From: a virus
Direction: 5' to 3' (one strand)
Virus record (IMG/VR): IMGVR_UViG_3300020474_002475
Coordinates: 53,940 to 117,939 of that record
DNA length: 64,000 nucleotides
Positions 1-64,000 of this stretch are shown here, piece by piece. Each line of letters starts with the position of its first letter. The first letter of the stretch is position 1. A program made the translations under genes and the position numbers. The notes below the pieces were generated by a model. That model was not told the DNA's origin. It did no database searches and worked only from the letters and a program-made list of their open reading frames with translations.

Positions 1-420
1 GCCGTAGCAAGAACAACCAAATACTATCGGGTACATCACAATAAATTCGATTTAAAGTTGTCTAGAAGAAATCTATTTACTAGAGATGATTATTGCTGCC
101 AATATTGCGGTAAATATTTACTTAAAAATCAATTGACATATGACCACATAATACCAAAATCCAAATTTAAAGAGTCTAAAATGGCAACTACATGGGATAA
201 TGTTGTTACAGCATGCCGTAAATGCAATTGTAAGAAGGGCAATAAAACACCCAAAGAGTCGGGCATGTCCCTTTTAAAACAGCCTGAATGTCCAAAATTT
301 TCGCCCAAGTACTTGCCATGGCACGATCAGGTTACTAATATAGTATATGAATCTAGAACGATATGGGACAAATATATAGAAAGATACTTAAGTACAAATG
401 AAAGAGAAAGATCAAAATAA
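1..420 (+). CDS. HNH endonuclease, 5' end cut by window edge
   Basis: The reading frame is open from base 1, so the true start lies outside the window and about 139 C-terminal residues are visible. The visible part has the HNH layout: a CQYCGK zinc knuckle, then a TYDHIIPKS core with the D-H pair, then TWDNVVTACRKCNCKKGNKTP with the second CxxC and the final N/H-type position. This matches the McrA-like HNH family, which nicks or cuts DNA with a metal ion. The first internal start candidate (TTG at 58) falls just before the HNH core and would give 120 residues, but homologous proteins of this type usually have an N-terminal extension, so a partial gene is preferred. It overlaps the next gene by 23 bases. 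Whether it is a homing nuclease or works in DNA packaging or processing cannot be told here. Confidence 0.85.
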   Translation, partial: AVARTTKYYRVHHNKFDLKLSRRNLFTRDDYCCQYCGKYLLKNQLTYDHIIPKSKFKESKMATTWDNVVTACRKCNCKKGNKTPKESGMSLLKQPECPKFSPKYLPWHDQVTNIVYESRTIWDKYIERYLSTNERERSK

Positions 421-781
421 GTACTATACTTTTCTAGGAAAAGAAGACTTTATAGACGACAAAGGATTTGCTAGGGCAAAAAACGAATCTAAAGAAGTTT
501 ATGCTAAATGTTCTTTATCTCAAAAGCCTAAACATATAGCATCTAGGAGTAATTTAGGAGTAGATAAAACATCGTATAAGTATTATATTGCTGTCAATTC
601 AAATAAAGAAGCATATAATCCAGATAATCCAAATCAACCCAAAGCAAATTTTATAGATAATGTTTGTAGAAATAATACAAAATTTCAAGAAGTAAATCAA
701 TACATATTTGAAAAATACGTCAACTTTTTAATGACAAAAAATGATGGGTGGATTAGAGAAATTAATAGGGATTTAAAATAA
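398..781 (+). CDS. Unknown protein, paralogue A of a tandem pair
   Basis: This is a 127-residue protein with no recognised domain. It begins with a lysine-rich head followed by YYTFLGKEDFIDDKG, and it ends with a conserved-looking stretch (YIFEKYVNFLMTKNDGWIREINRDL). The same order of motifs occurs in the gene at 1418-1786 (YYVYLGDEDFVDD ... FDHYLMFLQTKNKSWLLNTEREL), so the two are paralogues. The central part shares a (Y/F)NPDN / FDPDN motif. The start at 398 lies inside the end of the HNH gene, and the stop abuts the FmdB-like gene directly, so translational coupling is likely. No membrane segment or signal peptide is seen. No function is assigned. Confidence 0.75.
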   Translation: MKEKDQNKYYTFLGKEDFIDDKGFARAKNESKEVYAKCSLSQKPKHIASRSNLGVDKTSYKYYIAVNSNKEAYNPDNPNQPKANFIDNVCRNNTKFQEVNQYIFEKYVNFLMTKNDGWIREINRDLK

Positions 782-1126
782 ATGCCAGTTTATACTTTTG
801 AATGTTGTAAATGCAAACATCTTTTTGAATTATTTGCAAGTTACTCTAATTATAATAGTGCAAAAGTCGAATGTCCAAAATGTCAAAGTAAAAAAGTAGA
901 GCGTTCCTATGGTATAGATTTACAGAATATGACGGGAAGTGTTGTTAAATCTGATGCAGATATGAAGTTGGGAGATTTAGCAAACAGAAATAGAGACAGA
1001 ATGAGTGATGATCATAAACAGCATTTATATAATAAGCACAATAAGTATAAGGACCCATCTTTTAATAAGCCTTTACCCAAGGGTATGTCTAGAACAAAAA
1101 GGAAAAACAAAACTAAATGGACATAG
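782..1126 (+). CDS. FmdB-like zinc-ribbon protein
   Basis: This is a 114-residue protein beginning MPVYTFECCKCKHLFE, the hallmark start of the FmdB/CxxC regulatory zinc-ribbon family (MPxYxFxCxxC). A second knuckle, ECPKCQSKK, completes a four-Cys zinc site around residues 8-37. The C-terminal half is basic (RNRDRMS, KPLPKGMSRTKRKNKTK), as expected for a nucleic-acid-binding tail. Family members are common in phages and bacteria and are thought to act in transcription or as small DNA/RNA-binding factors; the role here is unknown. It sits between the two paralogous unknown genes and overlaps the next gene by 10 bases. Confidence 0.75.
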   Translation: MPVYTFECCKCKHLFELFASYSNYNSAKVECPKCQSKKVERSYGIDLQNMTGSVVKSDADMKLGDLANRNRDRMSDDHKQHLYNKHNKYKDPSFNKPLPKGMSRTKRKNKTKWT

Positions 1127-1425
1127 AAAGTAAAGTTAAAGAGATCTTACAAGATCCGGAAAAAAGAAAAGAATTTTTGAAGTATGAAGAGTTAGATAGT
1201 ACTCCTAAGAAGCTGATTGATGCTCCTTACGAAATTATTTTTACAGTAGAAGCTAATATAATGGAGCAAAATGAAAAGCACGAAAATGTAAGCTCTAAAT
1301 TAATACATAAAACAAACTTTCATATGCCAGTACCAGAAGGTAAAGAAGCATTAGAATATATGGATGGGTTTTTACAGCACTTTCAAAAGTGTTTACTTAA
1401 CACAGAAGAGAAGATTAATGAGTGA
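1117..1425 (+). CDS. Unknown 102-residue protein
   Basis: The protein is acidic and probably mostly helical at the N-terminus (MDIESKVKEILQDPEKRKEFLKYEEL), with no cysteines at zinc-like spacing and no membrane segment. The middle (YEIIFTVEANIMEQNE) looks like beta structure. No family was recognised. The ATG at 1117 overlaps the FmdB-like gene, and the stop overlaps the next start in the form ATGAGTGA, which supports its place in a coupled operon. Confidence 0.6.
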   Translation: MDIESKVKEILQDPEKRKEFLKYEELDSTPKKLIDAPYEIIFTVEANIMEQNEKHENVSSKLIHKTNFHMPVPEGKEALEYMDGFLQHFQKCLLNTEEKINE

Positions 1426-1786
1426 TATTTTTACAACCGCTAAACAAAAAAATAAACCAAAAGATGATGAATATTATGTATATTTAGGCGATGAAGACTT
1501 TGTAGACGATAATAACAATCTTAGATCTAAGCAAGACGATAACAAGGTTTTAGCTAAAAAAATCTATAGAGACAATGGCGGATACAAACTTATGATAAAA
1601 TGTGATTCGTATAATAAACCATTTGATCCAGATAATCAAATACAGTCCGCAAATAAGACTGTAGCATCGTATAAAAATGGACATAAGTTTATTACAGTTG
1701 GTCAAAAGGCTTTTGATCATTATTTAATGTTTTTACAAACTAAAAACAAATCGTGGCTATTGAATACAGAAAGAGAGTTGATATAA
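1418..1786 (+). CDS. Unknown protein, paralogue B of a tandem pair
   Basis: I place the start at the ATG at 1418 (MSDIFTTAKQKNK), preceded by a purine-rich AGAAGAG site about 8 bases upstream, rather than at the in-frame upstream ATG at 1364 that lies deep inside the previous gene. This gives 122 residues. The protein has the same layout as the gene at 398-781: YYVYLGDEDFVDDNN near the start, an FDPDN motif in the middle, and a C-terminal block FDHYLMFLQTKNKSWLLNTEREL. No known fold was recognised. The stop overlaps the next start (TAATG). Confidence 0.7.
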   Translation: MSDIFTTAKQKNKPKDDEYYVYLGDEDFVDDNNNLRSKQDDNKVLAKKIYRDNGGYKLMIKCDSYNKPFDPDNQIQSANKTVASYKNGHKFITVGQKAFDHYLMFLQTKNKSWLLNTERELI

Positions 1787-2109
1787 TGGCAAGAGTAAGC
1801 AAAGCACAAACATACGCCGTCAGGTGGCTTGATCACGAGAATAAGAATACAGAGGATATTGCATCTGAATTAAATCTCTCTGTTAAACAAGTGGCTAACA
1901 TATTAGAAAAATATGGCAAGTCAGAAGGTTCCGTTGATACTAAACAGCAGCCCGTTTCTGGCGTCAGAAATATGATGAATTCAAAAACAAATAGCAACAA
2001 GGGCGTGACAGTAATGACTCAAGAAGCTTCAATGGCTATTCAAGAAGCCGCAGAAAAAAAACCACCATCCACAGACAGGTCATCTTATATCTATAGTCCT
2101 AATGGTTAA
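1786..2109 (+). CDS. Small helix-turn-helix protein
   Basis: The start is taken at the ATG at 1786 (MARVSKAQTYAVRWL), which overlaps the preceding stop as TAATG and gives 107 residues; an upstream ATG at 1753 lies inside the previous gene. Residues about 5-45 fit a helix-turn-helix: TYAVRWLDHENKNTEDIASELNLSVKQVANILEKYG, where DIASELNLS-VKQVANIL is the turn and recognition helix. The rest is polar and low in structure, ending in a SYIYSPNG tail. It may be a DNA-binding regulator or a terminase-small-subunit-like or DNA-marking protein; only the HTH is supported. Confidence 0.6.
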   Translation: MARVSKAQTYAVRWLDHENKNTEDIASELNLSVKQVANILEKYGKSEGSVDTKQQPVSGVRNMMNSKTNSNKGVTVMTQEASMAIQEAAEKKPPSTDRSSYIYSPNG

Positions 2110-2112
2110 TAG

Positions 2113-2529
2113 ATGTATATATCAAAATATTCTAACGGCAAAAAGGTATCTGATGCTCAGTATATCACAGAAATAATATGTGAGCATAAAGCCAAAAGAG
2201 ATAAAAAGGATCTACATTATAGATTCTGGCTTAATAAAGAATGGGAAAAGTTTTTTAAAAGTCAAATAGCTTCTGCGCACAAGCTATTAAAACAATATGG
2301 GGCTCAAGCAATAGTAGCAGCTTTAAATAATCCTAGAACTAGAAATACATATTCTCTTAGATCTAAATATTTAAAGCCAATTATTGAAAGTGAACAAAAG
2401 ATTCTAGATAATAAAAATAATTCTCTATCTAAAGAAATAGAAAGAATTAGTGATCCAACATCATTTAGAAAAGTACAAGTAAAGAAAAACATTTTGTCTA
2501 ATTTAGAGGATATAGATAATGAGCATTAA
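2113..2529 (+). CDS. Unknown 138-residue protein upstream of recA
   Basis: This is a basic, helix-rich protein with no recognised family. It contains HYRFWLNKEWEKFFKSQIASAHKLLKQYG followed by AIVAALNNPRTRNTYSLRSKYLKPIIE, which reads like a compact helical nucleic-acid-binding or packaging-type domain. The C-terminal third (SKEIERISDP to the end) is charged and may be coiled. It starts 3 bases after the previous stop and overlaps the RecA-like gene by 11 bases, so it is probably co-translated with it. An accessory role in recombination is inferred from position only. Confidence 0.6.
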   Translation: MYISKYSNGKKVSDAQYITEIICEHKAKRDKKDLHYRFWLNKEWEKFFKSQIASAHKLLKQYGAQAIVAALNNPRTRNTYSLRSKYLKPIIESEQKILDNKNNSLSKEIERISDPTSFRKVQVKKNILSNLEDIDNEH

Positions 2530-3532
2530 GACAGATATTAAAAAGAACTTTGGCGACAATATTATACTATCCGGTAATTCGGTTATAGATAAAAAAGTAT
2601 TAAATGTATCAATTAGTCCTTCGCTAGACATAGCATTAAATGGAGGTATTCCAGAAGGAAGTTTTATGATATTGACAGGGCAACCTAAATGTGGTAAAAC
2701 TACAACATCTCTCCAGATTGCTGCTTTAGCACAGCAAAAACAATATGCTTATGGAGATTTTGAAAAGGGTAGAGAAGTGTATTTTCTAAACATTGAAGGT
2801 AGGATTAAGAAAAGAGACTTAGCTGGAATTAAAGGATTAGATTTAGATAGATTTCATATCATAGGCTCTAAGACAGGTAAGATTTTACACGCAGAAGAAT
2901 ATTTGCAGATGGCTGAAAAAATCATTAATGAAGTTCCCGGCTCTGTCGTTATTATAGATTCATATTCAGCTCTATGTACAGAATCAGAGATTACTTCAGA
3001 CATGAGTAAAATGCAAAGAGCAGATGGCGCCAAGCTATTAGCAAAATTTTGCAGGAAAGTAGCTAATGTTATACCTGTTAATAAAAATATTGTTATGGGC
3101 ATCACTCATCTTATGGGAAATCCTGGTTATGGCAGCAGTGAATGGAAAGAAAAATCTGGGCAGGCTATTGCTTATCAAACAGATGTAAAAATAAAAGCTA
3201 CATATTTTAAACCGTGGACAGTCGGAAAAGAAGAAACACAGATTGGACAAACAATAGAATGGCAAGTTGTTTGCTCGGCTTTAGGTCCTCCTGGTGCTAA
3301 AATTACTAGTTATATTAGATATGGACAAGGCATAGACAAAGAGATGGAGCTATTTAATCTTGCAACAGATTTGGGAATTATTGACAAGGCAGGAGCTTGG
3401 TATACATTTACGACAGTTAAAGATAGTCCCAAATTCCAAGGAGCAGAAAAGTCTAGAGATTACTTAGCACAAAATCCTAAACTATATACTTCTTTATGGA
3501 ATACTGTTAAAGAGACAATGGGAATTAAATAA
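2519..3532 (+). CDS. RecA/UvsX-like recombinase
   Basis: This 337-residue RecA-fold ATPase is expected to form filaments on single-stranded DNA and catalyse strand exchange. Visible motifs: Walker A GQPKCGKT at residues 54-61, a NIEGR loop with the catalytic-type glutamate near residue 93, and Walker B SVVIIDSYSA with D147, followed by a GITHLM segment and a Gly-rich loop (NPGYGSS) where DNA-binding loop 2 would be. Length fits phage RecA/UvsX proteins (roughly 330-390). It lies between a small unknown gene and a Vsr-like nuclease, and the stop overlaps the nuclease start as TAATG. UvsX and bacterial RecA are hard to separate by eye, so no gene symbol is given. Confidence 0.9.
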   Translation: MSIKTDIKKNFGDNIILSGNSVIDKKVLNVSISPSLDIALNGGIPEGSFMILTGQPKCGKTTTSLQIAALAQQKQYAYGDFEKGREVYFLNIEGRIKKRDLAGIKGLDLDRFHIIGSKTGKILHAEEYLQMAEKIINEVPGSVVIIDSYSALCTESEITSDMSKMQRADGAKLLAKFCRKVANVIPVNKNIVMGITHLMGNPGYGSSEWKEKSGQAIAYQTDVKIKATYFKPWTVGKEETQIGQTIEWQVVCSALGPPGAKITSYIRYGQGIDKEMELFNLATDLGIIDKAGAWYTFTTVKDSPKFQGAEKSRDYLAQNPKLYTSLWNTVKETMGIK

Positions 3533-3939
3533 TGGATGTGATCGACTTAGATGGCAAAATACAAAAATGGGCTTTAACAGGACATATAGCCAAAGGTAGT
3601 AGGCAGAATAAGTCTACTTTACATTTACAAGCAAGAGATGTTATAAAAAATATCCATCCCACTTTACAACTTTTAGAGGAGGTTTCGATACCTTTAAGGA
3701 GAACTGAAACTTTGTACCTTGACTTTTACTTGCCTTTGACTAAAACATGTATAGAGGTGCATGGCGAACAGCATTATAAATTTGTGCAATTTTATCACAA
3801 TAATACTCTTGGCTTTTTAAAACATAAAAAAAGAGATGCCGAAAAAAAAGAGTGGTGTCAAAAAAACGACATTAGATATATTGAGTTTCCATATAATGAG
3901 TCTGTAGAGGAATGGACCAAAAGGATGACTGATGAGTAA
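3532..3939 (+). CDS. Vsr-like PD-(D/E)XK endonuclease
   Basis: This 135-residue protein has its nuclease core in the middle: LDFYLPLTKTCIEVHGEQHY, with candidate metal ligands D64 and E75 plus H77 and Q80. This is the pattern of the very-short-patch-repair (Vsr)/DUF559-type PD-(D/E)XK fold. A conserved-looking CQKNDIRYIEFPYNES strand follows, as in that fold. It is translated directly from the RecA-like gene (TAATG), so it could act in recombination, for example on branched or mismatched DNA. A homing role is also possible because the same core recurs in the longer protein at 20303-21106, which additionally carries a DNA-binding HTH. Confidence 0.7.
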   Translation: MDVIDLDGKIQKWALTGHIAKGSRQNKSTLHLQARDVIKNIHPTLQLLEEVSIPLRRTETLYLDFYLPLTKTCIEVHGEQHYKFVQFYHNNTLGFLKHKKRDAEKKEWCQKNDIRYIEFPYNESVEEWTKRMTDE

Positions 3940-4417
3940 AACAAGCAAAGAAGAATTACAGCATTGGGATGCGGTTTTAGACGAGTATGAGTCGTCTATA
4001 GGTCTTCCTCCATATCTTGATGATAATATGCCAGCAGAAGAATTAAATTCATATTTAACAATGAATCGTAATGAATTAGAAAAATTGACACCTGATGATT
4101 GTGGAGAAATTGCATACAGATTATCACAATTCTGTTTTCATATACAAAGAACAATTAATAGAGAAATAGCTAGACATAATTGGGCTGATGAAAAAATTAA
4201 AGAAGTTATAGCAGACCAAATTAATAATTACAAAGGTTATGGCTATATTGAAAAATCTTTACAGGCGATTAAACATAATGAAAAGGCTTATTCTTTGAGT
4301 CAGATAAAAAGATATGCTAAACAAAGAATGGATAGACTTTCTTACATAGCAAATACAACAAAAAACTTATCGGATATCATAATTTCTATACAACGAAGTA
4401 AGGTGAAAAATGGGTAA
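3932..4417 (+). CDS. Unknown helical protein of the replication operon
   Basis: This 161-residue, almost wholly alpha-helical protein has no catalytic motif I can name. The core reads DCGEIAYRLSQFCFHIQRTINREIARHNWADEKIKEVI, then a YSLSQIKRYAKQRMDRLSYIANTTKNLSDIIISIQR helix pair that may form a coiled coil. The start overlaps the Vsr-like gene and the stop overlaps the following zinc-ribbon gene. I recall similar proteins as unknowns beside recombination and helicase genes in aquatic phages; that is memory, not a search. A scaffold or loader role is possible but unsupported. Confidence 0.6.
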   Translation: MSKTSKEELQHWDAVLDEYESSIGLPPYLDDNMPAEELNSYLTMNRNELEKLTPDDCGEIAYRLSQFCFHIQRTINREIARHNWADEKIKEVIADQINNYKGYGYIEKSLQAIKHNEKAYSLSQIKRYAKQRMDRLSYIANTTKNLSDIIISIQRSKVKNG

Positions 4418-4796
4418 TGTAGATACTGACAAACTAAAACAATTGTTGTATGCAATGATAGAAACATTAGATGGAGAAACATCTGAATCTAGTGAAAAAG
4501 TAGAAGAAACAAAAGATGTAAACTCTAATGCTCAACAACCAAAGAATTCTCGTAGAAAAAGATACGGTGGAGAAGAAAATTTATTTTTAAGCATGCCAGA
4601 AAAAGACATGCATAAGGCAGATGTTGAAATAGATAAAAAACTAGCACCTAAACAGTTAACGGCAAGAAACAGAGTTTCTACAGAAATGGATGTCCGATGT
4701 AGAATTTGCGGCAAAGAGCAGAGGGTAAGCAAATCTTTGATAACTGATGGTGCCCATAGATATAAATGCAATGATTGTTCTAGGAGTTCAGGCTAA
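4410..4796 (+). CDS. Zinc-ribbon protein with charged N-terminus
   Basis: This 128-residue protein has an N-terminal two thirds that is charged and low in complexity (SESSEKVEETKDVNSN, SRRKRYGGEE). The C-terminus holds a zinc ribbon, CRICGKEQRVSKSLITDGAHRYKCNDC, with two CxxC pairs about 20 residues apart. Such ribbons bind DNA, RNA polymerase or helicase partners. It ends in TAATG, sharing bases with the helicase start, so it is tightly coupled to the helicase and could be a loader or transcription factor. No closer assignment is possible. Confidence 0.6.
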   Translation: MGNVDTDKLKQLLYAMIETLDGETSESSEKVEETKDVNSNAQQPKNSRRKRYGGEENLFLSMPEKDMHKADVEIDKKLAPKQLTARNRVSTEMDVRCRICGKEQRVSKSLITDGAHRYKCNDCSRSSG

Positions 4797-6262
4797 TGAT
4801 ATTGTGTGATCCTGCAGCAGAACGTGCTGTTCTTAGCACCATTATGCAAAATGGTGACAAATCTTACTTGGAAATTTCTGATATAGTAAATGAATCTACG
4901 TTTACTGTTGATAGCAACCAATATTTGTATCAGTGTTTAAAGCACATTTGCGAACAAAGCTCATGCAGCAATATAGATATTGCTTCTGTATTTTCTGCGG
5001 CTCAAGAACTTGGATTATCTCATTTATTAAACACAAAGTCGGAAGCCCAGCATATTAAAGCAATCAAAGATTTTCCTGTAGAAAAAAGCAATCTTAGGAA
5101 ATTTGGTGCAAAAATTAAAAAATTAGAGATTGCCAGAGATCTACATAAACAGCTTAAAGATACACAAGACAAGATTTTAGACATTAACGGAAATGAAAGC
5201 ATAACTTCTATTTTGGGTATAGCAGAAGATTCGATATTTGATTTTTCTTCTAAGTTAAATGATTCAGAATCTGGACCACAAACAATCGGTGAGAATATTG
5301 AAGACTATGTAAAGTATCTAGAAGAAAATCCCATCGAACAAGTTGGTATTTCTACAGGCTTTCCTGTATATGATAAGTCTATTGGTGGAGGTTTGAGAAA
5401 GAGTACCGTAAATGTTATAGCTGCTAGACCTAAAACTGGTAAAACATTGTTGTCTGACAATATGGGATATTATATAGCAAACACCTTGAATATTCCTGTT
5501 TTAAATATGGACACGGAAATGACTAGAGAGGATCATGTTCATAGATTATTGGCTATGTCAACAGAGATAGAAATGAATCAAATAGAGACAGGTAGGTTCG
5601 CAGAATCTCCTAATCTTAAAAAGAAGATATATGAAAGCGCTAATAAAATTTCTAAGATACCATACTACCATAAAAGCATTGCAGGTAAACCATTCGAAGA
5701 ACAATTAGCGGTAATGAGAAGATGGATAGTTAAAGAAGTAGGCTTAAAACCAGATGGTACAGCTAAAGACTGTGTTGTATTTTACGATTACTTAAAATTA
5801 ATGGATACTCAAGGTATGAGTCAAGATCTAAAAGAGTATCAAGTTTTAGGTTTTATGATGACGCAATTACATAATTTTTCTACTAAATATGGCATTCCTG
5901 TTGTCGCTTTTGTTCAGTTAAATAGAGATGGCATTACAAAAGAGTCGACAGATACGGCAAGCGGTTCTGATAGAATTATCTGGCTATGTAGCAATTTTAC
6001 AATATTTAAAAAGAAAACAGATGAAGAAATTGCAGAAGACGGACCAGACAATGGCAATAGAAAACTAATACCAATTATTAGTCGTCATGGCGGAGGATTA
6101 GACGACAATGATTATATAAACTGTCATATGAAAGGCTGGTGTGCTAAAATTGCTGAAGGTCAAACTAGATTAGAATTAACTTCAGGTGGTAGTAATAACT
6201 TTAAAGATGATGGGTTCATAGTAAATGAAAATGATGAAAATGAAAAAATTGAATTCGTATGA
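4796..6262 (+). CDS. DnaB-like replicative DNA helicase
   Basis: This 488-residue helicase has the DnaB/T4 gp41 architecture: an N-terminal helical domain (residues 1-150, starting CDPAAERAVLSTIM as in DnaB), a linker, and a C-terminal RecA-like motor. Visible motor motifs are Walker A ARPKTGKT at about 210-217, the MDTEMT segment after it (catalytic glutamate E241 region), and Walker B VVFYDYLKL with D331. VVAFVQLNRDGI corresponds to the motif 3/4 'xxQLNR' typical of DnaB. It unwinds duplex DNA at the fork with ATP or dTTP and works with the primase encoded immediately downstream, which overlaps it by 38 bases. Confidence 0.92.
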   Translation: MILCDPAAERAVLSTIMQNGDKSYLEISDIVNESTFTVDSNQYLYQCLKHICEQSSCSNIDIASVFSAAQELGLSHLLNTKSEAQHIKAIKDFPVEKSNLRKFGAKIKKLEIARDLHKQLKDTQDKILDINGNESITSILGIAEDSIFDFSSKLNDSESGPQTIGENIEDYVKYLEENPIEQVGISTGFPVYDKSIGGGLRKSTVNVIAARPKTGKTLLSDNMGYYIANTLNIPVLNMDTEMTREDHVHRLLAMSTEIEMNQIETGRFAESPNLKKKIYESANKISKIPYYHKSIAGKPFEEQLAVMRRWIVKEVGLKPDGTAKDCVVFYDYLKLMDTQGMSQDLKEYQVLGFMMTQLHNFSTKYGIPVVAFVQLNRDGITKESTDTASGSDRIIWLCSNFTIFKKKTDEEIAEDGPDNGNRKLIPIISRHGGGLDDNDYINCHMKGWCAKIAEGQTRLELTSGGSNNFKDDGFIVNENDENEKIEFV

Positions 6263-7379
6263 CCAAGCCAAGTTAAAGGCTATGTCAGACAGCTTGTGTG
6301 ATAATATAGAAGAACTATTAGATGTCTTAGATGTTACAGACTACAGGATATCTGATAAAATGGTTATTTGTAGTTGTCCAATACACGGTGGAGATAATCC
6401 GTCTGCATTTAATTTATACCACACTGGAGATAGCTATAGGGGCAATTGGAAATGCAGGACTCACAATTGCGAAGAAATATTTAAACCTTCTATACTGGGT
6501 TTTATTAGAGGATGTCTGTCTAATAAAAAGTATGATTGGTCTTCGAAAGAAGGTCAGGTTTGTACATTTAAAGAAACAATAACTTTTGCTGAACGCTTTT
6601 TAGGCAATAAACTTGATGACATAAAAATATCTAGCAAACAAAAAGAAAAAACTAGCTTTGTTAATGTTGTTAAATATATCAATACAAAAAACGAAGAAGA
6701 AACAAATAAAATACCTAGAAGCACAATTGTCTCGTCTCTAGATATACCATCCAAATACTTTATAGAAAGAGGTTTTTCTAAAGACATTTTACTTAAATAT
6801 GACGTAGGAGACTGCAATACAGCAAGCAAACCTATGTTTGGCAGGGCAGTGGTGCCAGTATATGATCAAGATTATAAATATATGGTTGGATGTACTGGAA
6901 GATCTATAGACAATAAATGTAATAAATGTTCATGTTATCATAAAAGTTCGGAATGTCCACCAGAAGATAAGCAATATCTGCATTCTAAATGGAGACATAA
7001 TTTTGGTTTTAAAACACAAAACCACTTATATAACTACTGGTTTGCAAAAGACCATATAAAGAAAACGGGTAAGGTTATATTAGTAGAAAGTCCCGGTAAT
7101 GTATGGAGACTAGAAGAGGCTGGTATACACAATTCTGTCGCCTTATTTGGTGCTTCATTAGCAGATATACAAAAAATGATTTTAGATATATCTGGAGCAA
7201 TGACTATATATACTATTATGGACAATGATGACGCCGGTAAAAAAGCAGCGGAAAATATATATAAAAAATGTGAAAGAATATACAATGTTCATAACATAGA
7301 GCTTGAACAGGCAGATGTAGCTAGTATGAATGTTGATCAAGTTAAGGACTTTATAAAACCAAGGATAGACCATGACTAA
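6225..7379 (+). CDS. DnaG-like primase (CHC2 zinc finger plus Toprim)
   Basis: This 384-residue primase makes RNA primers for replication. The N-terminal zinc-binding domain shows C51-PIH54 followed by WKCRTHNC (C77, C82), the CHC2-type ligand set. The RNA-polymerase core follows, with the Toprim domain visible as VILVESPGN (E289) and IMDNDDAGKKAA (DND 333-335), the acidic metal sites. An extra Cys-rich patch at 223-244 (CTGRSIDNKCNKCSC) may bind a second zinc. The N-terminus has several possible ATG codons (6225, 6231, 6234, 6240), all inside the helicase gene end, so the exact start is uncertain. Placement right after the helicase is the usual helicase-primase pairing. Confidence 0.9.
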   Translation: MKMMKMKKLNSYDQAKLKAMSDSLCDNIEELLDVLDVTDYRISDKMVICSCPIHGGDNPSAFNLYHTGDSYRGNWKCRTHNCEEIFKPSILGFIRGCLSNKKYDWSSKEGQVCTFKETITFAERFLGNKLDDIKISSKQKEKTSFVNVVKYINTKNEEETNKIPRSTIVSSLDIPSKYFIERGFSKDILLKYDVGDCNTASKPMFGRAVVPVYDQDYKYMVGCTGRSIDNKCNKCSCYHKSSECPPEDKQYLHSKWRHNFGFKTQNHLYNYWFAKDHIKKTGKVILVESPGNVWRLEEAGIHNSVALFGASLADIQKMILDISGAMTIYTIMDNDDAGKKAAENIYKKCERIYNVHNIELEQADVASMNVDQVKDFIKPRIDHD

Positions 7380-8097
7380 AATTATAGCATTTTCTGGAAA
7401 AAAACAGTCAGGTAAAAATACCTGTGCAAATTTTATATATTCTACATATATGGCAAATCTTAAAATTAGTAAAAAAATACACATCAATGATCTTGGAGAA
7501 ATAGAAGTATCTGATCTCTTTGGTAAAAAAGAATATTCGGGAATATTTAATCCAGAAAGATATGATTCTACAGATTTTATTTTACAACAAGCACTAACAA
7601 AAGTTAATCCTCATATTAAACTTTATAGCTTTGCTGAACCTCTTAAAACGGATATCTGTATTAATATATTGGGACTAAGCTATGAACAATGTTATGGGTC
7701 GGATAATGATAAAAATTCAATAACAGATTTACAATGGGAAAACAAAAACTTAACAGCTAGAGATGTTATGCAAATTGTTGGTACAGACATTTTACGAAAA
7801 ATGAAACCAGATGTTTGGACTAGCGCACTAATAAGAAAAATCAAAAGCGATAACCCCAATCTAGCCATTATTACAGATTGTAGATTTCCTAACGAAGTTG
7901 ATTGCATACAAGACAATGAAGGTGTTGTTATTCGTTTAACAAGAAGTACTAGTGATTCTCAACATAGCAGTGAAACTATCCTAGATAGGAACAATTATGC
8001 GTGGGACAATTTTGACTATGTACTCGATAATAACAATTTGGATATATATAATCAGTCTTTGTCAATAGAAAAAATACTAAAAGAGGTGTTATCATAA
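7372..8097 (+). CDS. Deoxynucleoside monophosphate kinase
   Basis: This 241-residue P-loop kinase has MTKIIAFSGKKQSGKNTCANF at its start (Walker A GKKQSGKN at residues 9-16). The layout resembles phage T4 gp1-type dNMP kinases, which phosphorylate dNMPs to feed phage DNA synthesis. Other supports are the middle segment TARDVMQIVGTDILRKMKPDVWTSAL and NLAIITDCRFPNEVD, a Walker-B-like strand common in this family, with a VVIRLTR strand after it. Length matches the family. It overlaps the primase by 8 bases, and its terminal TAA overlaps the proposed AUA start of the next gene. Confidence 0.8.
   Translation: MTKIIAFSGKKQSGKNTCANFIYSTYMANLKISKKIHINDLGEIEVSDLFGKKEYSGIFNPERYDSTDFILQQALTKVNPHIKLYSFAEPLKTDICINILGLSYEQCYGSDNDKNSITDLQWENKNLTARDVMQIVGTDILRKMKPDVWTSALIRKIKSDNPNLAIITDCRFPNEVDCIQDNEGVVIRLTRSTSDSQHSSETILDRNNYAWDNFDYVLDNNNLDIYNQSLSIEKILKEVLS
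8081..8088 (+). promoter_or_regulatory. Ribosome binding site deciding a non-AUG start
   Basis: AAGAGGTG lies inside the end of the dNMP kinase gene. The GAGG core ends 7 bases before ATA at 8094, while the first ATG (8139) has no purine-rich site before it. The same GAGGTG box precedes the proposed AUU start at 11194. Confidence 0.55.
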
Positions 8098-9143
8098 TTA
8101 TTACATATTTTCGTAGTTCTAGCTATAACACACACAATATGTGTGAACAACAATATCTATTTGATTATGTTCTTGGCTATAGATCTCCGTCTAATAAAAA
8201 AGCAGACAAAGGTACAATTGTACACAAAATATTGGAAATATTAGCTTTTGTTAAATTTACCATACAAAAAAATGAACAAACATTTGAAGATGATATTTTG
8301 GGTAAAATCAATGTTTATAATTATGATTTAGACGATATTATTGATAGAGTCTATAATTTTTACACATCGCACTTTACACATCATGAATGGAAAGATGTGG
8401 ACCATAGAGATTGTAAAAAATGGAGTTATAAAGCGATAGAATATGCAGGAGGTATGTTTGATCCTAGAAATAGAACCATCTTATATCCAGAACAAAGATT
8501 TGATATAACAATTGAAAAGCCTTGGGCAGAGTATGAATATGAATTGCCTAGCGGAGAAAAACTAAAAGGACACCTATCTATTAAGGGTACTATCGATTTA
8601 ATTACCAAACCAAGTGACAATACATTAGAAATCGTCGACTGGAAAACAGGGAGAAGACTTGACTGGGCTACAGGACAAGAAAAAACTCAAGAAAAACTAG
8701 AAACAGATCCGCAGCTTATGATATACTATTATGCTGCTCAAAAACTCTATCCTGAAATAGATCATTGTATCGTAACGATATACTTCATTAATGATGGTGG
8801 TCCTTTTAGTATGACATTCGACAAATCGCATTTACAAAAAACGGAAGACTTACTAAGAGAAAAATTTTATAAAATTAAACAATCCAATAAACCTCGACTA
8901 TCTAAAACTTGGAAATGTAGAAAATTGTGTCATTATGGTAAAAATACTTTTCAAGGACATGATAGTATATTGCCGATGCTTGAATATAGAGAAGGTCAAG
9001 TATGTAATCCGGGATATAATATGACGATGTGCGAACAAGTAGCTCATGACATAAAAACTAAAGGTTTAAAAAATGTTGTTGACGAATACACTGTTCCAGG
9101 GTATAATGTAGGACATTACCAAGCTCCTGGAAGTACAGAATGA
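8094..9143 (+). CDS. Cas4/RecB-like PD-(D/E)XK exonuclease, proposed AUA start
   Basis: The 349-residue reading assumes initiation at ATA 8094, overlapping the previous stop as ATAA. The first ATG (8139) would remove MIITYFRSSSYNTHN, whose R-S-S-S-Y-N piece and following C17 belong to the usual N-terminal motif of this family. Nuclease core: KGTIDLI (Asp), then LEIVDWKTG (D-x-K), then QLMIYYYAA (QxxxY), the Cas4/RecB-type PD-(D/E)XK signature. An N-terminal Cys plus a C-terminal group (WKCRKLC and later VC, MC) is compatible with a 4Fe-4S cluster, as in Cas4 and AddB. Probable role is 5'-3' or end resection of DNA in replication or recombination. No CRISPR genes are near, so an adaptation role is not supported. 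An ordinary AUG start at 8139 would give 334 residues. Confidence 0.8.
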   Translation: MIITYFRSSSYNTHNMCEQQYLFDYVLGYRSPSNKKADKGTIVHKILEILAFVKFTIQKNEQTFEDDILGKINVYNYDLDDIIDRVYNFYTSHFTHHEWKDVDHRDCKKWSYKAIEYAGGMFDPRNRTILYPEQRFDITIEKPWAEYEYELPSGEKLKGHLSIKGTIDLITKPSDNTLEIVDWKTGRRLDWATGQEKTQEKLETDPQLMIYYYAAQKLYPEIDHCIVTIYFINDGGPFSMTFDKSHLQKTEDLLREKFYKIKQSNKPRLSKTWKCRKLCHYGKNTFQGHDSILPMLEYREGQVCNPGYNMTMCEQVAHDIKTKGLKNVVDEYTVPGYNVGHYQAPGSTE

Positions 9144-11014
9144 AAAATTATATTCCATTACATGTTCACAGTCATTATTCTCTATTAGATGGCTTATCTA
9201 AGCCCGAACAAATAGCAAATAGATGCAATAAGATTGGAGTAAATAGCTGTGCTATTACAGACCATGGCTCTATCTCCGGTGCAGTACAAATGTATTCAGC
9301 ACTTAAAGCTAAAAATATAAAGCCTATATTAGGCTGTGAACTGTATTTGGCGTTTAACGACTCCTGTATAAAAACAAAAGAGAATATAAAATTAACTCAC
9401 TTTCTTGTTTTGGCCAAGAACTTAGAAGGTTGGAAAAATTTAATAAAAATAGTTTCTACGTCCAACAGCGAAGAAAACTACTACAGAAAACCTAGACTTT
9501 CTATAGATAAACTTAAAGAACTAGTTACTGGCAAAAATTTAATTAGTTTTTGTGGTCACATGGGATCTTATTTGCCAGATTTAATAGAACAGCATCCAGA
9601 TAATTATAAAAAACATTGCCTAAATTTTATAGACGAGATGAAAGATATTTTTGGTAAAGAAAATTTCTTTTTAGAATCTCAGCTTATGGACAAAGAGTAT
9701 ATGCCTAAGCAGATAGAGCTTTCTGATATAATGAGAGACCTATCGTCTTTATCAAATACCAAAGTCTTAGCGACCCCCGATGCTCATTACGCAGAGCAAG
9801 AGGATGCTATAGATCAAAGAATTCTATTATGCAATAATATTAAAACAACCCTCACTAATATTAACAAAAAAATTATTAATGAAGAAAGTGTTCCTTTTGA
9901 TTGTTTCTTTAAGTCTGATAAGTATTATATTTTATCTCCAGAAGAGATGAATGAATTACATAAAGAAGAAGAAATAGAAAACACACAACTGGTAGATAGT
10001 ATGTGTGAAGAGTATGATATTTTAAATAAGCCCTTATTGCCTCCATTTAGATGTCCTAATGGTCAAAATCCAGATGAGTATTTAAGACAATTATGTAGAA
10101 ATGGATGGAAAGAAAAAATAGCAAATAATATACCAAAAGAAAAACATGAAATGTATACTGATAGAATTAAAAAAGAATTAGAAGTTTTACAAGGTGCTGA
10201 CTTGTCTAGTTACTTTTTGATAGTGTCTGATATAGTAAATCATGTCAGGTCCAATGGCTGGCTTCCTGGTCCAGGCAGAGGCTCGGCTGCTGGGTGCTTG
10301 GTGTCATATTTAATTGGTATTACATCTATTGATCCTATACAATACGGATTGATTTTTGAAAGATTTTATAATTCTGGCAGAAATACAGAAGGTAGAGTTT
10401 CTATGCCAGATATCGATGTAGACGTACCTATTAATAAAAGAGAAAACATCATTTCATATATTCGACAAAGATATGGTAGTGACAAAGTTTCTCAGATGAT
10501 TACTTTTAATACCATGAAAGGTCGTGGCGCATTAAAAGAAGTTCTGCGTGTTTATGGCAATATCAGTTTTGACGAAATGAATCAAATTACTAAATTTATT
10601 CCTGATGAGGCCAAAATAGCAGATGAACTACAAGAAATGAAAGCAGATCATGGGGAAGCATCAATTATTAGATGGGCATTAGAAAACAATGCAGATAAAT
10701 TAAAAGATTGGTGCCACATTTCACAAGATGGCAAAAACAGATTGTCAGGACCACTTGCCAAAAGGTTTGAGCAGGCTATTAGATTAGAGGGCACTAAATC
10801 AAACCAGTCTAAGCATGCCGCCGGTGTAGTTATTAGTAGTCACAATTTGAGTGATATATGTCCGATGATTTACGATACTAAAAACAAAACCACTATAGCG
10901 GGTATGGAGATGCAAGATTTAGAATCCATAGGTATAATCAAATTTGATATTTTGGGAGTAGCTATGCTAGATAAAGTAATGTCCATATCCGATATTTTAT
11001 TAAATGGAGAATAA
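9140..11014 (+). CDS. DNA polymerase III alpha, N-terminal half (PHP and palm)
   Basis: This 624-residue protein covers the first half of a bacterial-type family C replicative polymerase. The N-terminal PHP domain keeps most metal ligands: HVHSHYS (H8, H10), TDHGS, GCELYL, CGHMG and TPDAHY (residues 8-216). The palm includes GPGRGSAAG at about 377-385, PDIDVD at 423-428 and KFDILG with D603, so all three catalytic aspartates are on this half. It stops about 20 residues after the third aspartate; the fingers and later domains are encoded at 11888-13513. No intein-like sequence follows, so the two halves presumably assemble non-covalently. The start overlaps the nuclease stop as ATGA. Confidence 0.92.
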   Translation: MKNYIPLHVHSHYSLLDGLSKPEQIANRCNKIGVNSCAITDHGSISGAVQMYSALKAKNIKPILGCELYLAFNDSCIKTKENIKLTHFLVLAKNLEGWKNLIKIVSTSNSEENYYRKPRLSIDKLKELVTGKNLISFCGHMGSYLPDLIEQHPDNYKKHCLNFIDEMKDIFGKENFFLESQLMDKEYMPKQIELSDIMRDLSSLSNTKVLATPDAHYAEQEDAIDQRILLCNNIKTTLTNINKKIINEESVPFDCFFKSDKYYILSPEEMNELHKEEEIENTQLVDSMCEEYDILNKPLLPPFRCPNGQNPDEYLRQLCRNGWKEKIANNIPKEKHEMYTDRIKKELEVLQGADLSSYFLIVSDIVNHVRSNGWLPGPGRGSAAGCLVSYLIGITSIDPIQYGLIFERFYNSGRNTEGRVSMPDIDVDVPINKRENIISYIRQRYGSDKVSQMITFNTMKGRGALKEVLRVYGNISFDEMNQITKFIPDEAKIADELQEMKADHGEASIIRWALENNADKLKDWCHISQDGKNRLSGPLAKRFEQAIRLEGTKSNQSKHAAGVVISSHNLSDICPMIYDTKNKTTIAGMEMQDLESIGIIKFDILGVAMLDKVMSISDILLNGE

Positions 11015-11018
11015 TAAA

Positions 11019-11198
11019 ATGCAAAAAGAATTTAAAGAAGTAAATGTCAATGAAACTTTTAGTGTAAACGGTAAACAATATGTTAAAGTTAACCCAGTTA
11101 AAGTTAGCTGTTGCCGTAGTGTAAACTGTCACGCTGTTAACAGTCCAAAGGATAGGACGTTTTTACAGCCCAACTCGAAGGTAGAGGTGCAAGATTAA
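11019..11198 (+). CDS. Small Cys-containing protein inside the split polymerase locus
   Basis: I choose the ATG at 11019 (MQKEFKEVNVNETF), which follows GGAG at 11006-11009 with 9 bases spacing, over the ATG at 11004 that overlaps the polymerase end; this gives 59 residues. The sequence reads like a small beta protein: FKEV..NETFSVNGKQYVKVNPVKVSCCRSVNCHAV, then PKDRTFLQPNSKVEV. The SCCRSxNC cluster (three Cys) could bind a metal. I recall similar small unknown proteins in phages, but no function is known to me. Its final TAA overlaps the proposed AUU start of the exonuclease gene. Confidence 0.65.
   Translation: MQKEFKEVNVNETFSVNGKQYVKVNPVKVSCCRSVNCHAVNSPKDRTFLQPNSKVEVQD
11183..11189 (+). 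promoter_or_regulatory. Ribosome binding site deciding a non-AUG start
   Basis: AGAGGTG sits in the end of the small gene. The GAGG core ends 6 bases before ATT at 11194. The frame is closed by TAG at 11182-11184, so the start must lie downstream of that, and the catalytic FDLETDG motif requires a start before the TTG at 11224. Confidence 0.55.
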
Positions 11199-11895
11199 TA
11201 GGAATAAGATTTGTGTATTTGACTTGGAAACTGACGGCGTCAATCCAGAAGTTTGCAGTCCTGTACAAATTGCTGCGGTTATTGTGGATCCTTTGAAATT
11301 AGAAATCGTACCAGACTCCGAGTTTAATATTACTCTTAAGCCGGAGTCCCTGGAACAAAATCCTGAATATTGCTATGATGATTCTGATGTTTTAGATTTT
11401 CATGCAAAAGTTAGAGGGGTAAGCAAGGCTAAGATTTTAGAATCTTGGAAGAAATACCAAAAACAGGATCAAGCATGGAAGATGCTTACTAGCTATTTAC
11501 AAATGTATCATACTAGATCAACTAAAAAGAATTGTTTTAGTGCTCCGATTGCTGCTGGTTATAATATTAATAAATTTGATTTACCAATTATCAACAGACT
11601 TAGCAGTAAATATAAAACAGTAAACAAAGAAGGAAAGACCGATTTGTTTTATCCCAGAGATGTTTTAGATATAATGAATGTAATATTTTATTGGTTCGAA
11701 AACAATAATGAACTAAAAAGTTATACATTAGATAATCTGAGAGACTATTTAGGCTTATCAAAAGAAAATGCTCATGACGCACTAAAAGATGTGCAAGATA
11801 CTGCTCAAATAATGATAAGGTTTATGAAACTGTTTAGAAGTATGTCGCCAAAAATTAAATTTAAGGATTCATTTAATAGTACTGCAAATGTCTGA
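11194..11895 (+). CDS. DnaQ-type 3'-5' proofreading exonuclease, proposed AUU start
   Basis: A TTG at 11224 is the first conventional start but falls inside the first exonuclease motif (FDLETDG) and would delete its first catalytic aspartate. The open frame begins at 11185 and holds no ATG, GTG or TTG before the motif; ATT at 11194 has a good GAGGTG site and overlaps the previous stop as ATTAA. With that start the protein has 233 residues, beginning MNRNKICVFDLETDG. DEDDh catalytic residues: D10 and E12 (Exo I), D129 in GYNINKFD (Exo II), H194 and D199 in HDALKDVQD (Exo III). It removes misincorporated 3' nucleotides. The gene lies between the two halves of the polymerase it probably serves. 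Confidence 0.85.
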   Translation: MNRNKICVFDLETDGVNPEVCSPVQIAAVIVDPLKLEIVPDSEFNITLKPESLEQNPEYCYDDSDVLDFHAKVRGVSKAKILESWKKYQKQDQAWKMLTSYLQMYHTRSTKKNCFSAPIAAGYNINKFDLPIINRLSSKYKTVNKEGKTDLFYPRDVLDIMNVIFYWFENNNELKSYTLDNLRDYLGLSKENAHDALKDVQDTAQIMIRFMKLFRSMSPKIKFKDSFNSTANV

Positions 11896-13513
11896 ATATT
11901 ACACTTTTGATTGTGGTTGTAAATTTAAAATACTTGGGAATAGTAAAGAATTTCCTAGTATAGATTTTAAACCGACTTTAGATAATTTAAATTTAGAATG
12001 TTCTAAAACTTGGGACTTAATATCTTCTGGCAATACCAAAGGATGTTTTCAATTAGAGTCTAGACTTGGTCAAACCATGTCAAAAAAACTTAAACCCAGA
12101 AGTATTGAACATTTGTCTGGATTAATCAGTATTCTTCGTCCAGGATGTCTTGAAGCAGTTAGGGATGGTAAAACTGTATCTAATCATTATATAGACAAGA
12201 AGAATGATCAAGAAACTGTAGATTATTATCATCCTGTTTTAAAAGAATGTCTTGAGAAAAGCTATGGCGAAATGATCTATCAAGAACAAGCTATGGAAAT
12301 TGCAAGAGTAGTTTCTGGATTTAATCTGGAAGAAGCAGACATATTAAGAAAAGCAATTGGTAAGAAAAAAGCGGATTTGATGTCTCAGGTAAAGACTTCA
12401 TTTATGGCAGGTGCAACCAAAATGGGTTTAGTAAATAAAGAAACCGCTGAAGAAATTTTTGGTTGGATTGAAAAGAGTCAAAGATATTCTTTTAATAAAA
12501 GCCATGCCGTTAGCTACGCTATGAACGCATATCTCTCTGCATACTCTAAGGCTCACTTCCCCAGAGTATTCTTTGCTTCATATCTTAAATTCGCTAAAGA
12601 TAAAATAGACCCTCAACAAGAAATAAAAGAGCTGGTACGTAATGCTAACGAAATGGATATAACCATCCATACTCCCGATATTAGAGAGCTAAATGAACTC
12701 TTTGCAATTAGACAAGGTAAAATATATTTTGGACTAACCGATATAAAAGGTTTAGGTCAATCTGTATTTAAAAAATTATTAAAGATTGTTGAAAATGATA
12801 ATATAGATATCGGCAAATTATCATGGTATCAAATGCTATATAAGATATTATGTAATATAAATAGCACTGCTACCAAAGCCCTTATTGCATCAGGAGCATT
12901 AGATTATTTCAAAAAAACTCGCACAGAAATGCTATTTGAGTATGATATATTTACATCTCTTACTAAGAAGGAAATCGAAAAAGCAGGAGATATTATAGAA
13001 AACGGAGCAGTTCCTTTAATCAGCATATTAACAGAATTATTAACTAAAAGAGTTAATATAAAAAGACAAGCTATAATAAATAATCTTATAGAAACTATCA
13101 AGCACCCCCCTTATTCTCTTATTGATAAAATAGAATGGCTATCAGATTCAGAAAATACTTTGTTAGGAACATCGATAACTTGCTGTAAATTAGACTCATA
13201 TAATATAGATATGACTAATATGAACTGTAAAGACTTCAAGAAAACATATAAGGTAGAAGATATCATATTGGCTGCCGAAGTGGTTGGGGTTAATGTAACC
13301 AAAACTAAAAATGGTAAAAACCCAGGTGCTGAAATGGCATTTGTTACAGGAGAAGATCAATACGGGATGTTAGATTCAATTATTATGTTTCCAGAAACAT
13401 GGGAAAAATACAGACCTCACGTTTTTGATGGTAATGTTTTAATATTCACGGGCAAAAAGTCAAAAGCAAAAGACAGTCTAATAGTAGAAAAATGCTTTGT
13501 TCCTAAGTCTTGA
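11888..13513 (+). CDS. DNA polymerase III alpha, C-terminal half (fingers to OB fold)
   Basis: This 541-residue protein continues family C polymerase from where 9140-11014 stops. After a unique Cys-containing head (MSEYYTFDCGCKFKI) it shows GCFQLESRL near residue 53, SGLISILRPGCLEAVRDGK, YGEMIYQEQAMEIARVVSGF, ADILRKAIGKKK and SFNKSHAVSYA, which are all well-known DnaE fingers motifs. It then has a DIKGLGQSV helix-hairpin-helix-like piece and a C-terminal OB fold (about 445-535: VEDIILAAEVVGVNVT to LIFTGKK). No catalytic aspartate of the palm is here. No intein sequence is seen at the N-terminus. The start overlaps the exonuclease by 8 bases. Its stop lies in the -35 box of the ssb promoter. 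Confidence 0.92.
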   Translation: MSEYYTFDCGCKFKILGNSKEFPSIDFKPTLDNLNLECSKTWDLISSGNTKGCFQLESRLGQTMSKKLKPRSIEHLSGLISILRPGCLEAVRDGKTVSNHYIDKKNDQETVDYYHPVLKECLEKSYGEMIYQEQAMEIARVVSGFNLEEADILRKAIGKKKADLMSQVKTSFMAGATKMGLVNKETAEEIFGWIEKSQRYSFNKSHAVSYAMNAYLSAYSKAHFPRVFFASYLKFAKDKIDPQQEIKELVRNANEMDITIHTPDIRELNELFAIRQGKIYFGLTDIKGLGQSVFKKLLKIVENDNIDIGKLSWYQMLYKILCNINSTATKALIASGALDYFKKTRTEMLFEYDIFTSLTKKEIEKAGDIIENGAVPLISILTELLTKRVNIKRQAIINNLIETIKHPPYSLIDKIEWLSDSENTLLGTSITCCKLDSYNIDMTNMNCKDFKKTYKVEDIILAAEVVGVNVTKTKNGKNPGAEMAFVTGEDQYGMLDSIIMFPETWEKYRPHVFDGNVLIFTGKKSKAKDSLIVEKCFVPKS

Positions 13514-13537
13514 CTTTTGCTGAGTACGACATATAAT
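13510..13537 (+). promoter_or_regulatory. Sigma70-like promoter for ssb
   Basis: TTGACT at 13510-13515 and a perfect TATAAT at 13532-13537 are separated by 16 bases. The -35 box overlaps the stop codon of the polymerase gene, and the ssb start is about 49 bases past the -10. This is the clearest bacterial vegetative promoter seen in the window and suggests separate, strong expression of ssb by host RNA polymerase. Confidence 0.7.
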
Positions 13538-13585
13538 AAACTAGTGTTTGGTTTTGGATTTTTAATTTTAAATAAGGAGTTTTCA

Positions 13586-13957
13586 ATGAATCTTGTAATT
13601 TTAAGAGGTAATTTAGCTAGAGACCCAGAAGTTCGCAGAGTGAATACTGGCGGAAAAGAAACCGCTGTAGTGAATTTCACCGTAGCTACTTCTCGTGAAT
13701 ACACGAAGTCTAATGGCGAGAAGGATAAGGTTACTTCTTTTATTAATTGTGAAGCATGGGATACCGGTGCTGAAATCATCGGTGAATCTTTTTCTAAGGG
13801 AGATCTAGTAATGGTAGAAGGATCTTTACGAAATGATTCCTGGGAAAAAGATGGAGTTAAACACAATAGCTTCAAGGTTAGAGTAAATAATTTCTCTAAG
13901 CTTACCAAGCTTTCTAGACATAAGGCAGCTAGCAAAGAAGAGCCTGTTGCATTCTAA
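13586..13957 (+). CDS. ssb: Single-stranded DNA-binding protein
   Basis: This 123-residue SSB has the start fixed by AAGGAG at 13574-13579 seven bytes of spacing upstream of ATG (6 bases between). It begins MNLVILRGNLARDPEVR, continues with ETAVVNFTVATSREY and KVTSFINCEAWDTGAEII, then KGDLVMVEGSLRNDSWEKDG: the standard OB-fold order of bacterial SSB. The tail is very short but ends EEPVAF, an abbreviated form of the acidic, Phe-ending tip that binds partner proteins. It coats single-stranded DNA at the fork for the polymerase, helicase and RecA-like protein upstream. Unlike its neighbours it is a single-gene unit with its own promoter and terminator, as expected for a protein needed in large amounts. 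Confidence 0.95.
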   Translation: MNLVILRGNLARDPEVRRVNTGGKETAVVNFTVATSREYTKSNGEKDKVTSFINCEAWDTGAEIIGESFSKGDLVMVEGSLRNDSWEKDGVKHNSFKVRVNNFSKLTKLSRHKAASKEEPVAF

Positions 13958-13976
13958 TTATTAGGAATCTTATGAG

Positions 13977-14000
13977 CAAAGGGGCTTCACGGCCCCTTTG
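13977..14000 (+). terminator. Intrinsic terminator after ssb
   Basis: A 9-bp perfect stem (CAAAGGGGC with GCCCCTTTG) with a 6-base loop TTCACG is followed by TATTTTTATA. It lies 20 bases after the ssb stop and only 9 bases before the glycosyltransferase start at 14010, so the U-tract is also the leader of that gene. Confidence 0.85.
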
Positions 14001-14009
14001 TATTTTTAT

Positions 14010-15656
14010 ATGAACAAGTTAAAAGTATTAATGTGCTCGGAAGCTAGCTTTTTAAATTCTGGCTTTTCTATATACGCCAAAGAAATATTATCTCGGCTAT
14101 ACGCGACAGGTAAATATGAAATAGCCGAATTTGCTAGTTACGCTGTTGTTAACGACCCTAAAGACAAAGACATACCTTGGTCAATATATGCAAATGCTGT
14201 TAATAATGCAGATCCTAGACATGCCGAATATACTTCTAGAACAGATAATATGTTTGGTAGGTGGCGTTTTGATAAAACCGTTGTAGATTTTAAACCCGAT
14301 GTTGTAATAGATGTTAGGGATTACTGGATGTCTGCTTATCAGGAGCAATCACCAGCTAGAAAATTGTTTCATTGGATATTAATGCCTACAGTAGATTCTG
14401 CTCCACAACAACCGCATTGGATAGATACTTTCTTAAATGCAGATGCGATTTTTACGTATTCGGATTGGGGGGCTGATGTACTAAAAAATCAATCAGGAGG
14501 AAAAATAAATTATATAGACACGGCATCTCCTGGTGTTGATTTGTCTGTTTTTAAAATTAAAGACAAACAAGAGTGCAGAAAAGCAATCGGAGTACCGTCT
14601 GATGCAATAGTAATAGGTTCGGTCATGAGGAATCAAAAAAGAAAACTAATACCAGAATTATTTGTTTCTTTTAAAAAGCTGTTAGATAAATATAAAAAGT
14701 CTAATAATCCACTTGGAGAAAAACTTTTCCTTTATTTGCATACTAGCTTTCCTGATGCTGGGTGGGATATTCCAGAATCAATGAAAGAAAACGGAATTTT
14801 AAATAAAGTTCTGTTTACACAAATTTGTAGAAAATGCAACCATGTTTCATGTGGAGTCTTTCGTGGTCCACAAACGGTGTGTCCTAAATGCTTTACTAGG
14901 AATCAGACATTTCCAAATGTTACTGCCGGTGTAACATCTGAGCAATTATCTACTATCTATAATACTTTTGATATGTATGTGCAGTATGCTATATGTGAAG
15001 GCTTTGGCATGCCGCAAGTAGAAGCTGGAGCTTGTGGTATACCTATAGCTACAGTTGATTATAGTGCGATGTGTGACGTGATAAATAAATTAAACGCATA
15101 TCCTGTAGAAATTAAAACATATTTTAAAGAATTAGAAACTAGAGCCATTAGGGTTTATCCAAACAATGACAGCTTGATATCCACTATAGATAAGTTTATT
15201 AACATGCCTGAACCTATACAATACAAAAAACGTCTTAATACTAGAAAATTAACAGAAAAACATTATAATTGGGACAATATAGCTAAAAAGTGGGAAAAAT
15301 ATTTGGACAGTTTAAATGATAGTGGTTATAGGGCCGATTGGAGTCATCACAAACGAATTAATAAGATAGCTAATGCGGAAGCAAATAGTAATGTGGATGC
15401 ATTAATATCTGTATGTCGTGATAATTTGTTAGATATAAACGCTGCGTCATCTAGTAAAATGTTATCATATTTAAATGACGCTGATTACGGTTTTCAACTT
15501 AATGGCTTAAGCACAAACCCTTTTGATATGAATAAGGTTGCTGAACAAATGAATATATATGTTAGCAATAATAATCAGTTGTGTGATGCTTTAGATAATA
15601 AATTAGCCCTAACAGAAGACTTTATACAATACGCAAAACTAAAAGCAAATAATTAA
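14010..15656 (+). CDS. GT4-like glycosyltransferase with zinc-knuckle insert
   Basis: The start is taken at ATG 14010 (MNKLKVLMCSEASFLNSGFS), giving 548 residues. The N-terminal Rossmann half contains an SGFSIYAKEIL donor/acceptor loop typical of GT-B enzymes. The C-terminal half carries EGFGMPQVEAGACGIPIATVDYSA near residues 330-355, the E-x7-E nucleotide-sugar site of GT4 enzymes. Between them, around 272-295, is a four-Cys insert (CRKCNHVSCG then TVCPKC) that would bind zinc, which is unusual for GT4. It is the first of a run of overlapping genes and starts 9 bases after a terminator, so its transcription must come from read-through or a promoter inside ssb. Acceptor unknown: host surface glycan, phage DNA or virion protein are all possible. 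Confidence 0.8.
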   Translation: MNKLKVLMCSEASFLNSGFSIYAKEILSRLYATGKYEIAEFASYAVVNDPKDKDIPWSIYANAVNNADPRHAEYTSRTDNMFGRWRFDKTVVDFKPDVVIDVRDYWMSAYQEQSPARKLFHWILMPTVDSAPQQPHWIDTFLNADAIFTYSDWGADVLKNQSGGKINYIDTASPGVDLSVFKIKDKQECRKAIGVPSDAIVIGSVMRNQKRKLIPELFVSFKKLLDKYKKSNNPLGEKLFLYLHTSFPDAGWDIPESMKENGILNKVLFTQICRKCNHVSCGVFRGPQTVCPKCFTRNQTFPNVTAGVTSEQLSTIYNTFDMYVQYAICEGFGMPQVEAGACGIPIATVDYSAMCDVINKLNAYPVEIKTYFKELETRAIRVYPNNDSLISTIDKFINMPEPIQYKKRLNTRKLTEKHYNWDNIAKKWEKYLDSLNDSGYRADWSHHKRINKIANAEANSNVDALISVCRDNLLDINAASSSKMLSYLNDADYGFQLNGLSTNPFDMNKVAEQMNIYVSNNNQLCDALDNKLALTEDFIQYAKLKANN

Positions 15657-15659
15657 TTA

Positions 15660-16619
15660 ATGAATATACTATATATAGGACCATTTCAAAAAAATAATTC
15701 TTTAGGTTATGTCTCTTCTATAATTTTAGAGAAACTATGTCATTTATCTCAGCATAAAATATATGCCCATCCTATATACTCAGGTTATGATAATCACAAA
15801 CTATCTAGTTTACCATATTTAAGATTTGCAGACTTAATTGATTATCCTGATATCAATATACAGCATTGTACAATAAATAGTTTATATATTGATCAAAAAA
15901 GCAAAAATTACTTTATACCAATTCATCCTATGAATTTAAATATACCTAAACAATATTATGAAAAACTAAAGTGTCTAGATAAAATTTTAGTCCATAGCGA
16001 TTTTGAGCTAGATAAATTTTTAAATATAGGTATACAATCTGAAAAATTGGTAAAATTAGAATTACCTAAAATTGAAAGTAGTCCAGCAAAGTTATCATTA
16101 GGCATTTATGATAGCTATAAAAAATATTATTTTATTGGAGACTATTCTAATAATAAAAACATTATTGAGAAACTTATTAAAAACTTTCTAGTAGTGTCAA
16201 AACACCAAAGAGACACGTGTCTTGTGATTGCTTCTGAATGTGACGCTCAACAAAAACAAGACTTAATTAAGTTTTACGAAAAACAAAAAGAAAATATTAT
16301 GGTAAGCAATTACGAAGATAGGGTCTTACTGTTAGTAGACGACGTTGGCTGTGACAGGGTACAGGGGCTGCATAATTGTGCAGATATTTATCTTTGTATT
16401 AATGATGGTCATTACCCTTTAACTGATGCTTCAATGGCTAATTTATCAGACAATATCATTATTAATTACCCTACTGAAGGTTTAGATTCTGAACACATAC
16501 ATAATTCAGTAATTAGCTCTATTAGCAATAATAAAATTATTGACATTCTAAAAAATATTGGAAACAATAATATATCACAAAAATATAAAACAACTAAGTG
16601 GCAAGAGGTTCTATGTTAG
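15660..16619 (+). CDS. Glycosyltransferase-like protein (GT-B fold, degenerate)
   Basis: This 319-residue protein opens MNILYIGPFQKNNSLGYVSSIILEKL, the beta-alpha-beta start of a GT-B glycosyltransferase. It has a DKILVHSDFELDKFLNIGI segment like the hinge of GT4 enzymes, followed by KYYFIGDYSNNKNIIEKLIKNF and HNCADIYLCINDGHYPLTDASMAN, which sits where the E-x7-E site would be but lacks a clear glutamate pair. It could be a weak or inactive member. It starts 3 bases after the previous stop with no evident Shine-Dalgarno site, and ends 7 bases after the start chosen for the next gene. Confidence 0.6.
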   Translation: MNILYIGPFQKNNSLGYVSSIILEKLCHLSQHKIYAHPIYSGYDNHKLSSLPYLRFADLIDYPDINIQHCTINSLYIDQKSKNYFIPIHPMNLNIPKQYYEKLKCLDKILVHSDFELDKFLNIGIQSEKLVKLELPKIESSPAKLSLGIYDSYKKYYFIGDYSNNKNIIEKLIKNFLVVSKHQRDTCLVIASECDAQQKQDLIKFYEKQKENIMVSNYEDRVLLLVDDVGCDRVQGLHNCADIYLCINDGHYPLTDASMANLSDNIIINYPTEGLDSEHIHNSVISSISNNKIIDILKNIGNNNISQKYKTTKWQEVLC

Positions 16620-17446
16620 ATACAGAATGGTCTACAGGTAATATATTTCAAAAAGCTAGATCAAAATCACAATCTTATACGACTAATGTCCTGTATGAAT
16701 CATATTATAATATATTTGATCAATTACTACAACAGGCGATACCCGATATCTGTTTTGTTCATAAAAATGTAAATAACTCTTTTTTTAACTTTGACTTTAC
16801 TAGTAATAATTCTATATTTATATCACCATCAGAAATTAATAATATATACAACACTTATACAGACTTGGTGATATTTAATCATGAAGATGTGTCAAACATG
16901 AAAAAAGAAGATAAAGCTATTTTGAACCATAACGTCAAAAATGTCAAAGTAATAAATTTTAACAGTAAATCAAATTCAATATTTGCAAATGCTTTAAACA
17001 TAGAATATCCATTTCCGAACCTGTCTTGTAATGTTGACAGGATTAAAGATTTATTGATAATAGATACAAAGCAACATCCTTTTAGCCAAAGCGTACTAGA
17101 ATATGCTAAATTACAAGGCATATCTGCTGACCTTATAAAGAAAGTGGATGCTAATATATCTGAGCTATATACTCAATTCTCTCAATATAAAATTATATTG
17201 GACACATCTCAAAGAATTAATCATATATTGGCATTATTAGCAGGTTGTCATGTAATTACACAATCTAACATAGATGGATATTTCGAAAGCAAATATACAT
17301 TTAAATTTAATGACCACAATGAAATTTTAACTATAATTAAAAAATGTCTATCAAAAGAGACAAAATATCATACAGAAATAGCTGACAGATATTCGTCTAA
17401 AGATTTTAGCAAGAAATTTAAGGAATATATTTATGGAAATAATTAA
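16613..17446 (+). CDS. Glycosyltransferase-cluster protein, possible GT-B C-terminal domain
   Basis: I choose ATG 16613 (MLDTEWSTGNIFQK) behind AAGAGG rather than GTG 16598, giving 277 residues. The middle and C-terminal parts read as Rossmann-like strands (DLLIIDTKQHPFSQSVLEYAKLQGISAD, KIILDTSQRINHILALLAGCHVITQSNIDGYF), where LALLAGCHVIT resembles the A-x-GxPVI element of GT-B sugar-donor sites. No full catalytic signature is visible. It ends by overlapping the next gene by 14 bases. Role inferred only from cluster membership. Confidence 0.5.
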   Translation: MLDTEWSTGNIFQKARSKSQSYTTNVLYESYYNIFDQLLQQAIPDICFVHKNVNNSFFNFDFTSNNSIFISPSEINNIYNTYTDLVIFNHEDVSNMKKEDKAILNHNVKNVKVINFNSKSNSIFANALNIEYPFPNLSCNVDRIKDLLIIDTKQHPFSQSVLEYAKLQGISADLIKKVDANISELYTQFSQYKIILDTSQRINHILALLAGCHVITQSNIDGYFESKYTFKFNDHNEILTIIKKCLSKETKYHTEIADRYSSKDFSKKFKEYIYGNN

Positions 17447-17846
17447 TATATGTTATGACAAAAATTTTACTTCGGAAGGTTTATCTAATTGTGATATTAG
17501 AAATCTTGATAGCATACCGAACTTTTCTGCACATAAAATCATAATGTCGTTTTTAAACCAATTAGAAAAAAAACAAAGCTTAGATATTATAGAAGGTTTA
17601 TGTAAAAAACTCAGACAGGGAGGGACGCTAACTTTTAATCTGTTAGATTTCGATCAGCTTATTAACTTTTATCAAAATCAAAAAATAAAATTAGACGATA
17701 TTATTATACATACTAACGGTATACAGTGTTTTATTAGCAGGGCTGAAGTTATAAAAATGTTCCATAAAAATTCACAAATGTCTTTAGATAGTATATTATA
17801 TGATGACATATATTCCATTTGTACCGTTTCTAGGAAATCTCTATGA
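17433..17846 (+). CDS. Methyltransferase-like protein lacking a clear SAM motif I
   Basis: This 137-residue protein shows the late motifs of class I SAM-dependent methyltransferases: NLDSIPNFSAHKIIMSFLNQLE (post-motif II region), then LCKKLRQGGTLTFNLLDFDQL (the 'LkpGG.l' motif). The region where the glycine-rich SAM loop should be (residues 1-20, INICYDKNFTSEG) is short and lacks GxGxG. It is therefore either a very small, degenerate methyltransferase or a structural relative. It overlaps neighbours on both sides (14 and 4 bases). Confidence 0.5.
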   Translation: MEIINICYDKNFTSEGLSNCDIRNLDSIPNFSAHKIIMSFLNQLEKKQSLDIIEGLCKKLRQGGTLTFNLLDFDQLINFYQNQKIKLDDIIIHTNGIQCFISRAEVIKMFHKNSQMSLDSILYDDIYSICTVSRKSL

Positions 17847-18577
17847 ATACTATATGTAAAAGATGTCTTTTTGTAAATCCATCCCCTAGTGAAAAATGTT
17901 TTTTTAATATACCTACTTTACTCAAAAAGTCTGACTATTCTATTAGAGATACAGACGGGTATAATGTAATAGAAAACTACGATTGTTCTTATGCTTTTTC
18001 AAAAGAGCATTATGAAAAACATAAAGAAGAACTACCAGAAAATATGATCGAGCTTATTCAAGAGAAAAATAGGCTTGATTACTACTTGATCATTTCCTTT
18101 GACGATGAAGACAACAATGCAATTATCTCCGAGTGTGATAAAATATCAACACTACACACTATGCCTACGAAAATATCTGTACTTTGCAAAACAGATAAAA
18201 TTAAACCTCTTATACAATATTTCAAAACCCATAAAATATATAAAGACATTGATTGGAAATTGCATAATTTAACAGAAGACTATACAGATGTAGACAAACT
18301 AAAAGATATTTTAAATGTAAATTTAATTAAGACGGTGAATAATATTTGGTATGTACATAGCAGATCTTTAGAAGCCATAACAGAAGATTTAAATTATATT
18401 AATTTTTTAAGCAAAGTAATGAAACCTGAATATCCGGCTATAAGAAAAAACGACGAGAATTTGGACGGGCTGTTTATATCTTCAAACAATCTGAAATTGA
18501 TAAAAAACGAGCACGATCAAGAATATGTAGATTTTTTACAAGAGAATTGTACTCTTGTTAGAAAGTACTATGAGTAA
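17843..18577 (+). CDS. Unknown protein of the glycosylation cluster, Cys-containing head
   Basis: This 244-residue protein of unknown function starts MNTICKRCLFVNPSPSEKCFF, so three cysteines fall in the first 19 residues and a fourth lies near residue 48, compatible with a zinc site. The centre has alternating strands and helices (DYYLIISFDDEDNNAIISECDKI, KISVLCKTDKIKPLIQYFKTH) like a GT-A Rossmann-type fold, and SFDDEDN could stand for a DxD metal site, but I cannot confirm that. It overlaps the next gene by 8 bases (ATGAGTAA). Confidence 0.45.
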   Translation: MNTICKRCLFVNPSPSEKCFFNIPTLLKKSDYSIRDTDGYNVIENYDCSYAFSKEHYEKHKEELPENMIELIQEKNRLDYYLIISFDDEDNNAIISECDKISTLHTMPTKISVLCKTDKIKPLIQYFKTHKIYKDIDWKLHNLTEDYTDVDKLKDILNVNLIKTVNNIWYVHSRSLEAITEDLNYINFLSKVMKPEYPAIRKNDENLDGLFISSNNLKLIKNEHDQEYVDFLQENCTLVRKYYE

Positions 18578-19238
18578 TAATTATTTAATACTAATGCCAG
18601 AAATTACTAAAGGTATGAAATCCATAGGATCTAAAGCATTATTAAAGCTCAATAGTAAACTAACCATTTTAGAATATCAAATAAAAAGTATTAAATCTAT
18701 AAACAGAAGAAACAAAATATTTTTAGCGACAGGTTTTCAAAACAATAAAATAGTAAAACTTATTCAAAATTATAAAAATGTATACATTATCTATGAAAAA
18801 AACTATTTAAAATATAATGACACTAAACACCTAATAAACTATATGAAACATCTGAATTCTTTTGAAGATGTATTTATTATCAATAATGGCATTTTATTTA
18901 GAAATGATTGTTTTAAGTCTATAAAAAAAAATGAATCTAAAATTTTTTTACTTGATAAATCCAAAGATAACTTTAATATTGGATGTAGTAATCATGACTA
19001 TGTTTACTTATTTTATGATCTTCCAAAAAAATGGTCAGAATGTGTTTTTTTAAAAAAAGAAGCTTTACAAGAAATATTTCAACTTAACACAAATAAAAAT
19101 ATTGGTCACTATTTTTTGTTTGAAACATTAAACTGCATTAGTGAAACTGTTAATATTAATCCAATTAATACTTCGCATAGAAACATTATGAAATTAAATA
19201 GTCTATCAGATCTTCCAAAGGCGAAAAGATTTATATGA
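18570..19238 (+). CDS. Nucleotidyltransferase-like (GT-A fold) protein
   Basis: The start is placed at ATG 18570 (MSNNYLILMPEI), which overlaps the preceding stop and gives 222 residues. The N-terminus follows the sugar-nucleotidyltransferase plan: a first strand, a loop GMKSIGSKALLKLNSKLTILEYQIKSI corresponding to the 'G.GsRl..K.L....PlleyqI' nucleotide site, then RNKIFLATGFQNNKIVKLIQNY and VYIIYEKNY. The loop is weaker than the classic GxGxRxxP..K form. SFEDVFIINNGILF sits where the product-binding Asp motif would be, but the D is replaced. It may be a divergent NTP-sugar transferase feeding the neighbouring glycosyltransferases. Confidence 0.5.
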   Translation: MSNNYLILMPEITKGMKSIGSKALLKLNSKLTILEYQIKSIKSINRRNKIFLATGFQNNKIVKLIQNYKNVYIIYEKNYLKYNDTKHLINYMKHLNSFEDVFIINNGILFRNDCFKSIKKNESKIFLLDKSKDNFNIGCSNHDYVYLFYDLPKKWSECVFLKKEALQEIFQLNTNKNIGHYFLFETLNCISETVNINPINTSHRNIMKLNSLSDLPKAKRFI

Positions 19239-19873
19239 AAATTATTATTCAGCAATCTAATTGTAAATTTATAAATAATTTAGATTCTCTACAATACCAA
19301 TCAATATCAGTGAATATTAAAAACAACATATATCAAATAGAACAGATCGAACAACCTGACGTTTATGTACTGATAGCAGAAAAACTTTCTAATGAGGAAT
19401 TACATTTTTGTAGTAATAATCCTAATAAAAAAATATTAATATATAATCAGTCGCCAAAAGACTTAGATGTTCCCAATGCTACAATAATAAGTGATACTGA
19501 ACTACCCTGTCTATATAATCCAAATAGATTTTCAGATAACAAATCAAACAAAGATATAGAATACAGTTACTTTTTAGATAACGATTCTGCTTTACCCGAA
19601 AATTTAACATACGAACTTTTGCCAAATAAAATTAACCATATTAAATTATTTAATAATAGACTAATCGACCATCCACAAAACTTAGGATTGTTGTCAGAAG
19701 ATGATAAGGCAGTAATTTTGAACAGAACTAAAAAATATATCTGCAATAATAATTTTTACGCTATCGAAGCCATAAAATGCGGATGTGAGGTTGTAGATAC
19801 TTCACTAAGCCCGATTGATGTTAATATTGATGATTGTCAAACATATTCTAATTATTTTGAAAGTTTAATATGA
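19235..19873 (+). CDS. Unknown glycosylation-cluster protein
   Basis: This is a 212-residue, AT-rich, Asn/Lys-rich protein with no clear catalytic motif. It is built of short strand-helix units (PDVYVLIAEKLSNEEL, NKKILIYNQSPKDL), and the end contains KKYICNNNFYAIEAIKCGCEVVDTS, which resembles the C-terminal donor-site helix of GT-B enzymes (A-I-E-A-x-x-C-G-C-x-V). It could be a remnant or minimal glycosyltransferase. It overlaps both neighbours by 4 bases. Confidence 0.45.
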   Translation: MKIIIQQSNCKFINNLDSLQYQSISVNIKNNIYQIEQIEQPDVYVLIAEKLSNEELHFCSNNPNKKILIYNQSPKDLDVPNATIISDTELPCLYNPNRFSDNKSNKDIEYSYFLDNDSALPENLTYELLPNKINHIKLFNNRLIDHPQNLGLLSEDDKAVILNRTKKYICNNNFYAIEAIKCGCEVVDTSLSPIDVNIDDCQTYSNYFESLI

Positions 19874-20328
19874 AAGAAGATACCGGATTCATTTTATTAA
19901 AGATAACAAATAATACGACCAATGACGTTGTATTTAGCTCTATCTCTAAGTTTATAAAAGATAATCCTTATCAACAAATATGTATTTTCAATAGCTCCAA
20001 TGACAGAATATGTAATGAATTGGTGCCAATAGTACATTTAAATCAAGCAAAGTTTTTTAATGGGAATTTAGTAGTATTCGATACCATGTCACTCTTGTTT
20101 GCTAAAAACTTTCCAAATATAAAAACTATTTTTATGTATGCTTCAGATATATTTTGGTCAAAAAATTCTTACTCTTCATATAAAAACATTGAATCTCTTT
20201 TTAAATTAAGTAATTTAGAATTTATAGCATCAAATCAAGAAACATACGATGTATATCAAACGTGCTGGAAAAAACCTATAGGAATATGCGAGAACTTTAA
20301 TTATGAAAAACTTAAAAAACTCATATAA
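19870..20328 (+). CDS. Unknown protein, possible N-terminal half of a GT-B enzyme
   Basis: This 152-residue protein has Rossmann-like strands (YQQICIFNSSNDRI, GNLVVFDTMSLLFAKNFPNIKTIFMYASDIFW, LEFIASNQETYDVYQTCW). The order matches the N-terminal half of GT-B glycosyltransferases up to the hinge, and no donor-site half follows in the same gene. Together with 19235-19873 it might have come from a split enzyme whose halves are now in swapped order, but that is speculation. The end overlaps the next gene by 26 bases. Confidence 0.45.
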   Translation: MKEDTGFILLKITNNTTNDVVFSSISKFIKDNPYQQICIFNSSNDRICNELVPIVHLNQAKFFNGNLVVFDTMSLLFAKNFPNIKTIFMYASDIFWSKNSYSSYKNIESLFKLSNLEFIASNQETYDVYQTCWKKPIGICENFNYEKLKKLI

Positions 20329-21106
20329 CAAACTAAATGAAAAAGAAAAAATAGATATTATTAATCTTTATTATATAAAAAAAGAAAAAAGTTTTGATGA
20401 AATTTCTGAAATGTATAATACTTATCCTAATAGACTAAGAAGAGATGCAAAAAAATTTAATATACCTATTAGAAGTCGAAGCCAAGCACAAAAAAACGCT
20501 TTGAAAAAAGGCAGAACAACACATCCTACAAAAGGGATGTCCAGATCAATAGAGACTAAACAAAAAATAGGTATGGCTGTTTTACAAAATTGGCAAAATA
20601 TGGATGAAAAGAAATTAAAACAAATTAAACAAAAACAAAAAGAAATATGGAATAGTAAGTCAGAAGAAGAAAAAGCCAATTTACAACAAGCTGCTAATAA
20701 TGCAATTAGACTATCTAGTAAAGTAGGATCAAAATTAGAAAAGTTTCTTTTATCAGGGCTGATAGAAAATAATATAGATACTAAGTTTCACTATGAACAA
20801 ACTTTAGTAAATACTAGATTGCAAATAGACCTGTACATACCTAGTATAAATTTGGCAATAGAAGTTGATGGCCCTTCCCACTTTGATCCTGTGTGGGGAC
20901 AAGAGACATTACAAAAGACTAAAACCTATGATGACAAAAAACAAGGACTAATAATTGGTAAAGGTATGAAGCTAGTTAGAATTAAACAGAAGATGGACTT
21001 TTCTATGTCTAGATCTAGATTAATTTTGGATAAATTATTATTCTTGGTGGATCAGATATCAAACAATTTAACGAACGAAGAATTTTACGAAATAAAGGAT
21101 ATTTAA
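20303..21106 (+). CDS. Putative Vsr-like homing endonuclease with HTH
   Basis: This 267-residue protein has three parts. The N-terminus (10-60: KLNEKEKIDIINLYYIKKEKSFDEISEMYN...) is an HTH of the type found in homing nucleases. Next comes a basic region with ETKQKIGMAV (85-93), like the NUMOD repeats of modular homing enzymes. The C-terminus carries a Vsr/DUF559-type PD-(D/E)XK core: LQIDLYIPSINLAIEVDGPSHF with D176, E187, D189 and H193. Such Vsr-like enzymes form a known group of phage homing endonucleases (the I-Bth0305I type). Its position between a glycosylation cluster and recombination-type genes is typical of a free-standing homing gene. A repair or recombination nuclease is the alternative. 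Confidence 0.7.
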   Translation: MKNLKNSYNKLNEKEKIDIINLYYIKKEKSFDEISEMYNTYPNRLRRDAKKFNIPIRSRSQAQKNALKKGRTTHPTKGMSRSIETKQKIGMAVLQNWQNMDEKKLKQIKQKQKEIWNSKSEEEKANLQQAANNAIRLSSKVGSKLEKFLLSGLIENNIDTKFHYEQTLVNTRLQIDLYIPSINLAIEVDGPSHFDPVWGQETLQKTKTYDDKKQGLIIGKGMKLVRIKQKMDFSMSRSRLILDKLLFLVDQISNNLTNEEFYEIKDI

Positions 21107-21784
21107 ATGGCTAAAAAACAAGCAGTTCCATCACCAAAAGATATTGAATGGAATGATTATGTTTTAGGTTTGCTAGAAGATGAAGAGAAAATATCAGATA
21201 ATCCTACCACAGATGGTCTTAGGAGGATTTTTGAAATTGCACTAAATTGTACAGTTATCGAGGCAACATCGGAAGTATGTCAGTCTCCAGATCCAGCAAA
21301 TGGCAATAGAGCTACTGTGGTACATAATCTAGTCTATATTTTAAATGACCCTAAGGTTGATGGGGATTTTAAAAAAATCACCGTAAATGGAGCAGCAGAC
21401 GTCTATTGGGGCAATTGTGACAAGATATATAGAAACCATCCGGTTGCTGTAGCTGAGACAAGAGCTGAAGGTAGAGCTTTGCGTAGAGGACTAAAACTCA
21501 GAAAGGTCGTAGCAGCTGAAGAATTAGCTAAAGAGGTTGAAGATATAGATGGTAGTAATGTAGGAAAAATTACTAATAATCAGATTAATTTCATTGACGT
21601 ACTTGCAAAAAGACTTAATATAAATGTAACTAAAATGCTAGAACTAGAAAATATAGAATCAAAAAATATCTATATTATCGACCATTCACATGCTGTTAAA
21701 GTTATTAGACAATTATCTACTTATCAACAAAATGTAGACAATATACCAGAAACTATATTAGATTATACCTCGGAGTGGAAATAA
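21107..21784 (+). CDS. Phage protein, possible ssDNA-annealing or recombination factor
   Basis: This 225-residue protein has a core that reads GLRRIFEIALNCTVIEATSEV, NRATVVHNLVYIL, ADVYWGNCDKIYRNHPVAVAETRAEGRALRRGLKLRKVVAAEELAKEVE. The AETRAEGRALRRGLKL helix resembles the conserved helix in Rad52/Erf-type single-strand annealing proteins (A.T.A.gRAlr.al), and the C-terminal part may be a partner-binding domain. This is a pattern resemblance only; the gene could equally be a member of an uncharacterised phage family. It follows the Vsr-like gene with no gap. Confidence 0.5.
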   Translation: MAKKQAVPSPKDIEWNDYVLGLLEDEEKISDNPTTDGLRRIFEIALNCTVIEATSEVCQSPDPANGNRATVVHNLVYILNDPKVDGDFKKITVNGAADVYWGNCDKIYRNHPVAVAETRAEGRALRRGLKLRKVVAAEELAKEVEDIDGSNVGKITNNQINFIDVLAKRLNINVTKMLELENIESKNIYIIDHSHAVKVIRQLSTYQQNVDNIPETILDYTSEWK

Positions 21785-21789
21785 ATATT

Positions 21790-22110
21790 ATGAAAGCAAA
21801 GTATAAAGTAGGCGACAAGCTGGAGTTTGAATTAGATGGAGCTGGACAAAAAGAGCTTTTCAAAGAAATAGCAAATATCCAAGAAATTTTTGGAGAAGCT
21901 AAATGCGGAGTATGTGGATCTGAAAATATTAAATTCGTAGTTAGAGTAGTAGATGACAATGAATATTACGAATTAAGATGCATGGACTGCGGAGCTCTGC
22001 TTTCCTTTGGTCAACATAAAAAGGGCGGCACTCTCTTCCCTAAGAGAAAAGATGCTGATGGCAACTATATGAAAAATAATGGCTGGTACAAATACACTGG
22101 TAAAAAATAA
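21790..22110 (+). CDS. Small zinc-ribbon protein
   Basis: I place the start at ATG 21790 (MKAKYKVGDKLEFEL), giving 106 residues; a GTG at 21775 inside the previous gene is the alternative. A zinc ribbon is clear: AKCGVCGSENIKFVVRVVDDNEYYELRCMDCGALLSFGQ, two CxxC pairs about 25 residues apart. It is followed by a conserved-looking tail KKGGTLFPKRKDADGNYMKNNGWYKY. I recall similar small zinc proteins next to single-strand annealing genes in phages, consistent with its position here. It is the last + strand gene; the next - strand gene ends only 6 bases away. Confidence 0.7.
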   Translation: MKAKYKVGDKLEFELDGAGQKELFKEIANIQEIFGEAKCGVCGSENIKFVVRVVDDNEYYELRCMDCGALLSFGQHKKGGTLFPKRKDADGNYMKNNGWYKYTGKK

Positions 22111-22116
22111 ATTTAG

Positions 22117-24426
22117 TTACGCAGAATTTGGGTCTATACCAGAATAAATTGGCTGAAAATCGCCTTCGCCAGTAATTGTATTATCTTTTGAGTAGTAGCC
22201 TATATCTACAAGGTTTGCTACAGTGACATTAGATAGTATGGAATTTTTTCTATATGTTGTATTCATAATATCTTTAATGCCGACATAAGGAGTGTCAACA
22301 CTACAATTTAATGGTGTAAAGCATTCTCCGTCTGTTAAATAATTGTCTTCCCAAAAACTTGGAACATCATTAAAGTTGTTAGTGCTAGTAACGCCACTTG
22401 TCTGTTCTATAGGAATATATTTTCTGGTATATCCACCAGTAACACCATGCGCTACTCTATTATATTCAATGCTTGTCTTACTATAAAAAGCTTGATCTAA
22501 GAAATAATTTGATACTACATTATTATCTCTACTCCATGATGTACTGCCAAAGCCAAGAGCCTGTCCTAATGCGCGAGTAAAAACGTTAACCCAATCTGCT
22601 CTAGAATAAGTAGGGTTTGCGGTACTTCGGTATCCATATCTTCTATTGATGAAAAGATTAAATGACGTAGGGATTCTAAGAGAATCAATTGTAGCAAACT
22701 GTCTGCATTCTTGATCAACGTCCCTAGCTTTAATGCTATTTCCAAAAGCTGCTTTTTCTAATTTTAAACCTTTCCAGCTGGTTCGAAAATTTACACTACT
22801 TTCATACTGAAGCTTGCACGCTTCATATCTTGACTTATCTTTTACTTCATATCTGTAGCCATCATGAGCATCTGTATCCGTTACTTTGTGAAACTCAACC
22901 AAGCTTAGATGTTTATCCCATCTGTCGGCAGCTTCATTTAAAATACCAATCCAGTATTGATCATTAAGGATATCAAAACTATGTCTGTCAAATAAACTTA
23001 CGTCGGTAAGATTTATATATGGGCCATTACTATATCTATCTATATATGCTATTCTGGAAGGAAGAACATTAGTTCTAGTGGCATGTTTTCTGTATACATT
23101 AACTCCACCTTCTTTACCATAATATGCTGCTTTATACCATTCGTTTTCATTCGGTATAAAATATCTAGCAAAATCTGTTCTTGTTAGAGTCTGTAAAGGA
23201 TTACTTAAATCATAAGCTCCTTTATTAGTATTCGTTGTGTCGGTAGAGGTGCATCTATTATGCAACCAATTGGAATATCGTGCTGCTTGAAGCCATGTAA
23301 TACCAACAACAGGTTTGTTGTCTTGGTTTACTACAGGAATATACTTATACTCTATTACTTTTCCGCTATACGTTCTGCCAGTTGCTTCCCTTACAATACC
23401 GTGGCTCATATTAAGCTGTTTCCTATTACTCGCTGGCGTATAATATACTTCAGAATCGTTAGCATATTTAGCAACCTCGTTTAAATATGCACAATATTCA
23501 CTATTAGTAACAACATATTTGCCAATATAGTAATTGTAATTAACACGACCATATCCTGGTGAAAAACCATCAGGATTATTACCGCTAGAATCAATTAAAA
23601 CCATATTTTTTAAATTCAATGTATTGTCATCTGAAACTGTAATAGATAGACCAGTGCCTCCAGCTATTGGAGCTGCGTCCACAACTACTCTGTTATATGC
23701 TACCCCACTAATGGTTGTATAACTAGTAGACAAAGTTTGTACTTTAGTATTATCTTTGAATAATGTAGAATTTTTAATGTCCATCCCAGGTGCAACTGTG
23801 ATTTCACCCAATGATATTTGACCGGATGGAATATTGACTGTGGTATTACCGCTAGTCATTAATACTCCTGTAAGATTAAATACTCTAGATGCTGCAGCCA
23901 GCCTAAAGCCTACAGAATCTGATGGAGAATTAGGAACTGAATACTGTAACGGTGATTCTTTATTTATGTCTCCACTACTAGAAACATAAGAACCTCCTCT
24001 ATTAGAATTACCATAGCCAAAATTTTGACTTGGAGGAATAAAGACGGGTGTTACTGTAGGAGGTCTGATAGGTTGGTCTGGTGGTGGCGGAGGACCTACA
24101 GGCACTCCAGAAGCAAAATTAAATTGACGTTCTATTGGGGCGTCAGATACTTGACGGTTTGCCGGAATAAAAATCTCAGACCCTGTAGGAGTAACAATAG
24201 GTTTAAAAGTATCATTAGCTGAAAACAATACCTTTTTTTCTATATGTTCAGAAACCCCACCTGTTTGATCGTATGTACCAAAAAATGAAGGAGATCCGTT
24301 TGTTCCGACACTAGTGATCAAAATGTTCGATGAATATGGGCCTGGAGCGCCCGTAGCATCACGCAAACCCGAAGGAAAAGGAGATGTAGGGTGACCATAA
24401 TTAGCAGTATTAATATTGTAGCTCAT
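22117..24426 (-). CDS. Virion-type protein: permuted FGE fold plus degenerate metallopeptidase
   Basis: This 769-residue protein has modules in this order. Residues 30-180 carry the piece that is normally C-terminal in formylglycine-generating-enzyme (FGE, PF03781-type) domains: TSVGTNGSPSFFGTYDQTG, then NRGGSYVSS, then VGFRLAA. After a beta-rich insert (about 185-290), residues 295-465 carry the piece that is normally N-terminal: YGRVNYNYYIGKYVVTNSEY, PVVGITWLQAARYSNWLHN, YFIPNENEWYKAAYYG. The halves are therefore swapped. The C-terminus (about 485-765) resembles leishmanolysin-type metallopeptidases (IPIEQTSG, FWEDNYLTDGECFTPLN, SNVTVANLVDIGY), but the zinc motif is replaced by RALGQALGFG. 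It is probably an adhesin or fibre part rather than an enzyme. The start ATG at 24426 lies 19 bases after the previous gene. Confidence 0.75.
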   Translation of the reverse strand: MSYNINTANYGHPTSPFPSGLRDATGAPGPYSSNILITSVGTNGSPSFFGTYDQTGGVSEHIEKKVLFSANDTFKPIVTPTGSEIFIPANRQVSDAPIERQFNFASGVPVGPPPPPDQPIRPPTVTPVFIPPSQNFGYGNSNRGGSYVSSSGDINKESPLQYSVPNSPSDSVGFRLAAASRVFNLTGVLMTSGNTTVNIPSGQISLGEITVAPGMDIKNSTLFKDNTKVQTLSTSYTTISGVAYNRVVVDAAPIAGGTGLSITVSDDNTLNLKNMVLIDSSGNNPDGFSPGYGRVNYNYYIGKYVVTNSEYCAYLNEVAKYANDSEVYYTPASNRKQLNMSHGIVREATGRTYSGKVIEYKYIPVVNQDNKPVVGITWLQAARYSNWLHNRCTSTDTTNTNKGAYDLSNPLQTLTRTDFARYFIPNENEWYKAAYYGKEGGVNVYRKHATRTNVLPSRIAYIDRYSNGPYINLTDVSLFDRHSFDILNDQYWIGILNEAADRWDKHLSLVEFHKVTDTDAHDGYRYEVKDKSRYEACKLQYESSVNFRTSWKGLKLEKAAFGNSIKARDVDQECRQFATIDSLRIPTSFNLFINRRYGYRSTANPTYSRADWVNVFTRALGQALGFGSTSWSRDNNVVSNYFLDQAFYSKTSIEYNRVAHGVTGGYTRKYIPIEQTSGVTSTNNFNDVPSFWEDNYLTDGECFTPLNCSVDTPYVGIKDIMNTTYRKNSILSNVTVANLVDIGYYSKDNTITGEGDFQPIYSGIDPNSA

Positions 24427-24445
24427 CTAATGTCTCTCTTTATGG

Positions 24446-25234
24446 CTAAGAAGTGGTAGGTGTCAAAGTTGGTGTAACGCTTGGGGTTATACTTGGCGTT
24501 ACGCTAATTGTTGGCGTTAGAGTTGGAGTCACACTAATTGTAGGAGTAATTGATGGTGTTATACTAGGAGTGGGTGTAGGAGTAGTAGTCGCTGTAGGCG
24601 TAGCGGCTATGTATCCAAGACTTCTAGAGGTTGGAGTGACAGTAGGCGTTGGGGCAGGAGTGCTGGTAGGCGTTGCTGTCACAGGGACTAGTGTAGGCTG
24701 AATCTTACACTCGGTGTCTGTACAGGTTAAAGTGTATGAATGTGAACTAGAAACATCGGAAGATATAAATACTACAACTTTATTTGCATTGACAGGTTTA
24801 CATAAAGTTACGGTAGCGCTTCCAGATCTCATTCCCGTATCAAATATAATTTCATCTTTATGTCCTGGAATACCAGACTTTTCAGTTCTGGCCACTACTA
24901 CAAATCGGCTAGCAATAGAATATGCATTATATGCAAATGTAAGCTCTATTGCATCATCACTAACTTCATACTGATCTCCGTAGATTTTATATTCAGGATT
25001 AGTTCTTGTTACTGTTTGTCCGCATACTTGAGTAGAAGTTCTAGGATAGTTGTTTACATTATCGTCTTCTGCATCATCTTCTACCGGAATTCCCAGCATA
25101 TGTGCAAGAACTTGGACAAAATCGCCTACTGTTATTTTTCTTGTCTCACTAGTGTTTTTGTCTACTAATATTAATAAATCTTCATTAGAAACATCTAAAG
25201 TTTCAGCAATCGACAACTCTGAAATTTTTGGCAT
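24446..25234 (-). CDS. Tail/fibre-associated protein with Thr-Pro tail
   Basis: This 262-residue protein starts MPKISELSIAETLDVSNEDLLILVD, a head common in phage tail-fibre proteins (KISELt...D.lpivd...kitv.d). Residues 85-175 form a beta domain ending in a Cys pair (LTCTDTEC). From about 180 to the end the sequence is a Thr/Pro repeat ([28 protein letters not shown]). With the repeat at the C-terminus rather than between domains, it probably acts as a stalk or linker. A GTGTATATATTAAATA motif lies 26 bases before the start, and the FGE-type gene follows after 19 bases. Confidence 0.65.
   Translation of the reverse strand: MPKISELSIAETLDVSNEDLLILVDKNTSETRKITVGDFVQVLAHMLGIPVEDDAEDDNVNNYPRTSTQVCGQTVTRTNPEYKIYGDQYEVSDDAIELTFAYNAYSIASRFVVVARTEKSGIPGHKDEIIFDTGMRSGSATVTLCKPVNANKVVVFISSDVSSSHSYTLTCTDTECKIQPTLVPVTATPTSTPAPTPTVTPTSRSLGYIAATPTATTTPTPTPSITPSITPTISVTPTLTPTISVTPSITPSVTPTLTPTTS
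24453..24690 (-). repeat. Thr-Pro coding repeat in gene 24446-25234
   Basis: Imperfect tandem units encode TP(S/T)(I/V/L)TPT with 6- to 18-base periods, giving a GT-rich + strand (GTTGGAGTTAC-like units). The same unit family recurs in the - strand genes at 41542, 45006, 57020 and 60127. Confidence 0.85.
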
Positions 25235-25260
25235 GACTTATCCTGTTTTATTAGAGTAAT

Positions 25261-25276
25261 TATTTAATATATACAC
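25261..25276 (-). promoter_or_regulatory. Candidate late-promoter motif GTGTATATATTAAATA
   Basis: Read on the - strand, the motif begins right at the stop codon of gene 25277-25648 and ends 26 bases before the ATG at 25234. It is one of five similar sites that occupy the five long gaps between - strand genes. Confidence 0.45.
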
Positions 25277-25648
25277 CTACCATTTATTTATAGGACATTT
25301 TTGGTCTGCCCAAGCCAATTTGCTTATATAGTTTTTACCTTGTTTTAAGGGGCAGCCACAAAGTTTACAGCTGTGATTATGGAAATTCTCGCATTTTACG
25401 CAAATGTCGTATCTCTTGGATATGGTTTCTTCATCACACATTGGTGCTCCAAGAGCTATATGATCAAATGTGGCCAAAGCAAAATTTTTAATTTTTTTAA
25501 TAAAATTGCTCATTGTGCTATCTTTAGATATTGATGTGGTGCATAGATAGACAGGTTCAGATAACTGATATTCTTTAAATAGTAATTCTGTATTACAATT
25601 TTTACACTTAAAATGCATACCGTCATATGTAATAAAATCACATCTCAT
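25277..25648 (-). CDS. Cys-rich small zinc-binding phage protein
   Basis: I choose ATG 25648 (MRCDFITYDGMHFKCKNC) behind GAGG with 8 bases spacing; an in-frame ATG at 25720 lies deep in the previous gene. This gives 123 residues. There are two cysteine groups: FKCKNCNTELLF near the start and CVKCENFHNHSCKLCGCPLKQGK...ADQKCPINKW at the end. The second matches a small family of phage proteins with C-x2-C...C-x2-CGC...CPxxKW that bind zinc, often encoded next to tail genes. Role unknown. Confidence 0.65.
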   Translation of the reverse strand: MRCDFITYDGMHFKCKNCNTELLFKEYQLSEPVYLCTTSISKDSTMSNFIKKIKNFALATFDHIALGAPMCDEETISKRYDICVKCENFHNHSCKLCGCPLKQGKNYISKLAWADQKCPINKW

Positions 25649-25652
25649 TTTA

Positions 25653-28600
25653 TTAATCCTCAACCTCATAACCTGGATCATATTCATACGGTATCCATTC
25701 AAAAGGGTCTTTGCTTTCATCCAAATCGTCTATATGCTCTAGATTATCCTTGCTTCCAAAATATGATCTAATAATCATTTCATTTTTAATTTTAAAATAA
25801 TCAGGAACCGGCACGTGCTTAAGTTGATTGGTGTCTATACAATGCCACAAAGCCAATACGTTGCTAAATGGCCCTCCGGGGCCGATACTGGGCAAAACTT
25901 TTTCTAAATTTCCATTATAGTCTGCACCATATCTTTCATAGTGAGTATCCAATTTTCTAAGTTTCCTAGGTATAACCTTACTTCTACAAACAAGGTTATC
26001 AGACTCTAATACGGATTCGGGTATGATATCTTTTACTTTTCCTTGATACTCTTGGTATGCTTTACGATAAAGTCTGTTGCCGTCACTATCTCTTTTTTCT
26101 CCTGCATAGTTGTCAAAAAAGTCTTCGTTAGGCACTAAATACTTCTCAGTAACTTCTACTAAAATGTCTGATCGATTTGTATCTGGTCTAATAAAGAAGG
26201 ATCTAGTTGCTGTACCTCCACCATCAGCCATTCTAGGTCCAGGAAATGTAATTTCTTCCCATTGATTAGCTCCTATTCCGTATTTAGCATTGTAATCTAC
26301 TTTTTGTCTAGCTATCTCATTTAATTGAACCTCATATGTAAAAACATTACCTGCATTATCGAATATAATTTCTGGAGATTGAAACCCTCTTGCTTGACTA
26401 GGACAAACATTCTGAGCATCTTGATCTAAAACAGGTATAACCCCCAGATCTCCCGCAACTACTGCTGTTGTTGGAAAACAGGTATATTTGGCTTCTACTA
26501 AAATTTTTATACTGCTATCTTTGGATGTTTTGCACTTTTGGTGCGGATCTATATTAATCCAATAAGATGGAATATCTGTATTTGCATATGATATTATTTT
26601 TATGGGTTCAAAATTATCTGTAGAGTTAAATATAATGGTGCCATGATATCGAATATCTGCATTTCCATATGGAGTATATATTACATTATAAGTTTCCGGT
26701 TCATATATAATACCTACAGTATCTAATATATTTAGTAGCTGATTTCTTTCATTTGTTAAATTAGATAATTCATTTCTCGCATTAAACTTTTGACATTTTT
26801 TAGCCCTATTAGCCACAACATAATCACTAGCAGAAAAACATGCAGCAGCATCTTCAGGAAGAGTATTAACTAATCTTTTCAAAAATGCTATGCTCATATT
26901 TTTATATAAAGTATCTTCATCAAATTCAGCATCTTGTTGATCCAAAAATTTTAATCTGGACAAAATAAATTGAGACGCATCGTTTCCAAAAGAGACTGGA
27001 GTCACGGATTGTTTTCCTATAGCAACTCCTAAATTGTAAGCATAAGAAAATTCATAGTCACCCTCTACACACAGATATCCATTATTATCAATATCTTTAA
27101 AATCTGAATTATTAAGCTCTACTATATTAGGACTATCGGGACCATTGTTGTGTACATTATTTAACAGATGTTCGAAATTATTAGGCCCAACAGTATCACG
27201 AGTAACTGGAACTTCAAGTTTTTCAGATCTATTGTTACTAATATTTTCCCAAGGTGAACCTCCATGTCCTTGAGGTGTGTTAAATACACTACTATCGTTA
27301 TTATCTTTAGTGCTATATATATAATCTGATGAAAGTCTGTCTTTTGGATCAAGAATGTTATAAATATTGTAGGAATAACCAGCAGTTAGAGAATGAGTTG
27401 GTCCATTTGCCATTCCTTGCAAAACAGTACCTTGTTCTTTTTTACTGTTATTTACGATATCTGAACCACCTAAATTATATGCAAAGTTTCTATCAGCTTT
27501 TCTTGTCTCAATCCTATCAGCATATTTGCTGGATGCAGAAAATAGTGTGATTCTATTATTGGGTTTTACATTACATTCTTGATTATTAAAAATGTCGAAA
27601 ATAGTAGGAACATCATTAACTTGCAATTGATTAGAATAGGTTGTAGAATTTATAACGGGTGTTGCAGAACCATAGGCCCCTTTAGGGAAAAGAGTATTAC
27701 CGGGAGGAGTAGCTGGATTTCTAGAATTGTAATGATCAGATTCTTTATCTGACCATATAATAATATTAAAATCTTCTTCAGGTTTGAGTATTATTTCTTG
27801 TCCAGCACCAGGTCTGTTTGTCACAAATTCTAATACCGTATATTCTTTCTTATCCTTTAATATTTTACCTCTAGCCTTTACAATATATTCATCTCCAGAT
27901 AGTGTTTGCACCGTATTGCCAACTTGAAAATAATTGTATGCTCTAGTACCTGCTATTAAACACATATTATTAAGCCTTCTAAGATCTAATGATAGTACAT
28001 TGTTTTGACACAAAACAGGTAAAGGAATATTTGTATTATTTAATAATTCCCAACCTTCTTGTTTTGCAACATATAGGTTATCATTAAAATCTACCAACCC
28101 TCCTTCAGCAGGCAGTTTGTTAATAATCAAACCCTCTGAATTAACTATATTTAAAGACTGTTCTTCTATAGCTCCCATGCCAGAAAAAACATTACCTGTA
28201 AATAAATCTTGTAATTTTCTAACCTCTTCTACCACTGGAAAAACACTTAATTCTGGTATAGTATTTGTTTTAACATATTTTCTAATTTTGCGTTTAAGCA
28301 ATGGTGTGTTACTATATTTATATATAGCAGCTTCTACATCGTACACAAAAGGTCCGTTTGCACCTACTTGTAATAATATTTTATCATGACCACCAAAGCC
28401 TCTTTTAGTATAAACACTTCTGACAAATGCCTCCTTAAGTGCTGCTGCTACTCTTGCTCTTTTAATACTGCTTAAGAATCTTGTAATACCAGCCATAGCA
28501 GATAAAAATGCGCCAAAACCTACACTCAAACCAATAATACCACCCAAAGCTCCCACAGTTAAAGCCGCCAATCCCAAAGCTATAAGCTCTGATGGAAATC

Positions 28601-31600
28601 TAAGTTCTGGAGGTCTTCTTATAAGTGCAAGACTGTTGTCAATTGTTTCTCCATAACTGCATGGATTTAAGTCTGCTAATTTTTGATTAGGTGCGTCTTG
28701 AACAGCTTGTGGTATCTTAAACTCTATATTAGGGTCTGACGATATAAAGTTATATCCTGGTATGTTTGGTTCCCATCCATATTTAATTTGTCCAAGATTG
28801 TCTGTAGGAGTAAAATCATCGGTATCAAAATGTAAAATTAATTCCCAGGAACATAAAGAATTAAAAACACTATCTGATCCTGGTTTAGTAGTTGTGGTAT
28901 CTGTATATGTTTTGCTTGGTAAGTTACTAATGGTGTCCAAACTTGTCATATCATCATCATGAAAGGTCGATATTTGGAGAGTAAAAGTAGTCTCTGAATC
29001 AGGTTTTTCAATTTCTCCTTCTTCTGATGTTATGTCTAAAGCGCCTTGGAAAACAGGCTGATCATAAAATTGAACAAAACTATTAACTGGCAAAAATATA
29101 TCATTATTCTTGATAGCAGTAATGTATTCATCTGCATGAGGATAGCCCGTAGGACTTATAGCAAGAGTTGGTTGTAGCTTTATATAGTTTGTAGTATTAA
29201 CTTTTTGATTGATATTGATCCCAGCGTTAGTATTAAGATTTCTAGGAGTCAGGTGTTTTGAGAATCTATCGGAAAAATGCAACACAGTATCAACCGTATT
29301 GGAATCTACATGTTCTTCATTTAACAAATTCAAAGTATAGGTACCATACCTAGTTAAATTTGTATACTGTAAATGTTCTAAATATTCCGCAATACCACTA
29401 TGGTTCATATAGTTAGAAGGGACATTGACCTTTTCGCTTCTAGAGTTCTTGATTTCTGTCTTTAAGCCCTGATTAGATTTATCAACATTAGACAGAACAG
29501 GAGATGATTTTCTAGACAAAAGAAAGTTAAATGGATCGCTTCTAAAAGTAAATGCCTTCTTTTCCGGTGCGTTACCCTGTATAGTATCTACTAAATCAAA
29601 AGCATCTTGTTCTGGTTCTGTTAGCTTTCGAATTTTTTTACAACTCCTAACATTTAAAGAAATTCTTGTATTTTTTAGATTTACTTGATTTAAAAAGTTT
29701 AATTTAACTTCAATATTTCTAATCTTAGGAAACAGCAGATTACTACCATATATTCTGTCGCCACCATCTCCTGACCCTCCTTTATTTTCTATCCTCCTAC
29801 CTCTAACCCCCATGTCATAACCACCATAGCTTGCTGAAGTAAATTCATCCTGAAGCAAATAATCTTTAGGTTTGTTTAGACCGGGATCACCAAACTGTCT
29901 ATAACCGTGATGCACATCTATTGTATCGTTATCTGTAGTGTCTTGTAAGACCTCAACACTTCCTCCAGGTCTATCCACCATTGTTACATCTAGAGTAGAA
30001 TTTGTCATTGAAATACTTGAAGACTGACTATCTATATCACCTCTTATGGTATTATAAAAACCTTTACCGATAAATGAAAAAGTTGTTCTGTCTCCTGGAT
30101 TAAATTTTAATGCACTGGTTTTATTATGAAAAGGCTCTTTAGTAGTGTTGAAGATAAAACCACTTTCTGGATGAAAAGTTCCTTTACTAAATCTTATATT
30201 CGGATTATTAGCGGGATAATCATTCCTAGAATCTGTATCTGTATATATCTTTGCTTCTCTTAAGTAGCAAACTTTGCTTGCAGCATTTAAAGGATGACCG
30301 AATACAGTATCTACATTTGCTTTGGGAAGAATAAGATCTTTGGTTTTTAAGCCAACAACATCGGTAACTAAAGTATCTTTCATATCAATAGACCCAAAAC
30401 TCATATTAACTCCATAGTCAGATAAGGGTGGCATTGGATGTAAAGTTACCTCACTTTTTCTTATGCCTCTTTTTTGCTTAGGATTATATTCATATTCATT
30501 AAATACATCGGTTTGACCAGGTATGTCTCTATCAAATCGAGTTTCTGTTCTCGCATTTGGCCCCATAATAGTTCTGGTAGTATTATATAATAAATTCCTA
30601 TATACGCTTTTACAACCAGAGTGGTTTCTGTCTCTAAGTCTTTCTAAATTAATTTTATATAATTTTATTACAGTATTATTGGGTCTGTATCTTATGAAAA
30701 ATTCCGTGGCGCTTTCACTAATTTCTTTTACAGGAGAATAGAAAAATTTATTATGCTTGTTTGCGCCGTCTAGTCTGCCTATGTAATACATTCCGTCCAC
30801 CTGACCATCATCATTAGGTGCAGACACACTAGTAGATACAGAAACATAAGAATTACTTTTAACAGGCTGTATAGCACCAAATTTGCTAAACATTAATTGG
30901 GTAATATTGGGAACGAATGATCTGTTATTATCATTAGGGATAATTCTAGCAACAACTCTTCTTCCATCAATAAATTTGTCTAATTCCCCTTCTCTATTTC
31001 TATTAAAAGTCACAGGACTCTTGCTAAAGGTATTATAGTAGTTTGGTGGCACAAAAGCCACTGCCTTATCTACTATTCTCGTACCTGTTTGTTCTTTTGT
31101 AATTGGGTCAATAATCTTTTCTTCAAATTTATAAGCTGGCAACCCGAATTCATCAATCCCTACATTACAACCGGTTTTATTTACTACATAAACATCTACC
31201 GTATCTTTTAGAGCCAATTCTCCTAATGTTACAGTAAGAGCTATTGTAAACTTACCAAATGTTCTAAATTTAAATTTAGGGTTGGGCTCAGTAGCATCTG
31301 AAATTGATAAACCCCTTTGTGGTCCGGATTGTTTGGTCCATTTATATTCTAAACTCCCAATAGAGTAGAAAGGAATAGTGTCTCCGGCTTTATCAAGTAT
31401 CTTTTGAATTAGTGAAAGATCTATTTCATGTTCTATATTAAAAGAACCTGTGGTCAGTCTGTCTACGCCTGGAGCAAAACTGAATCCATTAAATTTTTCT
31501 GGAACACCACATTGAGGATCTGGTATAGTAGCTGGAATATGTATATCAGGACCAGCACTAAAAGAAACATCTTTATCAATCTCATAAAGATCAAACTTTT

Positions 31601-33191
31601 TTGCAATATCAAATAAAGGGATATTATACTTTTTGCTCGCTTCTCCTTTTTCATTAACAACAATCCTATATTCCGTTTTTTTATTATTAAAATTTGTTTC
31701 AAATCTGTAGCCACTATTTCTTCCAGACCTAAAGTCTAATGACATGTTATTATATACAAGATCGTTTGATAAACCTTTAGAACAATGATTTGTCATAACT
31801 TGATTTATATATATATTAGGTTCTATTGATTCTTTGTAAGTAATTTTAGAGTTGTTACTTATTAAAATATGAGGATTATATTTATACATCAATTTATTAA
31901 ATAGGTCTGCAGGATTATTAATAAATCCATAAATAGAATTAGAATGATCAGGATCTACAGTTACTTGATTATTAGAATGCTCCTCACCAGATATAGATAT
32001 TCCTGCAAAGAAATCTCTATTTATATCTCGCAATAAATTCATTTCATCATTATCGTTTTTTATAGGCATTACCGGCTTTGGATTGCCTTCTTCGTCTTCG
32101 GTTTGTTGTAAAGCTTTGTATATTTTTAGCACTTGTGGACCGGGTGTAGAAAAACACTCTTGTGTAATCCTGTCTCGTAATGGATGGGTAGCAAAAAAAC
32201 CAGCTATTTTACGTAAAATTTTAGCCTGACTACTTGAAAATCGTTTTCCTTTATAGGCACCTACTGCATCCAAACCTCTTTTTGAATATTTTTCGTTCTT
32301 ACGAAAATCCCAAGGAACACCGATATGATTATCGTTCCGTCCATTCATTATATCATACATACTCTTAGACAATACGTTATAAATATGTTGATAATCTTTC
32401 CAGAGTGTTGCCGAAATAAAGGTATCAGAACCGAAACCTTTTGCATTAAGCTCGTCTTGTACAGTATTGCTCTCATAGTGTGAAAAAAAGTCTCCATCAG
32501 AAATATAAAGCTGCGCACCTGTTCCCTTTTTTTGATTAAGGGACAAAGAATTATAATCTGGGCTAACAGAATCGTCTCCGGGAAAAGCAGACATAGAAAA
32601 AAACTTAGTATCAGAATCTCCATATACATTAATAAAAGTATCGTCATTATGCTTTATAATGCAATCATTTGTGCCAAAATCATAAGATTTGCCGCTGAGA
32701 GAATTAGCGCTAAAAGATGAAACAACATTAAATTTAATGTTTGATGGACCCAACAGAAAAGAATATATTTGAGGATATTTTATCCATCCAAGTAAACCAT
32801 AAGCAGGATGATTAGGAAAATTAGCATCTGTTAATACCCAGTCTACTACCATGCTGTTTGTAAGCTTCCAGGTATTGCATTTGGGTGCAAAGCTCATAAA
32901 TCTTTCGATACCTAATTGATTGTCTAAAGGTACTGAAAAATTTCTATTAACTTTTTTAGTTACAATTCTACTAGTGCTTCTAGAGATAAATATAGGCTGC
33001 CATATTTCTGCACTAGTATCGACACGGCTAGTCTTTATAGCTCTTCGTAAACGACTATAATTAAAACTAACAGTATTTTCGCTACCATCTCCGTAATCTA
33101 AAAATAGACTATTGTCTTTGGATAGTCGCAAAGTGTATGGCGAAAGATCGTCAGAAAAAGATTTATCTGTGAGGGTGCATCTAGAAGACAT
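25653..33191 (-). CDS. Giant virion-type protein with PKD domain and hydrophobic segment
   Basis: This 2512-residue protein starts MSSRCTLTDKSFSDDL at ATG 33191 behind AGGAT (AATAGGATAAAATG). Most of it is beta-rich and unrecognised. Around residues 600-665 is a PKD-type Ig-like domain (LEYKWTKQSGPQRGLSISDAT ... KFKFRTFGKFTIALTVTLGE). Residues about 1533-1570 are a long hydrophobic, Gly/Ala-rich stretch (LIALGLAALTVGALGGIIG then LSVGFGAFLSAMAG), the only membrane-like segment noticed in the - strand genes. The rest has many short Cys pairs. Size and placement suggest a tail, baseplate or fibre component; the hydrophobic part could enter the host membrane during infection or be buried in a tail assembly. 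It is part of a run of almost gap-free genes from 47174 to 25277. Confidence 0.65.
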   Translation of the reverse strand: MSSRCTLTDKSFSDDLSPYTLRLSKDNSLFLDYGDGSENTVSFNYSRLRRAIKTSRVDTSAEIWQPIFISRSTSRIVTKKVNRNFSVPLDNQLGIERFMSFAPKCNTWKLTNSMVVDWVLTDANFPNHPAYGLLGWIKYPQIYSFLLGPSNIKFNVVSSFSANSLSGKSYDFGTNDCIIKHNDDTFINVYGDSDTKFFSMSAFPGDDSVSPDYNSLSLNQKKGTGAQLYISDGDFFSHYESNTVQDELNAKGFGSDTFISATLWKDYQHIYNVLSKSMYDIMNGRNDNHIGVPWDFRKNEKYSKRGLDAVGAYKGKRFSSSQAKILRKIAGFFATHPLRDRITQECFSTPGPQVLKIYKALQQTEDEEGNPKPVMPIKNDNDEMNLLRDINRDFFAGISISGEEHSNNQVTVDPDHSNSIYGFINNPADLFNKLMYKYNPHILISNNSKITYKESIEPNIYINQVMTNHCSKGLSNDLVYNNMSLDFRSGRNSGYRFETNFNNKKTEYRIVVNEKGEASKKYNIPLFDIAKKFDLYEIDKDVSFSAGPDIHIPATIPDPQCGVPEKFNGFSFAPGVDRLTTGSFNIEHEIDLSLIQKILDKAGDTIPFYSIGSLEYKWTKQSGPQRGLSISDATEPNPKFKFRTFGKFTIALTVTLGELALKDTVDVYVVNKTGCNVGIDEFGLPAYKFEEKIIDPITKEQTGTRIVDKAVAFVPPNYYNTFSKSPVTFNRNREGELDKFIDGRRVVARIIPNDNNRSFVPNITQLMFSKFGAIQPVKSNSYVSVSTSVSAPNDDGQVDGMYYIGRLDGANKHNKFFYSPVKEISESATEFFIRYRPNNTVIKLYKINLERLRDRNHSGCKSVYRNLLYNTTRTIMGPNARTETRFDRDIPGQTDVFNEYEYNPKQKRGIRKSEVTLHPMPPLSDYGVNMSFGSIDMKDTLVTDVVGLKTKDLILPKANVDTVFGHPLNAASKVCYLREAKIYTDTDSRNDYPANNPNIRFSKGTFHPESGFIFNTTKEPFHNKTSALKFNPGDRTTFSFIGKGFYNTIRGDIDSQSSSISMTNSTLDVTMVDRPGGSVEVLQDTTDNDTIDVHHGYRQFGDPGLNKPKDYLLQDEFTSASYGGYDMGVRGRRIENKGGSGDGGDRIYGSNLLFPKIRNIEVKLNFLNQVNLKNTRISLNVRSCKKIRKLTEPEQDAFDLVDTIQGNAPEKKAFTFRSDPFNFLLSRKSSPVLSNVDKSNQGLKTEIKNSRSEKVNVPSNYMNHSGIAEYLEHLQYTNLTRYGTYTLNLLNEEHVDSNTVDTVLHFSDRFSKHLTPRNLNTNAGININQKVNTTNYIKLQPTLAISPTGYPHADEYITAIKNNDIFLPVNSFVQFYDQPVFQGALDITSEEGEIEKPDSETTFTLQISTFHDDDMTSLDTISNLPSKTYTDTTTTKPGSDSVFNSLCSWELILHFDTDDFTPTDNLGQIKYGWEPNIPGYNFISSDPNIEFKIPQAVQDAPNQKLADLNPCSYGETIDNSLALIRRPPELRFPSELIALGLAALTVGALGGIIGLSVGFGAFLSAMAGITRFLSSIKRARVAAALKEAFVRSVYTKRGFGGHDKILLQVGANGPFVYDVEAAIYKYSNTPLLKRKIRKYVKTNTIPELSVFPVVEEVRKLQDLFTGNVFSGMGAIEEQSLNIVNSEGLIINKLPAEGGLVDFNDNLYVAKQEGWELLNNTNIPLPVLCQNNVLSLDLRRLNNMCLIAGTRAYNYFQVGNTVQTLSGDEYIVKARGKILKDKKEYTVLEFVTNRPGAGQEIILKPEEDFNIIIWSDKESDHYNSRNPATPPGNTLFPKGAYGSATPVINSTTYSNQLQVNDVPTIFDIFNNQECNVKPNNRITLFSASSKYADRIETRKADRNFAYNLGGSDIVNNSKKEQGTVLQGMANGPTHSLTAGYSYNIYNILDPKDRLSSDYIYSTKDNNDSSVFNTPQGHGGSPWENISNNRSEKLEVPVTRDTVGPNNFEHLLNNVHNNGPDSPNIVELNNSDFKDIDNNGYLCVEGDYEFSYAYNLGVAIGKQSVTPVSFGNDASQFILSRLKFLDQQDAEFDEDTLYKNMSIAFLKRLVNTLPEDAAACFSASDYVVANRAKKCQKFNARNELSNLTNERNQLLNILDTVGIIYEPETYNVIYTPYGNADIRYHGTIIFNSTDNFEPIKIISYANTDIPSYWINIDPHQKCKTSKDSSIKILVEAKYTCFPTTAVVAGDLGVIPVLDQDAQNVCPSQARGFQSPEIIFDNAGNVFTYEVQLNEIARQKVDYNAKYGIGANQWEEITFPGPRMADGGGTATRSFFIRPDTNRSDILVEVTEKYLVPNEDFFDNYAGEKRDSDGNRLYRKAYQEYQGKVKDIIPESVLESDNLVCRSKVIPRKLRKLDTHYERYGADYNGNLEKVLPSIGPGGPFSNVLALWHCIDTNQLKHVPVPDYFKIKNEMIIRSYFGSKDNLEHIDDLDESKDPFEWIPYEYDPGYEVED

Positions 33192-33206
33192 TTTATCCTA
33201 TTAAAT

Positions 33207-36200
33207 TTAATTACTTGATATTAAAATCCACTTACCACCATTATAATTAAAAAATCCAGTATTCCCAACTCGAATACCTAACTTATTTTCAAAATTAACT
33301 TTCATAGTTGGCATACTTCCAGCCGCTTTGCCTTGAGCATAGCTCATTTCTATTGTGGCTAAATTACCTATAATGGTACCAAATGCGGTATATGATGGTT
33401 TAGACACTGGCTCATAAAAACCAGAATCACTATCATATCTACATAAAAATTTAGCACCTCTAGGTGCAGTCCAACCGCTTTTATCTTTTACATATACTAA
33501 TCTTCTAGAGCCAACAGGCAACGGCTCTACACTATATTCTAATTCGTCTAAATAGCCTCTAGCAGCAAAAGTTTCATCGTAATGATCTGCTGGCTTAATT
33601 AAATCTTCTTCTAAAGTAATGTATACCATTTTATATAAACTAGCAGCAGATGGAACTGACCAAACTTTTCTTTTAGTATCCCATCTTAAATCTACTGGTC
33701 CTACAGGCCATAAATCAGGTCTTTCCCCAAAATTTAAATAGAACTCATTTAGTCTGGTTTTTTTACTCCAGCTTTTGCCATCCCACGCTTGGGTTTTACT
33801 AATAATATCTCCTTGAAAGCCAACAGTTCTATCACCACTATAATCATCAGATATTACAAAACCTCCTGCGTTTTCCATATTATTTTCATAAGTATAATAT
33901 GTTACATTAGTATCATCTGCTGGAACAGCAGACTCTTCTCCTTTAACAAGTAGTTCGCGGCCAGAACTATAAACTCCACCAAATGGAACGTCTTGATATT
34001 TTACATCTTGACTAGTTTTTATTTTAAGTGCAAATCTTTTAGGTCTACCAATACTATCTATTTCATAAGGCTCTTCTGCTGCATTTGGCACAGGGAAACC
34101 GTCACTGTCGTATCCCCAAGCATGCATAGTTAATGGTCCCCTAAGACCCAAAAATCTTTGATTCATTTGATAATTAGGTAATATAGGTATAGATCCTGTA
34201 TCTCTATTGTCTGTTATATCTTTTAGTTGTAAATCTTCATTATAAAAATCTGCCTGATGACCATCCTTAAAATCATATACGTTATCTGTAATGGTTAAAT
34301 TCTCTTGAGGAATAGCTCCTCTGGCTACTATCTCTATACTATGTCTACATCTATCATAAAAAGGTCTTTCTTTACCAGCTAATTTTAGAGAGTCATGTTT
34401 TCCGTCTGGATGAGCCCCTTGGTAGTTTTGAGTATTGCTGTTTCTAAATTGTCCTTTAGAAACAAGAATTGGATTTAGTGTCAATAAATTAATAGCAGAA
34501 TTACCTGAAGTATTACTGGAACTGCTACCTCCAGTTCCTAAGCTCTTGAATTGTTCCAGTACGTTTAATGTAGATAAATTAGTAATAATATAAGGAGGAA
34601 GTGTTTCGGAAGATTGTCCTGTGGCAGTACTAGATAAGGTATATTTTAATTTTTTATCTTTTCTTTCACATTTATCGCAATATACAAAATCAACAAAATT
34701 TGAAGTATTTCCATCTGTGTAATACTTATATTCGCTTTTTATTTTTTTTGTACCTTTACAAAAGGGACAGGTGTCTAGATCATATTTAGAGTAACTATAA
34801 GTGCTGTTTTTGTGAGTAGGATAAAACGATACAGGAGACAGTAAACCATCAAGACTCATAGCGGACTGCATGCCATAATTTTCGCCTAATTGTGCCCTGA
34901 CTTCTTTAAGTTCGTGCATACCAACATCTGTCCTATATCTCAAATTGTTTAACATCATAGGAATATGTGATTGGGTATTTTCCAATAAGTCTTCTGGTTT
35001 AGCGGATTCATTATCTCCAACATCTTCTGATTTTGGCAAACTGTAATTTTTGGATGCTTCTCCTCGAACCGCAAAACCTTCAGGTTCTACGTATAAAGAA
35101 GATGGAGGTATATAATCTGGCTGAACATCTAAAGATTTTAAAAATGGAGAAGCTTGTCCAATAAAAACAGTAGTAGGACTCCAACCAAAAAGCTTACTAC
35201 TAAAACCAATACTATCGAAATATGAATTTGCTTCCCCCAGCCTTTTGTCTTCTCGTATTTTAAATTGACTTATTTCTGTATTTACAGCCTGCTGTCTGAC
35301 ACTAGCTATTTGTTTATCTCTTTGTACAAGTTCTTTTCCTTGTTTTGTAATTTTGTCTATTTCTGTTTTATTAAAAAGTCCTAATTTTTTTGTGTATGTT
35401 CTTAATGAATAAGTACTAGTAATACCCTGATTGCCTATATTTACCTGTATGTTGGTAATAACCGTTTGAGGTTTTGCTATCTGTGTATCTAGTCTTATAG
35501 TTTCGTATGTTACATCTACATTATTGTTCACTACGGGTTTAGCAGAACTTAAACTAGAACCAAAACTATTAGCGAAACCTATCTCAGAAAAATTTGATAA
35601 TGAATTAGTATTACTTTTAACATCCGTATAAGAATACTGGCTTCTTCCAATATATTTACTAAAATCTACAGACACATTATTAAAACTATCTAAATCAAAA
35701 TTGCCACCTAGATCAAATATTGGCAATCCTGGCATTTGTATCTGAGCTGATTCTATAGTATTCTGATAATTTAATTTAGAATAAGCCTTAATATTGGCTA
35801 TTTTATCCATAAAGGGTGCTCCTCCAAAATTCCATGGAGTCAATTCTTCATCGATTTCTACAGAAGTAGCGCCTATAAAATTATCTATAAGATTTTTAGC
35901 CTGTTCGGTATCAACTGATATATCTGTTGAAGTACAAGTATAAGGTAATTCATTACTTAATTTAATATCTTGACCACCAGGAAATATAGAATCGGGATTT
36001 CGCAAATAATCAACATAGACATTATTAGACCAAGGACCATAAACATAATTATTCATTTTAATTGGTATGCCAGCAAAAAACGGATGAGCAGCTTTAGGGG
36101 CTATTTCAACATGATTAGCAGACTCCTCTGTATCAACGGCATAATTGCCTTTAAAAATGTTAGCAAATGTAGGACTAACAAAATATAATAAATAGGCTAT

Positions 36201-39200
36201 AAATTCATAATCCCAATATTGTTCATTTGTTGTTTTTAAGTACAGTATTAAGTCTTCACTAGAAACATTACTAATAACAGTTCTATTAGGATCTTTTTTA
36301 TATTGAGAACTGCTGGTATTTAAACTTAATCCTGGAGAAACAACTATAGCTTTTGGGAAAAATAAACTTTCAGGTTCAATATATCTCACTAAAGGATCTA
36401 CTTGAGCTTTAACATATAGCTTCTTCATAGTTGTATCATTTATGGGATTCCCCCAAGCGTCTCTAACTGTAGTTTCTTCAAATTCATATTGCGATTGAAA
36501 TTCTTGAGATTCTCCCGGTTTGTCTTGGCTACTTTTAATAATACTCATATCCTGAGTAGGATTGCTGAGAGCCAATATAGGGTCAGGTAATTGACCATTG
36601 CCAGTAACATTTAGATTAACATAGTCAGTAGTAGGTAATGAGGATATATTTATACTGTTAAATATAAAACCATTATCAGGACAAGCGGTTTCTCTTAAAT
36701 TAAGTATTTCATCAAAAACCTGATAACTCCATGCGGGATTTATTTTTTGATCATCCATATCCGCAAGGTTATTATTATATACTTTTTGAGCAAACTCACA
36801 CATCTCTTTTTTAGTATAATCAAAATACTTATTAGAATTATAACCAAGTATCGTACCTATCTTTCCGTCTTTCTCGGCTAGTGCATAATAATTACTTCCT
36901 CCTACGGCAATACTATCATCAATAATATTACCAGGTTCTTCCCAAGCCCCTTCTGATACTGGCTGATAATTATAATATATATCTCCCCCACCCTGAAAAA
37001 CCAAGCTATCTCCTGCTTGTGTCGGTAATGTTAAATAGCTGTATTGTTGATCTTTATACGATGATAAATTAGGCAAAGATACCATATATTGCTTACCGTA
37101 GTAACTAGCTACTTGCTGTACATAAGTATGCAATAGTTGATAATCTTGTAAAGATTTCTGATCTATATAACTAGCTCCATCATTTTTGGCTGGAGCAATT
37201 TCAATTGGTTGACCAAATGGACCAGCTATGTTTCCATGAATAGATCTCCAAAACCAATCGTATTTTTTATTAGCCATCTCAAGAGCTTTGCCAGCGCCTA
37301 TGCCCTCTGATAACAATTTATTATAGTATTTATTTCTATGTCCAAGTCTTAATGCTTCTAATAAATCTGGCCTATACTGTTTAGCAAGAGAATATACTAA
37401 AAAATTATCAAAACCAGCTAGTGCAGCTCTAATTTCGCTTTCACTAAGTAATACATATCCCACCCCTCCTGCAATAATTGTTGGCTGTAAAGGTATGCTT
37501 ATCTGAGGAAATTCAGAAACTTGTATTAACACACATATTTGTCCTGTCCACGTATCTAAATATACTGGTCTAATTTTTCTAAAATCTGTATTCTTTTCCG
37601 ATACATCTAATTTTAACTCTTCGTCTTTAACATAACCAAAGAATGGACATATAGCGTCTTTAAACAAAGGGAAGAATCTTAAGCTTTGTCCCATGACTGA
37701 GCCGTTATTAAATTTAAAGTTGTCAGCAGAGTTGGGGTCATTAGATTCTATAGGGTCTGATTGCAACGCAGTTATACTGTTATAATAGTTTCCAGCATTT
37801 TGAGCAGCCTGCCGAGAGCCAAGTACATCAGCGTCTGAATAGCCACCATCTATAGTGTCAAAATTATTGCCTGCAATTGAATTGGCTATACTCTCGTTGG
37901 CACTATATAAATCTGTTTGATTGGGATTTATGTGTTTTGAGACTATAGGATTGTTAGTAGAAAATGCAGAAGGAAACCGATATTTACCGTGGTGGAATCT
38001 GTTTAGATTTCCTGGATTGTTGCCTAATGCGTCATAGTTTACGAACTCTCTGGTTCTGCTATTAAAAATTAAATTAGTTTGAGTATAAGCAAGTCTTGTA
38101 CTTTTAACCTGTAATAATCTTTGCTGATTGCCGCCTATTACAACGCTTTTTAAATTTTTATCATTTTTTTCTTTACCGTATGAAGCAGAAGATACATTAA
38201 ATCCTTCACACAATAACTTTTTGACTGTATTCGGTATTTTATTAGCTACTGGTTGACTATTTCTAGATATCAACTTCAATTTAATTACATTGAAAATTCC
38301 TGTAGAAGTAGTGACAGGATTTAAATCTATTGTAAAATCATATCCAGACTCTTCCGTTACTTTTGTAATGAAGTCAGTAATACTTATAACCGGTTCTATC
38401 ATGCGGAAGTCGTCTGGTATTACAGAATGTCTTAACTGTTGCAATTCGCTTAGATCTAATACAAATTGACATCTATCAACACCATCAGCAAAAGTTCTGC
38501 TTGGCGGCACTATACCAAAAGTATTAAAACTAGATGAGATATTTTGGAAAGTATCAGTCGTCTGAGGTGTTTTGGTTAGTATTCTAAAAAAGGGAGAAAA
38601 CGCACTTTTAGGGGCATAGCCGCTTTGAATGCTACTAAAACCATTTTCTCCAGCATTACTAGTTAATACAGCCAAAGCATTTATAATGGCATTAACAGAT
38701 ATCCCCTTATCGTTTCTATTAGCTGCTCCGAATGATCCAACACCAAAAGAGTCCATAAAACCGTAAACATTAAATACGTTGGGAATATTACCGTTATATA
38801 ATCTGCCAGTATAATCTACATTATCACCGACCCAATTTCTAGGACCTCCATAAAAACTTTCAGCGCCCTTAATTTTACTATATACAGCACCAGAAAATTT
38901 ATCTAAAATCATATAACAATTAGATAAAACACTTTTCATATCTTCAATCGTAACACTAATAGTGTCTCCAGATTCAGATTGGTTTCTTGTCCAACTTTGT
39001 ATTATACCTCCAAAAGAAAAGTCTCCGGCTTTAAAAAATACAGGACAATTTATAATATCATAACCAGGATTCAAATTAGTTTGATTCTGTTGAAAGATAT
39101 TAATATAAGAACCGTCCCTATTAAGCCTATTTGTTGTGCCTAAAAATCCAGGATCTGGATTAAACCAATATTCTGACAAAAAACAGTTTGTTTTGCCACT

Positions 39201-39563
39201 GTTAGGAATTACAGAAGGATTAGCATGAAATTTGTAGTATACTTTTCCTAATGTTTGCCTGTCTCTTTGATCATAAATAGACGAATCGAAAGGAGTACCG
39301 TCTCGCAACATATAACAATTATCGCCAATACAATCATGATAATGATTACTTGGTAGTTCTCCTCCTTGATAATTAGCAAATTGTGACGCTATAGGAGCTC
39401 CATTGGCATCACAAAAACTAGAAACCTTATCTTCAATCAAGTTTACACTGAGCTGAGATGGTTGGCTACCCCAACCTAAACTAATATTAAAGTTAGATAC
39501 ACTTGCTCCTAAAAACAATGTTTGGGCAATTTTTTTATCTATATTACATTTTTGCGTAGGCAT
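33207..39563 (-). CDS. Giant virion-type protein with zinc-ribbon insert
   Basis: This 2118-residue protein starts MPTQKCNIDKKIAQTLFLGASVSNF. The N-terminal 230 residues (KAGDFSFGGIIQSWTRNQSESGDTISVTIED) resemble tail-hub or baseplate-type proteins that carry a short beta-barrel, but I cannot name a family with confidence. Around residues 1598-1634 is a four-Cys ribbon, CPFCKGTKKI then FVYCDKCERK, which probably binds zinc. A coiled, charged stretch lies near residues 1370-1430 (KTEIDKITKQGKELVQRDKQIASVRQQ). There is no signal peptide. The start codon overlaps the stop of the preceding gene by one base (39563). Function is inferred from size, position and lack of enzyme motifs. Confidence 0.6.
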   Translation of the reverse strand: MPTQKCNIDKKIAQTLFLGASVSNFNISLGWGSQPSQLSVNLIEDKVSSFCDANGAPIASQFANYQGGELPSNHYHDCIGDNCYMLRDGTPFDSSIYDQRDRQTLGKVYYKFHANPSVIPNSGKTNCFLSEYWFNPDPGFLGTTNRLNRDGSYINIFQQNQTNLNPGYDIINCPVFFKAGDFSFGGIIQSWTRNQSESGDTISVTIEDMKSVLSNCYMILDKFSGAVYSKIKGAESFYGGPRNWVGDNVDYTGRLYNGNIPNVFNVYGFMDSFGVGSFGAANRNDKGISVNAIINALAVLTSNAGENGFSSIQSGYAPKSAFSPFFRILTKTPQTTDTFQNISSSFNTFGIVPPSRTFADGVDRCQFVLDLSELQQLRHSVIPDDFRMIEPVISITDFITKVTEESGYDFTIDLNPVTTSTGIFNVIKLKLISRNSQPVANKIPNTVKKLLCEGFNVSSASYGKEKNDKNLKSVVIGGNQQRLLQVKSTRLAYTQTNLIFNSRTREFVNYDALGNNPGNLNRFHHGKYRFPSAFSTNNPIVSKHINPNQTDLYSANESIANSIAGNNFDTIDGGYSDADVLGSRQAAQNAGNYYNSITALQSDPIESNDPNSADNFKFNNGSVMGQSLRFFPLFKDAICPFFGYVKDEELKLDVSEKNTDFRKIRPVYLDTWTGQICVLIQVSEFPQISIPLQPTIIAGGVGYVLLSESEIRAALAGFDNFLVYSLAKQYRPDLLEALRLGHRNKYYNKLLSEGIGAGKALEMANKKYDWFWRSIHGNIAGPFGQPIEIAPAKNDGASYIDQKSLQDYQLLHTYVQQVASYYGKQYMVSLPNLSSYKDQQYSYLTLPTQAGDSLVFQGGGDIYYNYQPVSEGAWEEPGNIIDDSIAVGGSNYYALAEKDGKIGTILGYNSNKYFDYTKKEMCEFAQKVYNNNLADMDDQKINPAWSYQVFDEILNLRETACPDNGFIFNSINISSLPTTDYVNLNVTGNGQLPDPILALSNPTQDMSIIKSSQDKPGESQEFQSQYEFEETTVRDAWGNPINDTTMKKLYVKAQVDPLVRYIEPESLFFPKAIVVSPGLSLNTSSSQYKKDPNRTVISNVSSEDLILYLKTTNEQYWDYEFIAYLLYFVSPTFANIFKGNYAVDTEESANHVEIAPKAAHPFFAGIPIKMNNYVYGPWSNNVYVDYLRNPDSIFPGGQDIKLSNELPYTCTSTDISVDTEQAKNLIDNFIGATSVEIDEELTPWNFGGAPFMDKIANIKAYSKLNYQNTIESAQIQMPGLPIFDLGGNFDLDSFNNVSVDFSKYIGRSQYSYTDVKSNTNSLSNFSEIGFANSFGSSLSSAKPVVNNNVDVTYETIRLDTQIAKPQTVITNIQVNIGNQGITSTYSLRTYTKKLGLFNKTEIDKITKQGKELVQRDKQIASVRQQAVNTEISQFKIREDKRLGEANSYFDSIGFSSKLFGWSPTTVFIGQASPFLKSLDVQPDYIPPSSLYVEPEGFAVRGEASKNYSLPKSEDVGDNESAKPEDLLENTQSHIPMMLNNLRYRTDVGMHELKEVRAQLGENYGMQSAMSLDGLLSPVSFYPTHKNSTYSYSKYDLDTCPFCKGTKKIKSEYKYYTDGNTSNFVDFVYCDKCERKDKKLKYTLSSTATGQSSETLPPYIITNLSTLNVLEQFKSLGTGGSSSSNTSGNSAINLLTLNPILVSKGQFRNSNTQNYQGAHPDGKHDSLKLAGKERPFYDRCRHSIEIVARGAIPQENLTITDNVYDFKDGHQADFYNEDLQLKDITDNRDTGSIPILPNYQMNQRFLGLRGPLTMHAWGYDSDGFPVPNAAEEPYEIDSIGRPKRFALKIKTSQDVKYQDVPFGGVYSSGRELLVKGEESAVPADDTNVTYYTYENNMENAGGFVISDDYSGDRTVGFQGDIISKTQAWDGKSWSKKTRLNEFYLNFGERPDLWPVGPVDLRWDTKRKVWSVPSAASLYKMVYITLEEDLIKPADHYDETFAARGYLDELEYSVEPLPVGSRRLVYVKDKSGWTAPRGAKFLCRYDSDSGFYEPVSKPSYTAFGTIIGNLATIEMSYAQGKAAGSMPTMKVNFENKLGIRVGNTGFFNYNGGKWILISSN

Positions 39564-41521
39564 TATGTATTCCTAAAGTCTCTAGATGCATTACATGGCT
39601 GATATACGTAGCCTAATGATAATGTATATTTTCCTTGGGTTGGGTTCCAGTTTTCTTGGTTGTTTACGACAAATACTTTACCTGTATCATTAATTCTTGC
39701 GGGATTAAAGTAAGCAGATTGTTGATCTCCATATGGTTTTAAGCCTTCTATAATACCGGTAATAGTTTGATAAACATAACCCCCATGATACAGAGGACAA
39801 TCAGGACTACTCATTAACAAACCATTCATATGTTTAGGAGGAATAACATTAACTTCAATAGTGATATTTTTCTTGGCCGATGTAATTGTGCCCAAATCTT
39901 GTAATACAGGACCAAGTGTTCTACCAAGAACAAAAGATTCTGCAAAAACATCATTGGGGAAAGTAGTATCAACAGCTATATTTGAACTAATCACACCAGT
40001 AATAAAATTAGGTTTATTATTAAACTGATAAGTATAACTTAAACTTCCTTTTCTGGTATTGTGTGCTTCGCTCGTACTAATGGGTATAATATTAAGTTGT
40101 GCTTCTTTAACATACGTTGGATTCCTAATCTGTGGCGCATTAGAAGTGTCGATCTCAATTGGCACAACACCAAATAGTTCGGCTACAGTACTATTATCTA
40201 AGAACTCTTCTTGATAATAACCGTTATTTAAGCCCATGCTAGCTCTACTATATATGCTAGGTTTTACATCATATAAAAATCCACTTAATGCATTCTCATA
40301 TCTGTTTTTTTGTATACTTGCCTTATCTGAACCTAATACGTTTACAGCTGCAGAGCCTAAAGACGCATTTTCCATTTGGTCGTAGTCAATATTAATCAAA
40401 TTTTCATTATTAGGAGGTAGGCCAGAACCCGACATAGCTGTAAACTGTTTTAATTGTAAACCTCTAACTTCTCCCTTAACGGTCACAGACTTGACATAAT
40501 TTTCATCCGTAGACACATCAATATCGTAGTCCTCGATATACCTAATAGCGGTAGGCATAGCTAACCAGGATTCAGCAACACTATAACTGCCTGCAGAAAC
40601 ACTATAATTAATTGTTCTTACATGATTATATAGATAAGTATCTACATCTAAACCTAAACTAGCATAATTGCCATTACTAGAAAAAGCAGGAACTCCACTA
40701 TTCAAAGTATTAGAAGAATTATTTTCATTGTCAAAAGCTGTAGGTAGCTTAGATTGTACCCATCTTTTAGCTTCCTGAAAAGAAGTATTGAAACCTCCGT
40801 CAGTACATCCGCTAATACCTGTAGGCGGTAATCCTACAGCAGACAGTTTTCTAGAAATCTTATATCTAGGAACGTCTATAAGATCGATTTTATTGTTTTC
40901 TTTGGCAAAGTTTCTGTCTATAGGAACTGTAGAATTAGTTAAAGGACTATGTAATTCTGGTTTACCGTCTATATTTTGAGAATAGTTGATATAAACATAA
41001 TCTTCTAAAGGCTCTATGCTCCAATCGTCGCTTGTATTTTTAACAGAAAACCCGTGTGTTCCTGGTTCAGTAAAGCTTAAATCTATAGTATAGTCAGCAA
41101 CCTGAACAAAATTATCTTCTGAAGATAAATCAATACTATCTACTCTAACATTATTTTGTTTAAAAAAGGCTTCACCATCACAGAATATAGATAAAGTACC
41201 AGCACTACATTCTGAAAAAAGTCTCTTAAGCTCCTCATGAGCTCCTACTAGCCCTTTAATTCCCGTAGTGTCTGGAGTTACATCTTGGACAAAATTTCTA
41301 TTAGGACTTCTAACTATTTTGCCGATTAATTGTATTTTTCTATCTATGCTATCAAGTTGTCCAACATCACTTCTGTTATAGGCACTACTAAGAGATATTA
41401 AAGGAGTTGGTCCAACAATCTTATGTAAACCCGAACCATTAAATTCTATAATTACTTTTGGGTCCGGCAGAGAGACCTCTTGCGTATCAAAATTAAATGC
41501 TTGAAATTTATCATATACCAT
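39563..41521 (-). CDS. Tail/baseplate-type structural protein
   Basis: This 652-residue protein, MVYDKFQAFNFDTQEVSLPDPKVII, is beta-rich, with AYNRSDVGQLDSIDRKIQLIGKIVRSPNRNF near the start and a Cys-containing FSECSAGTLSIFCDG segment. The C-terminal third alternates beta strands with ITIEVNVIPPKHMNGLLMSSPDCPLYHGGYVYQTITGIIEGLKPYG, a style seen in phage tail sheath/hub or tube-associated proteins. No catalytic motif is visible. It lies between the 2118-residue protein and the cupredoxin-propeller protein, all on one presumed transcript. Confidence 0.55.
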   Translation of the reverse strand: MVYDKFQAFNFDTQEVSLPDPKVIIEFNGSGLHKIVGPTPLISLSSAYNRSDVGQLDSIDRKIQLIGKIVRSPNRNFVQDVTPDTTGIKGLVGAHEELKRLFSECSAGTLSIFCDGEAFFKQNNVRVDSIDLSSEDNFVQVADYTIDLSFTEPGTHGFSVKNTSDDWSIEPLEDYVYINYSQNIDGKPELHSPLTNSTVPIDRNFAKENNKIDLIDVPRYKISRKLSAVGLPPTGISGCTDGGFNTSFQEAKRWVQSKLPTAFDNENNSSNTLNSGVPAFSSNGNYASLGLDVDTYLYNHVRTINYSVSAGSYSVAESWLAMPTAIRYIEDYDIDVSTDENYVKSVTVKGEVRGLQLKQFTAMSGSGLPPNNENLINIDYDQMENASLGSAAVNVLGSDKASIQKNRYENALSGFLYDVKPSIYSRASMGLNNGYYQEEFLDNSTVAELFGVVPIEIDTSNAPQIRNPTYVKEAQLNIIPISTSEAHNTRKGSLSYTYQFNNKPNFITGVISSNIAVDTTFPNDVFAESFVLGRTLGPVLQDLGTITSAKKNITIEVNVIPPKHMNGLLMSSPDCPLYHGGYVYQTITGIIEGLKPYGDQQSAYFNPARINDTGKVFVVNNQENWNPTQGKYTLSLGYVYQPCNASRDFRNT

Positions 41522-41541
41522 TTATTTTATCCTTAGGCTAT

Positions 41542-44500
41542 CTAAAACAACCCATCTCCATCAGGGCCAACAGAAACAGCTGTAGGAGCATCATTAGATT
41601 GTGTCGCATAAGTATAATAATCTGTACCATTATAGTATGCAGATTTTACCCATTCGTCTTCATCTGGTAAGTAATAATCTGAATTAGCATTTGTGCTAAA
41701 TGTGCCAGTAACTGCGCCATTCAGTGTATATGCCCCATTTTCTGTTGTAGTAAGGTCTTGAGATCCTGTGGGTGCTCCATTATCTAGCCAGTTACAATAT
41801 CTTGCAGCACTATGCCAACTTATATAATTAACAGGATTATTGAATTTGTCTGGTCTACAAACATAAGTATAAGAACCTGAAGAACCGAATCTTAATATGC
41901 CACCAGTTGTCTGACCGGCCATATTGGTATTATATAATGCGTAGGTGTCTGTACTAGCAATACTGTTTAAAAAGTCTACATATTGTGAATTTGTAATTAA
42001 GAATTTAGAAATCATATAAAGATAATCTATTCGACCAATTCCACTAGAATGATTAGCGTTCGACCTATCTATAACGTTTACTAGAGGAATTCTATTACTA
42101 GATGTTCCAGTTTTAGCAGCAATTCTTAAGCCCACATAACTTTTTGGTGCTGTAGGACTATTCAAAGTTCTGCTACTGATAGCGAGATCTAATACATTAC
42201 CGGATCCATACCAACCTCCTCTGGTCACTATATTTCCACTACTGTCTGATGTGCTTGTCCACTCTCTAACTAAACCAGATTGATCAAATGTTCCATAATA
42301 ACTAGGACCACCATTTGTCCCAACATTAGTTACGTTTGCTCCGCTAAACATGGCTCTATTTGTTCTGTTTACAGGAGTAATGGTTGGTGTTACGGTTGGC
42401 GTAATAGTTGGTGTTATACTAGGAGTTATGCTAATAGTAGGAGTAATAGTTGGGGTCAAACTAATAGTTGGTGTGATACTAGGTGTTATAGAAGGTGTTA
42501 CAGAAATTGTCGGAGTAATCGTAGGAGTTAACGAAATGGTTGGGGTTACGCTTATGGTTGGTGTGGTTGTTGGTGTTGCAGTCACGGTTGTTGTTGGAGT
42601 ATTTGTAATAGTAGGAGTTACAGATATAGTAGGAGTTAATGTTGGGGTTAGACTAAGTGTTGGAGTTAATGTAGGAGTTACTGTAATTGTTGGCGTTATG
42701 GTCGGAGTAACAGTATTAGTTACGGTAATAGTAGGAGTTAAAGAAGGAGTAACAGAAACAGTTGGTGTTATAGTTGCCGTTACACTAGGAGTAATACTAG
42801 GCGTAATACTAGGCGTAGGTGTTTGTGTTGGAGTAGGAGTAACCGTAGGTCTAAATGTAGTAACGCAATTTTTTACTAACTGCATTCCTCCATGACCATT
42901 CGAAATAACTAAAAGCCTACCGTCTTCTGATAGAGAAAGATGTTTTGCTTGATAATCTGAATTATTTATGGTTGTGGAAACAGATGGGGCAGTAGGACTA
43001 GAAAGACTATAAGAAGATATGCCAAAATGAGAATTAGCAACAAACAAATTATTATTATTCCAATCTACAGTATTATAAACAGAATTACCAGAAGTGGATA
43101 AAGTTGATTGTATAGTAAATCCTGCCGTATTATTGGCTATAGTGACATCACCCGCTGTGTTGGTAATATAAAGATAGCTATTTGTGGCAGCTATAGATGT
43201 AGGATATAGATAATCATAAGTGGCATTATCTCCTAGAATCTCTGTTGTTGTAACATTACTACTAGTTAAATCAGAAAGAGTAATTCTGTAAAGATTTAAG
43301 CTGGTTGAGCTCCTCATTGCAATATAAACATAATCATCATCATAAATAGATAATGAATTTTTATTATAAGTATTGAATGCAATGTTAACGTTTGGCAACG
43401 AATCATTTAAAACAGTATTATCACTAATGTCCAAAGCTATAAATATACCCTGTTTAGAAATTATGTAAGCATGACTTCTAGTGTCTAATATTTGTATATC
43501 GGCTACGCCTTCGCTAGCGTTTGTTAATATAGATGACAAGCTAATGTCAGTAACAGAAGTTGGATTTAAAGGATCTGATATATTATATACGCTAATGGTT
43601 TTTCCATTGGCTATATACAACCTTTGTCTTTCATGAGATATTGCAATTTTAGATATATTTTGATTTTTTAATATATACTTTTTAACAAAAGGAGTATCTA
43701 AATTAGAAATGTCTACAACCTTAACACCATGATATCCGTCCGCAACATATAATACGGTACTTGCTTGATTAATCAAACACATTTCAGTATCATAAAGAGC
43801 TAAATCAGAATATATATTATTGCAGTTTTTTAATGTTGGAGTAGGCGTCAAAGTTGGTGTTGGACTAGGAGAAACACTTGGCGTAATACTAGGAGTAGTA
43901 GTAACGGTAGGAGTAATACTAATCGTAGGAGTAATAGAAGGAGTAATACTTGGTGTGACACTTGTGGTTGGTGTGATTATTGGAGTGTTGGTTAATGTAA
44001 TAGTGGGTGTAATAGTTGGTGTTGGTGTTGGTGTCGGGCTTGCTGCGAAAAAATCAATATTGATATTAACACAATACAAATAAGCATTATCATTGTCATA
44101 ATTATCTGAATTTGGCAATAGCCACAATCTACCATTCGTATTATCTGGTACACTAAAAGCTTTACTGGATCCTGGGCTGGATGGAGAAACATCTATATCA
44201 AATCTGTTAGCTATGGTTGGATCAACACCTAATGGTAATATTGTAGCATATAATTTATTTATGTTACTATCTGGTAGCCCTTGAACACTAGAGCAAGTAT
44301 CTGTTGAATCCCCAAATAAAGAGATGTTATCCTCTCCACTAATAACGTCTCCGTCTTCAGTAAGCAAAGAAGAACTTTCATTACAAATACAACCTCTAGT
44401 ACTTATAAATACAATATCTTTTTGATGAACATATAAGCCAGTATCTGTCCATACTAATGGGTTGTTGTTTCTGTTGTTTTTAACAGATATTTCTCCGGAC

Positions 44501-44991
44501 AAACACCTTCTAATAAAAGGCTCAGATCTACAATTAGCGATATTGTTTGGTATGTCTGGTAAATTTGTGTCTACTGCGGTACTAGGAGTAGGTGTTGGAG
44601 TAGGTGTGGGACTAGGACTTGTGTTGGTGCTTGATTCTGATTGTATATTGATATCTCCACCCATACCACTGTGATTACCACAATAATAATATATATTGTC
44701 AGGAGTAGATGAGTCTATAGTAATTTCTACGTAAGATCCAGCTGTGCCAGGAATTCCCACACTATTAACGCCATTTACATATTCTGTTCCGGAATTATGA
44801 GTGCCATTACTGGTTGTAGAAAACTTTAAAGGATGATTAGAATTGCTGCTGTCAGACAAATCAAATTTATAGGTATTACCTGCTACAAACGTTAAGTCTG
44901 GACTAACTGCTTCGTTAATATGGTATTTGTTACCATATCCAAATTTGTTGTTAGCGGATAAAACTATAATATTATATAATATATTTGCCAT
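41542..44991 (-). CDS. Modular adhesin: cupredoxin, beta-propeller and permuted FGE domain
   Basis: This 1149-residue protein has modules in this order. Residues 1-118 form a cupredoxin domain ([31 protein letters not shown]) with ligands H53, C104, H107 and M110 of a type 1 copper site. A Thr/Pro block follows, then a Cys-containing beta domain to about 315, a second Thr/Pro block, and an LVIVD-type beta-propeller at about 390-715 ([44 protein letters not shown]). A long Thr/Pro block precedes an FGE-fold domain whose C-terminal half ([33 protein letters not shown]; about 905-960) stands before its N-terminal half ([49 protein letters not shown]; 985-1149). The protein ends abruptly at the permutation point. 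It probably binds host or virion surfaces. Confidence 0.8.
42370..42860 (-). repeat. Long Thr-Pro coding repeat
   Basis: About 490 bases of imperfect tandem units code for TPT(I/V)TP, TPSITPS and similar, linking the beta-propeller to the permuted FGE domain of gene 41542-44991. The + strand reads as GTTGG(T/A)GT(T/A)A-like units. Confidence 0.9.
43835..44045 (-). repeat. Thr-Pro coding repeat
   Basis: A second Thr/Pro block in gene 41542-44991 separates a Cys-containing beta domain from the propeller. A shorter block at about 44585-44635 follows the cupredoxin domain. Confidence 0.85.
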
Positions 44992-45005
44992 AATAATTCG
45001 TATTG

Positions 45006-47174
45006 CTAGTAGGGACTATAGGGGGGTGGAGGAGGAAGATCTGGCGGTGGACTTGCTGGAGGTGGACTTGCTGGAGGTGGACTTGCCGGTGGAGGACTTG
45101 CTGGCGGAGGACTTGCTGGCGGAGGACTTGCTGGTGGATTTATTGGAGGAGTACTTCCTGACGGAGGACTTGGTGGAACTGTGACAGGACTATTACCCCC
45201 AGGAACAGAACCTTCTACAGCTGGTTCTCCCAAAGATACTTCGCAAAGGCCAATAGCTCTTGGAGATGGTGTTGTCCAAGTACCATTTGCACCAACTTTA
45301 TATTGTAGACTACAACACTTATTATCATTTATCCAATTAATTAAATCATTTTGGATGCCAAAGCGAGGTCTAGGATCTAAAGAAACATAGATTCTAAAAG
45401 TGCCGTCTTGTTTTTGCACAATTTTAGTAATATTTTGATCTTCACAATCTACCCTCTCTAATACACATTCTTCTCTATTTCCACAATTTACGACTCTTGA
45501 CTCAGTTATTGTTTTCCCTGTAGACAAAGACGTTAAAGTATATTTTAAAACAAAAGTATTGATTCCTGTACTATGATATATAGTATATGTAATAGCCTGA
45601 TATACTTTGTCATCATGTGCTATAGGCAAAGACTCTGGATTATAAATACTATTAGCAATGCTTCCTGAACCGTTACTAGTGTCTCTAAAATATTTTTGCA
45701 AATTACGAGATTCGAAAGTAATTTCATTATCAAATTGTGTAGACCCTAAATCATTGAAATCTAAAATCTGTATAGCTATTTTACCATATTGGGCGTGTAG
45801 TGCTTCAAGTTTTAATTTATATTTTTGACATGGTACTAGATTATCTAAATTTAAAGTTTTACGAGTATATCTATACTCGCTAGGGATACCTATACTCGTC
45901 AAGGTTGGAGTAGGAGTAGACGTAGGGAAAATTGTAGGCGTTATACTTGGAGTAACACTTATGGTAGGAGTAACTGTAGGAGTTGCAGGAACTGTACCCG
46001 TAATTGATGGCGTTATAGTAATAGTTGGGGTAACAGTAGGAGTAGCAGGTATGGTCGCAGTAGGAGTTGCTGTTACACTAGCTGTCGGTGTAACAGGAGG
46101 GGTAGAGCTAACAGTTGGGGTTAACGTAGGTGTAGGAGTAACTGTTGGCGTAGGTGTTGGAGAAGCGGGAGGAAATACCTGTGCAGTTGTTGTAGATAAA
46201 TCATATACTCTAAGTGTTTTTTGACCACTACTACCTTCAAAATTTACATATAAAAAGTCTTCATCTGGATTATTTGTTTTTATATATATGTTAAAAAGTA
46301 TATCAACATTGGATTTGGTATTGTCGTTATCGTCTATGTCAGCAGGTATTAATATTCGACAATATTGTTCTCTTCCTAAAGAAGTAGCATCCAACCCTAT
46401 AATTTTACCATCCCCAAATTCATTAATTGTGGCTATAAATAATGTATCACTAGCAGCATGATAAGCCGTAGAAACAACTTCTTCAGTATTTGAATCTAGA
46501 AAAGTTCCATTAATAGGAAACATTTCTACTATCGCACTAATATTTACAGGATTAATAGCATTAAATACCTGTTGAGAAAAAGTCTCGTATGTAAAAGCTA
46601 TTCCTGATTTTAACATTGGATAGCATAATAATGCAGGTCCACGATCTTGGGTAGTATTCCCTGACGTAGTACGATACAGTCTTATATGCCTAAAAGCGGG
46701 TGTGGTTATATTAAGATTTAAAAGTCTATTAACATTTGCTCCTAAATCACTTTCTTCAAAAGGCAATATAGAAGAAGGATTATAATCAAAAGTCTTCGGA
46801 CTACCGGGCACGCCAATGCCCTGATTAAACGAACCATTACTTTGGCCTAATGCAACATTTCTATTAGAGTTATAATAATTTATATTAGTGCTTTTTGGTT
46901 TTTTATCTAATATAAATTCATCGCCTCGTCCAACTTTAATCATGCCTCTCTGTACAGTACCCATCGCACCAGCACCAGCTATATGGCTATTTCTTATTCC
47001 AAGCACATTCATATCCGCAGCACTATTGGTAATAGAGTCCGGATCTACTAATAAATCTTGTTCAACAGTAATCTCAGGACTTAACCGTAGCTCATAGACA
47101 TATCTGCCTAAATCCTCGTTTTCGTTTAGCATAAACTCAATACTAGCCGCAAGAGTACTTTTATATGTAGCCAT
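45006..47174 (-). CDS. Structural protein with Thr-Pro linker and SPPPA tail
   Basis: I choose ATG 47174 ([16 protein letters not shown]) with AGGAATAAAA in front, rather than the ATG at 47198, giving 722 residues. The N-terminal 330 residues look like a virion protein with beta structure ([40 protein letters not shown]). A Thr/Pro block (about 340-425) follows, then a beta domain with several Cys ([65 protein letters not shown]). The last 45 residues are tandem ASPPP units ending [11 protein letters not shown]. It probably forms part of a fibre or connector. A motif ATGTATATTAAAAATA lies 38 bases before the start. Confidence 0.6.
45045..45135 (-). repeat. 15-base tandem repeat coding ASPPP
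   Basis: Near-identical 15-base units (GGTGGACTTGCTGGA and variants on the + strand) code for (ASPPP)n at the C-terminus of gene 45006-47174. Similar SPPPV units occur at 54885-54990 and 63740-64000. Confidence 0.85.
45900..46170 (-). repeat. Thr-Pro coding repeat in gene 45006-47174
   Basis: Imperfect units code for [20 protein letters not shown] and similar; here the alanine-containing variants ([11 protein letters not shown]) are more frequent than in the other blocks. Confidence 0.85.
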
Positions 47175-47211
47175 TTTTATTCCTGTGTTTGACGCCACGT
47201 ATTGTTTTTTA

Positions 47212-47227
47212 TATTTTTAATATACAT
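47212..47227 (-). promoter_or_regulatory. Candidate late-promoter motif ATGTATATTAAAAATA
   Basis: On the - strand this lies in the gap between genes 47242-50331 and 45006-47174, ending 38 bases before the ATG at 47174. It differs from the other four sites by A instead of G at position 1. Confidence 0.4.
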
Positions 47228-47241
47228 AATTTTTAACTTTT

Positions 47242-50200
47242 TTACAGTAATGAACTTTGATCCAAACCTTCACAAGTGCCGCCTTCTTCAAATTCACAAT
47301 TATAAACATTGAATACAGAACCACTAAATCTGTTAGCATCAAAATATTCTGCACAACCAGTTTCGAATATATTCATAAAGTCACCAGTGTCTTTTGTACA
47401 CATAGTATTATCTACAACTGTAGACGTACCAATTAATTTTGAACTACAAATACGAATCCCCTTTTGCCACTTATAGTGTGTGGCGACTCCGTCAGCACCC
47501 ACACTAGATATAACCTGTTGACACTGAGCACAATTTTCACTTCCATTACCAACAGGCGCAGCAGCTCGACAATCAGCTAATAATTGTTCTGTGCGATTAA
47601 AAGTAGAACCTTCAACCGCATATTCTTTTGTGCTACGAATAGTAACGCAATATGAACAGGTGCCAGTAGCTATACTAGCAGGAGCTGATGCGGGAGGAGG
47701 ACTAGGAGCAATCAGATTACTAGGCGTAGGAGGAGTTACTATCGTTTCATCTACTGTAAGATCATGGATATTAATGAAGAAATTTAAACGCGGGTAGGAG
47801 GTGAGCGTACTAGGGACATTCTTTCTATGGTCGCTAATATTAGCATGTAAAACTGAATATAATTGAGAAGCTGTTGCAAGGCTAGAGATATCGCTATATT
47901 TTATAGTTTGTACTAAATCTATACTATTATCGTCCTCGTCATATGCATAATTATATATATTCTGCTCACTAAAGCAAATAAAACATAGGTATCTTAGATT
48001 TTGGTTTGTTTGATAGCCTCCGCTAAAAACTAAAACTTTTGTCATTTTAGCATATTCATTTTCTGTAGTCGTTGTTTCATTTCCGTCTTCGTCTGTTACT
48101 GTGCGAGTAACGTCTTCTGATGGCCGTAAAGTAGTTAAAGGCTGCCAGGAATTACTGCTGCTTCTCCAAAAATAAATTTTAACACCTTGAGACCCATTAG
48201 CTACGGCCATAAGTTGTTTTTCCGAAGATCGATCTATATAATAAGATGAATAATAATCTAAAGAATATGGAGTGTCTTCATAATTAAATTCTTGTATTAG
48301 ATTTAAATTTGTACGATCAACCGTAATCAATCTATCAAGTTGTAATTTCCCTACGTGTCCACTTAGTCCTTGATGTAACAGAACCATTTCTCCTCTAGTT
48401 AAATCTCTTTCTAATAGCATAGCAACGGGACTTGGAAGAGAAGTGAAAGGACTATAAAGAGGAGCATAGTTAACACCATCTACAGTGTCCTCCTCGTAAT
48501 AGCTAGATGCAACAGAACCATCTGATGATATGGGATCTTTACCTAACATCCTAAAAGGTCTAGGCTCACTGTGGGAGTCTACAGAAATTTGTGAGGATGT
48601 AGCACAAGCGACTAATTGTGTACCCTCTTCTTCTATTTCATATATGTATATTAAATTCCTAATATTTCTAGCCGTTCGATCATCAATATATTCTATATCG
48701 TCTGCCTTACGTCGACTGATGATTGTTGAACCATCTGCATTTGTAAGCCACTGATATGCTTTATTATAAACAACATAAAGTAAATTATTATCCAAAACAC
48801 GAATTAAATAAGGCACTGTGGGCGATCTACTTACAAAACCAAAATCTACACTATCTATAGGCAGGTCGTTACCATTCCATACGCTAGGCAGTTGATGAAT
48901 GTTATTGAGTATGACAGATTGAAAATTATTGGAGAGCGAAAATATAGACAAACCTGTTTGATTTCTCAAGGTGTCATTATTGGACGAGTCTTTATATACA
49001 TTATTGCCAGCATATAAAAGTTCGTTCGATCCACTAGTATGTCTTTCTAAACAGGTATAATTAGTGCGTGGATTTGGATTGTAAGAACATCTTTGAGAAA
49101 ATGTTTGAGATGCTTTGTCAAAATATATGCCTTTTATAGTGTCGTGCAGTCCATCTCCATTAGATGTCGTAAAAAAGATAATACTATTGTTTTCGTCGAG
49201 AATAACATTAGCAATAGTGTCCATTCTACTATTATCTCCACTATCTACAATATATTCTGCTATTTTTTTAATGTCTGTTACATCAGATATATCTACAGCA
49301 ACTATTTTAGCTGCGGATACGATATCGGCACCAGAGCCATTAGCGCCAAACGCTTTATCATAAATTAGATATACTATATCCTGTTGTTCATCTGCAAGTA
49401 TTGCCTCAACTTTGCGGGTAGCAATATTATCTGACCAACCAGGAGTTAATGATGTGGTAGTTGTAGAAACATTATCTGAAGAAGAATTATCTCCACCATG
49501 ATAACTTAATGATTGAATATTACTAGACGGTAAAGCAGAGGCATTCGATGGTGTTCCTGGGGGTACCTCATAAGTAACAGCTTCAACATGATCGAAATCT
49601 AATTTAATTGTTGTTTGATTATTATAATCTATTTTCCAAAAATTTATAGTTTTGCCTATGTCAATAGATGTTCTGGTTTCAGTACCGTCTGCAGTTCTAG
49701 CGATCAAAGGATCAAATTGAACAGGATATCTGCTCTGTCCAGCTACGCAAATTATATCAGGTCGATTGTTTTTGTGTTTTACAAATTCTGCTAAATAAAC
49801 TTCCGACAAGTTACAACTTGCATCATTTATGAATTGACTTCCCTCTCTTCGACAATCATTAAACACATATGCAAAAGTATCATCTGCTTTTAGAATATAA
49901 TAAACATCAGGATTCTCTGATTGATTATATAGATCTCTATTTAAATTAAATTCACCCATGATTATAGTATCATGCGTAAAAGTTGTATTTTCTGAATCTG
50001 TACTAGAGAACAAAGATTGTGTTGGTGGGCTAAATTCCTCTGTTGTAGGATTTGTAGCTAAATCATAATTTGTAGGTTGTAAATTATCAACACCTGTAGC
50101 ATTTCTTCGTCTTGGTACCGGAACAATACCGTCGTTTCCACCACCAACATGGCTTCCTCTATTCATAGATAAGAAATAGCTGGGATATTTTTTAGAAAAT

Positions 50201-50331
50201 ATCAGATTAGAGGAATAGGTACTATTTGCGCGATCTCCTAATACTAAACCTATGTGGCCTCTATTAGTATCTAATCGATCAGCATCGGTTGGTATAAAGT
50301 TCGTATAATCTGGAAATTTATATTGTGTCAT
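47242..50331 (-). CDS. Large beta-propeller-type virion protein with Cys-rich tail
   Basis: This 1029-residue protein starts MTQYKFPDYTNFIPTDADRL. It consists largely of repeated beta blades (ATRKVEAILADEQQDIVYLIYDKAF, NSIIFFTTSNGDGLHDTIKGIYFDK, LDNNLLYVVYNKAYQWL, SEKQLMAVANGSQGVKIYFW), the style of LVIVD/Kelch-like propellers. After a short Pro-rich linker (SPPPASAPAS) the C-terminal 110 residues contain many Cys (TGTCSYCVTIRS, NCAQCQQVISS, RICSSKL, MCTKDT, FETGCAEYF, YNCEFEEGGTC), likely disulfide- or metal-stabilised. The position among fibre-type genes suggests a receptor-binding or surface role. A GTGTATTTTATTGATA motif precedes the start by 35 bases. Confidence 0.6.
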   Translation of the reverse strand: MTQYKFPDYTNFIPTDADRLDTNRGHIGLVLGDRANSTYSSNLIFSKKYPSYFLSMNRGSHVGGGNDGIVPVPRRRNATGVDNLQPTNYDLATNPTTEEFSPPTQSLFSSTDSENTTFTHDTIIMGEFNLNRDLYNQSENPDVYYILKADDTFAYVFNDCRREGSQFINDASCNLSEVYLAEFVKHKNNRPDIICVAGQSRYPVQFDPLIARTADGTETRTSIDIGKTINFWKIDYNNQTTIKLDFDHVEAVTYEVPPGTPSNASALPSSNIQSLSYHGGDNSSSDNVSTTTTSLTPGWSDNIATRKVEAILADEQQDIVYLIYDKAFGANGSGADIVSAAKIVAVDISDVTDIKKIAEYIVDSGDNSRMDTIANVILDENNSIIFFTTSNGDGLHDTIKGIYFDKASQTFSQRCSYNPNPRTNYTCLERHTSGSNELLYAGNNVYKDSSNNDTLRNQTGLSIFSLSNNFQSVILNNIHQLPSVWNGNDLPIDSVDFGFVSRSPTVPYLIRVLDNNLLYVVYNKAYQWLTNADGSTIISRRKADDIEYIDDRTARNIRNLIYIYEIEEEGTQLVACATSSQISVDSHSEPRPFRMLGKDPISSDGSVASSYYEEDTVDGVNYAPLYSPFTSLPSPVAMLLERDLTRGEMVLLHQGLSGHVGKLQLDRLITVDRTNLNLIQEFNYEDTPYSLDYYSSYYIDRSSEKQLMAVANGSQGVKIYFWRSSSNSWQPLTTLRPSEDVTRTVTDEDGNETTTTENEYAKMTKVLVFSGGYQTNQNLRYLCFICFSEQNIYNYAYDEDDNSIDLVQTIKYSDISSLATASQLYSVLHANISDHRKNVPSTLTSYPRLNFFINIHDLTVDETIVTPPTPSNLIAPSPPPASAPASIATGTCSYCVTIRSTKEYAVEGSTFNRTEQLLADCRAAAPVGNGSENCAQCQQVISSVGADGVATHYKWQKGIRICSSKLIGTSTVVDNTMCTKDTGDFMNIFETGCAEYFDANRFSGSVFNVYNCEFEEGGTCEGLDQSSLL

Positions 50332-50365
50332 AAATGTTTCTTCTCTAATTAAACCCTTGATTCCT

Positions 50366-50381
50366 TATCAATAAAATACAC
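50366..50381 (-). promoter_or_regulatory. Candidate late-promoter motif GTGTATTTTATTGATA
   Basis: On the - strand this starts 2 bases after the stop of gene 50384-57016 and ends 35 bases before the ATG at 50331. Confidence 0.4.
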
Positions 50382-50383
50382 CT

Positions 50384-53300
50384 TTATTGAGCTGGCTCTT
50401 CCTTTCTCAGAAGCATTAAATGGTCTAGCCCATAGCTAATATCTACAAAATCATTAATATTTGCACTTCCTTCAGCAAGCCAAGGGATTCCCATAGCTTT
50501 ATCTACAGCAGCACAAGAATTTCTATATCCTTTATCTAAACCAAAATGAATAAACCGACCGCCAGTATCAATCAATCCAATTCCATCTTTACCTGCTGCC
50601 ACATTCTCCGATCTCAAATAGTAATATGTATATGCAATACTGGTGGCTTCAGTACCTGAATAGGATTTAGTATATCCTGATGGCGTGCTAACATTTGCTT
50701 TTAATGTTCCATCACTATTGACTTCTACAGATAAAATACGAGTGTGTTGTTTGAAAGCCTTAAATACAACCGCATAATTATTATTGATAGTATTGTTGCC
50801 AATAACAGTAACTGTTTTAGCACTAGCATTAACAGCGATGACCTGTCCTTTCTGGCTGCCCGTACCCCAAGCTCTCGTAGGACCTATTTGCAGCCACATT
50901 CCCGACTCTACACCTTCAACACTGTTCAGAGTAATTGTCGTTCTATTATTAACAGAATCATAGACAGAATTTGCAGCAGTTGTTGTGTATAAGAAATTGA
51001 AATTTATAAAATATCCTTTTTTAACTTTTGATGAATATGAACTAGGTATATTGTCTATAAACGATTGATTTTTTACAATACTTCCTCTAAATCCCGTATA
51101 GAAATAAGGAACATAAACAGGAGCAATCATCATTCTACCATCAGCAACATACGGACCAACAGTACCAGTTGAATTATGAGTAGAACTTAATAAATTACCT
51201 GCTTGACCATAAGATCTATCTCCCCAAACCCAAACTCTATTTAAAACATCAACATAACCACAATTAGATTTGGATCTTACTGGAGGCTTATTGGCATCTT
51301 CTCCAGGTTGACAAGCTCTAGTTCTACCATTGGTAGTGCATGGGTATTGATATACATAATGATCAGCACAATTAGATGCAAAAATAAATTTAGCTGGATA
51401 CGCAGATAAATTGGATGTATTCAAAACATTGAAACCATATCTGGCATGATCATTTTTATTTGTATTTGGGTTCAAACCAAGACCCAACTGACCATCAGTA
51501 TTGTCTCCAGTTACTATGATATTTCCGTCTGTATCCATTGCCATAGTGTGATATGGCCCACAAGCAACTTGAGCTATTCTAGCATTTTGATTACTGTTAA
51601 TATATCTAAAAGACGATACGTATGGCACAGAACTAGGTAAGCCTAATTGACCTCTAGCATTGGATCCCATCCCATACATTTTGGAATGTCTTACGATTAT
51701 CACATGGTCTGCTCCAGCAGATATTGAATTAATATTGGTAGGAGGATAAGTATTATTAGGAGCTATAGATTTTTCTAGAATTAATTCTTTTTCATATTTT
51801 ACACATTGATATTGATGACGGGCCGAAGCAGAACTGTCAAAACCAAAAGTATAAAGTTCTCCCCTATCGTCTAGTAAAAATACTGTATATGTCGCTTTAT
51901 CTGCTAAATTAGCTCCTTGATGATTGTATGTCATTATTGCAGCATCTACAAAACTAACATTTACAGGATTATATGTGCTTCCTGATAGAGTATATGCTTG
52001 TATTTTGCGCATATGATCTAACTCATCAGAACCACCACCTGTTGCAGCTGTTTTATATCTAATTATCACTACTCCACTGCCGCCAGATGCTCCAGTGTAA
52101 GCAGAGGATCCACCTCCACCACCACCAGTATTAGCAATGCCATCGGTACCAAGATGTGGAGAGGCATTACTTGCTCCTCCGTCGCCACCACCTCCGTTGC
52201 CACCAAGACCTCTATTAGCAGTAGTATATCCTTGTCTTTCCTCTGGACCTTTACCGGAAGAACCACCGCCACCTCCAGCATAATAAGAATTTGTTCCACT
52301 TATATCAACTTGTAAACCAACTCCTCCATTTGGGTCTGTTCCATAATCGTCGGAACCATTCATATTAGGAGAGTAGCCACCTGTTCCAGCCGCACCAGCT
52401 CCACCACCACCTCCTGTATTTCTAGGATCATTGGTGTTAAGGTTTCCAGTTCTACCTCCAGAATTACCCTGACCAGAAGTTCCCGCACCAGCTGTTGGAT
52501 TATTACCCCTAGAATTATAGGCAGAACCTCCACCAGAACCACCAGAGCCACCATTTCTAGTGTGACCACCATTAGCACTTCCTCCTCTACCACCACCCAA
52601 AGCTGTTAGGGAAACAGAAGGGCCTATAATAGAAGAAGAACCTCCTTGAGTGGCGTTTGACGCTGGACCGGTACCAGCACCTGAACCTCCGGCACCAACA
52701 GTGACATTATATGTGCCACCAGTCATTGTTTGGTTTGTCTCATAAATTAAACCACCACCACCGCCACCACCACCTCTGTTTGCACCACCACCTCCACCAC
52801 CGCCAACAATCAAAATATCAAACTCTGCGTTAGCAGGAGCGTTGTTAATATTAAATACTCCGTTTTGTTTGAAGGTATGTATAGTATATTGTCCAGAAGT
52901 AGTTATTTCGCCACCAGTAGCACTCAAAGATACTAAAGAACCAGCGTCAAATGGTCCATAATTACTATTACCCGTATAATAAGCATCGCCATCACTATCT
53001 ATGGTAATAGTTTGGTATTTACCAGCAATAACTTTTATAGCACTATCGTATTTTGTACTGGTTAAAGCTGGTGGGGTGCCTGATCGAACCATCTTCTTTG
53101 CGATAGAAGTGCTTTGATTCATTAAGCCAATCGAACGATTTTGTGTACATGGTGCATTAGTAGGGTCCGTAGGTCTGCCTAGTCCGCCAGCACTTCCGCT
53201 ACTTATTGATGTAATATCTCTAGGAGAATGATATCCCGCTCCAAGCAGAGTATACTCAAATCGGTCTGAATCGGTATATATTATAGGCGAAGACATCTTA

Positions 53301-56300
53301 TATACTTGTCTATAAGCATTGGCAATTTGTGGTACGCTGCTACTCCTTCTTGGTTGAACTTCTAGAAATATATCTTTCCTATCAGATGCTAAATATGCTG
53401 TAGGTAGTGTTGAGTAAACAGGACTTGTAATATCTGCACTACTAGATGCAGTAGCTGCGCATCCATTAGCTATAAGAATATTTTGATACGATATAGCATC
53501 GGTTCTGTTAGAGAATACTCTATTTAAAGTGCTGTCTGTTGGACAACGAACATTAAAACCTAAAGGAGAAAAATAATCAGGAATAGAGGTAGTAGTTGAA
53601 AGTAAAAATTCTTTAGTGAAGCCATCCTCATTTGTTTTTAATGGACAAACGGCAACGTTATTTAATTGTACAAAATTTCTTAGTTGTCCAGAACCTCCTC
53701 TTCTCCCAAGATCTGCCGTAGTATCAAAAGAAAGTTTTATATTAGAGTTCTCTCTAAAGTAGTGTTCAAAATTAATAATTTTTTGATTCCATACTATCTT
53801 TAAATAGGACAATGTAAAATCATTCTGAGTTCTAGCTAAGTATGTTACGTCATTTGCCGTATTATGGAACGTCCCAGTTTTAAATCCTCCTGTATTATAG
53901 TCTGAAGCATAAAATTGATCATATCTATCAGTATTGTTTTGTCTGTGTATAGCAATTTTCCTTAGCCCTGCACTACCTCTAATGGAAACTGGATTATCAT
54001 CACTACCTTTTATTACAGACGGCTTGCCTTTATCTTTTACGTCGACAACATATACATTGCCTGAACTATCTCCGACATACAACTCGTCCGCAGAATTAGG
54101 ATATATGATCGCAGGTGGTGGCGGAGGAGGAGGAGGACCAGCAGGAGTAGGTGTGGGTGTCGGGGTAGGTGTTACAGATGGGGCAACTGCTACCGTAAAA
54201 TTCGCACCATACAAAATAGGTGCTCTATAGCCTTGACTATTGGCATCTATCTGTGTAGCAGTACTGCTGAATGTTTTGGTTAATGATCCTCCTGTAGTAT
54301 TCTGGAACCAGCCCTGACCGACTCTTGCTTCAATCCAACTGTATGATGGATCATTGACATTATTTAAAGTAAATCCAGATGTAATTCTATTTTCTTGTCT
54401 ACCTATTGGTAAGTTGAAGGACTTATCGGGCATAGTAACAACCAAATTCTGCGTGCTGCTACTATTTAAGCTAGGAATAAGATTGAAACCATGACCTACC
54501 AGTACAGAAAAAGTACCAAACTGAGTAGATCTCATTCCGTTTGAAGCACTAGAAAACTTAATATCTCCAACACTACCAGTTGGAATTTCATCTGATACAT
54601 ATACTTCCCATCTGCCCCAATAGTTACCAAATCCGGTACCAAGAGGAGCCCCTAAAGGCTGTTCTCCATATCTGATACAATTATATTCAGTACCATTAAC
54701 ATCTATAGTTGCTGAAGTACGTACCTCACCTGCAGGAAAATATGTAACCAGACCCCACAAAAAGATACGACGGTTAGGAGATGTAGGTCCTAAAGACTGA
54801 GAGAAAAATGTTTTTACACCAGACTTGCCAAGATAATGAGGGTCTAATGTTCCTAAATATTGTACTGTTCCATTGGTTCCTATAATTGGGGGAGGAGGAC
54901 TTACTGGCGGCGGACTTACTGGCGGCGGACTTACTGGCGGCGGACTTACTGGTGGAGGACTTACTGGCGGAGGACTTACTGGGGGAGGACTTGTAGTAGA
55001 GCATACAGCATTGGTTCGTGTCTTGGTACCCTGTGTGTGTGTCGTGCCTGATATAACACTAGATGGAGTAATTTCAATAGTATATCTATGAGTAGACTGA
55101 AATGGAGGGAATGGACCAGCATAACCATCACCATTCTGTTGAGCTCCCCACGTAATCGAATTAATAGTACCTCCTGAAATTTGTCCACTAGATACAGAGT
55201 TGGCGTTGCCGTTAATATTTATAATATTCCAATGTATACTATCACCAGCGTCAATATCTTTCATAACTAATGAAAAAGTCGTATTACTACTATTACAACT
55301 TCCACCAAAAGTAGTGTTCCAGGTAACAGTAGGAGAGAGATTGCTTCCGCAGCCATAAAAAGGATGGTTATTAACTACATTTAAATTGAACTCAACATTA
55401 CTAACAACAACAGAATTTGTAACTGGAGATGGAGTACTACTAGTAAGTCTAGCTAAAGCCCCTGCAACATTTAATCTACCTTCACTAACAACAGGTCTGT
55501 GTTCTTCCGCGCCCGGTACTAGAGTATGTCTAAAAGCATCAGTCTGAGTTGCCGATTGAATGATAGCATTACGAATATCACTAGCGCTAGCATTTGGTTG
55601 AGCAGCAGCAAGTAAAGAAACAGCACCAGCAACCATTGGGGCTGCCATACTGGTTCCGCTCATATTCCTATAATTTGTATTACTGGTACTACCCAAAGAC
55701 ATAATAGTATGACCAGGAGCAGCAATTTGAACGGACTGCTGTCCATAATTTGAAAAACTTGCACCCTTACCCTCATCTGTCATAGCCGCTACAGCAATAC
55801 CAACAATATCAGGAAAATTATTCTCATTAGCAAACGCTGCAGGCCAGTAGCTCTGCGGGTAATAGCCGACCTGTCCGGTACTGGGGTCAACGTATCTATA
55901 ATCAGGAATATTATCAATATCTACGTTGTCATTACCAGCAGAAAATACATATACAATACCTTGGGCACTACCAGCAGCAAAAGCTCTTCTTTTATTGCTG
56001 TTTTGATTGTGATAAAAGAGTCCCTGTCCACCAAGGCTCAAGTTAACAGCTCTTACATTCACTCCAGCCTGTTTCTGTGCTGTAATGTAATTAATCATCA
56101 GTGCTTGGTCGGCATGTTTGATTAGCATACATCTTGGGCAGGGTGTTCCATCACTTGGAGGAGGGTCGCCGGTACAATAACATTTTGTGACCCCATTCGA
56201 GGTATATGTGCCAGAAAAAACTCTAAACCCTCGACATGTCATAATGCTGACTTGCTGACAAACTCCCGTTACTCCTCTACCATTAGATCCTGTTCCTCCA

Positions 56301-57016
56301 ATAATACCGGCGCAATGTGAACCATGATCTAAGACAGCTTGACGAATAAGCGGGTCTGCATGACTCCCACAAAACTGACCTCCATACTGATTGGGGACTT
56401 CATCATAAGTATCGTCAGGGCCTGCTCCGGTAGCACTAACACCGATTCCATGAACATCATTTGTGAAAGGGTCTCCGCCACTTGTGCGGCCAGGGTTAGG
56501 ATTTGTCCATAGATTATCAACAATATCTTCATGAGTAAGACGAGTACCAGTATCTAATACTGCGCATACAACATTACGATCACCTACCGATGCATTTGCC
56601 CACACAGATTCTACATTTATATGCCAAGGATTATTAGAATTTAAGCCCCATTGTTCATTCCATTTAGGATCATTTGTAAGAGTTTGTATTGGTTGTTCTG
56701 GCAACTCCAAAGCTATAGGGGGAGGTTCGGCAGCAAAATGTTTTACATTTTTGTTTTTGTCTAAGGTGTTGTCAGTATCTATTTTAGTCTGTACAACAAG
56801 TAGAGCTCCTGGCATCCCAAGCGCTAGTGTAACTACATATTCTGGACCAAATAATGCATGTACATCATCAACAGAATTCAAATTAGCAACACACTCTTCT
56901 GTTAAAGTAACATCAAATTCTATAGCATTAGCATGATTAGACAAAAGTAGTGATGGATTTTCTTGTTGAAAATCTCTAAACCACAACATGGAAGGTTTGT
57001 TATAATCTATATTCAT
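50384..57016 (-). CDS. Giant virion subtilase with PEBP, RCC1 and Gly-rich domains
   Basis: This 2210-residue protein has the following order. A propeptide-like domain (1-105) contains LFGPEYVVTLALGMPGALLVV. A peptidase S8 domain follows at about 115-520 with an intact triad: D155 in VLDTGT, H231 in DHGSHCAG, S455 in MSGTSMAAP; the oxyanion Asn is N361 in SAGND. A PEBP-type domain lies at about 535-670 (LSPTVTW, DAGDSIHWNIININ, GYAGPFPPF, HRYTIEI). SPPPV repeats occupy about 675-710, followed by a beta domain, a short Thr/Pro plus polyPro linker, more propeller-like sequence, a glycine-rich adhesin domain (about 1372-1648), and RCC1-type repeats (VACGPYHTMAMDTDGNIIVTGDN, VDVLNRVWVWGDRSYGQAGN). 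No secretion signal is visible, so it is probably a virion-borne protease and adhesin that could digest host surface proteins or process virion proteins. Confidence 0.85.
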   Translation of the reverse strand: MNIDYNKPSMLWFRDFQQENPSLLLSNHANAIEFDVTLTEECVANLNSVDDVHALFGPEYVVTLALGMPGALLVVQTKIDTDNTLDKNKNVKHFAAEPPPIALELPEQPIQTLTNDPKWNEQWGLNSNNPWHINVESVWANASVGDRNVVCAVLDTGTRLTHEDIVDNLWTNPNPGRTSGGDPFTNDVHGIGVSATGAGPDDTYDEVPNQYGGQFCGSHADPLIRQAVLDHGSHCAGIIGGTGSNGRGVTGVCQQVSIMTCRGFRVFSGTYTSNGVTKCYCTGDPPPSDGTPCPRCMLIKHADQALMINYITAQKQAGVNVRAVNLSLGGQGLFYHNQNSNKRRAFAAGSAQGIVYVFSAGNDNVDIDNIPDYRYVDPSTGQVGYYPQSYWPAAFANENNFPDIVGIAVAAMTDEGKGASFSNYGQQSVQIAAPGHTIMSLGSTSNTNYRNMSGTSMAAPMVAGAVSLLAAAQPNASASDIRNAIIQSATQTDAFRHTLVPGAEEHRPVVSEGRLNVAGALARLTSSTPSPVTNSVVVSNVEFNLNVVNNHPFYGCGSNLSPTVTWNTTFGGSCNSSNTTFSLVMKDIDAGDSIHWNIININGNANSVSSGQISGGTINSITWGAQQNGDGYAGPFPPFQSTHRYTIEITPSSVISGTTHTQGTKTRTNAVCSTTSPPPVSPPPVSPPPVSPPPVSPPPVSPPPVSPPPPIIGTNGTVQYLGTLDPHYLGKSGVKTFFSQSLGPTSPNRRIFLWGLVTYFPAGEVRTSATIDVNGTEYNCIRYGEQPLGAPLGTGFGNYWGRWEVYVSDEIPTGSVGDIKFSSASNGMRSTQFGTFSVLVGHGFNLIPSLNSSSTQNLVVTMPDKSFNLPIGRQENRITSGFTLNNVNDPSYSWIEARVGQGWFQNTTGGSLTKTFSSTATQIDANSQGYRAPILYGANFTVAVAPSVTPTPTPTPTPAGPPPPPPPPAIIYPNSADELYVGDSSGNVYVVDVKDKGKPSVIKGSDDNPVSIRGSAGLRKIAIHRQNNTDRYDQFYASDYNTGGFKTGTFHNTANDVTYLARTQNDFTLSYLKIVWNQKIINFEHYFRENSNIKLSFDTTADLGRRGGSGQLRNFVQLNNVAVCPLKTNEDGFTKEFLLSTTTSIPDYFSPLGFNVRCPTDSTLNRVFSNRTDAISYQNILIANGCAATASSSADITSPVYSTLPTAYLASDRKDIFLEVQPRRSSSVPQIANAYRQVYKMSSPIIYTDSDRFEYTLLGAGYHSPRDITSISSGSAGGLGRPTDPTNAPCTQNRSIGLMNQSTSIAKKMVRSGTPPALTSTKYDSAIKVIAGKYQTITIDSDGDAYYTGNSNYGPFDAGSLVSLSATGGEITTSGQYTIHTFKQNGVFNINNAPANAEFDILIVGGGGGGGANRGGGGGGGGLIYETNQTMTGGTYNVTVGAGGSGAGTGPASNATQGGSSSIIGPSVSLTALGGGRGGSANGGHTRNGGSGGSGGGSAYNSRGNNPTAGAGTSGQGNSGGRTGNLNTNDPRNTGGGGGAGAAGTGGYSPNMNGSDDYGTDPNGGVGLQVDISGTNSYYAGGGGGSSGKGPEERQGYTTANRGLGGNGGGGDGGASNASPHLGTDGIANTGGGGGGSSAYTGASGGSGVVIIRYKTAATGGGSDELDHMRKIQAYTLSGSTYNPVNVSFVDAAIMTYNHQGANLADKATYTVFLLDDRGELYTFGFDSSASARHQYQCVKYEKELILEKSIAPNNTYPPTNINSISAGADHVIIVRHSKMYGMGSNARGQLGLPSSVPYVSSFRYINSNQNARIAQVACGPYHTMAMDTDGNIIVTGDNTDGQLGLGLNPNTNKNDHARYGFNVLNTSNLSAYPAKFIFASNCADHYVYQYPCTTNGRTRACQPGEDANKPPVRSKSNCGYVDVLNRVWVWGDRSYGQAGNLLSSTHNSTGTVGPYVADGRMMIAPVYVPYFYTGFRGSIVKNQSFIDNIPSSYSSKVKKGYFINFNFLYTTTAANSVYDSVNNRTTITLNSVEGVESGMWLQIGPTRAWGTGSQKGQVIAVNASAKTVTVIGNNTINNNYAVVFKAFKQHTRILSVEVNSDGTLKANVSTPSGYTKSYSGTEATSIAYTYYYLRSENVAAGKDGIGLIDTGGRFIHFGLDKGYRNSCAAVDKAMGIPWLAEGSANINDFVDISYGLDHLMLLRKEEPAQ
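52070..52830 (-). other. Glycine-rich domain coding segment
   Basis: This codes for a run of GGGGGG blocks within gene 50384-57016, framed by the usual head (YTIHTFKQNGVFNI...EFDILIVGGGG) and foot (GASGGSGVVIIRY) of glycine-rich phage/bacterial adhesin domains that form polyglycine helices. It interrupts the RCC1-type repeat region. Confidence 0.75.
54885..54990 (-). repeat. 15-base tandem repeat coding SPPPV
   Basis: About seven near-identical 15-base units (CTTACTGGCGGCGGA and variants on the + strand) code for a (SPPPV)n linker between the PEBP domain and the next beta domain of gene 50384-57016. Confidence 0.85.
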
Positions 57017-57019
57017 AAT

Positions 57020-60000
57020 TTATATTCTTTTTGGTTTTGGTACAATGCTATACGATCCCAAGCGACGGTCTGCAGTAATACTAGAAGCGCCACCTAATGG
57101 TAAATAAGACACTTGTATAGGATTATCAGCATCAGAGACATCCAAAATGTACAATCCAATACTAGATGAAACATATAATAGATCTTTATTATTAGGATCT
57201 ACGCCTATATCATATAAAAGAGTACTTCTTCTATTTGTATTAGTATCAAAATTGCCTAAAGTTGTTTGAGATCTAAAGACGGGTGCAGATCTATTAGAAA
57301 TATCATATACAACAAGTATGCCTTCGTTAGTAGTAACATATAGATAATTATCATCGTTAGAAAGCTGACACTCTATCATTCGACTATAAGGGAAAGCAGT
57401 AACTCCATCACCGACAATTCTACCTGTTGGCCAATCAGGATGATTATATTTTAGGCCAGATAAGGTTGTCATGCTATACGTAGAAATATCAACCTTTAAA
57501 ACAAACATACCATAATTTATATCTATACAATACAAATATATGTTTCCAGCTTTATCGTCTATAACGCGCACATCTCTAACTGAATTAAGCTCAACAGTTG
57601 ATAGATCAGATTCTATTTCAGCCACAGACTTTCTCTTAATGTTATGCAAACCAGAGAACAGCCAGGTGTTGAGATTAGTAGCATCATATTTTATTAGCTG
57701 GATACCATGAGTATGATTAGCCAAAACAATTAAATCTAAACTAGGAATAAGATCCATTCCATAAGCGTATGTATTAAATTTGGCAGAAGCTAAATGTCTT
57801 GAGTAATACAAATTTTGATAATGGGCGTTAACCAAACCCAGTCTACTATCTGCTTGTAAAATTACATTACCATATTTCCCAGAACTAGAATCCCAGTCTT
57901 TATGATTTCTTAGAATCAAAATATCTCCACCCCTAAAACTGTTAGCGGTATCCAACTCTGAAACAGAAGAAATTTCGAAAGGAGCTGTAGGACTTAATGT
58001 TGGTGTTGCTGTTGGGGTGTTTGTTACAGTTGGTGTTACTGTTATTGTGGGCGTTGGAGTATATGTAACGGTAGGAGTAATAGTTGGTGTTGCTGTAACG
58101 GTAGGTGTGATGGTTGGCGTAACGCTAGAAGTAACAGTAATGGTTGGGGTGACACTAGGAGTAACAGAAATTGTTGGGGTAATTGTAGGGGTTACACTAA
58201 TAGTAGGAGTTACAGAAGGCGTTACAGAAATAGTAGGTGTAATACTAGGAGTAATAGATGGAGTAACAGAAATTGTAGGAGTGATAGATGGGGTAACAGA
58301 TATAGTTGGGGTTATTGAAGGAGTAGGAGTAATCGTTGGAGTTATAGAAATTGTTGGAGTAACTGTAGGAGTAATACTTGGAGTAGGAGTAAGTGTAGGC
58401 GTTGGAGTTAGTGTTGGGGTTGCAGTAGTTGTCGGAGTAATACTAGGCGTTGGTGTTACAGTTACCGACGGGGTAGGAGTAAGTGTAGGAGTAGGGGTAC
58501 AAGTAGGAGTAGGAGCATTTATAGGAACAGTATCAGGAAAAGAATATTTTACGATACCATTAATCATACAACAAACTTTTCCTCCTACTTTTACAAATAG
58601 CTGCCTACCAATATTTTCTTCTAAATTAGGTAAATTAAAATCAATATAAAATTCTGAATTAAAAGGACCTTCTGTTGTAATAGCAGTGTTTGGGGTAGGA
58701 CTAGGTGTCGCATTAGGTGTGGGGGTTGGAGTAGGAGTAACAACAGTAACCAGACTGTCATAAGCTGCTTTGGCTTGTAAAATACCTCCTGAAGCAACGC
58801 TATTTTTAACAGAATCTAGAGGTTTAACATTATTTAATATTGCAGTTCTAATTTCTAAAATAGTTTTATTAGGAAAAGCTGCACATAATAAAGCAAAAAC
58901 TCCAGCTACATGAGGAGCTGCCATGCTAGTACCTGATTGTCCAGCATAAGGAATTATTGCTGGATTGCCTGTACGAAGAACAGTACTTAGAATATCTGTG
59001 CCTGGTGCAGATAAATCTACGGTAACAGCACCATAATTACTTCCGGCTGGAGTCCCATCATCTTTAATGTAAGTATGAAGAGCTCCTGTATTAGTATGAT
59101 TAGCTACTACTATAAGACCATCACCCGGTATAGACGCTGGAGTGTAAGGAGTCACATCAATATCAAGAAGATCATTACCTGCAGCAACAACATGCATAAT
59201 ACCTGCTGCTGTAGCTGCCGAAAAAGCCTGAACAATAGAGTTTGGAGGAGTACCAACCCCTCCATAACTATGATTAATGACTCTAACATTATTACCATTA
59301 TTGTTTAAATTAGTAATATAATTTATACAGGTAACCGCATCAATCAAATTTCCGTCTCCATTTTCATCCATAAACCTACAAGCAATTAAATTAGTATTAA
59401 AATTAATACCACTAATGCCATCAGTATTATTACCTAAAGCCCCAATAATACCAGCGACATGTGTACCGTGACCATTAACATCCATAGGATCGCCGGTAGA
59501 AATGCTTTTAGAGCTTTCAACATGGATACCATGTACATCATCAATAAAACCTGAGCCATTATTGTCTATCCCGTCATTAGCAGTTTCTCCAGGATTTACC
59601 CACATATTATTTCGTGATGCAAGACCAGCTATATCTGGATGCAAATAATCTATTCCTGTGTCTACTACAGCGACATCAACGGTTTTGCTACCAGTAAAAC
59701 TATTCCAAACAGATTCTATATCTATACCAAAATTTGGATCATTCAAAGCCCATTGTTGTGAATACAACCTATCATCAGGAGATAGATTGACACTTAATAT
59801 CATATTTGGTTCTACATAATCAATATTTTCATTATTAGATAGTAGCTGTATATCATCTGGTCCTGTTTTTTCAACAGCAACCATACCGGGCAGACCTAGC
59901 CCCTTAATTACAATATATCCGGGCCCTAAAAGATCTTGAATATCTTCTAGAGAACTAACTAGTTTGCAAGCATCTTCTGTTAGTCTTAATACATATTGTT

Positions 60001-60076
60001 TTCCAGACTGTGCTGAAAAAGCTGGTTTTTGTAATTGTTTAAACCATAAAGAGCTTGGCGTGTTATAATTAGACAT
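57020..60076 (-). CDS. Virion subtilase with Thr-Pro linker and beta-propeller
   Basis: This 1018-residue protein is a paralogue of the N-terminal part of 50384-57016: both begin with P-S-x-LWF and have an LGPGYIVIKGLGLPGMVAVE-type propeptide (here 1-95). Peptidase S8 domain at about 105-440: D139 in VVDTGID, H203 in GHGTHVAG, S384 in SGTSMAAP, N301 in AAGND; the triad is intact. A segment NDGIDNNGSGFIDD (168-180) looks like a calcium loop. After the protease come a short and a long Thr/Pro block (about 455-475 and 520-700) and an LVIVD-type propeller (about 715-1018: GMDLIPSLDLIVLANHTHGIQLIKY, LYVTTNEGILVVYDIS, LLYVSSSIGLYILDVSD). It is separated by only 3 bases from the other subtilase gene, so both are likely on one transcript starting at the motif at 60111. 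Confidence 0.85.
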   Translation of the reverse strand: MSNYNTPSSLWFKQLQKPAFSAQSGKQYVLRLTEDACKLVSSLEDIQDLLGPGYIVIKGLGLPGMVAVEKTGPDDIQLLSNNENIDYVEPNMILSVNLSPDDRLYSQQWALNDPNFGIDIESVWNSFTGSKTVDVAVVDTGIDYLHPDIAGLASRNNMWVNPGETANDGIDNNGSGFIDDVHGIHVESSKSISTGDPMDVNGHGTHVAGIIGALGNNTDGISGINFNTNLIACRFMDENGDGNLIDAVTCINYITNLNNNGNNVRVINHSYGGVGTPPNSIVQAFSAATAAGIMHVVAAGNDLLDIDVTPYTPASIPGDGLIVVANHTNTGALHTYIKDDGTPAGSNYGAVTVDLSAPGTDILSTVLRTGNPAIIPYAGQSGTSMAAPHVAGVFALLCAAFPNKTILEIRTAILNNVKPLDSVKNSVASGGILQAKAAYDSLVTVVTPTPTPTPNATPSPTPNTAITTEGPFNSEFYIDFNLPNLEENIGRQLFVKVGGKVCCMINGIVKYSFPDTVPINAPTPTCTPTPTLTPTPSVTVTPTPSITPTTTATPTLTPTPTLTPTPSITPTVTPTISITPTITPTPSITPTISVTPSITPTISVTPSITPSITPTISVTPSVTPTISVTPTITPTISVTPSVTPTITVTSSVTPTITPTVTATPTITPTVTYTPTPTITVTPTVTNTPTATPTLSPTAPFEISSVSELDTANSFRGGDILILRNHKDWDSSSGKYGNVILQADSRLGLVNAHYQNLYYSRHLASAKFNTYAYGMDLIPSLDLIVLANHTHGIQLIKYDATNLNTWLFSGLHNIKRKSVAEIESDLSTVELNSVRDVRVIDDKAGNIYLYCIDINYGMFVLKVDISTYSMTTLSGLKYNHPDWPTGRIVGDGVTAFPYSRMIECQLSNDDNYLYVTTNEGILVVYDISNRSAPVFRSQTTLGNFDTNTNRRSTLLYDIGVDPNNKDLLYVSSSIGLYILDVSDADNPIQVSYLPLGGASSITADRRLGSYSIVPKPKRI
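57985..58515 (-). repeat. Longest Thr-Pro coding repeat
   Basis: About 530 bases of tandem units code for [12 protein letters not shown]-like sequence between the subtilase and propeller domains of gene 57020-60076; a small separate block lies at about 58680-58745. Individual subunits recur almost exactly, which makes the region prone to slippage and to assembly error. Confidence 0.9.
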
Positions 60077-60110
60077 TAATATTCCACTATCTTAAAAATC
60101 CACATTTATA

Positions 60111-60124
60111 TAAATAATATACAC
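60111..60124 (-). promoter_or_regulatory. Candidate late-promoter motif GTGTATATTATTTA
   Basis: On the - strand this begins 2 bases after the stop of gene 60127-62919, continues into TATAAATG, and ends 35 bases before the ATG at 60076. The downstream TATAAAT is close to the T4-type late box TATAAATA. Confidence 0.45.
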
Positions 60125-60126
60125 TG

Positions 60127-62919
60127 TTAAGGGACAAAATCAATATTTGTATTTAAAATCAAATTCTCCAAATTGTAGCCTCTTTTATCTTCTAATCCTG
60201 TGCCTGTACATTGCAATATTAACGTATCATATTCCTCGTCTGCTACAGCGCCTATGACGTTATTTCGACCTTTTATTGTATGACAAATAAATGCATCCCT
60301 AACTTTGTACTCTTCTGTGCCCATATAAGCATCAATGTCAACACGTTCTCCAACTTGCCAATCTTCTATTGCAGAACCGTCATATTGCAGGCTGTTGGAA
60401 GATCTTCTAACGATAAAATAACAGTCATCGCCAACGCAATTGTTCTTTTGATTATTATAGGTAACAGAAAAAGCTACCCATTTAGAACCAGATGTTTTAC
60501 CAGTTATTGTAGCATTAGAACCAAATACACCCACACCATCCCATTCAGCAAATTCACTGAAACAGGAATTGTCCGAAATATTACAATCTGATATCGAATC
60601 AGGCTCTATTGCTGCGCCTGGGTCTGCAGGAGGTATTAGATTTTTATAATCAATTTGGAAAACTTCATTACTATTAGGAACTCCTAAAATTATATATTTA
60701 TCATCTATAATAGATGTGTTGTCCCATTTGTTAGTAATCGTTCTATTAGTATTATGAAATCTTCTAATAGAACCAAAATTAGAAGCTAATAATGTTGTCA
60801 AGTATGGAGTATTAACACTAGCTTTATACAAATTAAATTTGTAAACACCATCAGACGAAGGAAGTTCTGGATCCCTACTCTGTTGTACTATATAATATAG
60901 AAAGCCGTCTCTACATAAAATACATTTTATTTCAGAATCAGAATATGTTAAAGACATATCGTCTACACACAAGGTATAGTCTGTATTAGAATTACTTGTT
61001 TTTATTTTGTATTCGTAGCCACAACCACAAGAGGTGCTACTAGAAACATGATATTCTATTATATTGTCTGTAGCTTCATCTTGAACTATAAATGCAGGGG
61101 AGTCTGTTCTCTCTGATCTAATATCTTTTAAATATCTGTGGTCAAAATTCACACCAGATAAAGCATTAAAAGCAGGAATTGTTATATTAATACTTGGTAT
61201 AGAAGTGTCTGTTATGCCAGTTAAATTAAAAAGAATAAACGTATTACTTAAACTATTAACATCCAATCCATATATAATATATGTTTTATGATCACTTGAT
61301 TTATTAATTGCTACATTACTCATACCAATCGTTCTGCCATTTATTACTACAGTAATGTCGTGATTAATATCAATATTTACACTTTTGTTAAATTCAATTT
61401 TAATTCCATCTTGCATATTCAAATTTTGTTCAATAGAAACAGTATACCCAAAATCATATGAGTCTAAGAAATAACCCTTTGCGCTGGTAGAAACTCCATC
61501 TTCAGATGTACAATTGTATTCTGTACCATCTATTAATAAATTGTTGTTGTGATTAGACTGTTTAGGCGCACTGTTGAGAATTATTAAACCGCTATTATTA
61601 TTAACTATTGTAGCTAGGTGTTGATAAAAATTAGTAACACTAGAAGCTATACTACTCCAATCTATGCCACAATTTCCTCCTCCGTCTACATCAGTATCGC
61701 AAGTATATGCCAGTTCTTTATAAGAATAATCCAGTTCTTGAGATGAAGAATTAGATGTTAAATACGAGATAATATGATAGCTATTCGCTAAAATGACATT
61801 ATTTTTAAAGCTATAAATTTTGGTAGGACCGCATCTCATACTTAAATCAACAGCTCCAGCACTATAATAAGTAAAAGAATTATCTCCTCCTATATAAAAC
61901 TTACTACTAGAACCATTATTAAACCCATATAAGAATATAGTAGGTTCATTAGCTAAACTATTAGCTCCTAAAAACCATCTGTTTAGATCTGTATTATAAT
62001 GAACACTAGAAATTCTACCAGCAGGATAGGAAGTATAATTCCAACTTTCTAAATTAGAAAAAGAATCAATAGCCGAACGATTAGTATACTGAGAAAAATA
62101 ATTATTTGTAGAAAATAATAAATTCCTTGTATTTACAGAAGAAGAAATATCTGGCAGAGTAGAAGATATAGCATGATTATAATTGTTTAAAGGAGCACAA
62201 ACAGCCAATATGTGATTATTGTTTATAAAAATTTCATCTGTCGGTATGCCATAGTCCATGCTAATGACTTCATAAGGATTACCTTCAGTGTCGTTTAGTT
62301 TAATTTTTTCTATTCCAAATATGTCAAAATTCAATGGAGTAGGAGTAGGCGTAGGAGTTAAAGTTGGGGTTGGGCTCAAAGTAGGAGTTATCGTAGGAGT
62401 AGGGGTTATACTTTGAGTTATTGTAATTGTAGGCGTAACTGTTGGAGTTATAGAAACAGTGGGCGTTACAGATTGTGTTACTGTTGGAGTAGGAGTAGAA
62501 GTACTTGTAGCACTAGGAGTGACAGAAGGAGTTATGGAAATAGTGGGTGTTACTGTAGGAGTAATACTTATTGTAGGGGTAATCGAAGGAGTAACAGATA
62601 TGGTTGGGGTAATTGATGGAGTAATACTAACAGTAGGAGTTACTGTTGTCGTAACACTAGGAGTTGGAGTAGGGGTACGAGTAAGAGTAGGAGTAACGGT
62701 TGTCGTTGGGGTAGGAGTTAATGTTGGAGTAACACTAATTGTTGGAGTAGGCGTTACAGGTATAGAAGATATGATTTCTCCATCACAACAGGCAGATAGT
62801 TCCACATCGGTGAAGATTAGAGAAACATAAGCAGGATCAAAACTACCAACATGTATGTATTCTTCACAATTGTCATAAAGCAGATAGGATTGATCGTTTT
62901 CTGTAATTCTTTTAGGCAT
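60127..62919 (-). CDS. Thr-Pro linker and beta-propeller virion protein
   Basis: This 930-residue protein starts [25 protein letters not shown], a small head domain ending in a CC pair (ELSACCDGE). Residues about 55-195 are Thr/Pro repeats. The rest is beta-rich and propeller-like ([41 protein letters not shown]), with Cys pairs ([22 protein letters not shown]). No enzyme motif is seen. The head-TP-propeller layout is the same as the downstream half of the subtilase gene next to it. Probably a fibre or surface decoration protein. Confidence 0.6.
62335..62760 (-). repeat. Thr-Pro coding repeat in gene 60127-62919
   Basis: About 425 bases of imperfect tandem units code for [23 protein letters not shown] and similar between the small head and the propeller part. 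Confidence 0.9.
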
Positions 62920-62946
62920 TGTCCCTACTATTAAAATTTAAGGTTG

Positions 62947-62963
62947 TTAAATATATAATACAC
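62947..62963 (-). promoter_or_regulatory. Candidate late-promoter motif GTGTATTATATATTTAA
   Basis: On the - strand this lies in the gap before gene 60127-62919, ending 27 bases before its ATG at 62919. Confidence 0.45.
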
Positions 62964-62967
62964 TACT

Positions 62968-64000
62968 TTATGGTATTATGTCTAAATTCGAGTCAATTTG
63001 TGCAGAATACGTGTTTGGTGGCATTGAAGATCCAGACTGACACGTTGTTCTATCTAAATCGACGCACGCTGTGTTGGGGGTGAAAACATGATATGATGTT
63101 GCTGTAGGGCGAAAATGCGCTTCATCGCATTGCCATGAAGCAAAGTTATCGCTACACGCTTTAGTGGAAGATTTATGACCCCACTCTATCTCGTCCTCCG
63201 TTGGAGATAAGCATGCTGAAAACTCGGTGGATCCTGTATCAATATTTGGCGACCATTCTGGCGTAGAACAAGAACACCCATCAGGATCTCCTTGACAACC
63301 AGTGACTTGTTCCCAGTCAGTACCATTATAGGTCCATTCACAAATAGTGTTACACGTAACATATCCCGGAGCTGTATATGAGTATGTCTCGCATGGTGAA
63401 CACTGTACGTCACTAGCTCCGGGACCTGTGTACTGTTCCAGACAATTACTCATTGCTGTTTCCTGATCTGGATAGCCATCAGATTTCTCTTCCATACAGT
63501 AGCAACAAGCCCCATTACTACATCCGTTTGCTCTCGATCCTGCAATAGGATTACAACAACAGACAGGTTGACTGCATGTGCCATCTGGACCTTCCGTTAA
63601 TATAACACCTCCGACAGTATTATCTTCTTCAGTAGGACAACAGTATACGCCAGCTACACAATTATCACCAAAGTTTTCTAAATCGATATCTCCACCAGGC
63701 ACGACGAACACTGGCGGATTATTGCCAATTCCAAGACATTCTGAGCAGTTAGGTGGTGGTGGCGAAGGAGGGAATATTGGCGGTGGCGAAGGAGGCACTA
63801 TTGGCGGTGGCGAAGGAGGCACTATTGGCGGTGGCGAAGGAGGCACTATTGGCGGTGGAGATACTGGAGGTGGAGATACTGGCGGTGGGCTAACTGGCGG
63901 AGGTGACGGTGGTGAAGGAGGCAGTATTGGCGGAGGACTAACTGGCGGAGGACTAACTGGCGGAGGACTAACTGGCGGAGGACTAACTGGCGGAGGACTA
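62968..64000 (-). CDS. Pro-rich linker and Cys-rich domain protein, 5' end cut by window edge
   Basis: The frame is open to the right edge, so at least 344 C-terminal residues are visible and the true start is outside; GTG 63846 is merely the first start-like codon. The visible N-terminal part is SPPPV and PPSPPPI repeat. From about 63750 leftwards comes a Cys-rich domain (CSECLG, VYCCPTEE, QPVCCCNPIAG, GACCYCMEEK, VQCSPCETY, CSCSTPEWS) with more than 20 cysteines in about 250 residues, probably disulfide- or metal-rich. The missing 5' part may contain another module, as in the other genes of this cluster. The spacing of CCxC groups is unlike any family I can name. Confidence 0.6.
   Translation of the reverse strand, partial: SPPPVSPPPVSPPPVSPPPVSPPPILPPSPPSPPPVSPPPVSPPPVSPPPIVPPSPPPIVPPSPPPIVPPSPPPIFPPSPPPPNCSECLGIGNNPPVFVVPGGDIDLENFGDNCVAGVYCCPTEEDNTVGGVILTEGPDGTCSQPVCCCNPIAGSRANGCSNGACCYCMEEKSDGYPDQETAMSNCLEQYTGPGASDVQCSPCETYSYTAPGYVTCNTICEWTYNGTDWEQVTGCQGDPDGCSCSTPEWSPNIDTGSTEFSACLSPTEDEIEWGHKSSTKACSDNFASWQCDEAHFRPTATSYHVFTPNTACVDLDRTTCQSGSSMPPNTYSAQIDSNLDIIP
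63740..64000 (-). repeat. Tandem repeats coding PPSPPPI and SPPPV
   Basis: Two unit types run to the window edge: 21-base units (GGCGGTGGCGAAGGAGGCACTATT-like, coding IVPPSPP) and 15-base units (ACTGGCGGAGGACTA, coding SPPPV). The array continues beyond the window. Confidence 0.85.

Follow-up and report, generated by a model that had tools for sequence, protein, structure and literature searches.

A predicted circular permutant of the FGE-type fold in tail-fibre-like proteins of large, uncultured phages from one aquatic lineage

The stretch of viral DNA analyzed here, referred to as the window, comprises 64,000 nucleotides of a metagenomic contig (positions 53,940 to 117,939 of IMG/VR record IMGVR_UViG_3300020474_002475). 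All of the FGE-related features described below lie on its minus strand. Open reading frame (ORF) and PHROG matches identify a gene at 41542–44991 that encodes a tail-fibre-like protein of 1149 aa, with a permuted FGE domain at its end. Near the start of the protein, residues 18–124 (44620–44940) match PHROG tail fibre families 30742 (E 1e-15) and 693 (E 2e-15) and form an N-terminal domain common to phage tail fibre proteins. A Thr/Pro-rich linker (aa ~318–388; 43828–44040) is followed by a middle region that is tentatively beta-propeller-like (aa ~405–706; 42874–43779), given weak LVIVD and lactonase matches with E values of 0.09–0.13. A second, long Thr/Pro linker (aa ~713–873; 42373–42855) stands directly before the permuted domain.

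The domain itself occupies aa ~886–1136 (41584–42336), and the stop lies 13 aa further on, so that the range of 41542–42350 given in the original prediction was essentially right. Alignments place its new N-terminal edge at 42337–42384, where a degenerate form of the clade motif N.ANY..adWNG is found. The C-terminal half of the FGE fold comes first (42118–42336; PF03781 model positions 163–254) and ends in VGLRIA. It is joined by a linker (42085–42117), which bridges the former C- and N-termini and is delimited by linker lengths and a rotation scan, to the N-terminal half, which begins with LVNVID (41584–42084; model positions 37–138). The new C-terminal edge (41545–41583) closes with VGPDGDGLF and the stop. 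Together these parts make up a complete FGE domain in the final ~265 aa of the protein, reaching the stop.

A second permuted gene, of 769 aa, is located at 22117–24426 and is recognized both by Pfam (PF03781, 49.3 bits against a cut-off of 23.3) and by profiles of the separate halves (half-HMMs). Its C-half (aa 37–177) is split by an insert of about 80 aa into segments at 24247–24318 and 23896–24003; a further insert of about 95 aa sits in the linker (23608–23895), and the N-half follows at aa 274–456 (23059–23607). As had been proposed, the two copies in the window share both order and break point by Pfam and half-HMMs, and the 41542 copy is fairly called the cleaner of the two because the other carries the two inserts. 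In the downstream part of the 22117 gene, the sequence RALGQALGFGS (22543–22575) tentatively resembles a metallopeptidase motif in which the first His is replaced; it has no Pfam match. Close to the FGE genes are also two large genes with subtilase domains, one at 50384–57016 with additional RCC1-like, glycine-rich, and PBP-like domains, and one at 57020–60076 with additional Thr/Pro linkers.

Several lines of sequence evidence establish the order of the halves. The 41542 gene exceeds the PF03781 (FGE-sulfatase) cut-off, at 43.1 versus 23.3 bits, and a six-frame search places model positions 163–254 upstream of 37–138 within one open frame without stops. Half-HMMs that were derived from the window and then refined by iteration on related loci likewise find the C-half (E 2e-24) before the N-half (E 3e-62). 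A rotation scan matched a profile built from 78 permuted domains to one built from 54 canonical domains, with cuts and rotations at 25 positions. Without rotation, the best local alignment spans 172 columns with a score of 524.6. The score peaks at 680 when the cut falls in the linker between the halves, where 257–261 of the 280 columns align, and is lower on either side. Both halves are thus complete, the rotated sequence aligns over its full length, and the N-half to C-half order of PF03781 is not kept, by either model positions or the scan. A sequence profile of the permuted set crosses in the same manner when aligned to the 5aoh structure (CotH/CarF), with query positions 177–260 falling on chain positions 77–161 and 29–92 on 198–263. 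Chance is excluded by the position of the peak at the linker and by the recurrence of this order in more than 80 contigs.

Structure prediction points in the same direction. AlphaFold2 models the permuted domain as a single domain (pLDDT 95.3, pTM 0.94, with the linker block at 95), and a canonical relative is modeled with similar values (pLDDT 94.9, pTM 0.93); the order of helices and strands in the permuted model is a rotation of that in the canonical model. The permuted chain is therefore predicted to form one compact fold in which the old termini are joined by a short loop. Foldseek, whose alignments are sequential, returns 77 PDB matches at E<=1e-3 for the canonical model, including TvpA, CarF, FGE, EgtB, and others, with FGEs matched over their full length. 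For the permuted model it returns none at that threshold and none at full length among PDB entries; its plausible matches are pieces of FGE structures of 61–77 residues at about 2–3 A. A search of BFVD with the permuted model as sole query gave nothing significant. Taken together, Pfam order, half-HMMs, rotation scan, AlphaFold2, and Foldseek bear out the original proposal of a circular permutation, and the confirmed reading, on sequence and modeled structure, is that the window domain represents a genuine circular permutation of the FGE-type (C-type-lectin) fold.

The break point of the clade lies between "..GDG" and "N.ANY", and the window gene retains degenerate remnants on either side. An intact version of this site is preserved in two independent contigs, L113 and L288, from which the original joining residues can be read (for example, GDGLANGSGNYANYAGGASWN). 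The suggestion that YATQSN.APTAV passes directly into NVGTNGGPS does not hold, as ~20–25 residues lie between them in the clade. The L113 domain (3771–4688) is itself rearranged. When the fold is divided into five segments, a to e, it runs c-d-e-a-b, with SPQYWIPSLDEWYKAAF as its first residues and GAISGIVLK as its last, and it carries the old break point intact as YATQSDTAPIPVQASLTGDGLANGSGNYANYAGGASWN. Its counterpart in L288 (3001–3951) is collinear and 61% identical over about 305 aa. In both, the new break falls before YW[IL]PS.DEWYKAA. There are thus two circular permutants in these phages, both with the same kind of C-to-N linker.

Other arrangements are found as well. In L266 (ORF 971–9241, aa 855–1400), a canonical FGE domain (aa 1015–1293) is nested in the N-half of a permuted one; neither this arrangement nor the second permutant featured in the original prediction. 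In L028 (ORF 3181–8556; L067 is from the same contig), a canonical domain stands directly after a permuted one and groups with Planctomycetota sequences, which suggests a recent acquisition from bacteria. Tandem canonical domains with linkers of 11–14 aa occur in both bacteria and viruses.

To follow the spread of the permuted order, viral contigs were scanned four times, with permuted or window-derived queries in three scans and a canonical profile in the fourth, and ORFs were classified locally. The first three scans yielded 76 viral ORFs with a single C-N domain and another 14 with more than one; the fourth yielded 31 N-C ORFs and 14 that contain C-N. With HMMs for the five segments, the order "deabc" is found in 70 viral ORFs and "abcde" in at least 76 genome ORFs, in each case with additional ORFs holding multiples; among the matches listed, no genome ORF has the order "deabc". 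In total, more than 80 viral contigs, including some near-copies, have the permuted order with the same break point, and nearly all close viral relatives of the window domain are permuted. The spread is therefore wider than originally stated. Among the matches listed, every bacterial ORF that contains both halves is N-C and none is permuted. Against 294 Planctomycetota genomes, none reaches E 1e-75 with the permuted profile. Four viral contigs outside that profile have best permuted domains at 1e-107 to 1e-128, matched over full length, and the canonical bacterial domains of six genomes reach at best 8e-72, mainly through the N-half. That the permuted order came from bacteria or a prophage was rejected on the orders of these listed ORFs and the Planctomycetota result. 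Among isolated phages, there is no match to the window domain; partial matches, mainly to the C-half, occur in Microcystis phages alone.

The carriers appear to be related. A DNA polymerase close to that of the window phage is present in 24 of 30 sampled carriers, mostly at 62–82% identity, in a 25th at 48%, and in distant form in two more; only 1 of 10 contigs with canonical domains has a distant match. Terminase matches over the cut-off in four related contigs of about 150–230 kb identify the carriers as tailed phages. No terminase was found in the window's own contig, and PHROGs recognized no structural genes among nine large ORFs scanned in its first 54 kb. The polymerase (phrog_405) comes in two parts, encoded by separate ORFs (9140–11014 and 11888–13513) with small ORFs between them, and in relatives such as G012 and G028 its first part is split further.

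Quick tree searches on rotated sequences, with SH-aLRT support, place the permuted domains on one side of a branch with support of 99, unchanged when the flanks of the break point are removed; a tree of the N-half only retains the branch at 92. A first tree that included long-branch rows (the 22117 copy and tandem viral N-C rows) required two changes of order, and one change suffices without these rows. The lineage-wide state and the branch support favor the earlier suggestion that permutation predates the divergence of the two window genes, with the 22117 copy too long-branched for firm placement. By sequence and model, then, the permutation is shown to be fixed in one lineage of large, uncultured, tailed aquatic phages.

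How might such a domain arise? Natural circular permutation of proteins is a known phenomenon, and duplication followed by trimming is its usual proposed origin. A phage ancestor would have acquired an FGE domain from bacteria and duplicated it in tandem; loss of the outer halves would convert N-C-N-C to C-N, as tandem copies and linker lengths suggest, and the short inter-domain linker would be retained as the new internal loop. In 85 permuted domains this linker measures 8–18 aa, which resembles the linkers of canonical tandems and so fits duplication with end trimming. The second permutant, with its different break point, fits phase-free trimming of tandem arrays. No N-C-N-C intermediate was found on the permuted branch.

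The permuted domain sits at the ends of tail-fibre-like proteins or between their Thr/Pro linkers, where hypervariable loops of the C-half could be presented to host surface ligands. The loops between GNV.EW and GFR share about 22% identity in domains with N-halves at or above 60%, and the scaffold motifs are conserved. These loops are variable in canonical bacterial domains too (entropy 2.88 versus 3.01), so loop variability alone is no sign of host-range selection. Diversification as the target of a diversity-generating retroelement (DGR) was considered and rejected, as no RVT_1 match to a reverse transcriptase is present in the 118 kb contig, which may be a fragment; DGRs thus provide no argument for receptor binding. 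The tail fibre link is provided only by the N-terminal domain of the 41542–44991 protein. Our preferred explanation, to which we assign a probability of roughly 0.7, is a lineage-fixed FGE permutant that originated by tandem duplication and end trimming and serves as a non-enzymatic binding module of tail-fibre-like proteins.

Four alternatives were weighed against this explanation. The window comes from a metagenomic contig, and two partial FGE genes could have been joined by assembly or gene calling, a concern raised with the original prediction. Order, break, and type of linker agree across more than 80 contigs, which come from many samples, and the window's contig has two copies, so such an artefact is extraordinarily improbable; nor do the relatives all go back to one faulty join, since their domains are only 35–51% identical to that of the window, and the many independent contigs rule out misassembly. 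Almost as improbable is an active permuted enzyme, a formylglycine-generating or related oxidase. This idea draws on PF03781 homology and on the FGE enzymes among the sequence-profile matches, but the Cys pair of FGE is absent: after the RGG motif, Cys is missing from 84 of 91 permuted domains, 7 have one, and none has two. Without this paired-cysteine catalytic feature, and with a location in tail-fibre-like proteins that also speaks against catalysis, the domain is, on its sequence, no enzyme.

The original prediction also raised 3D domain swapping, in which each half would pair with the complementary half of a neighboring chain or copy in a fibre trimer. Tail fibre proteins are commonly trimeric, and several proteins carry two or three permuted domains; however, in most proteins there is just one complete domain, the linker is short and varies little, and the monomer is predicted with high confidence to close on itself, linker included, so that swapping is not needed and seems quite improbable. 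The main rival is a structural module for attachment or capping that docks within the virion and binds no receptor. Protein ends, defined as a start no more than 30 aa from that of the protein or an end no more than 20 aa from the stop, hold 53 of the 83 permuted domains in complete ORFs (29 N-terminal, 21 C-terminal, and 3 both), in line with such a role. The other 30 are internal, and such extreme variability of C-half loops characterizes ligand-binding faces more often than surfaces that dock to the virion. We consider docking or capping unlikely, and a binding module borne on tail fibres the most likely role.

A broader reading is that the FGE fold is a phase-free module in this lineage, with at least two permutants and a nested domain, and that a new entry point of the chain re-aims the same binding face, apart from DGR hypervariation. 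We hold this idea tentatively, at slightly below even odds. The FGE/C-type-lectin fold ranks among the principal scaffolds of hypervariable binding proteins, and a lineage-wide permutant together with a second break point indicates that it tolerates new termini at two loops. Natural permutants offer ready-made permuted scaffolds for protein engineering. They also carry a warning for annotation: searches that depend on domain order, and sequential fold searches such as Foldseek, miss the permuted domain. More generally, the phages seem to have borrowed a domain from bacteria and re-wired it as a tail-fibre module of their own, a clear example of how such a domain is rebuilt in phages.

In agreement with the original prediction, no description of a permuted FGE domain was found in the open-access literature searched. 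A comparative survey reported no FGS (FGE-type) domains in jumbo phages (PMC7824862); viral contigs of 200–244 kb carry FGE-type domains here. Among isolated phages, the fold is present in the FGE-like proteins of Microcystis phages LMM01 and MaMV (phrog_18508, "kinase"), the sole detectable relative in the cultured-phage collection. These genes are small, about 180–246 aa, with the recognized C-half toward the gene end and no permuted order seen. Two of them, L285 (MaMV-DL02) and L286 (MaMV-DC), bear the annotation kinase or hypothetical; "kinase", which phrog_18508 is also called, is probably a mis-annotation. The DGR target TvpA of Treponema denticola (PDB 2y3c) has the same fold, is the best PDB match of the canonical relative, and likewise varies most in the C-half loops; its structure is collinear with the canonical model, whereas the window domain is permuted and its contig has yielded no reverse transcriptase. 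The nearest cellular relatives among the matches listed are canonical domains of Planctomycetota and Verrucomicrobiota. Like members of the PF03781 group (SUMF1/EgtB/PvdO/CarF), the window domain matches in both halves and has the same predicted secondary-structure elements; unlike them, it has its halves reversed and its old termini fused, lacks the catalytic Cys pair, and resides in a phage tail-fibre-like context.
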